DNA of 64,000 nt from Loxodes magnus. Lineage: Eukaryota; Ciliophora; Karyorelictea; Loxodida; Loxodidae. How positions within the stretch are numbered: the stretch's first letter is position 1; each line of letters starts with the position of its first letter. Of this stretch, positions 1 through 64,000 are shown in pieces. The stretch is taken from NCBI GenBank assembly GCA_946699065.1, contig CAMPDV010000007.1, positions 1,550,001 to 1,614,000 on the forward strand, written 5' to 3'. The position numbers and the translations under genes were made by a program. The notes under the pieces were generated by a model. That model saw nothing but the letters and a program-made list of their open reading frames with translations. It was not told where the DNA came from and ran no database searches.

Positions 1-1624
1 ATTATTAGTTTCATCCCTTCAACTATTATAAAGCTAAGTACTATATATAAAAGGAAATAAAGAGACTATACTATCAAATATAATGCCTAAAGTCAATTCT
101 TCAATCTAATTAAAACTTTAGATTACTAATATGAATATTAAGATATATATGATTTAATCCTAATATTGCATTTTCCTTATAAGCTTAAAGAGAATCAATA
201 GGCACCAATTCCAACTAGCTATATATTAATTACGTTCAAATAATTCTATCGATAATAGATTTTTCTGGGTATAGATTGAGAATTGATTTAGACTTAGAAG
301 AGAAAAAGATATTTAGGTATTAAATAATTCTATGTGCTTAATAGAGAGATGTAATTAAAAGCTATTTCATTACTTATTAATTTCAGGCAAATGAGCTAAA
401 CAAATCCGCTAAGTTTAGAAATATTGTAGAATAATTTTTATTTCTTTCTACATCTCTCTAATGATAGGTTATTAGAGCAAATTAATATGATTTTAAAGGT
501 ATATTTAATATAAAATGGGTACTTATATAATTTAGCTATATATTAAAGATAGCATTGCTTAATATAACTCTTATTAATTCTTAAATTTCAATCAGTTTTT
601 ATATCTCAAGCAAAGGAAATGTTTGAATTAGTCAGTAAATTAGTATCTTCATTAGTTTTTATATAATCTTCTTTTTGCTTTTTGCAAATAAGACTTAGTG
701 TCTGACTTTACTTCATCCCAGTTGATTATCAAAATTCTTCATTCAGTAAATTAACTTAAATTTACTAATTGCTACATCCTTTGATCCTTATAACTAATCA
801 CTTTCACCACAGCCTATAGCAAATTATTATATAAAGCAAGTAAATTATCTGATCTAACTAAGTAAGATCATCTTAGAACAATAAACATTTCTTATAGAAA
901 ATGCTTATAACCTTAAGCACCTAATTAAAAAAGGCTTAAGCAGCTAAATAATAACCTTACTATAGCTTTCTATAAACCCAATAATTTACTAAATATTCAG
1001 CTTAAAAATAAGAAAAGAGCTCTAGATATTACTTAAGATATAGATACTTAAAACTAAGTATTAGGATAAAAACACTCTTTATATAACCTATCCTTTTGAC
1101 TTAAATTAATTTAATTCTTTTATAAATTATACCTTTCAAAATTTAAGCTGGAGTAAGATAAGCAAAAGCTATTTAACTAACTAAAGTGTTTTTTTAGATT
1201 TCTAATCAAATTATTATAAATAAGTTAAACCTTTAAATTGACTCTGATTCAGACTAATATTTCAACTCCTCAATATTTCCAGTCAAATTTTCTTTAACTT
1301 TAATCTTTTGAAAAGTTTGACTCTTAATTCCTTTCTAATTTAATGCTAAACTTTTCAGTTAATAAATAAAAATAGAGTTAAAAAGCTAATATTGCAAGTC
1401 AGCAAATTGTAATTTTATCGTTTTTTATGTAGCCGAAATATTAGAAAATGCAATTAGATTCGAATATAAACATAATTGAAATATATTAAACTACTTACCT
1501 ATCATTCATAGAAAATGAGGTGATATGAATGACTGAGAATTATATTATATAACTTCTGAATATAAAGAGTAACATGGTTAATAATGGTTAATTATAAAGT
1601 AAGCATAGCGTAATTTTATTTGCT
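1..1624. other. unresolved AT-rich stretch
   Basis: I could not identify a gene here. With all three stop codons usable as sense, several frames on both strands translate into plausible protein, for example minus-strand text across about 1150-1440 rich in Lys, Asn and Glu. No domain motif, no paired copy and no clear start-to-TGA unit decides between them. It may be the 3' flank of the zinc-finger gene plus part of a gene cut by the window edge. Confidence 0.3.
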
Positions 1625-3457
1625 TCATAATATCTCTTGATAAAAATTCTCTATCAGATCGTTTTAACTTTCTTTAACTAAAAGTTCTTGATCTGATTAA
1701 AACTGAGATATACTGTCTAAATTTTTTAAATTGGTGTAATCTGCATAAACTTATTAATAAATACCTTGACTTTCTTAATTTTTCATGTCTTGAATCTCCT
1801 TTTGGTAGCCTTTAGAATTTTATATCTAATCTTAGAACCTAGAAAATAACTCGAATTTACCTTTTAATCAAATTCTATCCTTTATTAATATTGAATCTTG
1901 GTCTTACTTAAAGTTTACTAGTGGTTTAGACTAAGAATCGAAAGATTTATTTATCTTATACTTCTTATTTTTTTAGGATTAAACTTCAGTCTAAGATGTT
2001 AATTAAAGAATACTAGTCATTTTTCTTCTATTTTCTAATGTATTTGCTTAGTCTTGTAGATGTAAACATTAGTGAGAATAATTAGCAACTTTTGATTTGC
2101 TTTGGTAAATCTATTTTTTAGTACTTTTTTTAAATTCCTCAATAGTTGGCTACTAAAAATAATTATCCTAAAGTTGTTAATTACTCTACTTCAGTTATTA
2201 GCTTTAATGCATATCACATTCACTGTTTTTTAAAGAGGAATTGAGCATATAATAATTGTTATGCTGCTCTTCTGCTTATTTGGTTTATGTTTAACTTAAA
2301 TCATCTTAATTTTACTATTCTCAATGAATTTTAGAATGTCTAATAAGCGAGCACTTCTAGTTGTAGCTTTTATCGCATTAAAGACATTTATACATCTTTT
2401 TTGAGTGAGAAAAATAGTGATTATTAAATCTGTCTTTGTTAGAAAAATCTAAGTAGCATATATTACAAAGGAAGTTCCATTAAAAGTGGGAATTAAGATG
2501 CTTAAGAATTTGTTTCCATTAAGAATATGATTTCTTGCAAACCTAGCAAATCAATTTCTAAGGATTTGATCAGAATCCTTCAGTATGCTACAGTTAGTGA
2601 ATCATCAAATATTTAATGTTATACAATTATTCACTACACACATTACAGGCAAAAAGAAAGTTCTAGAAATTTCACAGTTTCTTTCTAATTTACTTAGTTG
2701 ACTCTTAAGAATTAGCCTATAATAAATTTTTATGGAAGTTCTTTTGATAATCCTTTTGAAGACAGTAAAAATTGGAATCGATTTCTTCGATTTTTACTTT
2801 TCCAGTAGCTTCAATGGTGTTAAGATACTCCTATAAGTTATCTTTATCCAATTTTATCAATTGCTAGTATGTGTCTTTGTTTTACTGCTTTCATTTCTTT
2901 CTTTCGCTTATTGTCAGCTTTTGTCTTAATTTGGTATTTAACTTATTCTAGCTAGATTGAATGTCTTCAAATTCTATACCTTTAGTCTTTATTTCATCTT
3001 CCTTTTAATTATCGAATGTTTAGTTTATTGTTTTGTCAATATTTGAGAAATTTTACTGACTTGAGGCTATAAAATATTTCTGAGTTTAATCTTCTTAAAT
3101 CTAACTTGATACACTAAGATCATTATACAACTAAAGATCCCTAAAAAGGTTATAGAATTATGCTTGCTACTGATTTTATGTTTATCCATAATTAGAAGTT
3201 TTATTTATATCTCTATTGTTTAATACTTTTGTAATTTCAATTACTTAAGGATTTATCTGTAATAACGAAGAGCATTCTTGTAAGGATGTTATATTTTCTA
3301 TCGCTAGTATCATGTTTTTTATGCTCTCGAAAAACCCCTCTCCTCATTACAAATTACTCAAGCAACTTTAGACTCTGATATCAGATATTTTGAATGCTTC
3401 TTATATAAAGTTTCTTCCGTTCAAAACACACAGCAATCCTATTGATTAGATATCCAT
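1625..3457 (-). CDS. C2H2 zinc-finger protein, four fingers
   Basis: 610 residues from the ATG at 3457 to TGA at 1627-1625. Four consecutive C2H2 fingers lie at about residues 265-385, each with Cys-x2-Cys-x12-His-x3-His spacing. They follow a hydrophilic, coiled-coil-like N-terminal half rich in Gln, Lys and Glu and precede a Gln/Ser-rich tail. C2H2 fingers usually bind DNA or RNA, so a nuclear regulatory role is inferred. Several Trp are encoded by TGA, including one just after the last finger. The opposite strand in this interval also reads as a long hydrophobic frame, but the regularly spaced Cys and His residues settle the strand. The start is the first ATG before composition becomes non-coding upstream; the exact N-terminus is uncertain. 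Confidence 0.8.
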
Positions 3458-3758
3458 TTCTGTTTTAATAGAAAATTTGAATAAAATAAACATGAGATGT
3501 AGTTGAAATTGCATCTATATTAATCTCTTTTAAATTATTAAAGTAAGAGTAACTTAAGATTTTCAAATAAGATTGATTTATTTTTATTTATTGAGGCAAT
3601 TCTTTACTTTAATCAGCTTCTGTTTTACTTAATGGAAACTAATTTTAATTCAAAGCGATAATTCTATCATGAGTTATGACAGATCTTATTTATCCCTTTA
3701 AGCATTAAATTTATCAATATATTTAAATTTTCCAAATCGAACTGTAATCAAATTATTA

Positions 3759-4976
3759 TCATCTAAGCAAAAGTTTTACCTTTATGATTTAATCCTTTTA
3801 TTTGCTTTTTATCTCTAAAGCTTTTTAGAAGTTAATACGCTATTAGTCAATTTAATTAAACTTAATAGATGAAAAAATTGTAAAAGCCTATTTGAATTTT
3901 AAGTTAAACACTATAAGCATTGTTCTATTTATATACTTAACCCTTGTCCAAACTAATTTACAATTTACTTGTACAAGAATAATAAAAGTTAGGAGATGGA
4001 AACTATATTTACTTCTCTTTGAGCAATAATCAGCTATTATTTAAATTATCTCTTACTTATCTATTATCAGTCTTGAGAATTACTTCTTCTTTATAATATG
4101 ACTAATCAGATTTTTTGGATTTAGGGATTAGCTAATTTAATAGCTATATAATAAAAAGGAGTTTTATGCTAGTAGGAATGAGGCTAATGAGTGCTAATTT
4201 GAGATTTAGATTTATGAGCTTTCTTAATTAGATACTAAATACTTTTTTGGATTCAGGTATATCTTAAGCTCTTATTTCTTAGGCAACTTATTTCAGCATT
4301 TAACTTAGTTTTACGATCAGGACATCAGTTAACTTATATATTGATCCATAAAGGTAAATGAGCTAAGTGCCTGATTAAATTTAATTTCTTAGATACTTCT
4401 GATGAAGGATTAACTATATAAACGTTGTCTAAGCTTAGATCTTCTAATATAAGCATACTACTTTTAAGTCTTCAAGTTAGTAATTCTTATCCCTGATAAT
4501 ATTCTTTATTGCCTTAATGTAATAAGAAATTGGCCTTCCATTAACATCAACTTATTATTACGAAGTATTATAGTTTCTGTTTTGTTTAAATAATTATACT
4601 TTACATTAGTTAAGGAATAAGCTAGTATAAGTTGATAAAGGATTATCCTATTATTATATATCATCATGTGTATATTAACTTTAATATCGATCGATACCAT
4701 TTTAATCCCTAGAGCTTCATACTCTAAGAATTTTTCTTTTGATATCAAGCTAAAGGTTTAGTAATGGTTTCATTATAGAGGCACTTGCTAATCTGTATAT
4801 TTTTATAATAATACTAAGGCTCTTAGCAGAGCTAGCTATCATAGCATTTTAGATTGCTAAGTCTTTTAATATTTTATGTTTAGAATTAATTTTCCTTATA
4901 CTTTTGCGAAATTATATTTATCTATTGCATACTAAACAATTTTCACCTCCAACTAAATTATTAAGAAATTAGTCAT
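3759..4976 (-). CDS. hypothetical protein
   Basis: A frame of 405 residues from ATG at 4976 to TGA at 3761-3759. I recognise no family. The N-terminal 220 residues are mixed hydrophobic and polar with many Ile, Leu and Tyr; the rest is rich in Lys, Gln and Asn. An in-frame TGA at 4319-4317 would end the protein after 219 residues. I read through it as Trp because composition stays protein-like beyond it, but the shorter product is a real alternative. It lies upstream of the zinc-finger gene on the same strand, about 300 bases away. Confidence 0.45.
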
Positions 4977-5540
4977 TTAGAGAGCGAGTTTCCTCTCTAT
5001 TTATTTCAATTAAATAGAAAGGGCAGACTTAAGGTAGCTTAGTTTCTAGTTAATATATAGAGGGTTATAATAAGTACCTAATTGCTTAAAATACTAAGAT
5101 TTTAGATAATTAGATAGTGTAATAGTAAACTAATTAGAAGACTTATTTATAGCTATTACTAGCCTCTATTATAGACATATGAAAATATTAGTTAAATATA
5201 ATGTTTAGAGCTAAGCTATTAGTCTAGAATATTAATAATTGTTTAAAAGCCTAAAGGAAATATTAAGGAAGATGATGTTTAGAAAAGGCTTAAATTATTA
5301 AAAGGCCTTTATAGCATTAAAGTGCTAATGTGATTATATCTTAGGGTATGAAATAATTATTTGATTGGAAACTTTGATGTTCTTTGATTCCACAGAAATG
5401 CTTTAGTAATAAATAGATAATAATGGTGGCTAATATGTCTGAGCTATGCGAAAGAGAGTAGTAATATTAGTTTAAGGAGCTTTAATGAGTTAAAAGAAAT
5501 AGAGGTTAAATATTATTAAATTAAGAGTTAAGATCTGTAC
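4977..5540. other. intergenic spacer
   Basis: Between the NNT 3' end and the preceding minus-strand gene. The plus strand contains short frames with weak resemblance to EF-hand text near 5380-5450, but no continuous motif, so I do not call a gene. Confidence 0.4.
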
Positions 5541-8500
5541 TCATTTTCCTCTCTTAAACATGTTGAGCATTCTCTAGGTAACTACAAATCCACCTATTAC
5601 GTTAATGCTAGCAAAGAATGTTCCAATCATACCCAAGATACTGCTTACATCATGCCATGAATCAGTCTTGACGGGACGAATCAAAAGCATGCTTCCTACA
5701 ATAATAATGCCTGAAATAGCATTTGTGACTGACATAAGAGGAGTATGCAGTGCTGGAGTTACATTCCAGATTACCATATAGCCACAGCAAACTGCGAGTA
5801 CGAAAACAAGGAATTTTTGTAAAAAGTTAGTATCAGTAGAAAAGCCAATAAATAAGAATAGTCCTAAAAGGGCTAAAGTTAAGAAGAAATTGATGATCAA
5901 ATTTTTTGTATTTTTTGCATTTTCTTCAGCTTCATTATCTACATCAAAGTTCTCATATGCTACTGTAAAAGACTGAGCTGCTTCTTTATGAGCAGTAAAT
6001 GATCCTTTTTCATGTAAATCTTTTGACATTTTTCTTGCTTATGGTTATTGTTGTTATGAAGCTTGCTATGAAAAAGCTTGCTTATGCTTTTTAGCTTCTT
6101 CACTATCAAACCAAACTCTTCCATCAATAACACACTATAAATAAAAATCTTACAGTCATTTGTCCAAGGATTTCATCTTATAAGTTAATGTTGAATTTCT
6201 ATGCCTTACCGCATTCATCCATTAAATGCATGAAATTAGCAGATAGTAAATCACTTGCCTAGGGAGACATCTTGCTTAATAAGTCTATTTATCCAATAAT
6301 GGTTACACCATTTTATGTCTAGTAAGTTTCTCCTTTCCTTGTTAAAACACAGTTTCCTCCTGCCTCAGCTGCCAAATCTACGATGATGCTTCCTGGCTTT
6401 AAAGTTCTGACATGATCTTCCAAAATGAGTTTTGGTGCTTCTTTTCCTGGAATTAAAGCGGTAGTTATTATAATATCCACTTGCTAGCATTATTTCTTGA
6501 AAAGGGCCATTTCAGCTTCAACAAACTATGGTGACATTTCTTTACTATATCCTGAAGTAGTAGATCCATCTTCTTAAATTTCAACTGTTAAAAATGTAGC
6601 TCCCATTGATTCTACTTACTCTTGAACTGGCTTTCTTGTATCAAAGGCTCTAACATCAGCACCCATAGCTCGGCAAGTTCCAATAGCTGCAAGTCCTGCA
6701 ACACCAGCTCCAATAATTAAAACTTTAGAAGGAGGCACACTTCCTGCAGCTGTAACTTTACCTTGTGAGTACTTTCTGAAATACCAAAAGGCTTCAACAC
6801 TTCCTCTATAGCCTAAAAGGCCTCCTTAGCTTGATAAAGTATCTAGTTTTTAAGCTCTGGAAATTCTAGGAACTTAATCTAAAGACAAAGCAGTCAAATT
6901 TCTATTTCTGCTTAGTTATTATAGTAATTACTTATCTAAAGCAGGTTGTAAGTAGCAAACTAAGTATTTTGCTTTTGAAAGAAGTTCTACTTCACTGATA
7001 TTCAATTATTGGTTGAATCCTGGTTTTCTTACTTTTAATACAACATCAGACTACCAAACAGTTCTAGAATCGACTATTTTAGCTCCTACTTTTAAATAAT
7101 GCTCATTTGGAAAATCAGATTCTAATCCAGCTCCATCTTCCACTTAAACATTGAATCCTCTTTTTCTGAATTCTTTAACATACTTAGGTGTAATACTAAC
7201 TCTTCTCTCGCCTTTTTCTATCTCTTTAGGAATACCAATTGTCATTACAGGATCAGGATAAAATATATCAATTTCCTTCTATTTGAGACTATCTTCTTCT
7301 GTTTGCTTTGAAGAAAGTAAGTTAACATTTGATTCTCTTTCTTTTGGTCCTTAATCTTAATGAAGTTCTTTCTTAATAAAATCATTAACTTCTTCCATTT
7401 TCACTCTTGCATCTCCAAAAAGCATCCAGGTGTTTTCTTTGAAGAATAATGGATTATCTACACCTGCATATCCTACACCTCTTCCTCTTTTCATTCCAAC
7501 AACAAATTTAGCTCTCCATGCTTCACAAACTGGCATTCCAGCAATTGGTGAGTCAGGATCTTCAAGAGCATCTGGATTTACAATATCATTAGCTCCAATT
7601 ACTAGAACAACATCAGTTTTAGGGAAATCCTCATTAATTTCGTCTCTTTCTAATACAATATCATAAGGAACGTTTGCTTCTGCCAATAGAACATTCATAT
7701 GTCCTGGTAATCTACCTGCCACAGGATGAATACAGAATCTAACAGTCTTTCCTAATTTTCTTAAGCCTTTAGCTAGGTCACCAACAGCAAGTTGGGCTCT
7801 TGATACAGCCATTCCATATCCAGGTACAACAATTACTGATTTAGCTGCTAGCAGCTATTCAGCAATGTACTGAGAAGATCCTTCCTTCATTTCTCCTACT
7901 ACTTTTCTACCTTAAGAAGCGGTAGAAGTTCCAACTCCAAAACCTCCAGCAATGACTGATATAAAGCTTCTATTCATAGCTCTGCACATTATGTAGCTTA
8001 GAATAGCACCAGAACTACCTACTAAAGCTCCAGAAATAATAAGAAGGTTATTCTTAAGTAAAAATCCACTTGCTGAGGCAGTCCAACCCGAATAAGAGTT
8101 CAACATAGAGACCACTACAGGCATATCTGCTCCACCTATTGCCATTACCATATGCCAGCCAATGAAAAATGCGATTAATGTCATTCCCACTAGCCATTAG
8201 AAATTTTCGGTGGGTTCTTCCATGCAGAATAGCACTGCAAAGACAACACAAGTTATGATAAAGACTAAATTAATAACGTGTCTTCCCCATCCACATATTA
8301 TTAGTGGATTTGATCCGATAACTCCTTAGAGTTTTCCCCATGCAACTACACTTCCAGTGAAAGTAATGGCACCAATGAAAACTCCTACAAAAATTTCAAT
8401 GTCATCTACAATCTCATTAGAGGCTCCTTATGTAGTATAATAGTTGGAGTAATAGTTCTAGAAATATTTAGCATAGCCTACCAAAGTTGCTGCCATACCA

Positions 8501-8793
8501 ACAAATGAATGCAAAGCTGCAACTAACTAAGGCATTGAAATCATCTCAACTTTAAGAGCTAAGATTAAGCCAATTGTACCGCCAACTACGAATTCAATTG
8601 CAAAATTGACATACTAGCTTTAGAATTCAGGTAAGAAGAAAGTAGCAATAATAGAAGAAGTCATACCGATTATACCATACATATTACCTCTTCTCGCGGA
8701 GTCTTATTATGAAAGACCTCCTAGGGAAAGAACGAAGAGTAGAGAACAGAACATGTAGACAGATTCCACTAATTGGTTACTTTCCAGCTTCAT
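5541..8793 (-). CDS. NNT: proton-translocating NAD(P) transhydrogenase, beta-alpha fusion
   Basis: Transfers hydride between NADH and NADP+ coupled to proton movement across a membrane, normally the mitochondrial inner membrane. 1077 residues after removal of a 19-nt intron. The N-terminal half is PntB-like: membrane helices, then the NADP-binding domain with [10 protein letters not shown] and [18 protein letters not shown]. The C-terminal half is PntA-like: NAD-binding domain with PKE and a GAGVAGLAA motif, then membrane helices ending [15 protein letters not shown], the classical PntA end. That ending needs TAG read as Gln. The order beta then alpha is the reverse of the animal protein and like that described for some protists such as Entamoeba and Eimeria. 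All ten or so Trp I can see here are TGG. Start is the ATG at 8793, just before the first hydrophobic stretch. No mitochondrial targeting peptide is obvious. Confidence 0.96.
6135..6153 (-). other. 19-nt intron in NNT
   Basis: On the minus strand this is GTAAGA...TATAG. Removing it joins two frames so that the PntA linker runs straight into a Val-Ile-Asp-Gly segment expected before the last membrane domain. Without removal the frame is lost. Length modulo three and family alignment both support it. Confidence 0.85.
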
Positions 8794-9546
8794 TTTATTA
8801 TTGATATAGTTAATTCTCTTTAAAAAGGAAATGTCAGAGTTTTAATTATAAAAGTAAATTAAACAATCAAGTAATCCCATTAAATAACTACTTAATTTCC
8901 TATATCCTTCATAAATATGCCCTTCTTCTTTATATTCCGCTATTACTATATTCTTTACTAGCCATTATCTCAAAAAAAAGCTACTGAGACGATAAATCAA
9001 AATCATTATCCAGTACACAATATCACTGTTATTCTCATTTTAGTCTAATATTAATAGACATCAGTTATATGTTCTTTTAAGAGTCAAGATACTCTTACGT
9101 AATTGCTGTAAAATCGAATGAACTTCTTTTATCTTTTAAAATACTAAGTGAAAAGCTAAAAGAGTGAGTATAAGAATAGATACATAGATAGTATGCTTTA
9201 ATTATGGCTAATTAATAGATAATATAATCCTAATATTTCTCATATAAGTGTACTTTTAATAATCATCTATATGCATCAAATTTATTAGCAAAGTATAAAA
9301 TAAATACAAACTTTAGATAACTTCTATTAACTTTGGATAACAATCTAGATTCTTATTGAAGCATAATCTTGACTAACATAACTTAAGATGGAGTCATTTT
9401 AATCCTGGTTAAAATAAGGCACTTAGTAATATGAAACATTGCCATTCCTTACAAAATAAAGCTTTAACTCTTAGAGCTAACAAAATTAATCTGACTAGAA
9501 ATTAAATTTAAATTTGAATAGATATTATGGAATAATGCTTATGTCT
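8794..9546. other. intergenic spacer
   Basis: AT-rich DNA between the NNT start and the 3' end of the upstream minus-strand gene. It should hold the NNT promoter. I see no coding frame or RNA gene. Confidence 0.5.
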
Positions 9547-11355
9547 TCATTATATTTTCAATTATTTTATATTATTTTAAAGTTGTGTTGATATGATAAA
9601 AATGCATTAAATGTCTTTTAAATCTTCTTCTGTTGAACCTTGTCTTGGTAGAAAATTTGGAGTTGTTTTCCTTTTACATTTTATATCTTTTTTGGTTTTA
9701 ACTAATTCGCACTGTATTCCTTTCTCTTGAGTGTTCAAAGATCTCTTTAGATAGGAATAAATTTAATTCTATTAATATTAAATGAAAATATATCCTGGAG
9801 GTAAGTTACCTGATGAAAGAGGAAGTTATTAACAAATTTTACCTTCTTGGCAATCTAGTTAGCAATCATCTTCCAGGGAAATAGAATTTTCACTTCTTTC
9901 TGTTTCAAAACTTTAAAGTGTTTCTTCAGACTATTTAAAGATTTAGTTCTTAATTGAGTTTTCTTTTTCACTAAAGCATTCTTACTAATTTTAAAACTGC
10001 ATTTAGTCTAGTCACTTAAGATTGCTTTACTGTTTTTACGAAACTTCCTTGTTTTCCTCAATAGTCTCGGCACTTTAATTAGCATCTAACTTATTCCAGT
10101 AAATTTTTTCGCAGTTTTCTGGGACGGTAAGTAAGAACTTGATTCCGTTTTTTTGTTTCTAAACGTTTAGTTTAAGTAAATAGACCATTAGGGATAATAT
10201 AAAATTTCCTAGATTTCCTTTTGTTATCTGGTTGAATTCTTTTGTCTAAGAGAAGAAAGGACGCAAGTCTTTGTAAATTTAGATATCCTTATAGCTTTGA
10301 ACGAATTTAAACTTAATTTGGAAGTTATTTTTCTTGGTACTAACTACTATTCTAATATTCATGTTTCTGTTATTTTACAGTTCTTGAAAGGCAGTGTGGA
10401 TTAAATATGGTATCATTCCCCTATATATATACAAACGTCTGGGAATTCACTTTATTTCTAAATTACAATTCGTCTATTGCTGCATATCACTGCTAGCTCA
10501 TGTAAGTTCGCTCATTATATCACAGTTTGTTTAAAGCAAGTTAATATGAGGATTTACTATCCGAATAAATTTGAGAATTAGCCTATCAAGGTCCTGCCTA
10601 GTGCCTATTTCCTTTTAGAACTCCTGCAGCTTCCTGGCTAGTAATTATTGATAAATTTTATCGTTGAATTTAGAAGTAGCTTATTATCAAATATTGTAAA
10701 TAGTACTCATTTTCTTTTTAATTACCTAGAAATTAATTCCATAAGAAATGATTTAATCATAAGTTATAAGTTTAACTCAACTGTCTAAATCTAAAGTATC
10801 TTCTTAACTTTTACTTACTACCAAGCTAATATTAAGGATTGAAGATACTAAACCTATTAATGAAAGTCTATTTGTTAGTATTATTAAGGACTAATAGATT
10901 AGATCTATGAGGAAGTATTAAATCTACATCATTTCTTTTCTCCTTTGTAGTTAAATTTCCCAAAAATATAGATAACTCTATTAGTCTAAATCTAATGCTT
11001 TAGGTATTTCACTTAGCCCATTCTAATTTCTCCATTTTTCTTATCCCTTTAAATAAAAACTCAACCATAATGAATTGTTGGACTTTTGTTTATTTTCGTA
11101 CGATTAGTAAGTGGTTAGTGAAAGATGTTGGATTAACTGCAACTAGGAGGAATAGTTGTTTATATTATGGGTATTGAGGAAGAAAATTATTTTGAACAAG
11201 AAATTTCTTTAGTTAAGATAAAAATTTTGGCAGTTTAATGATCTAAAATATTTATCCAGAGACGGAAAAATTGAATTTGGCAAACTAATTTTTCTTATAA
11301 AATTAGATGCTTAACTTAGCTTAATGTATATCTGTATATTTGATACTTCCCTCAT
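9547..11355 (-). CDS. membrane protein with degenerate histidine-kinase-like ATPase domain
   Basis: 602 residues, ATG at 11355 to TGA at 9549-9547, read through without a frame change. The N-terminal 230 residues contain several hydrophobic segments. A helical, Gln-rich linker follows, then a region at about 325-395 resembling the HATPase fold of histidine kinases: an Asn-rich helix, a run of short hydrophobic strands, a PFF motif, and GNLGNFILSL where kinases have GxGLGL. The usual catalytic His and the full Asn and Gly boxes are not evident, so it may be a pseudokinase. The last 150 residues are acidic and Ser/Gln-rich; I see no receiver domain. The family assignment is an inference from pattern only; an unrelated membrane protein is possible. 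The gene is co-directional with NNT. Confidence 0.5.
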
Positions 11356-12104
11356 TTAGAATTTTAATCTCACCTAATCAAGTTAAACTTAAATAAAGCT
11401 AATCCGTTAGATTCTCCCTATTCTATATCTATCTAAATTAATATCCCTGAAACTCTAATTTTGCTATCAATTTGTTTATTTTAACTTTTGCAGTTTAATA
11501 ATAATAGAGTTTCAAGTGGGTTAGTATGGTACTAGAAGTAAAATAAATGATATGAGATGAGTTTACTAGTATTAAATTAAGAAAAGCGCCAGCTAATGTA
11601 TTCAAAGCAACTCAGGCTACTATTATAGTACCCTGCTATACTTTTATCTCTCTTAATTTATGATAAATTACTTAGTTTCTAGACTAGCTGCTATTTGATA
11701 AACACTACTAAGCTAAAATATAAACCCTCTCGAATACTCTATTTTTTAGGTTTCTTATAGTTCTTTAAGTTACTGTTGAAGACTTTATTACTGATTCTGT
11801 TAATTTCAGCTTTGATTAAAGTGTCTCACTAACAAAGCATTAAATAGATATACCTCAACTATATAACCCTCCAATCAAATAGCTTTATAAATGGCTAGAA
11901 AAGACTACCTTTTATTATCCTTTTTAACTAAATTAAACCAAAAAATTAAAAAAGCAGGTAATCCTAGCAAGCATATAAACTAAACTCCTTCTATAGATAT
12001 AAAAACAGTCATTCGAAACTAAAAGGGGACAGTTAAGAAACCAATCGTTAAACAAAAATCAAATAAAGTTAGCTAATTAAATAATTAAATAAGCTAGAAA
12101 TTAA
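11356..12104. other. intergenic region with possible short exon
   Basis: Divergent spacer between the histidine-kinase-like gene and gene A. A short plus-strand frame from ATG 11891 to TGA 12161-12163 gives 90 basic residues (start MARKDYLLLSF) that look protein-like, but it overlaps the start of gene A in another frame. It could be an upstream small gene or a 5' exon of gene A. Joining it would need an intron of length 1 modulo 3, and I could not place one convincingly. Confidence 0.3.
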
Positions 12105-13568
12105 ATGGAGCCTCAAGTTTGTAGCATGAATTAAAATAGTTAGCCAAACTCATAATTTTCTGAAAAATATTAGATTGAAAAGGTTTATAATGATATGTAC
12201 AAGTTTCAGTCAAATTTTGATTAGTTTCATAATTATACTGTCTACAATCTAAACGTGACCAAGAAATCCAACCGTTAGTATATGATAAAGTATAATTCCT
12301 TTATTAGTGAAGGTATTACTGAAATGGGGTAGAAAACGATTGTCTGGATTATGTAGAATATTTAGATCCCTGAACACTTGTAGCACTTTCCTTTGGATAA
12401 GGAACTTATGATTGTAAGCAGAGATTTGCTTATGTCTGATATTGAATTAGTTGCTTGGTATGTCTTACTTCAAAAAGTGGGCTGGACTGATCATTAATAC
12501 ACTTTATATTTCAGTAGCTTTACTATAAAACAAGCATTCAACTCTTAGAGTGAAATCGAAGATATAAAAATCCACTTAGAATGAGTTATCAATAAGTTCT
12601 ACAAAAAGCTACAGAAATGGTAAAAATAAAAAGGTCCTTAGCAGTTAACTATTTCATTAGTCGATGTTAATACTTACTATAATGAAATAATCAACTGGAA
12701 TAAATAAATCAATGAAAATACTATGGAGTTAGACCCTGAAGTTGAGCGAGAGATCGAAATTTATGAAGCTGAATTAAGATAGCCCATAATTCCTAAGATT
12801 GAAAAATAAAACTAAAATTAGTAGAATCAAGTAACTAACTAACAGGAGCCAAAAGAAGATCCTAATAAGAAGAAAAAGAAAAAAATAAATGAAGATCTTA
12901 ACAAAAATATACTTGATATTGCTAATGAAGTATAGCAAAAAGAAAAGAAGATAGAGGATATATTAAAAAAGACTGAGAAGCCTTCATTTTAAGATAATTG
13001 TATTCTACTCAACAACTAGACTCATAGAAATTACTTAGATAAAATTTTTTCAGCTAAAAAATAAATCGATACAGGATTTGGTCCTCTAAAATTGGATCAA
13101 CAGGAAAGAAACAAAGACTTCGATAGATTTTTAGGAGGAATTGCAGATTAGATAAATAAAGAAGAAGATGAAATTAAAAAAGTAGATAGCGATGGAGAGC
13201 AAACCAAATAGAATATTGAACCATCTTTCATAAAAAAGGAATGTGTATTTGACGCTTAGTTTGATAACATGCTTGATAATTTAGAAACAGTTGAAGAAGA
13301 TGAAAAGTAAAAAATATAACATACTTGTGATTTTAATTAAATTAATAAAGATAATTAAGCCTAAATGCTTGCTTTAATATATACGAAACTTTAAACTAAA
13401 ATTTTCTGTCGAACTTATTAGATATCTCTCTATGGTTCGTATCTAATAATTATTTTTTATCCACAAGACTAAAAGAAACATTTAGTTTATAAGTATCATA
13501 GAGAATCCTTATATCTTTAAGAATTATATTTTATTGAAAATCAAATAGTCAAAAATTAACTTAATTGA
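12105..13568 (+). CDS. unknown protein (gene A)
   Basis: 487 residues, ATG 12105 to TGA 13566-13568. I do not recognise a family. The first 210 residues are globular with several Trp. The middle is a Lys/Glu/Asn-rich, probably coiled or disordered stretch with a run of Lys near residue 260. The C-terminal part has short Phe/Asp-containing motifs such as DFDRFLGGIADQ. Coding nature is supported by a second copy of the C-terminal two thirds at 25.7-26.5 kb in opposite orientation. The gene is convergent with gene X, with about 90 bases between the two stops. Confidence 0.7.
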
Positions 13569-13661
13569 CGAATTCAATTACGATATTGCTTTTACGCTGG
13601 ATTTTTTTATTGCTAACCTACTTATCTTAATAATTTCCATTTGTTTCAAGAATTTTATATC

Positions 13662-15191
13662 TCATTGATGTCTTCGAATATCTATTTTAGCACTTAATTA
13701 AAATAATAAAATTTAGTCTTAACATTAATAGCTCAATATTATTTGACTCTATTAGTGTAGCAAGATTTTTATAAAGTAATTGTATTATTAATTAAGCTAG
13801 CTTTAAACCATAATACTTTAGGATTATTTATTTGTATATTTTTTAATAATTGCTATAAGTTTCAATACTTCTCTGTTTGTCTTAACTTAATTATTACGAT
13901 ATATCAAATATTAATGCTGGGACGGTTAAAATTAATCTTTTTTAAACTTTATTACAAACTAAAAGTTGAAATTGCTTGGCTTATTAACTTATTCCAAGCC
14001 ACTCTTTTTTAGCGCTTCCCATTATCTCTCTTTTCATCTAAGAATCATTCAATTTATGCTAAAGCCTTGAATATAAATATAAAATGCTTACTAAAGTTAA
14101 AGCTGTATAATTTAATTATAGGATGTAATATTTATTTTTCTTCAAATTAATTAAAAATATACTAATATGATTCATTCATTCCTATCCAAGTGCTGTATTA
14201 TAATAGTTTATTATAAGCTGAATTAAATGATATAAAGCCTTTAATATTTAGCACTAACTTAATATAAAAGAGTAAGTATTTAATCATACCATATATCACT
14301 GTTTGCTAATTTAATTATTAGATTCTTATGTTTAATAAGCTTCTTCTTGCTTCTTTCTGATAATTACTAGATATTATATCAAAATAATTAGAAAGTAGCC
14401 TCTTCTATCTTATATGCATATTTATTGAGTATTTAGAAAAATCACTTCTCCTAATGTAAAAATGCTGAATTTAGCAAAGCCTTTAGCCTTAATATTTATA
14501 TTTCTTAATTATTAGGTTAATCAATTGATTACATCATTTAAGATAGAAAACAGACCATTATACTTATATAATTGATCTTACCATGCGTATCTAGCCTTTA
14601 ATCAGTTAATCTTAACCTACGCTCCATATTCATAAGTTATCTTCTATCTTAAGATTCATAATTAAATCTAACAATCCCTTTATTTAGTTATTTTCCATGA
14701 CGAGTTTTAGAAATAAACAACTATTATTAAAATAATTTATTATGCATTATCCAAGCTATAGCTATCATTCAGCCTAGTATCTAGAGTTATTAGATTTGAA
14801 ACTTTTTATATTAGTTTTATAGTTTTGCTGCATATCTATTACTTTATCTTCCAGAAGAGATATTTACTTTCCCATAGTTAAGAGCACATTATATCTTTGT
14901 CATTTGCTTTCCTTTGATTTGAAGATTTAATTCAACATTATCTGGTAAGATTTTTCTTTTAAATTTGGGAATAAAGCAGTTATTTAGTGGCGTTATTGCT
15001 TTAACTTTTTATTAAGCTTTCTAGTTTTAGTTTGACTGCGAGAGACTGTGCTATACGTTAAATTTTGATAGTCAAAGCTGAATTCTTTTAAGCAGCAGAC
15101 AATTGTTTTTCTGACTCCTTATAGAAAATATAAGGGAATACGTTTATTATTAAAATTCTACTTTTAGAGCCTCAGACTAATTAGATTTCAT
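13662..15191 (-). CDS. unknown protein (gene X)
   Basis: 509 residues from ATG 15191 (an in-frame ATG at 15212 is an alternative) to TGA at 13664-13662. Rich in Gln, Lys and Ile with many TAA/TAG Gln codons. The best protein-like portion is residues 60-250, with segments such as KRKILPDNVELNLQIKGKQ. No family recognised. Transcribed divergently from TRIM1, with only about 90 bases between the starts, so they may share a promoter. Gene Y occupies the equivalent place beside TRIM2 and may be a diverged homologue. Confidence 0.55.
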
Positions 15192-15280
15192 TATACTAGA
15201 ATATCAAACCATTTCAATCTTTAAGTTAGCTTTAAATCCTTTCTAATTTAAAGGTTTCACTACTTCATATATTACAAGAA

Positions 15281-17656
15281 ATGCAAGCCTAAAAATGCTA
15301 AACATGTGAACTTAATTTTCAGGATACAAACTAAACGCCTAGAAGAATGGAATGTGGATGTCTCACTTGTTAAAAGTGCTTGGATTCCTTTAATCTCATG
15401 TCTAATAATTAATTTTGTCCTAATCATAGTCAATTTAAAGCGAAAACCGTTGAAGATCTTGAAAAAATTAACCTTTTATAGCAAGGATCAGCGAGATCAT
15501 AAATGGATCTAGAAGAAATTTAAGTAACTTCGAAGCAATTGCACAATATATCAAAACTATTTTCTGAGAGATGCAATATTCATAATTTACCTGTTACGCT
15601 AATATGCTCATAAGACAATTAGTAATTATGTAAGTAATGTGCCGACAGTTCTCATAATGGACATTAGGTAACACTCTTAGAGGAAAAATTAAATAGCCTG
15701 AAGTAAGAAATAACTAAACAGTTACATATATTGAAGAAATCTTCCTGATTTTAGTTTAGATCTGACTTCTATAACTTATTACGAGATAACATTATAAAGC
15801 AAAATGGGATAATTAAAAGGATAGTCGAAAAAATCTAAGAAAATATCTTTTATTAAGTCAAAAAGTTTTGTTAAGAGTTCCTTAGTCGTAACTTAGTGCT
15901 ACTAGACCAATCTTAAAGATAAATACAGATAGAACTAATGAATATATAAAATAAGCATAGCCAAATATCTCTTTTAGAATAGTTATAAGAAAACACTTTA
16001 GAGAACTGTTAGTTTAAGAATTAGTAAGTGTAGCAGCTTGTAAATGTAATAGATAAATTATAATTAAACGAAAATGAATTTGTTTATGATATTTAAAACT
16101 AATCTCCTGAGTAAATATAAGCTACGGTCCTTGATAGGTTGTACTAAAGTGATATTTTTAAGGACCAGATCGAGTAAGCTTAAGAGGATTAAAATGATTA
16201 GTAGCAAATATTTGATAAAGAATTAAAAGAAGCATATGAAAAATTAGAGGATAGTAAGAGAAAAGCTAGTTAATTAGAAGAAGAAAAGAAAAGTTTGCTT
16301 AGTTTAGTTGAAGAATTTAAAAAAGAAAGCAGCGAATAATAAGTAATCTAAATGCTACTTTAGAAGAACCAAGAACTAACTTAGCAAGTTAACAAGGAAT
16401 AAGAAGAAAAAGATAAGCTGAGCTTTTAAATTTAAAGCCTTAATCAACAGATAGAATATCTTCAGTGTGAAAAAAATATCTTTGAAAACAACTAAGAGAA
16501 TTTTGAAGATAAACTATAAGAACTTAAAAACCAAATTTAACGACTCGAAAAAGAAAAATAGAATCTCCATCAATAAATAAGAAACCATAATTAAACTTAA
16601 AGTTCTTAAAGCATTAGACAAAGCATAGAAGGAAATTTAGCTTCTTCAATGTAGAATTTAAATTTGATAATGAAAGAGTCTCTAAACTTTAACTAACTAT
16701 CCTAAAGCTAAACTTTATAATAAAATAAAACAAAGATAGCAAACTAAAACGCCCAATAACTGATAAGAGGAAGACAACATAGCATACTTTCAGAATCAAT
16801 CGTACTATACCGCAGAATTAAATAAAACAGTGACATTCTCTAAGTAAGCTTATTATAAGATAAAGCTGCAATGTTCTACTCACAATTCCTATAAAATATA
16901 TAGACTATAGAAAATAACTATACAAGCACAATCTAAATAAGCAATAGCTAAATTATTTTGGTAGGAGGTTGTTAGAGATCATTTTAAGAAGGTAGCATAA
17001 TCTAAATTAATGATAATAAAGCAACCAAAGTTTCTAACTTATTAAATCCTAGAAAAACTGCTTCGCTAGCATTCAATAATAGAAATATTATCTATATCAT
17101 CGGAGGATAAAATGAGAACGGCTAAATGAGTGAATGTGAAAGCTTTAATATAAGTAATTTGGATAATTCTAATATAATGGAACACTAGTATAAGCTTATA
17201 TATCATGGAACATGTTTTGCTTATGATTATGTAATGACATTTGGAGGACAAATCTAAGAAAAGAATTCATATAATCCTAGAGATTATGTTTGTCTTTATG
17301 ATATAATAACCAATTAATGAATTTAAAATAACTCTATAAAACTACCTAAAGCAGCGATATAAGTAGCAGCAGTATATTCCCAAGAAGTAGAATCATTTTA
17401 TATATTTGATAGTAGTAATAAATTGAAGAACACATTTACATTTGACTGGAAGAGCTTTTCTAAAAACGGAGAAGCATTTCCACTTCAAAGTCCATTTTGA
17501 TATAATGGAATATACGAAAAGAGTTAAATTTATATGTATGGTTCAAAGGTTGATAAGTAAGAGTAGCTATATTATTACGACACAAAGATATCAAAAAATA
17601 GAAAATGGGAAGAAGTTTAGCTTATTGTAGAGTGAGAACAAGAGGAACTTTATTGA
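15281..17656 (+). CDS. RING/B-box/coiled-coil/Kelch protein (TRIM1)
   Basis: 791 residues. Residues 6-55 carry a RING-like set of Cys/His pairs (CQTC, CGC, CQKC, CPNH). Residues 94-135 form a B-box2 (CNIH, LICSQD, CKQC, SSHNGH). A long coiled coil of Gln/Glu/Lys heptads runs to about 500, and a Kelch-like region with repeated GG, including VGGC, IIGG and TFGG, covers about 540-780. This is the tripartite-motif plan of TRIM proteins, which are usually ubiquitin E3 ligases with a substrate-binding C-terminal domain. I ended it at TGA 17654-17656; an in-frame TGA at 17633 is a shorter option. Homology with TRIM2 shifts frame shortly after, which supports an end near here. No introns needed. Confidence 0.85.
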
Positions 17657-17944
17657 AATTCTAAATTATAAAGCTAATTGAAATAACTTAATGATTATAC
17701 TAAATATACTAAAAAGCTCTATATGCTTTGGCTACTTACTAAACTTTATACCTTATCTTTATAAAAATTTAATTACTAGACAGATAATTAAGAATAAATT
17801 GGTTCTAAATAAACTGAAAATAGAAGTTTCTAGCTTCTAGGTTAAATGTATAGAGTCATCTTGATTTAAAGTTTTGTATAAAAAATAACAATGAAGAATA
17901 AAATTTTTAAATTTGGCTAAATCAAAAAAAGCTTAACTTGTAAA

Positions 17945-19105
17945 AATAAGAAATTTCTTCTCTCACGCACTGTTTTAGTTATTACTCGTTTCTTATTACA
18001 ACTCTACAGTTTTGTCTTCTCCTAACTCAACCTATTAGTTACCTTTGCCTCAATCTACCTTATACGACTTTATTTCCTCTTCCTTTTTAACGCTTACCTA
18101 TTTACTTAGATTTCTCTTTTGCTTTATAGAGTTTATTTGTCTGTTGAAACTATATATATCAGGTCTTTTATAAGGCTCGTAACTAAAACATTACTTTAAC
18201 AAGTCTTCTAAATCAGCTTCCTTTCTTATTTCATCTGAAAATTAAGGGAACTTCCTATCAACACTAACATGCTTTATTATTTATTCAGCTGCTTATAAGC
18301 TTGGATATGGTAAGCTTTCGTTAAATATTTCTACAGCTACACAACCTAAAGCCCAAATATCGCTCTTCTAACTCACCTTGTAATTAAATTACTCAGGAGC
18401 CATCCATTAAAGCGACCCTTTCACATCTAAAGTAGAAGTTTTATCAGCTTCACTCAGTAAACCTAAATCAGCTATTTTGGGAGAATAATTTTCGTCAATA
18501 AGAATATTTTTGGATTTGATATCCCTATGAACTAGTTTTCTTTGATGAATAGCTTATACTCCTTCACTAATTTAACTCAGCAAGATTAGTTTATTATTGA
18601 ACTTTTCTTCTTTCGCTTGGTCTTTAAATAATCCTCCGCACTTAATTAAGTCGAACAAGCTTCCTTTAGGTTAATACTCTGTAAGATGACAAAACTTGTA
18701 GTTTCCTTCCTATGAAGTGTCTATGGCTACTCCTATAATTCTTACTACTCTCCTATTGTTAACACATAACAGACCATTACACTCACGATAGAAGTCTTCT
18801 ATCAGTTATTACTAACTAGTCTTGGCAATGAAGACTTTAAGAGCATAGAGTATTCCTTCTATGTTAATAGGATAAACAATGCCTTAGCTTCCTTGATCTA
18901 CAGGTTAGAGGTTAGATAAGAACTATTAACTAGGAATTAACTCTCGATAATCTCAGATACGAACTTAAGACCTTTAGTCTCTACCTGCTCCATTTTAGTA
19001 TAGGATTTATCAAATATCATCAACTCCTATTTTAACTTTAGCTTCAACTTCTTCCTTAAGTTTACCTATCTCTAGTTAAGGGTTCAGATTATAAGCTATA
19101 TTATA
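17945..19105 (-). repeat. inverted kinase block, copy 1
   Basis: About 1161 bases matching 33857-35017 in reverse orientation. In the stretches I compared I saw no difference until a few bases after the stop codons. It covers the C-terminal end of the TPR array, the linker and the whole kinase domain. Similarity drops abruptly at the inner edge inside the TPR region, so this is a gene-conversion or segmental-duplication tract and not general paralogy. Confidence 0.85.
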
Positions 19106-20803
19106 ATACTTTTAGGCTTTCTTTTTCTTACCTTAATTAAGGAGAGCAAGTCACATATTTTTATATAATTATCATTAACTAGGATCGAGCTCTATTGCCT
19201 TACTAAAGCATTCTTCTGCTTGTTTGTATTTTTGCATGTTCATTAACGAGCATCCTTTATTGTTTAAACCTTCAGTATCATTAGGATTGAGCTAGACAAC
19301 GATGCTAAAGCATTCATACTCTTTTTCATACTATTTTAGCTTAGCAAAAGTAGATCCTTTACTCAAAAAAGCATTAAGATTTTAAGGATTTAGCTAAATA
19401 GCAATGTTATACTGTTAGATAGCTTCTTCATACTAGCATAAATCAGAAAGAGTTTTTCCTTTAAATATATATGCATTTTCGTAGTTTGGATTCAATCGAA
19501 TTACAATATCAAAGCACTTAATTGCTTCTGTATATTAGCCTAAATCTTTTAAAGATTATCCTTTGTTATAGTAAGCTTTGAAATCTGTTGGATTAAGTTA
19601 AACTACTTAGTCATAGCAAATAACAGCCTCTTCTTTTCAATCTAGTTTTGAAAGAGAAATCCCTTTGTTATAGTACGCATTAGTATAAGTTGGATCTATT
19701 TCTATGGCTTTGTTATAGCACTTAATTGCTTCTTCATAAAAACCCTAATCTTAAAGAACAATTCCTTTGCCATTATAAGCAGCTATATCAGAATAAAACT
19801 CAATAGCAGTATTATAGCATTCAATAGCTTCATTATACTAAGATAAGAGTCTAAAGTATTCTCCTTTTTTGAAATAAGCCATGGCATTAGGTTCAAGTTT
19901 TATGATGTCATTAAGACTCTCAATTGCTTCTTGGTGTTACCCCAATTCCCAATAAGCATCAGATTTTTTGTAGTAAGCTATTTAATAATCAGGTTTTAAT
20001 TAGATAGCAAGATTATAGTTTAGTATTGCATCTAAGTATTAGCCTTAGCTTAAAAGAGAATTACCTTTATGATAGTAAGCTTAGGAATTTTTAGGATCAA
20101 TCTTAATAGCCTATTCAAAGCAGTTGATTGCTTCACTATAGTTTTTCAATTTATTAAAAGAAGATCCTTTAGAGATATGGACATTCAATCAGTTAGGCTA
20201 GAGTTCAATTGCTCTGTTATAGCATTTGATTGCCTCTTCATTTTTATCTTAACTTTAAAGCGAAATTCCTTTTAGAAAATGAGCATTAGCTCAATTTGAA
20301 TCGATATTAATCACAGTATTATAGCAATCTATTTCCTGTTCATATTAACCTTAGTTAGAGAGAGCATGGCCTTTTTAAACGAGAGCATTAATATTATTAG
20401 GATCTTGTTAAATGACTACATCCAAACACTAAATAGCTTCAGCATATTTTTCTAGTTTATTAAAAGATTTCCCTTTATTAAAGAATGCATCTCTATCATT
20501 AGGATCAATTTTAATAGCTAAATCATAACATTTGATTGCTTCTTAATACTAATTTAGATTTTCAAGAGCAAGGCCTTTTCCATTGTAAGATTTTATATAG
20601 AACTTATTAATTTAAATTGCATTATTAAAGCATTCTATAGCGTCTTCGTACTTATTTAATTAACAAAGAGCATTTCCTTTCTAATAATGAGCTTCTACAT
20701 CATTAGGATCGCGTTAAATAGCTTTATTATAGTATCTAATTAATTTTTCATACGAAGCAGTATTTAATTTCTTGCCTTATTTATTAGTCTGAGTGCATCC
20801 CAT
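17963..20803 (-). CDS. TPR-repeat protein kinase (TPR-kinase 1)
   Basis: 946 residues with no frame change. The N-terminus MGCTQTNK suits N-myristoylation on Gly2 plus palmitoylation on Cys3, so membrane anchoring is inferred. Residues about 15-585 are roughly 16 tetratricopeptide repeats (each with the W/Y-x-KG and A-I-x-x-Y/F pattern, about 34 residues). A linker leads to a protein kinase domain: Gly loop GSQGIV, ALK lysine, VHRDIKSKN, DLG in place of DFG, MAPEQ, and DIWALGC whose Trp is TGA. It looks catalytically complete. It ends Asn-Ser-Ala then TGA at 17965-17963, and similarity with the second copy fades just past that TGA, which fixes the stop. It sits in the loop between TRIM1 and TRIM2. 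Confidence 0.92.
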
Positions 20804-21573
20804 AATATTTTATATTATATTAATTCAATTAATCTGATATTTCAATCCTCATTTTATTACTATCTCTACTTACACTTTACTTATATTACTCTTTACTCTC
20901 TTTACTTTATTGAAATCTTTATTTAAGCCATTTAATATCAGCTTAATATGATTATATACTTTAGATTTTAAAGATAATAAATGCTCTTTTGTAACCATTA
21001 AAGACTATTACTGTTAATGCTAGTTACAAATACCTACTTGAATTTGATAGCTAATCTGCTTATTAATTAAAGGCTTTTTTATATTTTTGTTTCTGTTTTA
21101 AATAAAATTTATTTAGTTTCTAAGAGTAAATTTCAAATTATTAATTGCTATGTCACACTACATATGCACCACTACTATACATGAAACTTCTTATTTTACT
21201 AAATTGATTACTCTTAATAATTTTGCTTTTTGTTCTTTAAGTGTAATATGTGAGTATATACTTATATTAAGTTAATCAAACTTGTTTAAGCTAATATTTC
21301 ATTTATATATTAATAAAACTCTCCTTTTTTTCCTCTGAGTAGCTGAGATCATCTAACTGCTTATTTATTATTTTCCTATATTTAGAAAGTTATTTATGAC
21401 AAAAATTATAATTAAAAGATTATTAAAGCAATAGAGCTTATTTCTTTGATTAATACTTAAATTTTTATAAAGATAAGATATAAAGTTTTAGTAAATAGCC
21501 AAAGCATATAGAGCTTTTTAGTATATTTAGTATAATCATTAAGTTATTTCAATTAGCTTTATAATTTAGAATT
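20804..21573. other. intergenic spacer
   Basis: Between the TPR-kinase 1 start and the TRIM2 stop. The last 120 bases are homologous to the TRIM1 3' flank at about 17660-17780, so the TRIM duplication extends a little past the coding end. The remainder shows no gene. Confidence 0.5.
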
Positions 21574-23952
21574 TCAATAAAGTTCCTCTTGTTCTCACTC
21601 TACAAAAAGCTAAACTTCTTCCCATTTTCTATTTTTTGATATTTTTGTGTCGTAATAATATAGCTACTCTTACTTATCAACCTTTGAACCATACATAAAT
21701 ATTTAACTCTTTTCGTATATTCCATTATATCAAAATGGACTTTGAAGTGGAAATGCTTCTCCGTTTTTAGAAAAGCTCTTCCAATCAAATGTAAATGTAT
21801 TCTTCAATTTATTACTACTATCAAATATATAAATTGATTCTATCTCTTGTGCATATACTGCTGCTACCTATATTGTTGCTTTAGGTAGTTTTATAGAGTT
21901 ATTTTAAATTCATTAATTGGTTATTATATCATAAAGACAAACATAATCTCTAGGATTATATGAATTCTTTTCTTAGCTTTATCCTCCAAATGTCATTACA
22001 TAATCATAAGCTAAGCATATTCCATGATATATAAGCTTATACTAGTGCTCCATTATATTAGTACTATTTAAATTATCTATATTATAACTTTCACATTCAC
22101 TCATTTAGCCATTCTGATTTTACCCTCCAATAATATATATAAAATTTCTATTATTGTAGGCTAGCGATGTAAGTTTTCTAGGATTTAGTAAGCTAGACAT
22201 GTTTACGACTTTATTGTCCTAAATTTAGATAATATCATTTTATTAAAATTATTACTGAGAACCTCCTACCAAAATAATTTAGCTATTGCTTATTTAGATT
22301 GTGCTTGTATAGATATTTTCTATGGCCTATACGTCGGCTAGAATTTAAGAGTTGAGTATTGCAGTTTTATCTTGTAAATAGCATACTTAGAGAATGTCGC
22401 TATTTTATTTAACTCTGCGGTATAGTGCGATAGATTCTGAAAGTAAGCTATGCTATCTTCCTCTTATCAGTAACGGAGCATTTTAATTAGCTATTTTTGT
22501 TTTATTTTATTATAAACTAAGGCTTTAAGATAGTTAGTTTAAGTTTGCAGATTCTCTCAACACCTACTATAAGTTTTAAACTGAAGAGGTTACACTTACT
22601 CCGGCACTTTGTCTAACGTTTTTAGTATTTTAGATTTATTAAGCTTGATCTTGTATTTATTAAATGAGACTTTCTTTTTCTTTTTCTAGTTAAGAAGTTT
22701 AAGTTTTAAGTTCTTATAATTAAGTTTCTAATTATTCTTAGTTGCTTTCAAAGCTGTTTTTCTCAGTCTGAAGATGTTTTATCTGTTGATTAAGGTTCTA
22801 AATTTAAATGCTCATTTTATCTTTTTCTTCTTATTCCTTGTTTACTTGCTAAGTTAGTTCTTGGTTCTTCTAAAGAAGCATTTAGATAACTTGTTATTCG
22901 CTATTTTCTTTCTTAAATTCTTCAACTAAGCTAAGTAAATTTTTATTTTCTTCTTCTAGCTAGCTATTTTTTCTCTTGCTATCTTATAACTCTTCCAATG
23001 TTTTCTTTAAAGCTGTAATATAGACTTGAAACTTAGCGTTAAAGTCATCTTAGACGTACTAACTCTATTATTTAAAAAAGTCACTAAAGTATATTCTTTC
23101 AAGAATTTAAGTTTATAGCTCATCAGGATTTTATCTTTTAATATCATAAATTACGTTATCTTATTTCTCATCTATATTACTGAATATTTCTAAAAGCTGC
23201 TTTGCTTGCTTCATCTTATACTCACAATTCTCTAATGTTTTTTCAGGGTACTAGCTAATGAAAGATATTTACTGCTACTAATTTTATACTTTTATTAGTT
23301 CTAATTGTATTGACCTTTATGATCTATCAAGCAGAAATAAGTTGCGAACAATTTACTCTTAGCAAATCTTTTTAATTTAATAGATGAGCTGTTCTTAGAT
23401 TTAATTGATTAGATTCTTTATTATATTCTATTGATTTTTCAAGCTTTCTATTATTAAGTTGCAGTAGTCAGATTTAAGTTGAAATTTTACAGATTTCTTC
23501 AGCTGCTAGATTTCTTGATTTATTTCTTACTTTATAATGTTTATCCTTTCAGCTATGGGTATTACTTAGTGTCCAGTATGAGGGCTTCCATCACATTACT
23601 TGCAAATTCGCTAATTGTCTTATAAGCATATTAATGTAACTGGTAAATTATGAAGCTTACACTAATCAGAATTTAGTGTTTACATATTTTGTGAAATATC
23701 AAAAATAAGTTCAACAGTTCTTAGATCCATAGGCTATCTAGCTGACCCTTGCTATAAGAGATTAGCTGTTTCAAGATCATCAGATATTTTAGTTTAAAGT
23801 TAGCCATGATTTATACAAACTAAATTTTTATTTGTTTTACCAAAAGTAACCAAACACCTTTCACAAATGAGACATCCGCATTCTAATTTCTTTGGCGTTT
23901 AATTTGCTTGTCTGAAGTTAAGTTCGCATGATTAGCATTTTTCAGATTGCAT
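21574..23952 (-). CDS. RING/B-box/coiled-coil/Kelch protein (TRIM2)
   Basis: 792 residues, inverted paralogue of TRIM1 with the same plan: RING-like Cys pairs (CQSC, CGC, CERC), a B-box2 (CKLH, LICLQD, CKQC, PHTGH), a coiled coil and a Kelch region. By eye the Kelch end is about 97% identical to TRIM1 in DNA, the coiled coil somewhat less, and the RING end much less. Divergence therefore rises towards the N-terminus. TGA Trp codons in the Kelch part are conserved between copies. I chose TGA at 21576-21574 to match TRIM1. Confidence 0.85.
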
Positions 23953-24132
23953 TTTTATAATACTTGAAGAATAAAGCTTTTTAAACTAGACTTATTTGAA
24001 TTTTTAATAAAGCAGCATAATACTCTAATATTCTGATACGTATAGGCTATTTAGCTAGTTACTATATGTCTAAAATAGCTGCTAACTGTAAATGGTTACT
24101 ATATTATCTGCTGCCTTTAATAAGCTAAGACT

Positions 24133-25736
24133 ATGCTTAACACTTTCTAAGTAGAAAACAATAAGAAGATTAAGGAAAAGTTATAGCCTACATCACTATA
24201 TTCTAAATGGTGAAATTTAAGCTTTCTAAATACAGAAAGATAAAACTAATAGTAAAAGTGAATAAATCTTCTACCTTCATTGCTAAATTAAGACAAATAA
24301 GCTATCAGTGTTTATAGAGATAAATTTAGCTCTTAAATTTTGAAAAGAGACTTCTATAGATAAAGGATAAGAGGCTTGGGATTTAGCAAAAGCATAGAAC
24401 TACAAAAAAGACTTAAGCCTATTAAACTATTTAGTGATGCTTAATAAAAGAAATAATAATAAAGGATAAAAGTAATTAAGCCTATAATAAAAATAAACTA
24501 AGTTATAATTGGTAATCAAAAACAAAAGGAGTGTTATACTAAGATATTATAATTTCATAATCTAAGATAATCTAAAAATATCAACATAATATTAAATAAA
24601 GCCTTTTAAATTAATACATTCCAAACTTATAAAGATTAAAAGCTGATATAAGCATAAAATAATCTTTAGGATATTATAATAATATTATTATTTGATAAGT
24701 TAAAATGCTAATATAACTATATAGCTATAGGATTTTTAGAATGCTGAATATTATGATGATTAATTAAGATCAACTTTCTAAAATTGTAAAGGAAGAATAA
24801 ATAAAAAAGGTGCCTTTTAAAGATATTTTAGCTTATAAAAGCAATATAGTTATATTAGAAAGACAGAAGTAAAAAGATGCAGCTTTATTTATAAAATAAA
24901 CTAAAAGCTTAAGTCATTTAAAGATCATTGATAGTATTATTAAGTTTTAGATACTAAAATTAAATTACGGCTAAGTCTTATAAGCTTTCTTTTATTTTGG
25001 TCTACCGAGAATAAATGATAAAAAAAGTAAATATCTTAACACTTAGATAGAAAGAATTAAACATTTTAGAAAAGGATTTTAAGATTAAAGGAATGAAAGC
25101 AAAGAAGTACTAAAAAGGAGTGAAATTAAAGAAGCTAATTAACCTTTAATTATATAAACATTTATCTTATCACTTGCTAGCATATTTTTATACAATTTAG
25201 CTGATCTATAATTATAAAATTATATTAAATATAGCCTTAAATCTAGTAATAAAGCTAAGTAATCTTAAATTTCAATGATATCAGAATATTTTTGAAAATA
25301 TCTTAATAAGAAGAAATTAAAATGAAAAGAGAAGTAGCATAGTCTATAATACTGATTAAAATACATAATTAATGCAATAGATATCCTAAGGCTTTAAGCT
25401 TAAAAAAGGAATTAATTAAATCAAATAATGCAATTATTAATCATTAAGAAAGAGATATTAAGAAGTCTCAATTGTTTTAAGTAGTTAATGTTTAGCCATT
25501 TTATAATAACCATAATCAAATGAAAAATAGATAGCTTAAGATATCAATGAAAATAGATTGATAAAACGTAAAATCATAAATCCAGAAGTTTGATTAGGAG
25601 GAAACTTAATTTAAGTAAGCTATAGAATGTTTGAGATAAAATGAAAATACTTAAAAATTGATTTTTTAGATAAGTTGCTTAATTGTGATCAAAATAGCAA
25701 GCAAAAAATCAGTTAGGATTACATTTGATTATTTGA
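24133..25736 (+). CDS. unknown protein (gene Y), probably intron-containing
   Basis: Two protein-like frames follow each other. The first runs from ATG 24133 to about 24720 (TGA at 24745). The second has an ATG at 24753 and continues to TGA 25734-25736, with an earlier TGA at 25521 as another possible end. Total about 530 residues, rich in Lys, Gln, Ile and Leu, with no recognised domain. The frames could be joined by a 26- or 32-nt GT-AG intron starting near 24700, but neither is proven; two overlapping genes are possible. Its position, orientation and size beside TRIM2 mirror gene X beside TRIM1. It runs into the 3' end of the gene A' remnant. Confidence 0.5.
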
Positions 25737-26521
25737 TTTTGATAAGAAGATATCTAATAAGAGGATATTCTTCGATATTTAAAAGTTAAATATTTCTTTT
25801 ATTTTTGTGGATAAATAAATAATTCCTAGGTTCGAACCATAAAGAGACATCTAATAAGTTCGACAGAAAATTTTAGTTTAAAGTTTCATATATATTAAAG
25901 CAAGCATTTAGGCTTTATTATCTTTATTAATTTAATTAAAATCACAAGTATGTTATATTTTTTACTTTTCATCTTCTTCAACTGTTTCTAAATTATCAAG
26001 CATGTTATCAAACTAAGCGTCAAATACACATTCCTTTTTTATGAAAGATGGTTCAATATTCTATTTGGTTTGCTCTCCATCGCTATCTACTTTTTTAATT
26101 TCATCTTCTTCTTTATTTATCTAATCTGCAATTCCTCCTAAAAATCTATCGAAGTCATTGCTTCTTTCCTGTTGATCCAATTTTAGAGGACCAAATCCTG
26201 TATCGATTTATTTTTTAGCTGAAAAAATTTTATCTAAGTAATTTTTTTGAGTCTAATTGTTGAGTAAAATACAATTATCTTAAAATGAAGGCTTCTCAGT
26301 CTTTTTTAATATATCCTCTATCTTCTTTTCTTTTTGCTATACTTCATTAGCAATATCAAGTATATTTTTGTTAAGATCTTCATTTATTTTTTTCTTTTTC
26401 TTCTTATTAGGATCTTCTTTTGGCTCCTGTTAGTTAGTTACTTGATCTACTAATTTTAGTTTTATTTTTCAATCTTAGGAATTATGGGCTGTCTTAGTTC
26501 AGGTTCATAAATTTCAAGCAT
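25689..26521 (-). pseudogene. truncated, rearranged copy of gene A (gene A')
   Basis: Matches the C-terminal two thirds of gene A (from about base 12756) in inverted orientation. The N-terminal third is missing. Its place is taken by an ATG-CTT from a duplicated 5' flank shared with the gene at 38.9 kb, fused in frame to the Glu-Ile-Tyr-Glu of gene A. Soon after, one base is missing relative to gene A near 26445, shifting the frame for the rest. The copy is otherwise well conserved, so the loss is recent. Expression as a short novel peptide cannot be excluded. Confidence 0.75.
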
Positions 26522-26769
26522 ATATCTTATTTTTATTAAAGGTCTCTTATTCTCATAGCTATCCTTATATTTATTGGGGTTGCTTTAAGGAGTTTATACT
26601 CTTTCTATACACTTTCCTGGTAATAGCTTTTATTAGACTTTTTGAGGCTAGAATAAGTTTTACTTTATCTCCTTAGTTCTATTAACCGAGTGTTCTGGAT
26701 TTAATTAACTAAGCTATTTAAATTAACCTAGACTCCACTTTTCTAGGATTGGCTTTTCTTCTCTTATAA
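26522..26769 (-). repeat. duplicated 5' flank of the 38.9-kb gene
   Basis: About 248 bases matching 38615-38880 in reverse, with roughly 11 differences by eye (about 95% identity). It ends at the ATG-CTT start of gene A'. It is the outer continuation of the 2.88-kb palindrome, separated from it by two retroposon insertions. Confidence 0.8.
26754..26769. repeat. target-site duplication of retroposon 1, left
   Basis: TTTTCTTCTCTTATAA, identical to 27651-27666. The uninterrupted site survives once in the other palindrome arm at about 38625-38640. Confidence 0.85.
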
Positions 26770-27650
26770 TAATAATAATGAAATTAAAATGTTCAGCAGT
26801 GCCAATCTGGACACCGTTTAAAATAAGTTGTTTATCAGCAACACTTCTCATCATTCTTGATCTAATGAAATTATCTTCACTAAGGTCTTCTCAGTTTCTT
26901 TGATTTCTTGTTCAAAAGGTACTTCACATCATTTTCTTCTGTAAATATCTCCATGCTAGTTGCAATAGAGTCTCTAGTATTTTTCTTATTCTTTACGCCA
27001 AAATTTTTTCTTGAAATTCTAAAATTTTTAGCAATTCTTGTACAAATGTCACTTACTCTTACAGTAGTAGCATTTCTTCCTTACTTATTTGATTGGTTTT
27101 TGATTTATAACCTCTTTTTATTCTATCTCCATCTAATTTGTCTAATTAGTTATGTTTGTGCTAATATTCTTTTGCTTAATAAACTCCAACTCTTGTTTTT
27201 ATACTATATTTTCAAGCCTTGCTGTTTCTTATCTATGTTCAGTTTAAATGTTCCAATATGCTTGGAGTTCCTTTTCTTAGTTAATAATTCTAATCTCTAA
27301 GTTATCTTATCCAAACGATAATAAGTTTCTTAGTTCTTAATTTTCCTACTTAAGCACTTTAATCTCTTCCTAGAGATTGGATATTTCAAATACTAACTGT
27401 AAAATATTTATTTCCTTTTTAATTATCTTTGATGTAAGTTCTTTTCCTGTTATTATATTAGATTCCTTTCTTTTTATTACTTTAGGAGGTGCTTATTATA
27501 GTTATTAGGCTCTTTATTAGTTTTGTAAGTGGGGAGAAGAAGACTCTTGATACTTTTTTTATGCCTGCTTTTTCTCTAGAGCTTTTTTCACTTCTTTGCT
27601 CAAGAAAAAGCCGGGAACGTGATTTTAAGACTCCATTTAATTTTTTTAAT
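26770..27650 (-). mobile_element. ORF1-only non-LTR retroposon 1
   Basis: An 881-bp insertion read on the minus strand: about 14 bases of leader, one open frame, a short 3' region and a (TTA)n simple-repeat tail, flanked by a 16-bp target-site duplication. No LTRs, terminal inverted repeats or reverse transcriptase are present. Tail plus target-site duplication is the signature of target-primed reverse transcription. The arrangement resembles half-LINE (HAL1-like) elements that carry only the first LINE ORF; a partner LINE elsewhere would have to mobilise it. It looks whole. Confidence 0.75.
26851..27636 (-). CDS. LINE ORF1-like coiled-coil, CCHC zinc-knuckle protein
   Basis: 261 residues ending in tandem TGA TGA. 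The first 60 residues are basic and Pro/Ser/Gln-containing. A coiled coil occupies about 75-180. A zinc knuckle with Cys-x2-Cys-x4-His-x4-Cys spacing (CYYC, then WH, then NC) lies at about 195-210. A second conserved YCN...G-x-IY motif follows at about 230. Coiled coil plus CCHC knuckles is typical of LINE ORF1 nucleic-acid chaperones, but also of Gag proteins. The LINE reading is preferred because of the tail and target-site duplication. The frame is unbroken, implying a young insertion. Confidence 0.75.
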
Positions 27651-27666
27651 TTTTCTTCTCTTATAA
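27651..27666. repeat. target-site duplication of retroposon 1, right
   Basis: Second copy of the 16-bp duplication; it continues into the original palindrome sequence up to the next insertion. Confidence 0.85.
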
Positions 27667-27679
27667 GGCATTAAAATAG

Positions 27680-27694
27680 CTTTATCTCTAAGTA
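27680..27694. repeat. target-site duplication of retroposon 2, left
   Basis: CTTTATCTCTAAGTA, repeated at 28670-28684. The single uninterrupted copy is at about 38601-38615 in the other arm. Confidence 0.85.
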
Positions 27695-28669
27695 ATAATA
27701 ATAATAATATTAATTTTAAGTTTTCCGTTTTAGGGATTTCCAACCCCGTCAAGAATACAGCAGTTCATGCTCCTTGTTGTTAAAATAAAAGTTCGGGTCA
27801 CCCAATTTTAGCAAGATTGGAAACTCGGATTTTTCCAGGTTTTCCCTCCTTTAACTTGCCTTGGTTCCATTTTAATCTTGTATATTGAACCATCCGGGTT
27901 GCAATACATTCTTTTCATTCTTGCTTCTTCTTTTTTCTTCTTTTGTTTTTCTTTTATCCAATAGTTTCTTTATTTCTATTAGAATTTCTAACACTTCCGA
28001 TAAAAATGTCATACGCTTCCACAGTAGAAACATTTTTTTTTTATTTTGAATTATTTTCCTTGATTTGTTTGCTCTTTCTAGGCTTCAATTTCCATTTTTA
28101 TAGCTCCAGTTTCGCTTTACTTTTTCTTAAAAGTTTATAATTTCTCTTCTACTTTTCCGAGTCTGTTATCCAGTTCTGTCTGTTTCTAAAGCTAATTTTA
28201 GGATTCGTTAGTCTGACTTTGTGAGATATTCCAAAAGGCGTTAAGATCTCTTTCCTAGGACATGGTCTTGACTCAATTCCTTAGGCTAGATCTAGCTTTG
28301 CCATCAGCATATCATTATCCTTCTTCAATCTCTTGACCTCTTCCTGGAGGTTCAGTACCACTTTGATGAGCTACTCCATGCTCATCTGGCCAGAAGGGTT
28401 GAATTCTGATACCTCCTGGTGGAGAACAGACTTCATCTGTTTCCTCGGTTTCTCGCTTGAGGTTGGAGTTTCCGTGTGTATATTCTTCAAGGTTGGCTTT
28501 CGTTCGTTTTGTTAGATTCCAAGTTGTTAGTTCATTGTTGGTTAAGGTTGTGACAGAGAAGATTGCTAAGATTATTAAGACTTGGCTTCTTGCTTCTTCT
28601 CTTCCTTTTTGGCTTAGGAAGAGGTGGTATAGAAGCCTGAATTGAAACCTTCAACCATTTTTTTTATTC
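27695..28669 (-). mobile_element. ORF1-only non-LTR retroposon 2, decayed
   Basis: A 975-bp insertion with the same plan as retroposon 1: about 11-base leader, ATG at 28658, a basic Gln/Ser-rich N-terminus, a coiled coil near residues 100-135, a CCHC knuckle (CFYC, WH, KC), a YCN...G-x-IY motif, then a (TTA)n tail, all between 15-bp direct repeats. It is clearly the same family as retroposon 1 but diverged, noticeably richer in GC and different in codon choice from neighbouring genes. The coding region appears interrupted about once between the coiled coil and the knuckle. Confidence 0.7.
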
Positions 28670-28684
28670 CTTTATCTCTAAGTA
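28670..28684. repeat. target-site duplication of retroposon 2, right
   Basis: Second copy of the 15-bp duplication; the 2.88-kb palindrome arm begins here. Confidence 0.85.
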
Positions 28685-30305
28685 CTAGCTAAATTTGATA
28701 AGCCTTTAAGAAAGGAAGAATCAGGCCGATTGTTAGTATGAGTATGAATATTCTAAATAAGGTGGTTAAATTTTTTAATCTTATTGGTATTGGTTTTAGG
28801 TAGATTTAAGATAGATTTCTATATATAATCAGTATGCTAATGCATATTAACTATGCAAGGGAACTTCCTTTTCTTCTTTAAAAGCTCCTACCATCTATTA
28901 GCTTCCTACATTTTTATTTCTTTATTTTTGTACTAATTTAGGGGAAGAAATAATCCATTGAATTTCAAGGTAGAAAAGCTATGAAAAATTAAGAAAATAG
29001 AAATATGAAAAGAGGGTTAGGAATGTAAGGATTATATCTAGGAGTTAGAGTCTTTTAGTTTAATCCGTTTTAATCTAGAAGGTACACACAAACTGAAGCA
29101 TATATAAGCTTCCTTAAATTAAGGATTTTAAAGTAAGAGCAATTAGTATAATTACATAGCTAATCTTGCTTAAAATAAATAATCCTTATTAGAGATCTAA
29201 ATTACATTATAGAGGGTACTATAATAAAGACTAAAACTATAACCATATATAACAAAAAAAGGGACTTAGATTAATTAAAAGGCTAGTATTTAAAATGCTT
29301 ACCTCCTTAAACTTATATACCTAAATTTTAATCCTCAAGCATTATATTCTAATTAGATTAAAAAGGTTATTTATACCTAATTATAATCTACTTTAGGTAA
29401 ATAATACTTAAGACTTTTTAATGGAGTTAGATGTGTCAAGCTTGATGTTTTAAATGGTATAATAGTAACATATGGATTAATTAAATCTTTTTAGCTAAAC
29501 TATTTAATGCGAATCATTTAGTAATATTATTCTAATGCTTTAGATATTATGAGATATATTGCTCTATTTTTATGCTATTGAAAGTAAAAAAATAGTATGA
29601 GAAATCTAAAATTTCACATATTATCCTCATGGATTGATATAGCCTTAAACTGGATGGGGATTTGTGGTTAAATAATTATAGTTAATCATTCAGTTCTAAA
29701 CAGACTCCCTATTACATAATCCTTTAAGAAGGAAATGCTTTATATAAATGATATCTCTTAGTTAAACCTTATCTTATTACTATCACTAATTGAAACTATA
29801 TTGATTTGGTATTGAGAAATTAACTAAGGTAAAGTATGGTTAATTATTATAAGTTAATATCTAGAAGACAGTTTTAATCAAGTAATCATATTAGGAATAG
29901 ATTTTAATTTCATCAAAACTAGGATAAAGAAAATAGAGCTGATATTTTGAAAGAAGGTATTAATATCTCACTTTACTTCCTTATTAGCTTGAGTTATTCT
30001 AAAATAATTAAAGTCTCTTGCTTATTCAAATAATAAATACTAGGAAATAAAATATCAAGCACTTCTAACTAAATATAATGATAATGATGCATCATTAGTT
30101 AGTTTCTTTTTAAATGATGTATTTAATTAAAATTAACGAGTCTTAGTTATATAGATAGCTGTTAATGTACGCATATCTTTTTAAGGTACTGTATTTAATG
30201 TCTTAACTTTTTCCTTTTAGTCTAGGTATTTTTATTTCCATTAAATTTACTAAAATAGACATTTAGTTATACAGTTAACTTAATTAAGCTACCAAAATTC
30301 ATTTC

Positions 30306-31424
30306 TCACTTATTACTTATATCAAAACTATCTTGGGCTTAGTTATTCTTGCCTGCATTTTACAGAGCTAAAATTTTATTTTATTAAGCTTCTGCATTAT
30401 TGGGATCCAGCTCAATAGCTTTATTATAGCACTAGATTGCTTCTTGATATCTGCCTAATCTATTTAAGGCAAGTCCTTTCTTATTATAGTAAGAAGCGTC
30501 GTTTGGATTTAGCCTTATAGCTAAGTTATAAAACTCTAATTGCTCTTCATATTTGCTTTGCTTATTTAAAGCAAGCTCTATTCTTTTATAAGCTTCGTCA
30601 TATGAAGGGTTAAACTTAATAGCTTAGTTCAAGCACTAAATTTCTTCTTCTTCTCTGCCCAGAATCTTCAGAATATCTCCCTTGTTAACATAGGCTATAA
30701 TCAGATAAGGATCTATATTAATAGCCTTGTCTAAGCATTCTATAGCTTCATTATGCTTGCCTTGGCTACTTAAAGCGTCTCCTTTATTATTTCAGGCAAT
30801 AGCATGATTAGGATTTAACTAAAGAGCTAAGTTATAACAGTCTACTGCTTCTTCATATCTATTTAAACTTTTCAATGCAGCTCCTTTACTACAATGAGCA
30901 TCAACTAGATTTGGATCTAATTTTATAGCATTGTTCAAACTTTCAATTGCCTCTTCATACTTACCAATCTTATAAAAGGCAAGGCCTTTGTTACAATGAG
31001 CAGTTGCAAGATTAGGTTCGAGACTAATAGCTTCACTATAGCATTTAATAGCTTCTTCATAGTTTCCCAAAAAGTTATAAGAAAGTCCTTTATTACAGTA
31101 AGCTGACGCTATAGCAGGATCTAGCTTAATAGATTTATTCAGAACTTCTATAGCCTCATCATAAAAGCCTAGATTATTAAGAACATCTCCTTTGTTACAG
31201 TATGCAATACTATTGTTAGGATCTATTTAAAGAGCTATATCATAGCACTTAATTGATTGCTCATGCAAGTTTAAGTTTTTTAAGGCAGCTCCTTTGAAGA
31301 TGTAAGCATTAGCAAGTTAGGAATTATTTTCTATAGCTAAATTGAAGTTCTCAATAGCCTAATGATAGTTTCCTTAGTAATAAAGCTATTATCCTTCTAT
31401 ATAATAAGAGTTTTAATCCTGCAT
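30306..31424 (-). CDS. TPR-repeat protein, palindrome copy a
   Basis: 372 residues made almost entirely of about nine tetratricopeptide repeats of 34 residues (pattern N-A-x-x-Y-x-NKG ... Y-x-EAI-x-C/S-Y-x-x-AI-x-L-D/N-P-N). TPR arrays are protein-binding scaffolds; no catalytic domain is attached. Gln codons in the array are mostly TAA/TAG, and the final codon TGA is also the mirror-image stop of copy b. An Asn-Asn-Lys motif inside the array has TGA for Trp. Identical to copy b in the palindrome. Confidence 0.9.
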
Positions 31425-31550
31425 TTATTTAATATTTACCTAAATCAGCTTAAAGCTTAGTACTTTATAGTTTATTTAATTGCTAAAGTTAGAAGTCGCT
31501 ATACTTTAGTATTACAAAGCATAATTAACTTGCTATATCCATAAGATTCT

Positions 31551-32059
31551 TCTATGTGAAGCTTATTTAAGTTTACCTTATCTAGCTTTTATCAGATTTA
31601 TACAGTTTCTAAATATTTAAGCAATTCATTATATAGTTATTGCTTTAGCTCTATCAAGCAAGTACACTTATTTGCATTATAGTTTCTAAACTTAAGCCAG
31701 AAAGATTTTAGTGTTATTATAGAACGATAAGACTTAATAGGTTATAAGGTAGGGCTAATTAGCAAATGGTTATTGAGAATTAGTAGTGTAATTGATTGAG
31801 TTTTGGTTGGTATAAAGAAAGGTGAATAAGATGGTGATACTATTGGCTTAAGAATAGTAGGTAATTAGCTTAGTTTTGCTTTTTATACTATAATTAAGAT
31901 ATTTATCTTAGCAATAAGTTATAACTAAGATTGTACCTTTAAGAGGTTAGAAGCTTATAACTATAGTTACTTGAGCTAATAAAGCTTAAATGGATTATAC
32001 AGTTTAGCTAAGTAGCTAAGCGTTTGAGAAGTAAAAAGTAAATAGCCTTTTAAATAATA
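31551..32059. other. loop spacer upstream of TPR-kinase 2
   Basis: Unique AT-rich sequence between the left arm and TPR-kinase 2. Presumably holds its promoter. No coding frame supported. Confidence 0.5.
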
Positions 32060-34999
32060 ATGGGCTGCGTTTAGACTAATAAAAGTAAAAGCCACTAAGA
32101 TATTATTATCGATTAGGAGATTCATAAATATGACCAAATTATTTAGAGAGATCCTATAAACTTCAATGCTTGATTCAAGTTCGGAATTTATCTTAGCTAA
32201 ATACAGAAGTTTGAAGAGGCAATTAAATGCTTTGACGTTGCTATTAAGCTTAGTCCTTAAAATAATGAAGTTTATATTTATAAAGGAAACTCGCTTATGT
32301 CTTTAAGTTAATTCGAAGAAGCAAACGAAGTATTTAGTAAGATAATAAAGGAAAACCCTAAATTTATTTAAGCTTATTGTAGTAAAGGAGTTTCTCTTCT
32401 AAGGCTATCAAAGCATGAAGAAGCAATTGAATATTTCGACTATGCTATTTAGCATGACTCTAAGAATTATAAAGCTCATAGACAAAAAGGTCTAGCACTT
32501 TACATTTTAAAACGCTATACAGAAGCATTAGAAAGCATCAATGCAGCAATTAGCCTAAATCCTAGCTATTTCTTCTCTTATCTTAATAAGTGCTTAGTTC
32601 TTAATAAGCTATTATAGTTTGAGGAAGCTAATAAAGACAGATAGAAATGTCTTTAGCTCAAACCAGATTATAATGAGATATATGAAGAGGGATAATAGTT
32701 TTTTAGCTTAAATGAGTATGAAGATACTGTATAATATTTAAGCATCGTTACTTAAATCTGTCCTTAGTTTGCTGAAGGCTGAGCACTTAAAGGATAAGCA
32801 CTCTATTTGTTAGATAAGAAACAAGAAACAATTGAATGCTGAAATAAAGCTATTTAAATTGACCCTTAAAGATATGACTTCTATCACCATAAAGCAAATG
32901 CTTGCCAACTATCTGGAGATTATCAATAATCACTATTATGCTATAATGAGGCTATTAATCTTAATCCTTAAGAACCATCACTCTATTTTCATAAAGGAAG
33001 GCTATTTATGAAACTAAATTAGTAAGAAGAAGCAATTTTATGTTTTGATTAAGCTTTGGAACTTAATCCTTAAATGCTTGAAGTCTGGAATAGTAAAGGA
33101 AGGACTTATGCAGATCTAAAATAGGACGAAAAAGCAATGGATTGTTTTTCCAAGGTTCTTGAGTTAGATCCTTATGATATTTAAGCGAATTAGTCAAAAG
33201 GAGCTTATTTTCAAATTATAGGAGAATATGAAGAAGCAATTTGATATTATAATAAGTTGCTTTAGATAAACCCTACAGATACTAATATTTGGTGCTTTAA
33301 AGGAAAATCTCATTTTGAATTAAGTTAACTCGAAGAAGCAATTGAATGCCATAATAAGATAATTCAACTTAACCCTTATTTTGACTTAATAAACTTCTCT
33401 AAAGGAGTTTGTCTGTAACTATTAGGTAGGAATGAAGAGGCAATTAAGGAATTCGATATTGCTATTCAAATAGATGTAAATGAATGTTTAGCTTATAGGC
33501 AAAAAGGAATTTCCCTTTATATTTTAGAAAAATATGAAGAAGCAATAGAATACTTTGATCTAGCTATAATGATAAATCCTGATCGCTTTATTTTTTATAT
33601 TGATAAGAGCTTCGCTAATTAAAAGCTATAAAAGACACAAGAAGCTAACTTGAATCTATAGATTGCTTTAGAATGTAATCCTTAATACTAAGTCATATTT
33701 TGCTAAGGATAACTTTTCTTATAAATGAAAAAATATCCAGATGCAATCAATTACTTAGACCTAGCCATCCAATTAAAACCTGATTTTGCTAATGCATGAT
33801 TTACTAAAGGACTAGCTTTAGCTAAATTAGATAAAAAATAAGAAGCAATTGAATGCTATAATATAGCTTATAATCTGAACCCTTAACTAGAGATAGGTAA
33901 ACTTAAGGAAGAAGTTGAAGCTAAAGTTAAAATAGGAGTTGATGATATTTGATAAATCCTATACTAAAATGGAGCAGGTAGAGACTAAAGGTCTTAAGTT
34001 CGTATCTGAGATTATCGAGAGTTAATTCCTAGTTAATAGTTCTTATCTAACCTCTAACCTGTAGATCAAGGAAGCTAAGGCATTGTTTATCCTATTAACA
34101 TAGAAGGAATACTCTATGCTCTTAAAGTCTTCATTGCCAAGACTAGTTAGTAATAACTGATAGAAGACTTCTATCGTGAGTGTAATGGTCTGTTATGTGT
34201 TAACAATAGGAGAGTAGTAAGAATTATAGGAGTAGCCATAGACACTTCATAGGAAGGAAACTACAAGTTTTGTCATCTTACAGAGTATTAACCTAAAGGA
34301 AGCTTGTTCGACTTAATTAAGTGCGGAGGATTATTTAAAGACCAAGCGAAAGAAGAAAAGTTCAATAATAAACTAATCTTGCTGAGTTAAATTAGTGAAG
34401 GAGTATAAGCTATTCATCAAAGAAAACTAGTTCATAGGGATATCAAATCCAAAAATATTCTTATTGACGAAAATTATTCTCCCAAAATAGCTGATTTAGG
34501 TTTACTGAGTGAAGCTGATAAAACTTCTACTTTAGATGTGAAAGGGTCGCTTTAATGGATGGCTCCTGAGTAATTTAATTACAAGGTGAGTTAGAAGAGC
34601 GATATTTGAGCTTTAGGTTGTGTAGCTGTAGAAATATTTAACGAAAGCTTACCATATCCAAGCTTATAAGCAGCTGAATAAATAATAAAGCATGTTAGTG
34701 TTGATAGGAAGTTCCCTTAATTTTCAGATGAAATAAGAAAGGAAGCTGATTTAGAAGACTTGTTAAAGTAATGTTTTAGTTACGAGCCTTATAAAAGACC
34801 TGATATATATAGTTTCAACAGACAAATAAACTCTATAAAGCAAAAGAGAAATCTAAGTAAATAGGTAAGCGTTAAAAAGGAAGAGGAAATAAAGTCGTAT
34901 AAGGTAGATTGAGGCAAAGGTAACTAATAGGTTGAGTTAGGAGAAGACAAAACTGTAGAGTTGTAATAAGAAACGAGTAATAACTAAAACAGTGCGTGA
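32060..34999 (+). CDS. TPR-repeat protein kinase (TPR-kinase 2)
   Basis: 979 residues in a single frame. Starts MGCVQTNK, again suited to myristoyl plus palmitoyl anchoring. About 17-18 TPR repeats cover residues 30-600 and differ strongly from those of TPR-kinase 1. From about residue 600 onwards the protein is the same as TPR-kinase 1: linker, Gly loop GSQGIV, ALK, VHRDIKSKN, DLG, MAPEQ and DIWALGC. Trp codons within the TPRs are often TGA. Ends Asn-Ser-Ala then TGA at 34997-34999. The gene fills most of the palindrome loop. Confidence 0.92.
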
Positions 35000-35017
35000 G
35001 AGAAGAACTTTCTTATT
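33857..35017 (+). repeat. inverted kinase block, copy 2
   Basis: Partner of 17945-19105. The match begins inside the last TPR and ends a few bases past the TGA, so it covers exactly the kinase end of the gene. Confidence 0.85.
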
Positions 35018-35734
35018 AAACTATTTTCAATAGATTAAATTAAATTACAATTGAAGTAATTTAAATATAAATAAATAATAAAAACAAACATTTAATTTTA
35101 TAAGTTATGATATTAGTTAATTATAACATTTATATATTTAAAAATAAGAAATTATTTTTCTAGCTTTAATTCATTTTAATTTAAATAATATTAGCAAGCA
35201 TTTTATAGTTTTCATCTACATATTATTAAGATAAAATAAAGAGATCTAAATTATTTACTGAGGTATAATTATTAAAATGTTTTATTCTTTTTACTGTATT
35301 AGAGTTAAATTAAATTTCTTTTTCTATAAATTACTTTATTTTACATTTTGTTTTCTTTTTCATAAATTTAAATTTTAACTAGTTATTTGTAAAGTAGATT
35401 TTTAGTTCGTTTCTTAAAATTCTTATAACAAAAAATAATATTTTTTGCTGCAAAATAGACTTGGAAGTATTGAATCACATAAAAACTTTATCTGCTTATT
35501 GATAGGCACAAAATATTAAATTTATAATCATAAAATTGCAAATAATTAGGCCCTAAGTTCAGTTTAAAACGACTGTGTTGCACAAATTCACTAAAATAAG
35601 TATAATCAAAATTTATAAGAAAATCTCAAATTTCTTTAATTGAATCTGAAGATTTCTTCATTTTTCATAAATTTGTATTTTCTCACATTCTTATAAAAAA
35701 TTATTAACCTTTCATCTATCATCTATTAAAAATA
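35018..35734. other. loop spacer downstream of TPR-kinase 2
   Basis: Very AT-rich, unique sequence between the kinase stop and the right palindrome arm. No gene or RNA recognised. Confidence 0.5.
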
Positions 35735-38615
35735 AGAATCTTATGGATATAGCAAGTTAATTATGCTTTGTAATACTAAAGTATAGCGACTTCTAACTTT
35801 AGCAATTAAATAAACTATAAAGTACTAAGCTTTAAGCTGATTTAGGTAAATATTAAATAAATGCAGGATTAAAACTCTTATTATATAGAAGGATAATAGC
35901 TTTATTACTAAGGAAACTATCATTAGGCTATTGAGAACTTCAATTTAGCTATAGAAAATAATTCCTAACTTGCTAATGCTTACATCTTCAAAGGAGCTGC
36001 CTTAAAAAACTTAAACTTGCATGAGCAATCAATTAAGTGCTATGATATAGCTCTTTAAATAGATCCTAACAATAGTATTGCATACTGTAACAAAGGAGAT
36101 GTTCTTAATAATCTAGGCTTTTATGATGAGGCTATAGAAGTTCTGAATAAATCTATTAAGCTAGATCCTGCTATAGCGTCAGCTTACTGTAATAAAGGAC
36201 TTTCTTATAACTTTTTGGGAAACTATGAAGAAGCTATTAAATGCTATAGTGAAGCTATTAGTCTCGAACCTAATCTTGCAACTGCTCATTGTAACAAAGG
36301 CCTTGCCTTTTATAAGATTGGTAAGTATGAAGAGGCAATTGAAAGTTTGAACAATGCTATAAAATTAGATCCAAATCTAGTTGATGCTCATTGTAGTAAA
36401 GGAGCTGCATTGAAAAGTTTAAATAGATATGAAGAAGCAGTAGACTGTTATAACTTAGCTCTTTAGTTAAATCCTAATCATGCTATTGCCTGAAATAATA
36501 AAGGAGACGCTTTAAGTAGCCAAGGCAAGCATAATGAAGCTATAGAATGCTTAGACAAGGCTATTAATATAGATCCTTATCTGATTATAGCCTATGTTAA
36601 CAAGGGAGATATTCTGAAGATTCTGGGCAGAGAAGAAGAAGAAATTTAGTGCTTGAACTAAGCTATTAAGTTTAACCCTTCATATGACGAAGCTTATAAA
36701 AGAATAGAGCTTGCTTTAAATAAGCAAAGCAAATATGAAGAGCAATTAGAGTTTTATAACTTAGCTATAAGGCTAAATCCAAACGACGCTTCTTACTATA
36801 ATAAGAAAGGACTTGCCTTAAATAGATTAGGCAGATATCAAGAAGCAATCTAGTGCTATAATAAAGCTATTGAGCTGGATCCCAATAATGCAGAAGCTTA
36901 ATAAAATAAAATTTTAGCTCTGTAAAATGCAGGCAAGAATAACTAAGCCCAAGATAGTTTTGATATAAGTAATAAGTGAGAAATGAATTTTGGTAGCTTA
37001 ATTAAGTTAACTGTATAACTAAATGTCTATTTTAGTAAATTTAATGGAAATAAAAATACCTAGATTAAAAGGAAAAAGTTAAGACATTAAATACAGTACC
37101 TTAAAAAGATATGCGTACATTAACAGCTATCTATATAACTAAGACTCGTTAATTTTAATTAAATACATCATTTAAAAAGAAACTAACTAATGATGCATCA
37201 TTATCATTATATTTAGTTAGAAGTGCTTGATATTTTATTTCCTAGTATTTATTATTTGAATAAGCAAGAGACTTTAATTATTTTAGAATAACTCAAGCTA
37301 ATAAGGAAGTAAAGTGAGATATTAATACCTTCTTTCAAAATATCAGCTCTATTTTCTTTATCCTAGTTTTGATGAAATTAAAATCTATTCCTAATATGAT
37401 TACTTGATTAAAACTGTCTTCTAGATATTAACTTATAATAATTAACCATACTTTACCTTAGTTAATTTCTCAATACCAAATCAATATAGTTTCAATTAGT
37501 GATAGTAATAAGATAAGGTTTAACTAAGAGATATCATTTATATAAAGCATTTCCTTCTTAAAGGATTATGTAATAGGGAGTCTGTTTAGAACTGAATGAT
37601 TAACTATAATTATTTAACCACAAATCCCCATCCAGTTTAAGGCTATATCAATCCATGAGGATAATATGTGAAATTTTAGATTTCTCATACTATTTTTTTA
37701 CTTTCAATAGCATAAAAATAGAGCAATATATCTCATAATATCTAAAGCATTAGAATAATATTACTAAATGATTCGCATTAAATAGTTTAGCTAAAAAGAT
37801 TTAATTAATCCATATGTTACTATTATACCATTTAAAACATCAAGCTTGACACATCTAACTCCATTAAAAAGTCTTAAGTATTATTTACCTAAAGTAGATT
37901 ATAATTAGGTATAAATAACCTTTTTAATCTAATTAGAATATAATGCTTGAGGATTAAAATTTAGGTATATAAGTTTAAGGAGGTAAGCATTTTAAATACT
38001 AGCCTTTTAATTAATCTAAGTCCCTTTTTTTGTTATATATGGTTATAGTTTTAGTCTTTATTATAGTACCCTCTATAATGTAATTTAGATCTCTAATAAG
38101 GATTATTTATTTTAAGCAAGATTAGCTATGTAATTATACTAATTGCTCTTACTTTAAAATCCTTAATTTAAGGAAGCTTATATATGCTTCAGTTTGTGTG
38201 TACCTTCTAGATTAAAACGGATTAAACTAAAAGACTCTAACTCCTAGATATAATCCTTACATTCCTAACCCTCTTTTCATATTTCTATTTTCTTAATTTT
38301 TCATAGCTTTTCTACCTTGAAATTCAATGGATTATTTCTTCCCCTAAATTAGTACAAAAATAAAGAAATAAAAATGTAGGAAGCTAATAGATGGTAGGAG
38401 CTTTTAAAGAAGAAAAGGAAGTTCCCTTGCATAGTTAATATGCATTAGCATACTGATTATATATAGAAATCTATCTTAAATCTACCTAAAACCAATACCA
38501 ATAAGATTAAAAAATTTAACCACCTTATTTAGAATATTCATACTCATACTAACAATCGGCCTGATTCTTCCTTTCTTAAAGGCTTATCAAATTTAGCTAG
38601 TACTTAGAGATAAAG
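35735..38615. repeat. 2.88-kb palindrome, right arm
   Basis: Inverted partner of 28670-31550. Contains TPR gene copy b; 36980-38615 shows no supportable gene. Similarity continues outward, at about 95%, across 38615-38880, where the left arm is interrupted by two retroposons. Confidence 0.92.
35861..36979 (+). CDS. TPR-repeat protein, palindrome copy b
   Basis: 372 residues, same sequence as copy a: about nine TPRs, no other domain, TGA stop at 36977-36979. Start ATG 35861 is the only Met before the first repeat. The upstream 126 bases lie inside the palindrome, so both copies share a promoter sequence. Products are predicted to be identical, so dosage and not specialisation is the likely effect. 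Confidence 0.9.
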
Positions 38616-38877
38616 CTATTTTAACGCCTTATAAGAGAAGAAAAGCCATTCCTAAAAAAGTGGAATCTAGGCTAATTTAAATAGCTTAGTTATTTAAATC
38701 CAGAACACTCGGTTAGTAGAACTAAGGAGATAAAGTAAAAACCTATTCTAGCCTCAAAAAGTCTAGTAAAAGCTATTACCAGGAAAGTGCATAGAAAGAG
38801 TATAAACTCCTTAAAGCAACCCTAATAAATATAAGGATAGCTATGAGAATAAGAGACCTTTAATAAAAATAAGATAC

Positions 38878-41406
38878 ATGCTTAAAAGAAAGTAAAAGGG
38901 AAAAATATTTAACTCTAATAATCACTTCTATTTAAATGAAGAGCAAGGAAATTACTTCTAATAAGGCAATACTGAGAGGTAAACCTAGTATGAATAAAGG
39001 GATATTAGTCATAACAAAATTAATTCTATTGATATAGATTATAATAAAATGATTTAAAATAACTTTATTAATATCGAGTAGTAGATTAGAGATAGAGAGA
39101 GCAAAAAAATATTAGAAAATGAAAAGTTAATTTAAGGAAAAACTTAAAAAACTAATATCGATATGAGAATTGGCATTGAGGATTAAAGTCCATTTACAAG
39201 TCGTATATATGCTTAGTTTAGTAATAACAATGCTTTCAATTTTTAAGGATTATCTTAAGATGATTCTTTCTAATACAGCATAAATAGTCCTAAAATCTTA
39301 ACTCCTAGATTAAGCCCTAAACTAAACTAAGAAGCAAACTCATAATTAAGTCCTTAACGCAATTCATTAATGCTTATGTAAAACTAGTTTAATTTCGGCT
39401 TTTAGTAAAGTGACTAACCAGTAGAAAATAATGACCCTTATTAAAGTAGCAAAAGCAGAAATTTGGAGAGCAACATAGAGTTAAATAAAAAAGAAGCATC
39501 TAATATAGATTAAAAAGGCAGATCGAAGTTATTTTAAAAGGGAAGAAAAATTAATAAAAACTACCTTTTGAATTTATAGACATTATCTATTGAAAAAAGT
39601 CAAGAGGGTCAAGAAAAATTAACTAATAATTATCTAAAAATGGTCTAGAAAGAAACCCTATTTGACTAAAAGCTTAACTTTATTTCATAAAATAAAGAAA
39701 TTGTCTAGTATTTATCTTATCAATCCGAAAATACTGAAACAAATATTGATAGTACCAGATAAAATCAGAAATAAGAGGATTAGCAACAAAAAACTTAGAT
39801 TAAGAATGTTCAAGTTTACCCAATCAGAAAAACGTTAAAGAAATTAAAACAGACATAACCAGTGTAAATTAAAGAGAGAATAAGAATGGAAGATTAATTA
39901 AATATAGCAGAAGAAGAAAGAAAAAAAGAAAAAGAAATAAGAAATAGTATACGAAAATCCAATAAGAAAATTCCAGTTTTAAAGGATGACCACTTTTTCA
40001 GTGGATGTTCTCCATGGAGATAGTGATTGCTTCTTAATTTATTAATTAAAAAAGACATCTATATATACAAATTTTTTAAAGACTATCTAAATTAAGTAAT
40101 ATTATTCTCTTTAATAATAAAGCAAGATGACTTAATTTCATTATATATTGAAGAAAGTTTGAGAATTTTTAAAAGTATATTAGATAGTATTTTAATTCAA
40201 ACCAAGTGACAAAAGTAAATTAAACCAGAGATATGTTAATAAGCTAAATTTTAATTAGAAAGATTAAGCTTTAAAGTTGATACCAAATATATTCTGAGCT
40301 CTCAATTTCAAACTTCTCTTAAGATGGATTTAGATAAATATTAACTTTTTTGATAAAAGGGTGCTTTAACAGAATTAAGCAGATTTAATCTTAATCTAAA
40401 TCCTTATTTTTATTTATAAGCTTTAGATCTAAAAAATTAACTCTTTTTACTAAAAAAAGGAATAAAAAGCTAGTTTCTAGATATATAGAGTAAGCAATGC
40501 TACTAGTATAAAGCTATTTAAAAGTTTTAAATTAAACCTTTTTTATGCGGATTTAGTTTCAGTCTTTTATAATTATACTTTGTTCTAAAAACTAAAATAT
40601 AAAGAAGCTACTTGAGTAAATCAATATGCCAGCTAATAAAGCAAATATAAATTAGAATGCATATTTTAAAATAGCTTTCTCATAATAATTAGATAAATAG
40701 GAATGGTAGCATTCTATTATCTTCAATTAAGAGTATATTTTAAGAGAGACTAATAACACCAAAAGTTCTTAAGTCAATATTAAGAGTTTCATTGATATAT
40801 TTACTTAGCATATTTAGATTTATATAAAAGGCAGCTATTTAATCTTTTATTTTAATCTAGAGCTTTAGGATTTTTGTATGACTTTAAATTAATCGCTTGA
40901 AATAAATGAAAAATAGATTATGAAAATCAGCCTATTAATTATAAAAGCCATTATTAAGACTTTAGAAATTAAACACTGTATGATCTAGATTTAATATGAT
41001 TATTATGAACCAAAAAGACTAAAAATTTATAATTATTGTATTCAGATATTTAGAATCTTTCTAGCAATACTTACATGTATTTTTAGAACTTTGCTCTATC
41101 ATAAGTAAGCATTATTAGGAATTCGTATCTTAAACTATATAATCAAAGATCAGTTAAATTTATAAATCTTAAATTTGAATCTTAAGCAGTCATTAAGCTA
41201 AGAAATATCTCAACTTAATTATAAAAAGTCAGAAAACTTTTGCTAAGTATTATACTTTAAAGCATACATCTTTAATACTAGAAAGCTTATTTATTTATGA
41301 ATTTAACAAAACAATAATGATCAATATTAAGTTATCTTTCGTATCCTTCTTTTTCAGAATAACTTTTTTTCCTAAATATGTTGATACATCTAATTAAACC
41401 TGCTGA
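38878..41406 (+). CDS. unknown large protein
   Basis: 842 residues from ATG 38878 to TGA 41404-41406. The first 380 residues are hydrophilic, Asn/Gln/Ser/Lys-rich and probably disordered. From about 380 onward the protein is helical and hydrophobic-polar, starting after a Cys-Ser-Pro-Trp-Arg-Gln motif. TGA at 40024-40026 lies directly after that motif and could end a 382-residue protein; I prefer read-through because ordered protein-like sequence continues for 450 residues. I recognise no family. Its 5' flank and first codons are duplicated in front of gene A'. Confidence 0.5.
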
Positions 41407-41558
41407 TAGATTTGAATCTATTTCTGCTTTTTATTTTGAGACTTATGAAAATTAAAGAAATTATAGAAGCCTAATTATCCCCTATTTACTTAGTTATATT
41501 TTAACCTATTGGCTTTCTATTCTTCTTTAAGCAAATCAGTGTAGTATAGATTGATTAC

Positions 41559-42056
41559 TCATTTTACTTAACTAGTTTTAAAATTACCCTTAAAAATCTA
41601 AATAAAAAATTAAGAAAAAACATTTAAGAACAGAAATTCGTCTGACTAACAATGGTAGAGTCCTAGTTCGGTTTCGCAGTCTTTACAAAAAATTTTTAGA
41701 AAAAGAGCTTCCTCTTGTTTGAAAATTTTCTTTCCTAGATAAACATTATAAGATAATTTTGATACGTACTCTTCATCTGATTTTTTCTTTCTTTTTATAT
41801 TTTAATAACTAACTTAAATAAAGCAATTTGGACAGCTCAGTATTCTATCTTGCAATTCAACAACCAGATTTTCATTTAATAAGTTCCTTCCAGTTTCCTA
41901 CTTCAATAAATGCTTTTTTACCCAAATTTCATCTTCCTAATCTTTAATACTACTATATAAATTCTCTGCTATAGCTTTACTTTACTTTCCTTCAAAGTTT
42001 ATATATTTCATCTCAAACAGGCTAGGGTCTAAATTATCAAAACTATCTTCAGACAT
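41559..42056 (-). CDS. EAPP-family protein
   Basis: 165 residues. Matches the C-terminal domain of E2F-associated phosphoproteins: an acidic start, DE-x-W, then a CPNC pair, a basic stretch with Tyr-Val-Ser, and a second Cys pair CKDCETELGLYH followed by a Phe-Leu-Phe-Leu-Asn-Val-Phe motif resembling the family's HFFNV. The Cys pairs suggest a zinc site. In animals EAPP is nuclear and affects E2F-dependent transcription; here only the conserved domain is present. Convergent with the preceding gene, about 150 bases between stops. Confidence 0.75.
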
Positions 42057-42452
42057 CTTTTTTGACTTCTTATAACTAATTAACTACTTTTATCTCATAA
42101 GCTTTATTATTGTTTTCTATTCTCTTTTTAATCTAATTAAGAGTATTATAGTGCTGAATGCTTAGATAGCTTACTTCTAGTAAGTATAGCTATTTACTAA
42201 GAATAAGTATTTAGAATTCAAGGATGTAGATAGCTTGCCTATATTAAAGTTCAAATGTATAGTTACCTTGTTTAGAACATGGCTTTATATAAGTTCTTAA
42301 AGACTAGAAAGAGAATTAGCTTCAAAATAAGTTAGTAGTGTGTTTTGAAGTTAAGCTATTAATATGTTTAAGTCCTTCTATCTAGATTAAGTATCTAAAT
42401 CTGCTTTGCTATCTTTATCTTTTATTTCCTTTGCTGCTTTTATAAATATAAG
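42057..42452. other. intergenic spacer
   Basis: Divergent promoter region between the EAPP-like and Aurora-like genes. No gene seen. Confidence 0.5.
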
Positions 42453-44501
42453 ATGAAGACTAAAATTCTAAAAATTTGTCCGGTGGTAGAATAAGGACTA
42501 ATAAAAGAACCTTCACTTGATGATTATCAACTAAATCGGTCATTGAAATTAGGAGCTGGAGCTTTTGGTTAGGTGTATAAAGTAGTACATAAAGAATCAA
42601 AACAGGTATTTGCTCTTAAAATAATACAAAAGGATCTGCTAGGGAATTTAAGTGCTAAGACTAGTAATAACTTTGTGGATATTCTGAATAGAGAAATTGA
42701 AATAATGTATTCGTTAAATAACCCTTATATTGTTAAGCTTTATTGCCATTTCGAAGATGATGAAAATTGCTACTTAGTCATTGAATTCTGTCCTAATGGA
42801 TAACTATACTCATATTTATAAAAAAGAGGAAAGCTTGATAGTAGAACTTGTGCTTAATACGTGAGAGAGCTAGCTAGTGCGCTAGATTATTTGCATTCAA
42901 GGAATCCTCCAATTATACATAGAGATATTAAACCTGAAAATGTACTTTTGGACTCAGAGTTCAGAGTTAAACTTTGTGACTTTGGCTGGTCAAATGTTTT
43001 TAAAGAAAACATGATCAGATATACCTATGCAGGAACACCAGATTACTTAGCACCAGAAATGATTTTGAGATAGGGACATGATTGTTCACTAGACATATGA
43101 TGCTTAGGAGTATTGCTCTTTGAACTTTTGACAGGCAATTCTCCTTTCAAAGCACAATCATAAGAGATGATCTATTAAAATGTGCTAGGAATGAACTATA
43201 AATTCCCTAAAGACATCCCTCAACTAGCTAAAGAGTTGATATGTAAGCTTCTTAATCCTAAGCCTCATCTAAGAATTTCCTTAAAGTAGGTTTTAAAAGA
43301 TAAATGACTTAAATATCAAGAGCCTTTGAGACCTCTACTAGACCATGTCAACTTTAAGCCCTAAGCAATTTACGATACTTCTACAAAGCAAGTATTGATG
43401 ACTTAAGACTTACTATCTATAAAGCAAGAAACAGATAAATTAGAAAAGCAATTAAACTCTTAAAGAAGTACAATAACTGAATAGTAAAAGTCCATTCGTT
43501 TAAAGTAATACTAGAAGGAACAAAAGCAAATTGAATAGGAAGACATTCAAAATAAAATAAAAGAGATAGACAAAAGACTGTAAATCAAAAATGCTAACAT
43601 CAAAAATATCTAAGTAAAGCTTGAAGAGAGAGAAAGAGATCTGAAAAAGTATGAATTTTAGAAGTAAATTAGAAGCAATTTGCAGTAAGAGCTTGAAACT
43701 TATGTATAAGACTATTATAAGAAATGTAATTAGCTTTAAGTAGTTAAAATATAGAAGGAAGACATTAGGTGGAAAATTAATGCTTTGAAGGTAGAAGAAG
43801 AAAGTCTTAGTGACTAAGTAGAAAAGATTAAGGATCAATAACTAAAACATCTTTAGTCTTTAAATTTTAATACAGTAAGTTATGAAAAAAATGAGGAAAA
43901 ACTCACCTAGGATATTGACCTGCTAACGTGTCAACAAAAGAATAATGGGTAATACTAACTTCAGTCAATTTTGCAAAATATCACCAATGTAATTAAAAAC
44001 GTGGAAAATAAAATAACTTTAGAGGACAAAACTTTAACAGAGTTTTGCTAGCAGTCTTAAAGACTTTATTAACTGTCAAAACAACTTTCAGATTTAGAAA
44101 TTCAATTCAAAAAAGAGTAGGATTAAAATACTATTAGCATAGTTGAGGAGGGATATAAAATGAAGATGATTAAAAGAAACAAATAAGATGAGATGGTTTA
44201 GAAGTTTATCGAGTAATAAAACAAAGAGATATTAAATTTAAATGAATAAATTAAGTAGATTAGCAGTTAAGTTTAGAAGAAAAAATAGAAATAACAAAAA
44301 TAATTTCTCATAAAGTATTAGTTAGATTAAGCTGAAGTATGACATAAGGAACTTAATGAGCATAAGAATCTTTTGTATAAACTAATAGAAATGAATGAGC
44401 AACTAAGAAACTCAAAATACAGAGAATCATATTTATCTGAAGCCTATTACACTACTGAATCGACTGAAGAAACAAGATACAGCTAGTAATTGTTTTTTTG
44501 A
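42453..44501 (+). CDS. Aurora-like protein kinase with long coiled coil
   Basis: 682 residues. Kinase domain at about 28-285: GAGAFGQV loop, [18 protein letters not shown] (the Trp after DFG is typical of Aurora kinases), [21 protein letters not shown] with TGA-coded Trp. Residues 300-660 are an unbroken Lys/Glu/Gln coiled coil, unlike animal Auroras, which are short. Aurora kinases act in mitosis and in cilium disassembly. The tail may provide dimerisation or targeting. Ends in TGA at 44499-44501. An origin in another AGC-related kinase family with coiled coil is the alternative. Confidence 0.85.
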
Positions 44502-45062
44502 TATTAAGTAATTTATCTCTCTTAAAGCTTTCTTAGCTTATAATAATAAATACTAGCCTGTTCGTATAATACCATGGCAAATCTATAGAATTAAGGTATT
44601 AATAAACCTTTTTAAACTTATATGATTTTTTAATTTCTTTATATCCTCTCTCAAATATCCTCTCTCAAACATAATAAGCATTATAGTTTTTCTAAAGTCT
44701 ATTTAATTCCTAACAAGTTCTAGCTCCAAAAAGTAATAGCTGCTATTTATAATAAATACTTGAAGTGAGGGGATATTAACGGGGGCAGGTGAATAACTCT
44801 CAATTTTAACTTAAATTATATATATCTTAGAACTTATTAAGGTAAAGAGCTATATTTGTTTGAATGGTAATGACTAGGCCTATAAATATTATCATATATA
44901 TGGGTATTTTATAAGATTATAAGCAGTACTAACATCGAAGCCATCTTATCTATAATAGTATCTTCAGACATTCTGTATCAAGTTAATTTCATCTAATTCT
45001 AATTATTTCAGCAAGCTAATTATAGACTTAAAAAAGATATAGTATAAATCCAATCTAGGTAT
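44502..45062. other. intergenic spacer
   Basis: AT-rich, with a short tandem of CTCTCAAA-type units near 44645-44670. No gene supported. Confidence 0.4.
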
Positions 45063-45791
45063 ATGAATCTTACTCTAACAGAAAAGCTAAAAATGATTAT
45101 AAATAGCAATATTGAAAATTTTAGTCTTATTTAGTAATAAGAACAAGAATAGTAGTTGAAAAAAGAAAAGCACTAAGTCTATCTTACTAGCCATTAAAAA
45201 CTAGGCTTAAATATATTAAAGAAAGAACTTAGATATAATAAATCATATCAACAGAAGATAATTTAGCTTATGGGTATTAGACTGAAAATAACCAACTAAG
45301 CAAAAATGTTTTATATCCTAGGGTTATATGAGTTTAATACTTATAAATCAGTTATTAACTAAGACACTTTTAGCTGTAGTTATTAATATCTTGCTGAATA
45401 ACTATTCGTATCTTAAATTACGAAAGCATTTGCTACTTATTAAAGTACATTTAGTAGAACCTCCTTATGTAAAAAATCAAACTCGGTTCTCTTTTAAAAG
45501 TTGCTACCAAAATTTTAACATTAGCTATTATAGCTTAGCCAAGAGATCTAAATAAGCGAATTAATCCCTATTATATGCCATTACAATGCTTTATTAGCTA
45601 GCCTTAAATATTACTTTGCCATATCTCTTTAAATACAACTATTCATATATTTTAGCTTTATACTTATATATAAGCGAAGCTTTAAAAAATCTAATTTGCT
45701 ATAAAACTAATAGATAAGCCTTACTAGATATAAATTTCCTTCAAGCTACTCAAAAAGTAAGATAATCTACTAAGAAAATATATAAAACTGA
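45063..45791 (+). CDS. hypothetical protein
   Basis: 242 residues from ATG 45063 to TGA 45789-45791. Composition is protein-like, with a Gln/Glu-rich N-terminus and a helical middle, but no known motif. Composition remains protein-like for about 60 codons after the TGA, ending near the next gene's start, so the true stop could be later. It is co-directional with the CDPK gene. Confidence 0.4.
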
Positions 45792-45970
45792 TAGTCACTA
45801 ATAGGAGTATAAATATAACTTAGATAATTAACCTAAACTAAGATTGGATAAGGTAAAATTTAATAAGCAAAGAAAGTAAAAACCTAGTTAAGTAGCTCTA
45901 GTAGTAAATTGAAGTCATTAAGTGATGATAAATCTTTGTTTTAAACTTATCTGCTTATAATAATAGCAAG

Positions 45971-47726
<1,756 letters not shown>

Positions 47727-48311
47727 GTATTAAATAGACAGCTCTTTGTTTAAGTTATATATGTCATCTAGTTAATGCTTATTAATAGCAAATGTTTCAT
47801 GTTTCAATTCACAATAAGTTTGATATTCAATAATTGTGATTAATTAAAAAATTTTAATTTTATTGAGTCTTTTCTATGAGTTTTGGTTACTTAAAGAAAT
47901 AGCAAAATTAATATTATAAAAGTTCTATTATTTGAGGCTGACTAAAGCTCAAAAAGAATATTTGTCTTCTTTAAATTTGTAAATTTTAATTTAAATTTGG
48001 AGTGCTTATTTATATACTTTTGCTCTGTTTTTCTTAGATAGCATATAAAATGAGCCTCTACACATGGCTTTCTCGTTTTGAATTCTTTTATAATAAGATT
48101 TAAAATTCAATTTTTCTTACACTTATGATGCTCTTTTTGAAAATATTGACAGATAAATCATTTCTAATCATCTAAGTTATTACCTTTTAGTTTATTAACT
48201 TTGCTTATTTTTAAAATAGAAACTTACCTTTTAGCTATACTTGCCTTCTCTTTCTTTATATAATTCAAAGTCCTTTAATTATCAAAGTTTATAGAAATAA
48301 TTAGTTTTGAT
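47727..48311. other. intergenic spacer
   Basis: T-rich 3' flank of the CDPK gene and upstream region of the ribosomal protein gene. No gene seen. Confidence 0.5.
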
Positions 48312-48536
48312 ATGAATAATGAAGATATGCTTAATAGTAATAAAGAGATTGTAGTATGTTATGAAATGCCTGTAGAAGCGTAAGCTCCTCATTATATATC
48401 TTATATGAATAAAGTGAGTTAAGTGTATAGTTAAAGACAATACATCCATAGTGTATAAGGATTTATTTCATTTAATTAATAGAAAGCAAGCATTTTTAAT
48501 TAAATTGAAAGGAACTTAAATAATAAATAAAGATGA
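48312..48536 (+). CDS. possible small protein upstream of eS31
   Basis: A 74-residue frame from ATG 48312 to TGA 48534-48536. The protein is acidic at the start and Gln/Asn-rich later, with no known motif. Its stop overlaps the eS31 start (ATGA), an arrangement usual in bacterial operons but odd in a eukaryote. It may simply be the eS31 leader read by chance, or an upstream ORF that controls eS31 translation. Confidence 0.3.
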
Positions 48537-48964
48537 AGATCTTCGTTCGCCTCCCAGACCAAACATTAAGTTATTAATTTGAATTACAAGACAGTATTAG
48601 CAGCATTTCAAACGCCTTCGAGCCATGCACCTTCGTTTATGGAGGAAAGCCACTTAACTCACGTCTCACTTTTGGAGACTACAACATTGTAGAAGACTCC
48701 ACTTTAGAGGTTATAGTTCCTTTGGATGGTGGCAAAAAGAAGCACAAGAGAAAGGTTTACACAACACCAAAGAAGATCAAGAGAAAGCATAAGAAAGTCA
48801 AGCTTGCTGTACTTAAGTATTACAAGGTAGACGCATCAGAAAAAGTGACACGACTAAAGAAAGAATGCCCTGCTCCCTCATGCGGTGGTGGTGTTTTTAT
48901 GGCGAAACATAAGGAAAGACACTATTGCGGTAGATGCGGAATCACCTACAAATTCAACGAGTGA
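48533..48964 (+). CDS. RPS27A: ribosomal protein eS31 fused to degenerate ubiquitin-like domain
   Basis: 143 residues. The C-terminal 75 residues are eS31: Lys-rich start KKKHKRK, YYKVD, and a four-Cys zinc site with CPAPSC and CGRCG, ending KFNE. The N-terminal 68 residues keep the ubiquitin length and MKIFV start, but most ubiquitin residues, including the usual lysines, are lost. The domain ends PLDGG instead of LRLRGG. Cleavage to free ubiquitin is possible at GG, but the product would not be a normal ubiquitin. Diverged fusions of this kind are known in some protists. Codons are relatively GC-rich, as expected for high expression. Ends with tandem TGA TGA. Confidence 0.95.
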
Positions 48965-49265
48965 TGAACTTACTTCTAATAAACTTAATAATTTAAAGTA
49001 TCACAAACTATTGCTTATTCCTGCTTAATTTATATCATTTAACCATTAAAAATCATTTTTATATATAAGCTAGACGAAAATTTTTGCTAGCTATTACTTA
49101 TTATTTAACAGTAGTTCTATGAAATATTTCAAATGCATCTAAATGAAATAAACGTCTAATTGAGTCTCGTTTGTTACAACTGATGACGAGAGTAAGTAGT
49201 TAGAAATAGAGCTAAATCCCTTTAGAGACAACAAATTAAAGGTTTAAATAAATATGTTATATGTA

Positions 49266-50499
49266 TCAAAACTGACCAAAATGAAAGTTCTGATTAACTA
49301 TTTTGTAATCTTCTTTAATGCTTTGTTCTTCAATTAGTGACCCCCAACTAGGTGTTCTAGAGAAATTATCTTTATATCTAACTTGGTGTAAGGGTATTGA
49401 TAGCTAGTCAAATATTTAATTATCTATTCAATCAAATTTATTTAATTGCTTTTCTTCATTATCAAATTTATTATTTAATTGGACAAAATCTAGTTCGTTT
49501 GTATGTGTTCTGCAGCATGGACATGTCCATTAATTATGCACCTATTTATCAGCAGAAATATTCCCATTATTTAACTGCACAAAATCCAATTCATTTGTAT
49601 GTGTTCTGCAGCAAGGACATGTCCATTAATTATGCACTGATTTATCATCAGAAATACTTCAATTATTTTATTACTCGAAATCTAATTCATTTGTATGAAT
49701 TCTACAGCAAGGGCATGTTAACTAAGTATGATTAGGATTCTCAGCAGAATTTTTGCAGCAACACTTATTTAAGTGCTCGAAGTCCTTTTCGTTAGTAAAA
49801 TTTTTACCGCAATGACAAGCTTATTGGGAATTTTGAGCATAGTGATAGTTTGCTTGGTTCATTATTTATTCTTAATCAAGAATTTGTATCTACAATTGCT
49901 GTTCTGGTTCTATATCCATAAGTATCTTATTTTAATCCTCAAATATCTGCTCTTATTTAACTTGCTCAATTTTAGCATTCTCTTCTATTTAGTAAGGAGT
50001 TACTATATCTTCAAATGGATTATGTTCAGGTGTAGTTTCCAGCTACTCAAAAAGAGTTTCATCCTGGTTTAGTTAGTTACTAGTAAAGTAAGAATCAACT
50101 TGAAAGCTCTAAAATTCAAGTTATTTCTATATTGACTTAAATCTATTTCTTACTTAATTGTCAGTTCTTCCATTTAGTCCCTTAGCAATGATGCTTCACC
50201 TATTTCCAATCTGCAAATACATGGAAAGAATATAATCATCCTCCTCTTATTTTCAAGTCATTTCTAAATTAGAACTTACTAATAATGCTAGAATTCAAAT
50301 GATTCTAAAACCGCTTGAGAACATTCCTTCCATTTCTTATTTCTTATCCATTATGAAATTCCTTATTTAGTATGTTAGCTATTTTTTACCATTTCTGCCC
50401 AAACTATTATATTAGGCTTTTAATCGTATTATCCTCTTCTTCGGTGTAAGCAGGTTGCGTTTTCATTCGTTTATTGATGTTGTATTTGCTTCGGGTCAT
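49266..50499 (-). CDS. R2R3-Myb protein with CPCC zinc-like repeats
   Basis: 405 residues after removing a 16-nt intron. Two Myb repeats lie at about residues 18-115: the first has TEEED, FGQKW, IA, and NHLN; the second has W-K-QEEDD, IGNRW, IAKGL and GRTDNQVRNRF, the standard DNA-recognition helix of R3. R2R3-Myb proteins bind DNA as transcription factors. The C-terminal half is acidic and then Cys-rich: CHCGKNF with HLNKCCC, then three 32-residue units containing TCPCCR-x-HTNELDF. The units may each bind zinc. Several Trp are TGA. The start at ATG 50499 fits; an ATG twelve codons later is possible. Confidence 0.88.
49497..49715. repeat. 96-bp tandem repeat encoding CPCC units
   Basis: Three copies in the Myb gene with a 96-base period, that is 32 codons. 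The two promoter-distal copies are almost identical; the third is more diverged. The period being a multiple of three keeps the frame. Confidence 0.8.
50264..50279 (-). other. 16-nt intron in the Myb gene
   Basis: GTAAGTTCTAATTTAG on the minus strand. Its removal links R2 (NHLNSSII) to R3 (KMTWKQEED) exactly as in other R2R3-Myb proteins. It is among the shortest plausible spliceosomal introns, similar to the 15-16-nt introns reported in heterotrich ciliates. Confidence 0.88.
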
Positions 50500-51828
50500 G
50501 GAAAAGAAAGTAGTCTAAAGAGCCATGTCTTTATTTAACGTGGAAATTAATAGAAATACAATAAAAATAATTTAAAAGTCTATTCAATAAACAAATTCCC
50601 TATTTAAAAGTCTTCTTTCCTAGCTCAATCTTCCCTTTAATCTAAGCACTTAACAGCGCAATAAAGAGGACTATAAAAAGATTAAGTTCCTGTAATAAAG
50701 TAAAGAGTCAGCAGAATCCATTTAATAGTTACATTATAAGGAGAAATATTTGTAGGATTTATTAAGTACTTTCATTATAAGCTTTTCTACTATTATTTGT
50801 TTAACTCCTAGTTTATCTTATAAATGTCATATTCATTGAATAGCTTAGAATAACTGACTTGTTAAAGAAAATTGTACTAACTTTAGATATAAATGAGCTT
50901 TTCCTATTTGCTTCTCAGTTTTATATATTCGAAGGATTAAAATTTGTTGGCTACAAAAGGAGTAAAAGAGGAGGTAGGTATCAAACTTTTCTAATTAGAT
51001 AGGATAAAATTAAGTAAGGAGTTAATGCCAAGAATGTTAAAGAATTGCTTATAATAACTAGCAGTAATGCTAATAGTATTTTCTTCTAGTTAATAAAAGG
51101 CTTTTCATAGCCTTATATCACTAATTCCTTAACTTATTACAGCATATTTGCTATGAGATTTAATATCTATTGATGCATTTTAGCACCTCTATCTAAATAG
51201 CTAATTTTCCCTTTTTAAAGACTTTAAATCTATCTGAAGATTAAAAAATTAAAATGATGCAAGATAATTTTCCTTAAAATGTAAGTTAGCTGAGAGAACT
51301 ATTATGTACTTATATAAGAATGATCTTTAATTAGCATATAAAGTAACTAAGTCTATTATTATACTAAAAGTATTCTATTAAATATCAGGAAAGAAGAAAT
51401 ATCAAAAGATTAGAATAGAAGTTAACTTATATAGATAGAAGACTACTCCACTTTTCTTTGGGATGCTTATTGGTATCTGACTTTAACCTTTAAGCCTTAT
51501 TAACGGATAATGTCTGGTTTTGTTATCTCAAGATATGGGTGATACAATAGCGTAGCTTGGTTAGATCTCTTAATAGAAGCTTCATTTTACAGGTTGGTTT
51601 ATAATTAATTAATTATGCTTAGAAGTATTAATTGTTTTAAAATAATTTCAGCTAAAAATGTAGAAGCAAGTGCCTGATGAATAGTAGAAGCAAAATATAT
51701 TAAGAATGCTACTTTGTGGAAAGAAGATTTAAAAGGTAAATGGAAACGCTAAAAGTTAACCTCAAAGTAGATAGATTTCTAGAATTAAACGTAGCTACAT
51801 TTAAGCAAACACATATGAAAAGAACAAA
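50500..51828. other. unresolved region between divergent genes
   Basis: 1.3 kb between the Myb start and the next plus-strand gene. A plus frame at about 51430-51800 reads as a Trp/Tyr-rich, membrane-like protein, and another frame overlaps the start of the next gene. I could not choose between them and see no motif. Confidence 0.3.
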
Positions 51829-53094
51829 ATGCAGAATGCACCCAATAGTGCTAGAACCTTTTTTAGACAAGCTTAGAAGTAAAACTCTGCCACTAAATTA
51901 GGAACTAGCGGTAGAATGAAGTTAAGCTAAAAGAGCGAACCAAAAAAAATTGACATAAGGTTGGCTGATGTGATCAAGTGTTCTCAATAAGAAATTAAGA
52001 GAAGGAACTAAAGGATAACGCAAACAGTGCAATTATAGTTACTTAAATAGCAAGAGTCTATCTAAACTAAGCAAATTAAAATATCAGTAATTGATTTTGA
52101 AAAAGAACTAATTGAAAATAAGGCTGAAAAAATATAAAAAGGCCAATTAGAATACAGCTTTAGTAAGGAATATAATAAAAGGTTGAAGACTTAGAGTTAG
52201 CATCAAGAAACTTTGCTTACTTCTGAATTTACGTCAGAAATTAGTGACAGCAGTTAATTAAAACATACTCAAAAGAGATCGATATAGTTGTAGAGCTCAA
52301 GTCCTTCAACCCTTTTAACTATGAAATAGAATTAGCTGTCTGATGATCCTCTTGATAACCTTTAAATACTTCAAAAATTAATTACCTTGAGAATGAAAAG
52401 CGAGCCTCCGAAGTAAGTAAAGGAATTTCGGTTAAGTTCACCTAAATAGAATGTACCAAACTTAGCCTAACTTAAGAACAAAAAGTTGCATAAATCATTA
52501 CCTTCTCTTGGAAGCATCTCTCCTGTTTCTGACTCTAAAACTGCTAAAGTTAAGCCTAAAATAAAGATTTATCTTGCAATTAAACCTAAAAATTCATCTC
52601 CAAGATAAAAGGTAAAGTACCAGAAATAAAATTAATATTTACAGATGACAAATCAGAAGGTTATTCCCTTTGAAAGTAAGAAATATACTTAGAAAATGAA
52701 GAAAGCCTAACAATAGAAAAAATTACTACTTTAACAAAACCCAAAGACTAAGATTGTAAATTAATTGAAGTTTAGAGTCAAGAAACATTTTTAAAGTCTT
52801 GGAAGCGAAGAAACTAAATATAATCGAAATCAATATTCTTAGTAAAGTAATGCTAAACAAAATTTGCTATAGTAGATTCAAAGCAGACCTCAAATTAACT
52901 AGAGCTTCTTGGATCCTTTTGAAGAAATTTCTTCAGTTTTTGGTGAAGTATAGCACTCAACAATAATAGAAAGCACTCAGCATTTCACACACGATTTGCA
53001 GAATTTACTTGATTTGGCAACTGACGAGAGTATGGAATGGAGTATTTATCAATAGAAGGGAGAAAAGTAGGAGCAAATGATAAAGGAGTTTTGA
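51829..53094 (+). CDS. hypothetical basic, Ser/Gln/Lys-rich protein
   Basis: 421 residues, ATG 51829 to TGA 53092-53094. Mostly low-complexity: Ser, Lys, Gln and Pro in the first 330 residues, with short SPK/SPR motifs suggesting phosphorylation, then an acidic C-terminal segment containing Phe-Asp-Pro-Phe and a Trp near the end. No domain recognised. Likely intrinsically disordered; a cytoskeletal or nuclear scaffold role is only a guess. Confidence 0.65.
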
Positions 53095-53723
53095 ACTCTT
53101 TAGATTAACAACAATTGTTTATTTCATCCTTAAATTTATCATTTCTCATACTGAAGTTATAGAATATTTCCTTTCCCTTATAATAAAGAAAATGTCCCTA
53201 TTATTTTTTTATATAATTAGAATCTAATAAAGCTCACTCTATAATATCTGTCAGTATCTACTTAATTAAACTTACTAATTGAATCTAAAATATTAAAGAA
53301 TTTTACTTTCCATAATGATTTAATCTCTTCTAAGCTATATTATTGCAACTAGTTAGCTTCAACTAGCTCAAGGTACTTTAAATGATATAATATGTCAAAA
53401 AGAAGTTCGTTCTAAGTCTTAAAAGGAGCTATAATGTTCTGTGTAATCCCTAGTTGCTTCCTATCCTTCTTTTCCTCTTTATTTTAAGCTCCTTCAGAAA
53501 AGAGATAAAGTCTTAAAATGATTAGATATTAAGTTTAAGCCTAGAAGCTTATTTATTTTCCCTCTTATATATCTATTTATTTATTCTTTTTAATTAATAC
53601 TCATAGAAAGCAACTTTCTTCATTACATGGTTCTATAAAAGAAGAATAAGTGCATCACTAGTAATAGTGAAGTGAGGAGTATAATGTGAAAATTAAGTTT
53701 CAGTTACAAGTAATAAAAAAGAA
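53095..53723. other. intergenic spacer
   Basis: AT-rich with no supportable gene; it contains the promoter of the next gene. Confidence 0.5.
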
Positions 53724-55022
53724 ATGTCAGCACCATATGATAAGGACTGAATTTATAAAAGATAAGACTAAATTGAAAAAGCGAGAAAGTTAAGAGAAGA
53801 AAGGAAGGTGAATGCATTTGCAGCTAATTAAAGTAAATTTATTCATTATATAGTAATTAAAGATTACACTCCTTCTTATGGGAGTAACTTCCAAATTAAT
53901 TAAGTAGGTAATTCTGAATCCAGTCTATGCTAGATGTAGCTCAAGCTATTAAAGTCTAAGTTTCCGCAAATAATTAAAATGGATTAACCGATATAGAGTA
54001 CAATGAACTATAATCAAAATTTTAAAGGGTTCGGAGATTAGTATAATGATTTCAACTTGCCTTAATAGTAGGACTATGAGTTAGAAAATAAATTCCCTAA
54101 TAGAGCAAACGCAAAGTAGAAAGGAAATGATAACTGAGAGTATAACAATCCTGATCAATAAGTTAATAGCCAATAATACAGAAAGGTATTCAAACCAGAC
54201 GTTGATGCTGATAATTTCTCTAATTAAAACAAACGAAAGAGTAATTTTGCCAGCTAAGATTATAATAATGAGTATAGTGATAGTAACTTTTAGAGTAATC
54301 TAGTAAACTCTAAAAGTAAAATGCTAAAGACTCCTGAATAGCCTAACTACCAAGTTGCTCAGAGACAGTCAGTTTCAAAAAGAAATTTTAGTTCTGTTAT
54401 TAAGTAACCTAAAGTTTCTACACAATCTTCGATTAACTTCTAAGAAGAAGAGCTATAGTAATATTCAAATTTTAACAATTAGCAAAGCACTTCAAATAAT
54501 CAATTTGAAAATGCTTAGGCAAGTGATAATCAGTTACTCTAGCCTTGTCCTACATGTGACAGGAAATTTAACTCCCAGTCATTGGCAAAGCATATTAAAA
54601 TATGTAATAAAGTTTTTAACCAGAAACGAAAAAAATTCGATGTCGCATAAAAAAGAGCACCTGATGGAATTGAATAAGTAAAATAATAGCCTTATTAGCC
54701 TAAAAACCAACAAATGCGCGGAAATGAACAAAAATTCAAGGCAAATGCTAAATAGGGTTTGAGTAAAGCTGAAAAGAAAGCAAAGTGGAAATAAGAATCT
54801 GAAAATTTTAGAAATAACTTAAAAGCAGCAAGATTAGAAAAAGAAGGAAATCACGAGGAAGCAGCTCTGCTGAGCAGTAAAATAACAGCCCAACAAAACT
54901 CCGATCTAATTCCTTGTCCAGGATGTGGAAGAAGATTTAACGAGTAGGCTGCAGCGAGGCACATTCCTTTATGTCAAAGTAAAAGTAAAATGTAGCAAAA
55001 TAAATCTAAATTTAGGAAGTGA
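53724..55022 (+). CDS. ZC2HC1-type zinc-finger protein
   Basis: 432 residues. Two C2HC fingers of the ZC2HC1 (FAM164) type: at about 275-300 PCPTCDRKFNSQSLAKHIKIC followed by a KRKKFD motif, the hallmark of the family, and at about 390-415 PCPGCGRRFNEQAAARHIPLC. Each has Cys-x2-Cys-x12-His-x3-Cys spacing. The remainder is Asn/Gln-rich and disordered. ZC2HC1 proteins are widespread in ciliated eukaryotes and several are linked to cilia or basal bodies; function here is inferred only from the family. Stop TGA at 55020-55022. The N-terminal 60 residues are less certain. Confidence 0.88.
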
Positions 55023-55657
55023 ATTTGCTTTTCAAATAACTTTACTAATATTTTCATTTTGCAGTACCTTTTTCGAATTTAACTATCGTAGCGATTCTTA
55101 TTTTTTAAATTCATTAGAAATAAAAATTCTATAGGCAGAATTTAAGTTACTTCCCCAAATTGAGATTGATCAAAATCTTTAATTATCAGAATAGTTAGTT
55201 ACATAATAGAAAGTCTTATTAAGCATATTACATACAATATCACTGTATTTTCAAGATTGATTCATATAAAAAGATGGTTTGATTAAAGAACTATCGTCCA
55301 TTTAAGAGCGAAAACAAAATGTTTAAACTTATAAACTCTAATTCAAAACTTTATGAAATAGGTAAAAAGCATTAAGCATAACAAATATGTCAGATCTTGA
55401 GTATTTATATAATATTAATATGAAATAAGGAGACATTTTAAGCGTTTAAGATAAATATATGCAATTCAACAGAAAATATATGATTAGAAGGAATCTAAAT
55501 TATAGATGTAGATTTAAGTATAAATTTTATTAAAACCATACATGTTTTTCATTCATTTAGTCTAATTTTCTTTACCCAATTAGTTATTTTATTAGTTGGT
55601 TTATTCTTATGTCACATTACTTTGATAATTCTGTAAAAAGGAGATTCTTCTTTAAAG
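55023..55657. other. intergenic spacer
   Basis: AT-rich region between the convergent ZC2HC1-type and archaemetzincin genes. No gene seen. Confidence 0.5.
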
Positions 55658-56512
55658 TCACATTTGGTAGCTTTTAGCTAATGGTCCTAATTCTTAGCTT
55701 ACTTCTAATAGCTTTTTGTATCTTTCAAGAGGATCAAATTTTAGCGTAAAATGAATTTTTCTTAGACAAATAGGACAAACATCTATTGGTTGATTTCAAT
55801 CTTCTTCGATATTATTTGCTCCATTTAAAGCACAGCTATAGTAAATACAATGCTATAAGCCAAAAAGATGTCCTATTTCATGAGTTAAGACTTTAACTAT
55901 ACTTATAAGAAAACGACTTCTTAAAATTTCTGGCTCTTATTTTGGTTATCCATAAAAAGTTGGATCATATCTTGCAAAGCTAAAAACTCCAGTTCGTTAC
56001 TCGATTTCAGCCAGTCCAAAAACAAAGTTCCATTCTTACGAAGGATAGATATCAAACATAGTGGCTCCTACGATACAGTAAGTATTTTATGGAGCTTTGA
56101 TTTTATTAATGATTTGACTAGCATCATATTAAAGAAGATGCCCATTCATTCTAGATTAAATTCCCATATCATTCAGATTAGCTACAGGTAAAACCTCTAC
56201 TTTGATTCCCAAATAATAGCTCGAAATAAATTTTTTTGCTATTTACTAAATTTCCTCTGAAACCCCTTCATCTAAAGGTAGAATATAAATAGTATCATGC
56301 TACTCATCAATTTTATAGTAATCACATATTTGTCAAATCTCAAAAGTCTATCCTTATTCCTATTCATTTGCTAATCAATCTGATGGTCCAGGCAGAGAAA
56401 TTTCTTCAAAGAAATCCTCAGCTTACTATAAACTGGGAAGAATTTAAGGGTCAAAATCACTTCCCAAAGCTTGAATAATTTCTTAAGTACTAGGTCTTTA
56501 AAATGTATACAT
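55658..56512 (-). CDS. archaemetzincin-type metalloprotease
   Basis: 284 residues. Active-site motif HEIGHLFGLQHC at about residue 220, in which three His bind zinc and Glu is the base. It is followed by the family's second signature: Cys-Ala-Leu-Asn-Gly in place of CxMxG, then a Glu-rich turn, and VCPICLRKIH with the two Cys pairs found only in archaemetzincins (AMZ). The usual Met of the Met-turn is replaced by Leu in the CALNG position. No signal peptide, so a cytosolic or nuclear enzyme is inferred. One Trp just before the NQP motif is TGA. Stop TGA at 55660-55658. Confidence 0.92.
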
Positions 56513-56823
56513 ATAAGTTAAATGGAATGAAGATTATAATAGATAATACAATGCTATCTGGTTAATTTATAGAATAATAAACTGAACAAGACTAGGTTAG
56601 CATAATTATAACCAAATTGATTAGTTATTTTAGTTAGTTTATGGTTAGAAAGGAAGTTAAAGTATTTAAAAATAATAAGTAAAGCATCTTACTAGAAGTA
56701 ATTAAAGCTATAGAGATAAGGATATTCTCTTATAAAGAATTCTCATAAGGTAATATTATGCTTTTTTTCATTAATAGAGCTTATGCATAATTAAGCTTAT
56801 TTTAATATAGCATTTGGAATGAA
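56513..56823. other. intergenic spacer
   Basis: Divergent spacer; probably promoters for the flanking genes. No gene seen. Confidence 0.5.
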
Positions 56824-57723
56824 ATGAGAAACTGAATTTAATTAAGAATTTAATTGAAGAATCTGAAATGATCGAACTACTAGAAGTTTCTCAGAAATTA
56901 AAAGGATTAGAGTTATGTCAAGACAGTAGTACAAACTATAAAATAGCGTAGTGATAGTTATTGATAGTAGATTTGGATAAAATACATTTATAGATCTGAA
57001 AGTACTTATATAGTTAGATGCAGATTTGGCTTTACTAGCAGAGAAATATTTTATACAATCAAAAAGAAAAAAAGAAATGAAGCGACTGCAATATAATTAA
57101 AAGGAACAAAACAAAGCAGCATTAAAGCTTAAAAATAAATTTAATATCCAGTCAGGATGAAATATTAATATGTAGGTATAAAATAGTTAAAGCATAATTA
57201 AAAAATATATAAGATAGATGCTTAGAAATTAATTTAGTAAAGGTTAGAAATGTATACTAAATTTTGGTTAAAGATACAAAATCTTGGGTTAAAATTTAGA
57301 ATGTCAGCCTGTAGAAAGTCAAATATGATTTAAATGAGTAATATAAAAAGTCTTGATGTCTTGCTCTATTAAGCGAAAAATAGAGATATAAAAGTAATCA
57401 AAATTAAGGTCCTTAACCATGTCTATTCTTCTCTAAATAGAATCTTAAAGTTATATCCACCTCTTTATAACTATTTTCGCATCTTAAGTTATGACATTGA
57501 AGATAAAAATTTAAACAAATTCATTTCTTAGAATATGTAAATATTGTCTTTAAAGAGCATTTCAAATCCCGTTATGAAGATGATCAATCAAAGCTATTTT
57601 TTATTGAAAATTGTTTTAAGATAAATAAATCAAGATAAAAAATAGAGACAGGAGGAAAAATAAGCTTCATTATGTTTATTTTATATATAAAATTAGATAA
57701 AAAAGGCATAATTTATAGATTGA
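56824..57723 (+). CDS. hypothetical basic protein
   Basis: 299 residues, ATG 56824 to the first of tandem stops TGA TGA (57721-57726). Basic and Lys/Ile/Gln-rich. The middle contains a patch of Arg and aromatic residues (RCRFGFTSREIFYTI), and the C-terminal third has a YPPLYNYF motif. No family recognised. A second frame is also readable in the first half; I chose this one because it runs smoothly into the well-supported C-terminal part and ends on tandem stops. Confidence 0.5.
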
Positions 57724-57759
57724 TGATCTTTAAAAAAGTCAAAATATCCTTGAATTAAA

Positions 57760-58860
57760 ATGAAAAAATCCTCAAATATTCAGCCTTTCCTAAAAAGACT
57801 TTATTTCTGTGCTATTTTCTCCTTTACAGTTCTTACAACTATATAGCTTATTCTGTGAGACAATGGCTATTTCTAAGAATCAAAAGAGTAAACAAGCTTC
57901 TTAAACATTCAGCAAAACCCAATAGGAAAATTGATCTTCACTCTTCCTAAAATAGAAAATAATTTTTAGAGAAAGGAAATCATTTGTGTAAATGGACTAA
58001 GAAGTTTTGATACTTACGAAATATCAAGATAGCTATCCTTGAGATTAAACTATACACTGATAGATTTTCAAAGGATGCTTTAATACTTTTTTGCAAAGGA
58101 AAAAAAGATCCAGAAAGTAAAGGAGTATAAAGAAGGTTCATTATAAGAAGGAAATAAATTAATGCTCCTATTATGGAACATTACAAAGACAAAGTCTGAA
58201 ACTGGCTATGTGATTAACGGATTTCCTAATACTTTGGTCTAGGCTTAATACTTTATAAACAAGGTCAACAAAATACAATTCATATTCATTCATGATAAAA
58301 ATTACTAGCTTATAACCTAAAATCAGTGGGTTTACTGTATGAACACTAACTGTTCTTGAGCTACTTATACCTAAAACTCTAACCTTGTTTAAAATACAAA
58401 TGATTAATGTTAATTATGTGGATAGAAATTATAAAAGAATAATATAAGCATGAATGACATTAATTAGGATCTAAAGGAAATATAATTAATAAAAGAGAAG
58501 AATCCTTCTAATTTTTTTGAATATGAGTACCGAAATTTTAGCATTGACGAATTTTTCGCAGCTTTAAAAAAGTCTTAAACATTTAATCATTATAATGAAA
58601 TTAAATTCGTATTACTAAAGCAACATTCTTTTTAAAGTTAAATTTAAAAGATAAACATGGAATTAAAATTCTCTATGTTAGTTTATAGCTATATTATTAA
58701 TTTCTTTCTAGTTAAAGTTAATTTTTGCTTGAATTTTATAAATACTTTATGTAGCTAAAAATTAATTAGTGTCTAGTACTATTCAGTTAATATAAAATTT
58801 AATTATTAATTATATAAGTAATCAATTTTCTCAATTTAGCAATTAAATCAATTAGTCTGA
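57760..58860 (+). CDS. adenylate-kinase-like protein with N-terminal membrane anchor
   Basis: Up to 366 residues. Begins with a basic start and a hydrophobic helix at about 10-30. Residues about 150-190 contain GYVINGFPNTLVQAQ followed by a hydrophobic strand, resembling the adenylate kinase segment with DGFPRT-x-x-QA. A later Cys-x4-Cys and Cys-x2-Cys pair resembles the zinc-binding lid of some adenylate kinases. The P-loop is not evident and the Arg after GFP is Asn, so activity is doubtful. The next in-frame TGA is at 58858, but composition becomes T-rich after about 58660, so the end is uncertain. Confidence 0.45.
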
Positions 58861-59139
58861 TTTTATTTTACCACTTCACGCTTTGCATCATTATAAGATT
58901 TACTTGAACTTATATCTTTTAATAACTTAATTTCCTTTAAGTCTATCTTAAATGATTATATAAGTAAGAAAGGATCTGAGTCATTTCAAGTTTTTGCTTC
59001 TTATTATTGCTAACAAAATATTTGCTAAAAATAAAGGATTAATTATTCTATTTTCCCTTTTTAACATTTTTGATTTACTTGAATAAGATAAAAATAGTAG
59101 AATGGTATAAGCTATAATAGTTAAAAAGAATTCTTAATT

Positions 59140-62100
59140 TCATTATTTCTGACCATTTGCTAGTTCAATCTGTTCTTTTACTAATGCTTTTATCTTCATT
59201 TTAGTTTCTTCCTCAAACTCTAAGATAGAAAACTTACCTTGTTTCTAAAATATCTTCTACAAAATTGTCTCGTAATTTTCATCTTTACTGAAAGTAATAT
59301 CTTCGTTTATTTAGAAAGTGCTTAAGTTTATTGTCAAAAGATTCTCTAAAATTAATATCTTACTTTCATCAGAAATTTATTGGAAAATTTAAGTCTATTA
59401 TATCTCATTTGTATCTCTTACTTATTCTATTTACTATTTTATTTTTTGAGATTCCTTTTAGAAGATCAACATTTAAGATTCGCCCTTTATTTTGGATGAT
59501 GTTTATCGATCTTGAGTTTTAGATCTAATATTTGCTTTTCTGGGCGCTTCTCTTTGCTTTATTTTTTCTTACTTCTACTCTCTGTCTTGCTCAATAAGCC
59601 TTTGATTTCTGGAATTAGGTCTACTTCTTTTATCTTATTGAGAATTTTTAATTTCCTCTAACTTCTCTTGTTTTTATTTTCTTACTTCCTCTATCTTTTA
59701 CTATATTAACGCTTTTTTAGCTTTTTCTTCTTCTTTTCTTTTTTCTGAAAGGAGTCTTTTTTATTCTTCCTTTTATTTTCTGAATTCTTCCATTTTTTTC
59801 TTTTGTTCTTACTTTTTGGCTTCTTCAATTTTCCTTTACTACTCCTTTTTCTCCAGAATTTCCTTCTTTTTCTGCATAAATTGTTATTCTTGTTCAGATG
59901 GATTTTATATTTCACCTTCCTACTCTATTGTTTTTTGCTTATTTTCAACTAATTATTAAGATTTTTTATTAATATTAGGTGTGGGTTAAGGAGTAAAGAC
60001 TTCTCGAACAGCTTCTTTTCCCTTTTCTAAAATTGTTTCGATTCGTTCTCTATCATATCTTCCAGCTTGCAGACGGTTAATCACCTACTCAGCTCCCTTA
60101 ATTTCAATCTTCTTTGAGTTTTGATTTTTAGCACTTCAATATCCTCCAGTTTCTAATTTAGGTTTGAATGTACAAGCTTCATCTAGTTAATTTTCTATTT
60201 CTTTTTTATTTTTTTATTTTTCTTCAGCTTTTTTTATTATATCTTTATGCATGTCAAACAACCTTTTGAATCTTGGATCTTGAGATTCTGCTTTTCTTTC
60301 AATCTACACAGCTTCTTTTAGTCTTAATGGTTTTTAGCAATTTGGCTTGAAGGTATAGGTTTGATTTTTTTGCTCTTCTAATATTTCCATTTTTTATTTC
60401 AGCTTATTTTCTTACTCTTTCCCTTAGTTTAATAGATGCTACACTATACCAGCATCTCCTTTTCTATCTCTCAATTGTTAAGCCATTTTTTATGAATTTT
60501 TATCTAATTGAGGCTTAAACTCAAAATTTTAAATATTTCTGATTGTTGGGTTCATATTGTTCTTCATCAGTGCATGTAGATTTGAATAAAATAGCCTAAA
60601 GTCGCAAAAGATCCTAAAAGCTTATTACTCAGTGATAATGAAATTATCCTCTTAGTAAATTCCGTATTTTTGCTGTTCAATAGTACTTAACTCCTCAAAC
60701 TAGTTTTCTTCATTCTCTTTTAAATTCTATACTTATAGTAGATTATCTTTTGAACTAATCTATTATAAAGTTTTCTTTTCATTTGCTTGCTTTTCTAAAT
60801 TTTCTGATATTTAATTGTCAGAAAACTCACTAGGCTCTTTCTATTTACACTACTATTGAATTTATTTATCTTATTCGTTTTCGAACTACTCATCATGTTA
60901 TATTGATTTTTGCTAATCAACCTAATCTACTATATTAACCACATAGACGGTTTCCTATTATTAAAATGCTTTCTCTCCCCATAAATTATTGAAAGCTAGA
61001 ATAAACTTCAATAGATTCTTGTCACTTATACCTCCTTTTTCATCTCCTTATAGCGTATTCCATAATTATCTTTAGAGTTCTCTTTCCTTCTAGTATGCTG
61101 GATCATTCATTTCATTCTTTATAAAGTGTAATTATTACAGAAGTCTTGACAAATTAGCGTAACTTATTCTAGTAGGTGAGCCTATCTATTGCAAATACTC
61201 CTTATATTCAGATATCAGTTTTTTTCGTAAAACCTTTTTTGAGCTTTGACTCGTTTTGACTTCTTAAATCTTTGTTTCCTGCATTTATTTTTGTTTTTCT
61301 TCTCTTCTTCTTGAATCTTCATATAAGAGATCTTCTATCTTTCCTTGTCTTATTAAATTTTTACTTTTTGGATTGATTTTTGGTATGAACTGTTATGCAT
61401 CTTCTTCTTGCAAGCTTGGGGTTTGTATACTTTCGAATTCATCTATCGATTATCCACTTAATTATTTCTTTAAATTAGTCTTCTATTTGGTCTAGTACAA
61501 TCTTTCATGAACTGGCTTAGTTTCTCCAACCTTACTGAGAATTCTTGCAGATCCTTAGCATAAGTAGTTTTTACTTTGCATAAGCTCATCTTCTTGTTGG
61601 ATTTACTTCTCTAATAATTCTTCTTTTTTATTTTGTATTTTTTCTCTCTTCATTCTATCATATTTCATTTGAGAATCTATAAATTCATTGAAATTTCTAG
61701 ATTGCGTGTTTGGTTTAGATATAATTTGAGGCTTAAACGTGCATTCTTTCATCTATTCTTGGACAATCGCTTAACCCTTTTCCTATTTCTTGCTCTTTAA
61801 GTCTTCTGAGTATTTGAAAAGTCTTTCAGTAACTTTAAATCCTTGCTAAGGATCTTTAATCATTTTTTCTCTCTGTTCTTATAGTAATTAATCTATCACT
61901 TCTTAACTAACGGGAACAGCTGGTTAAGAAGACTGCCTTTTTCTCTCTCCAGTGTCTTACTACTTTGATCTTGTTTCAGGAGATTTCGATTTCACTTATC
62001 TTTGCTTATTTAACTCTTAAAGCAGTTCTTATTAATGCTCAATAATTTCTTCTTGAGCAGATTATTCCTGAAATTCTTAATTTTGCTATTCTACTTAATT

Positions 62101-62202
62101 AATTTATTATTATCCGCTGGTGTATTTTTAAATATTAGACACCACTGGTACTTCATCTTCTATATCCAAAGAAGAGTCATCGATATCTTCCATATCAGAC
62201 AT
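59140..62202 (-). CDS. 1020-residue coiled-coil protein with TFKP motifs
   Basis: Starts with an acidic segment after ATG 62202 and runs in one frame to TGA at 59142-59140. Four short motifs of the type (C/Y)-TFKP or EFKP occur near residues 155, 585, 630 and 705. They are usually preceded 20-30 residues earlier by a KRL(F/Y) or ERLY stretch. Between them lies a helical region, and residues about 790-900 are an extreme Lys/Glu coiled coil. This kind of RLY...CTFKP pattern occurs in many large ciliate and flagellate cytoskeletal proteins, so a basal-body, axonemal or cortical role is inferred. Very high Gln content, mostly TAA/TAG. No enzyme domain. Confidence 0.82.
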
Positions 62203-64000
62203 TTTATTTATTCCTCTAAATAAAGCTATCTTAAGAAAAATATCCAAGATATCAAGTTATTTCAATGGAATCAATTATATTACTTTTTTATATCCCTATG
62301 AGTAAATAAGAGATATTTCCTTGCTTAAGATTTTAGTATATCAATGATATTAAACTATCTCATTAAATCAAGTCCCATTATAAGCAGATCTTAGATATGA
62401 AAGTTTAAGCTAATTGTAAATCTCACTTTTCAAGACAAAAAAATACAAGAATTTAGAATAAAAGAGGAAGTAGCCGATCTAGCTTACTTTTTAAAATTGA
62501 GGTTTACAAATAAAAATATTAAAACTTTAGAAATTAAATGGATGAAAAATAGAATTAATAAATGAAAATATAAACTAAAAGTACTTTATGATAATAAAAA
62601 ATGGAAAGTAATATAGCTTACCAATATAAAATATAAAGCAAATAGCTTTTAATGTAACAGTGATAATAAATAAATTGAAAATGCTACTAATTATTTTATT
62701 GCATAAAATTTTAATTTCTATAAAATTTGGGAGAATTAATATGCACGTAATTTTTTTTAAGAGATGTCAAAATTTACGCCTTTTTGAGAAATAATATATT
62801 GCTAAACCACTTTAAATTTATTAATCTAAGAATTTTACTACAATTCCTTATATTTAAAAGTTTTGACTATTTTTACTTGCATTTTTTATAAAATGATAAC
62901 ATTTTTCAGTCATTATAATTTTAATTATTTTGCAAGGTACTAATTATAAAAGTACTTTCAACCCTTATTTTTAATAATTATATTTTTTATTCGTTTTCTT
63001 AATAAGTATTGGTGAAGTTATATAGCGCTTCAATATTTTAATTATTAGTATTTATAAATTTTTCTTTATTTTTACTATTTTATTAAATTATTTAAAAAAT
63101 GATATTAGAGAGCGCGTAGCATTAAGATATGCTCAGCTATTTTATACTGTTCAATACTGATAAAAATAAATACTGCTTGAGATTTTTAGCCCAGTTGCAG
63201 GTTATATCATTGTTGTAAAACAAAAGCAGGGAGAGACAAAAATCTATTATGGGTGTTCTATTTCTCCAACCTTTGATGAAGAATACCTTGAAAGAAAAAA
63301 CACCTTGAGTCGAGATATTGAAATGAGTAGTACCATTACCAAGAAATAATAAAACAAATGTCCAAAATCTAACCAAAGTAGAGAAAGACAAGAGTAGTCT
63401 ATGGGTACTTCCTTTTCTCAATCCTCTAATGAAGATTTCCCTTTGTCTTCACCCTCAAATTGGTTATGATTGCAAATTAAATTTTAATAATTTTTAATTT
63501 TTAGATTTATTTTGCATTTTATATATTTTTACTTCTTCTTTTTTAAACTTAAATTATTTAATTTATTTTTATTTTTTGCCAGATTTTAATTAGTTTTTTT
63601 CCATGTTTTTTAATTTAATTAATTAAACTTTATAACTTTTTCGATGACTTTCAAAGAAAAAGTTACTAATTTTTTAATTTTTAATTATTTTACGTATTTA
63701 AAAAATGTTATCCTTTATTTTTTATTATATTACTTATCCTTCAATTTTACTTGATTTACAATAATTTTTTATACTGTATTTTATTTTTCGTTTCCTATTA
63801 CTTTCAATTTTCTTCTTAACCTCTTAGATATTCTAAATTAAATTCATAACTTTACAATATTATTTAATTTAATTATCTCAGAATATACCTTAATGGATAA
63901 CTTCTTTCAAATCAATTTTCTTTTAAGAAGAATTAAATTTATTTATATAGTTTATTCTTTAATAAAACTAAAATATATCATTTCTAATTTATTTTCTTTA
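62203..64000. other. very AT-rich region
   Basis: Long runs of A and T with few G or C. Apart from the coding-like island at 63101-63469, I see no gene. It could be an intergenic desert, intron-like sequence, or the beginning of a different genomic compartment. Confidence 0.45.
63101..63469 (+). CDS. coding-like exon without start codon
   Basis: About 120 codons ending at TGA 63467-63469. The first half is aromatic and hydrophobic (RYAQLFYTVQYW, then FSPVAGYIIVV); the second half is Ser/Glu/Lys-rich and polar. It is an island of balanced composition within AT-rich DNA. No in-frame ATG precedes it, and ATTAG at 63104-63108 could be a 3' splice site, so it may be the last exon of a gene whose earlier exons I cannot find, or a fragment. 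No family recognised. Confidence 0.4.

Follow-up and report, generated by a model that had tools for sequence, protein, structure and literature searches.

Two short elements, E1 and E2, lie close together on one strand of a 64-kb window (C7:1550001-1614000, the whole stretch of DNA that was analysed). A first-pass annotation had described them as two diverged members of one kind of retroposon, each framed by a target-site duplication (TSD), and both the coordinates and the duplications are confirmed (table 1). The window itself holds an empty site. Alignment of an inverted paralog with the joined flanks shows that what the paralog lacks is exactly each element together with one of its two repeats. 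E1 and E2 are true insertions with TSDs, because this in-window site has neither. The last three bases of the left E1 duplication may equally be counted as tail. Terminal repeats beyond the TSDs are found at neither element, and the long terminal repeats (LTRs) that characterize LTR elements are thus absent. A search of the 64-kb window for reverse transcriptase (RT) with LINE-A, a LINE of the same genome described below, gave no match at E 1e-3.

Table 1. Features of the two insertions and of the empty site (window coordinates).
Feature	Position	Strand	Description and basis
Element E1	26770-27650	minus	ORF1-only retroposon, 881 bp; 16-bp TSD, empty site, other copies
E1 TSD, left copy	26754-26769		TTTTCTTCTCTTATAA; exact 16 nt; empty site
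E1 TSD, right copy	27651-27666		repeat comparison; empty site
E1 3' tail	26770-26779	minus	(TTA)n as read on minus strand; sequence
E1 reading frame	26851-27636	minus	261 residues in window copy (TAA/TAG = Q, TGA = W); end TGATGA
E1 CCHC knuckle	27031-27072	minus	CYYCKSKWHLYKNC, W = TGA; Cys/His columns across 15 aligned proteins
E1 predicted coiled coil	27142-27399	minus	long helix; approximate, placed via E1/E2 alignment on E2 model
Element E2	27695-28669	minus	ORF1-only retroposon, second family, 975 bp; 15-nt TSD, empty site, other copies
E2 TSD, left copy	27680-27694		CTTTATCTCTAAGTA; repeat comparison; empty site
E2 TSD, right copy	28670-28684		repeat comparison; empty site
E2 coding region	27750-28658	minus	303-codon family frame with CCHC knuckle CFYCGSVWHFYRKC
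Paralogous empty site	38598-38887	minus	same flanks, one copy per TSD, neither E1 nor E2

Several inverted duplications are present in this window. Positions 28670-31551 and 35734-38615 are inverted copies of each other that differ at 1 of 2882 bases. Just outside E2 and E1 the paralogs are ~95% identical, as if a recent conversion tract had ended at the E2 insertion. Further pairs are 17945-19105 with 33857-35017 (99.8% identity), 15242-17792 with 21437-23990 (79%) and 12756-13553 with 25724-26515 (94%).

Copies, ends and flanks in the genome

The genome searched comprises 705,730,643 bases in 7843 contigs. For E1, the best 40 of 908 first-look candidates include the window copy, and the other 39 are 95-96% identical to it; for E2, the best 40 of 4432 candidates again include the window copy, with the other 39 at 93-96% identity. 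All of these span nearly the whole element. As only best-scoring copies are included, both sets favour full-length and closely similar copies. The 28 E1 and 28 E2 copies nearest the window copies were retrieved, and independence was judged from the upstream flanks. This leaves 17 E1 and 21 E2 insertions; the rest are segmental or assembly duplicates. The independent copies share the same two ends, a single open reading frame (ORF) for a protein with a long helix and a CCHC knuckle, and a (TTA)n tail, and no RT occurs within any of them. A protein-level search scored 144 of 2287 candidates, of which a minority were retrieved. A third family, E3, has a copy beside an E2 copy at locus L013, follows the same plan with the same tail, and ends in AATTTATC(C/T)T(ATT)n. 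At another locus (L088, ~263-1170) a LINE-A is inserted in the (TTA)n tail of a related E3 copy, with TTATTATTATT on both sides.

Flanks of ~475-500 nt on each side were compared between independent copies. They are unrelated: only 2 of 692 comparisons gave similar pairs, neither of them at an element edge, so that no copy read belongs to a longer shared element. Of the 38 copies, 7 have LINE-protein matches (E 1e-5) in their flanks (L074, L065, L080, L002, L050, L012, L051). Four of these seven LINE fragments lie on the same strand as the E copy, and none is common to different copies. The nearest is in L074, where it starts ~100 nt downstream of E2, past the tail and a 16-nt duplication. These fragments are read as neighbours. 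In the sequences read, neither continuation into RT nor LTRs turned up, and other copies with the same ends are plentiful, as the first-pass annotation had supposed.

TSDs with a score of at least 12 accompany 31 of the 38 independent insertions (E1 15/17, E2 16/21), with a median length of 15. Mismatched pairs of upstream and downstream flanks reach that score in 9 of 400 cases (2.25%), the best null score being 15. Among the 34 copies with clearer duplications (16 E1, 18 E2; 4 of the 38 omitted), the duplication starts A|AT in 16 as judged by eye, at a boundary blurred by the ATT tail. The leader from TSD to ATGG is A-rich and short in both families: 4-21 nt in E1 (median 10.5, 14 copies with clear TSD) and 4-15 nt in E2 (median 9, 16 copies with clear TSD). 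Variable-length TSDs, a 3' tail and no terminal repeats are the marks of non-LTR retroposons that insert by target-primed reverse transcription (TPRT). Head-to-tail telomeric arrays of the HeT-A type were not encountered among the copies read, which are dispersed with independent flanks and TSDs. Unlike a SINE, which has no protein and a head derived from a Pol III RNA, the elements have a conserved ORF and no Rfam match at gathering score; two snoRNA matches fell below that threshold. A conserved 3' hairpin was considered and rejected, since those of E1, E2 and E3 are no better than shuffled sequence (z -1.17, -0.33 and -0.48).

The ends were counted genome-wide with 43-base patterns allowing up to 3 mismatches; controls with reversed patterns gave zero in all six counts. 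E1 has 589 5' and 553 3' ends and E2 has 894 and 932, against 349 and 1720 for LINE-A in the same test. The ratios are approximate, as duplicated assembly stretches are included and ends were counted singly rather than paired per copy; the two ends may also mutate at different rates, and the LINE-A 3' pattern may match sister families as well. By this comparison 5' truncation of E1 and E2 looks rare, which agrees with the first-pass view, based on the short leaders, that the elements are full-length rather than 5'-truncated. Truncation at the 5' end is usual in non-LTR retroposons and is not strictly defining. It is this usual trait of TPRT that E1 and E2 seem to lack; TPRT is compatible with rare truncation because the E elements are short.

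The encoded protein and selection on it

In the E1 family frame, TGA stands at codon 195, which is the knuckle tryptophan, and again at 235 and 251. The E2 family frame, 303 codons long, has one internal TGA at codon 216, the corresponding knuckle tryptophan. Glutamine is written as TAA or TAG at 26 of 33 codons in E1 and at 21 of 40 in E2. In the available parts of the Loxodes genome paper, the macronuclear code of Loxodes magnus reads TAA/TAG as glutamine and TGA as tryptophan or stop, in an assembly of 706 Mbp (PMC11441545). Relative to the family, 14 of the 17 independent E1 copies and 8 of the 21 E2 copies have a coding region free of gaps and length changes. The E2 window copy is not among the intact ones, its frame being broken by two single-base deletions. 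The E1 and E2 proteins share one architecture at 40% amino-acid identity and belong to separate families.

The earlier description of a coiled coil and a CCHC knuckle in one ORF holds. Across the 15 aligned proteins the Cys/His columns of the knuckle are invariant or nearly so, and downstream of the knuckle lie a helix and a YCNxxGxIY motif. An AlphaFold model of an E2 protein, built from a 15-row alignment (mean pLDDT 60, pTM 0.26), predicts one helix at 94-198, with pLDDT mostly 84-95 and dropping at the helix end, then the knuckle, a helix at 220-252 and disordered ends. Neither window protein matched a Pfam family at the cut-off, and zf-CCHC was absent from the list; PDB sequences gave only a weak coiled-coil match, to RasGRP1 (E 0.04). 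The E protein is presumed to bind RNA.

Changes among copies were classed as private (one copy) or shared (two or more independent copies). Private changes are neutral, with 74 non-synonymous (N) to 24 synonymous (S) in E1 (omega 1.10) and 179 N to 75 S in E2 (omega 1.00). Shared changes stand at 11 N to 11 S in E1 (omega 0.36, p=0.026) and 44 N to 29 S in E2 (omega 0.64, p=0.07), p-values that are modest. A recount in which TGG-TGA changes were synonymous and the last codon was dropped gave private omegas of 1.01 (E1) and 1.00 (E2), with shared omegas of 0.36 and 0.64. In the two wrong frames, shared changes gave omegas of 1.25 and 0.98 for E1 and 1.12 and 0.84 for E2. Pooling both classes gave 0.82 (E1) and 0.90 (E2) in the true frame, and 0.89 and 1.33 (E1) and 1.14 and 0.95 (E2) in the wrong ones. 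The within-family signal is confined to the shared class, because the pooled true-frame omega is not clearly below the wrong frames.

Between families, the N-terminal 128 codons of E2 and E3 give dN 0.243, dS 0.976 and omega 0.25 (bootstrap 0.11-0.43). E3 is here a single decayed copy in two frames, and this omega is therefore raised, not lowered. In the C-terminal part of the E2/E3 comparison dN is 0.41, and between E1 and E2 it is 0.59; dS is saturated in both. These substitution patterns show constraint on the protein in propagating lineages while individual copies drift. The first-pass annotation had taken the intact 261-residue frame of E1 as a sign of selection. Selection on the protein is supported; the intact frame is peculiar to the window copy and not a feature of the family, whose frame has TGA at the two late codons given above.

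Relation to the LINEs of the genome

LINE-A (L017-L046) is represented by 29 loci that are 96-99% identical to L017 across the aligned part. The distance between its 5' and 3' patterns is ~5.5 kb, as judged by eye in two copies. A gag region with a CCHC motif lies upstream of an endonuclease-reverse transcriptase (EN-RT), and a 3' hairpin (z -3.7) is followed by (TTTA)n. A TSD score of at least 12 was reached in 0 of 4 LINE-A copies (8, 11, 11, 9). Its 5' end resembles that of two E families. The first 60 nt match E3 with a score of 50, against 27 for the best of 1000 shuffles, and the first 40 nt match E2 with 29 (24 in shuffles); against E1 there is no match at the nucleotide level. An N-terminal peptide, FKxGFYTTS, is common to E2, E3 and LINE-A. 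In this block, which was picked post hoc, synonymous differences among the three occur at 5 of the 8 shared codons with the residues kept, a pattern that favours conservation of the peptide over that of a promoter. From the shared ATG, the LINE-A frame enters the gag region in L088, L089 and L090 (in L090 up to a later break), although not in L087, where the gag frame continues to the start of the endonuclease. Pieced together from these different copies, each broken somewhere, the shared segment would be the N-terminus of the LINE-A polyprotein. Beyond ~20 N-terminal residues and a weak match at the knuckle (hhalign probability 9.8, E 0.0033), the LINE-A gag does not align to E proteins.

The 3' ends are different. 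The tail is (TTTA)n in LINE-A and in one of the two LINE-B copies, and LINE-C has a T-run, whereas the E families end in (TTA)n. BLAST of E1 and E2 against the retrieved LINE-B, LINE-C and LINE-D stretches gave no match. LINE-A, LINE-B and LINE-C were rejected as the source of the E 3' end on these grounds, and the LINE with matching 3' sequence that the first-pass annotation proposed to look for was not found among these three. LINE-D is numerous, with 144 of 9082 candidates scored. In L050, a LINE-D-like copy that is 70% identical to LINE-D in DNA and interrupted by an E1 insertion ends in AAATTTTATCTT(ATT)4, close to the E3 end; the likeness is short and AT-rich and may be fortuitous. Among the RT-related elements seen, this copy alone has an (ATT)n tail, and the LINE-D of L096 ends differently. 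In L050 (minus strand) the E1 copy lies antisense in the 3' region of the LINE-D-like copy.

Other RT-related sequences were also seen. On one strand of contigs C5131 and C20 of the assembly, RT matches are spaced 2532 bases apart (2504 in part of C5131), which reflects either a LINE segment repeated in tandem or an artefact of assembly. Matches to the endonuclease family PF03372 fall into several groups by open-frame length (~147, 211 and 245 residues), and some of these may be further LINE families. Comparison by eye of the PF03372 match list with the E lists revealed no adjacent pair.

Related systems and mode of propagation

The mammalian HAL1 ('half-L1'), reportedly described by Bao and Jurka in 2010, is said to have ORF1 without ORF2, a coiled coil and presumed mobilization in trans by a LINE. 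HAL1 derives from L1. The E elements resemble it in all three of those respects; they differ in their CCHC knuckle, in their deeply split families and in having no 3' end in common with LINE-A, LINE-B or LINE-C. The half-LINE label given by the first-pass annotation is apt as regards the single ORF1; homology with the LINE-A ORF1 stops short of its full length, and derivation from a LINE by loss of ORF2, as in HAL1, is at most a possible origin. In the ingi/RIME and L1Tc/NARTc pairs of trypanosomes, short and long elements share a 5' end that acts as promoter and ribozyme, and the short element is non-coding. E elements and LINE-A likewise pair a short and a long element through their 5' ends, but the shared end encodes a peptide.

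HeT-A of Drosophila telomeres is a non-autonomous element that lacks pol (PMC4467039). It is comparable as a Gag-only non-LTR element dependent on the RT of another; it is telomeric, while the E copies read are dispersed with TSDs. The closest parallel comes from a ciliate. The accessible part of a study of Paramecium tetraurelia describes seven 'solo ORF1' elements, A-G, with a zinc finger like that of local LINE ORF1s and likely mobilized in trans (PMC5405496). The E elements correspond to these: they too come from a ciliate, carry only ORF1 with a zinc knuckle and no RT, and presumably move in trans. A short 3' repeat, (TAAA)n, is found in 3 of the 7 Paramecium elements; the E families have (TTA)n. 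In Paramecium the protein ends with the zinc finger, which is similar to those of local LINE ORF1s (PMC5405496), whereas in the E proteins the helix and YCNxxGxIY come after the knuckle, which is at best weakly like that of LINE-A by hhalign. TSDs, an empty site and selection are demonstrated for the E elements and are undiscussed in the accessible part of the Paramecium report. The Loxodes genome paper, as far as available, records two complete LINE families of 5-6 kb and makes no mention of an ORF1-only element, within open-licence literature (PMC11441545). The first-pass statement that such elements had not been described in karyorelicts stands to that extent, and the E elements are a well-documented case in Loxodes; the kind is already reported in ciliates by the Paramecium solo-ORF1 elements.

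Most likely, E1, E2 and E3 are non-autonomous non-LTR retroposons that have one ORF, for an ORF1/Gag-like protein, and borrow the enzyme of a LINE. Their propagation may be pictured as follows. (i) The RNA would start a few bases before the ATG and be translated. (ii) The product would comprise a disordered N-terminus, a coiled coil of ~100 residues and a CCHC knuckle. (iii) This protein would coat mainly its own RNA (cis preference). (iv) The particle would recruit, in trans, the EN-RT of a LINE from the same genome. (v) TPRT would begin on the (UUA)n tail, yielding a mostly full-length copy and a duplication of ~15 bp. A further reading is put forward tentatively: the E elements may be an old, self-perpetuating Gag-only lineage under purifying selection via cis preference, with FKxGFYTTS as a docking or localization tag for the LINE enzyme. 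As E1 and E2 are so diverged, with synonymous sites saturated, such a lineage would have gone without RT for long enough to form at least three families.

For the protein to be visible to selection, either it must serve mostly its own RNA or the master must be a host gene. In the latter case the masters would be host coiled-coil/knuckle genes, the three families processed pseudogenes, and the selection seen in shared changes that on the host gene. A host master would also give purifying selection in the propagating lineage with drifting copies, and the elements do start almost at the ATG. The retroposon reading is favoured because all three families end in (TTA)n rather than poly(A), because E1 and E2 each have hundreds of ends and because an N-terminal peptide is common to E elements and a LINE; conserved host genes are an improbable source. 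Passive relics, internally deleted LINE copies with a functionless ORF1 that move SINE-like through their 3' ends, would account for the neutral evolution of individual copies, and the 5' end common to LINE-A and E elements shows exchange or descent. Synonymous change far exceeds replacement change between families, however, and the E1/E2 architecture has been kept despite the divergence, which makes functionless relics very improbable.

An origin from LINE-D overlaps with the retroposon reading and concerns source and partner: the E protein would be LINE-D's own ORF1, with the LINE-D 3' end kept. The abundance of LINE-D and the nearness of the L050 end to that of E3 speak for it, yet a single such tail has been seen, the L096 copy ends otherwise and the similarity is short and AT-rich. 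This origin is judged unlikely, and the divergence of the E families is deep, so that derivation from LINE-D would be old.

If the assembly represents the macronucleus of Loxodes magnus, the elements reside in the somatic genome. An element that parasitizes another parasite and yet keeps a protein of its own puts cis preference to a natural test. For such a test the genome provides hundreds of copies, an empty site inside the window and the contrast between neutral private and constrained shared changes. The peptide shared with LINE-A is a concrete candidate for where the ORF1 protein meets the borrowed enzyme.
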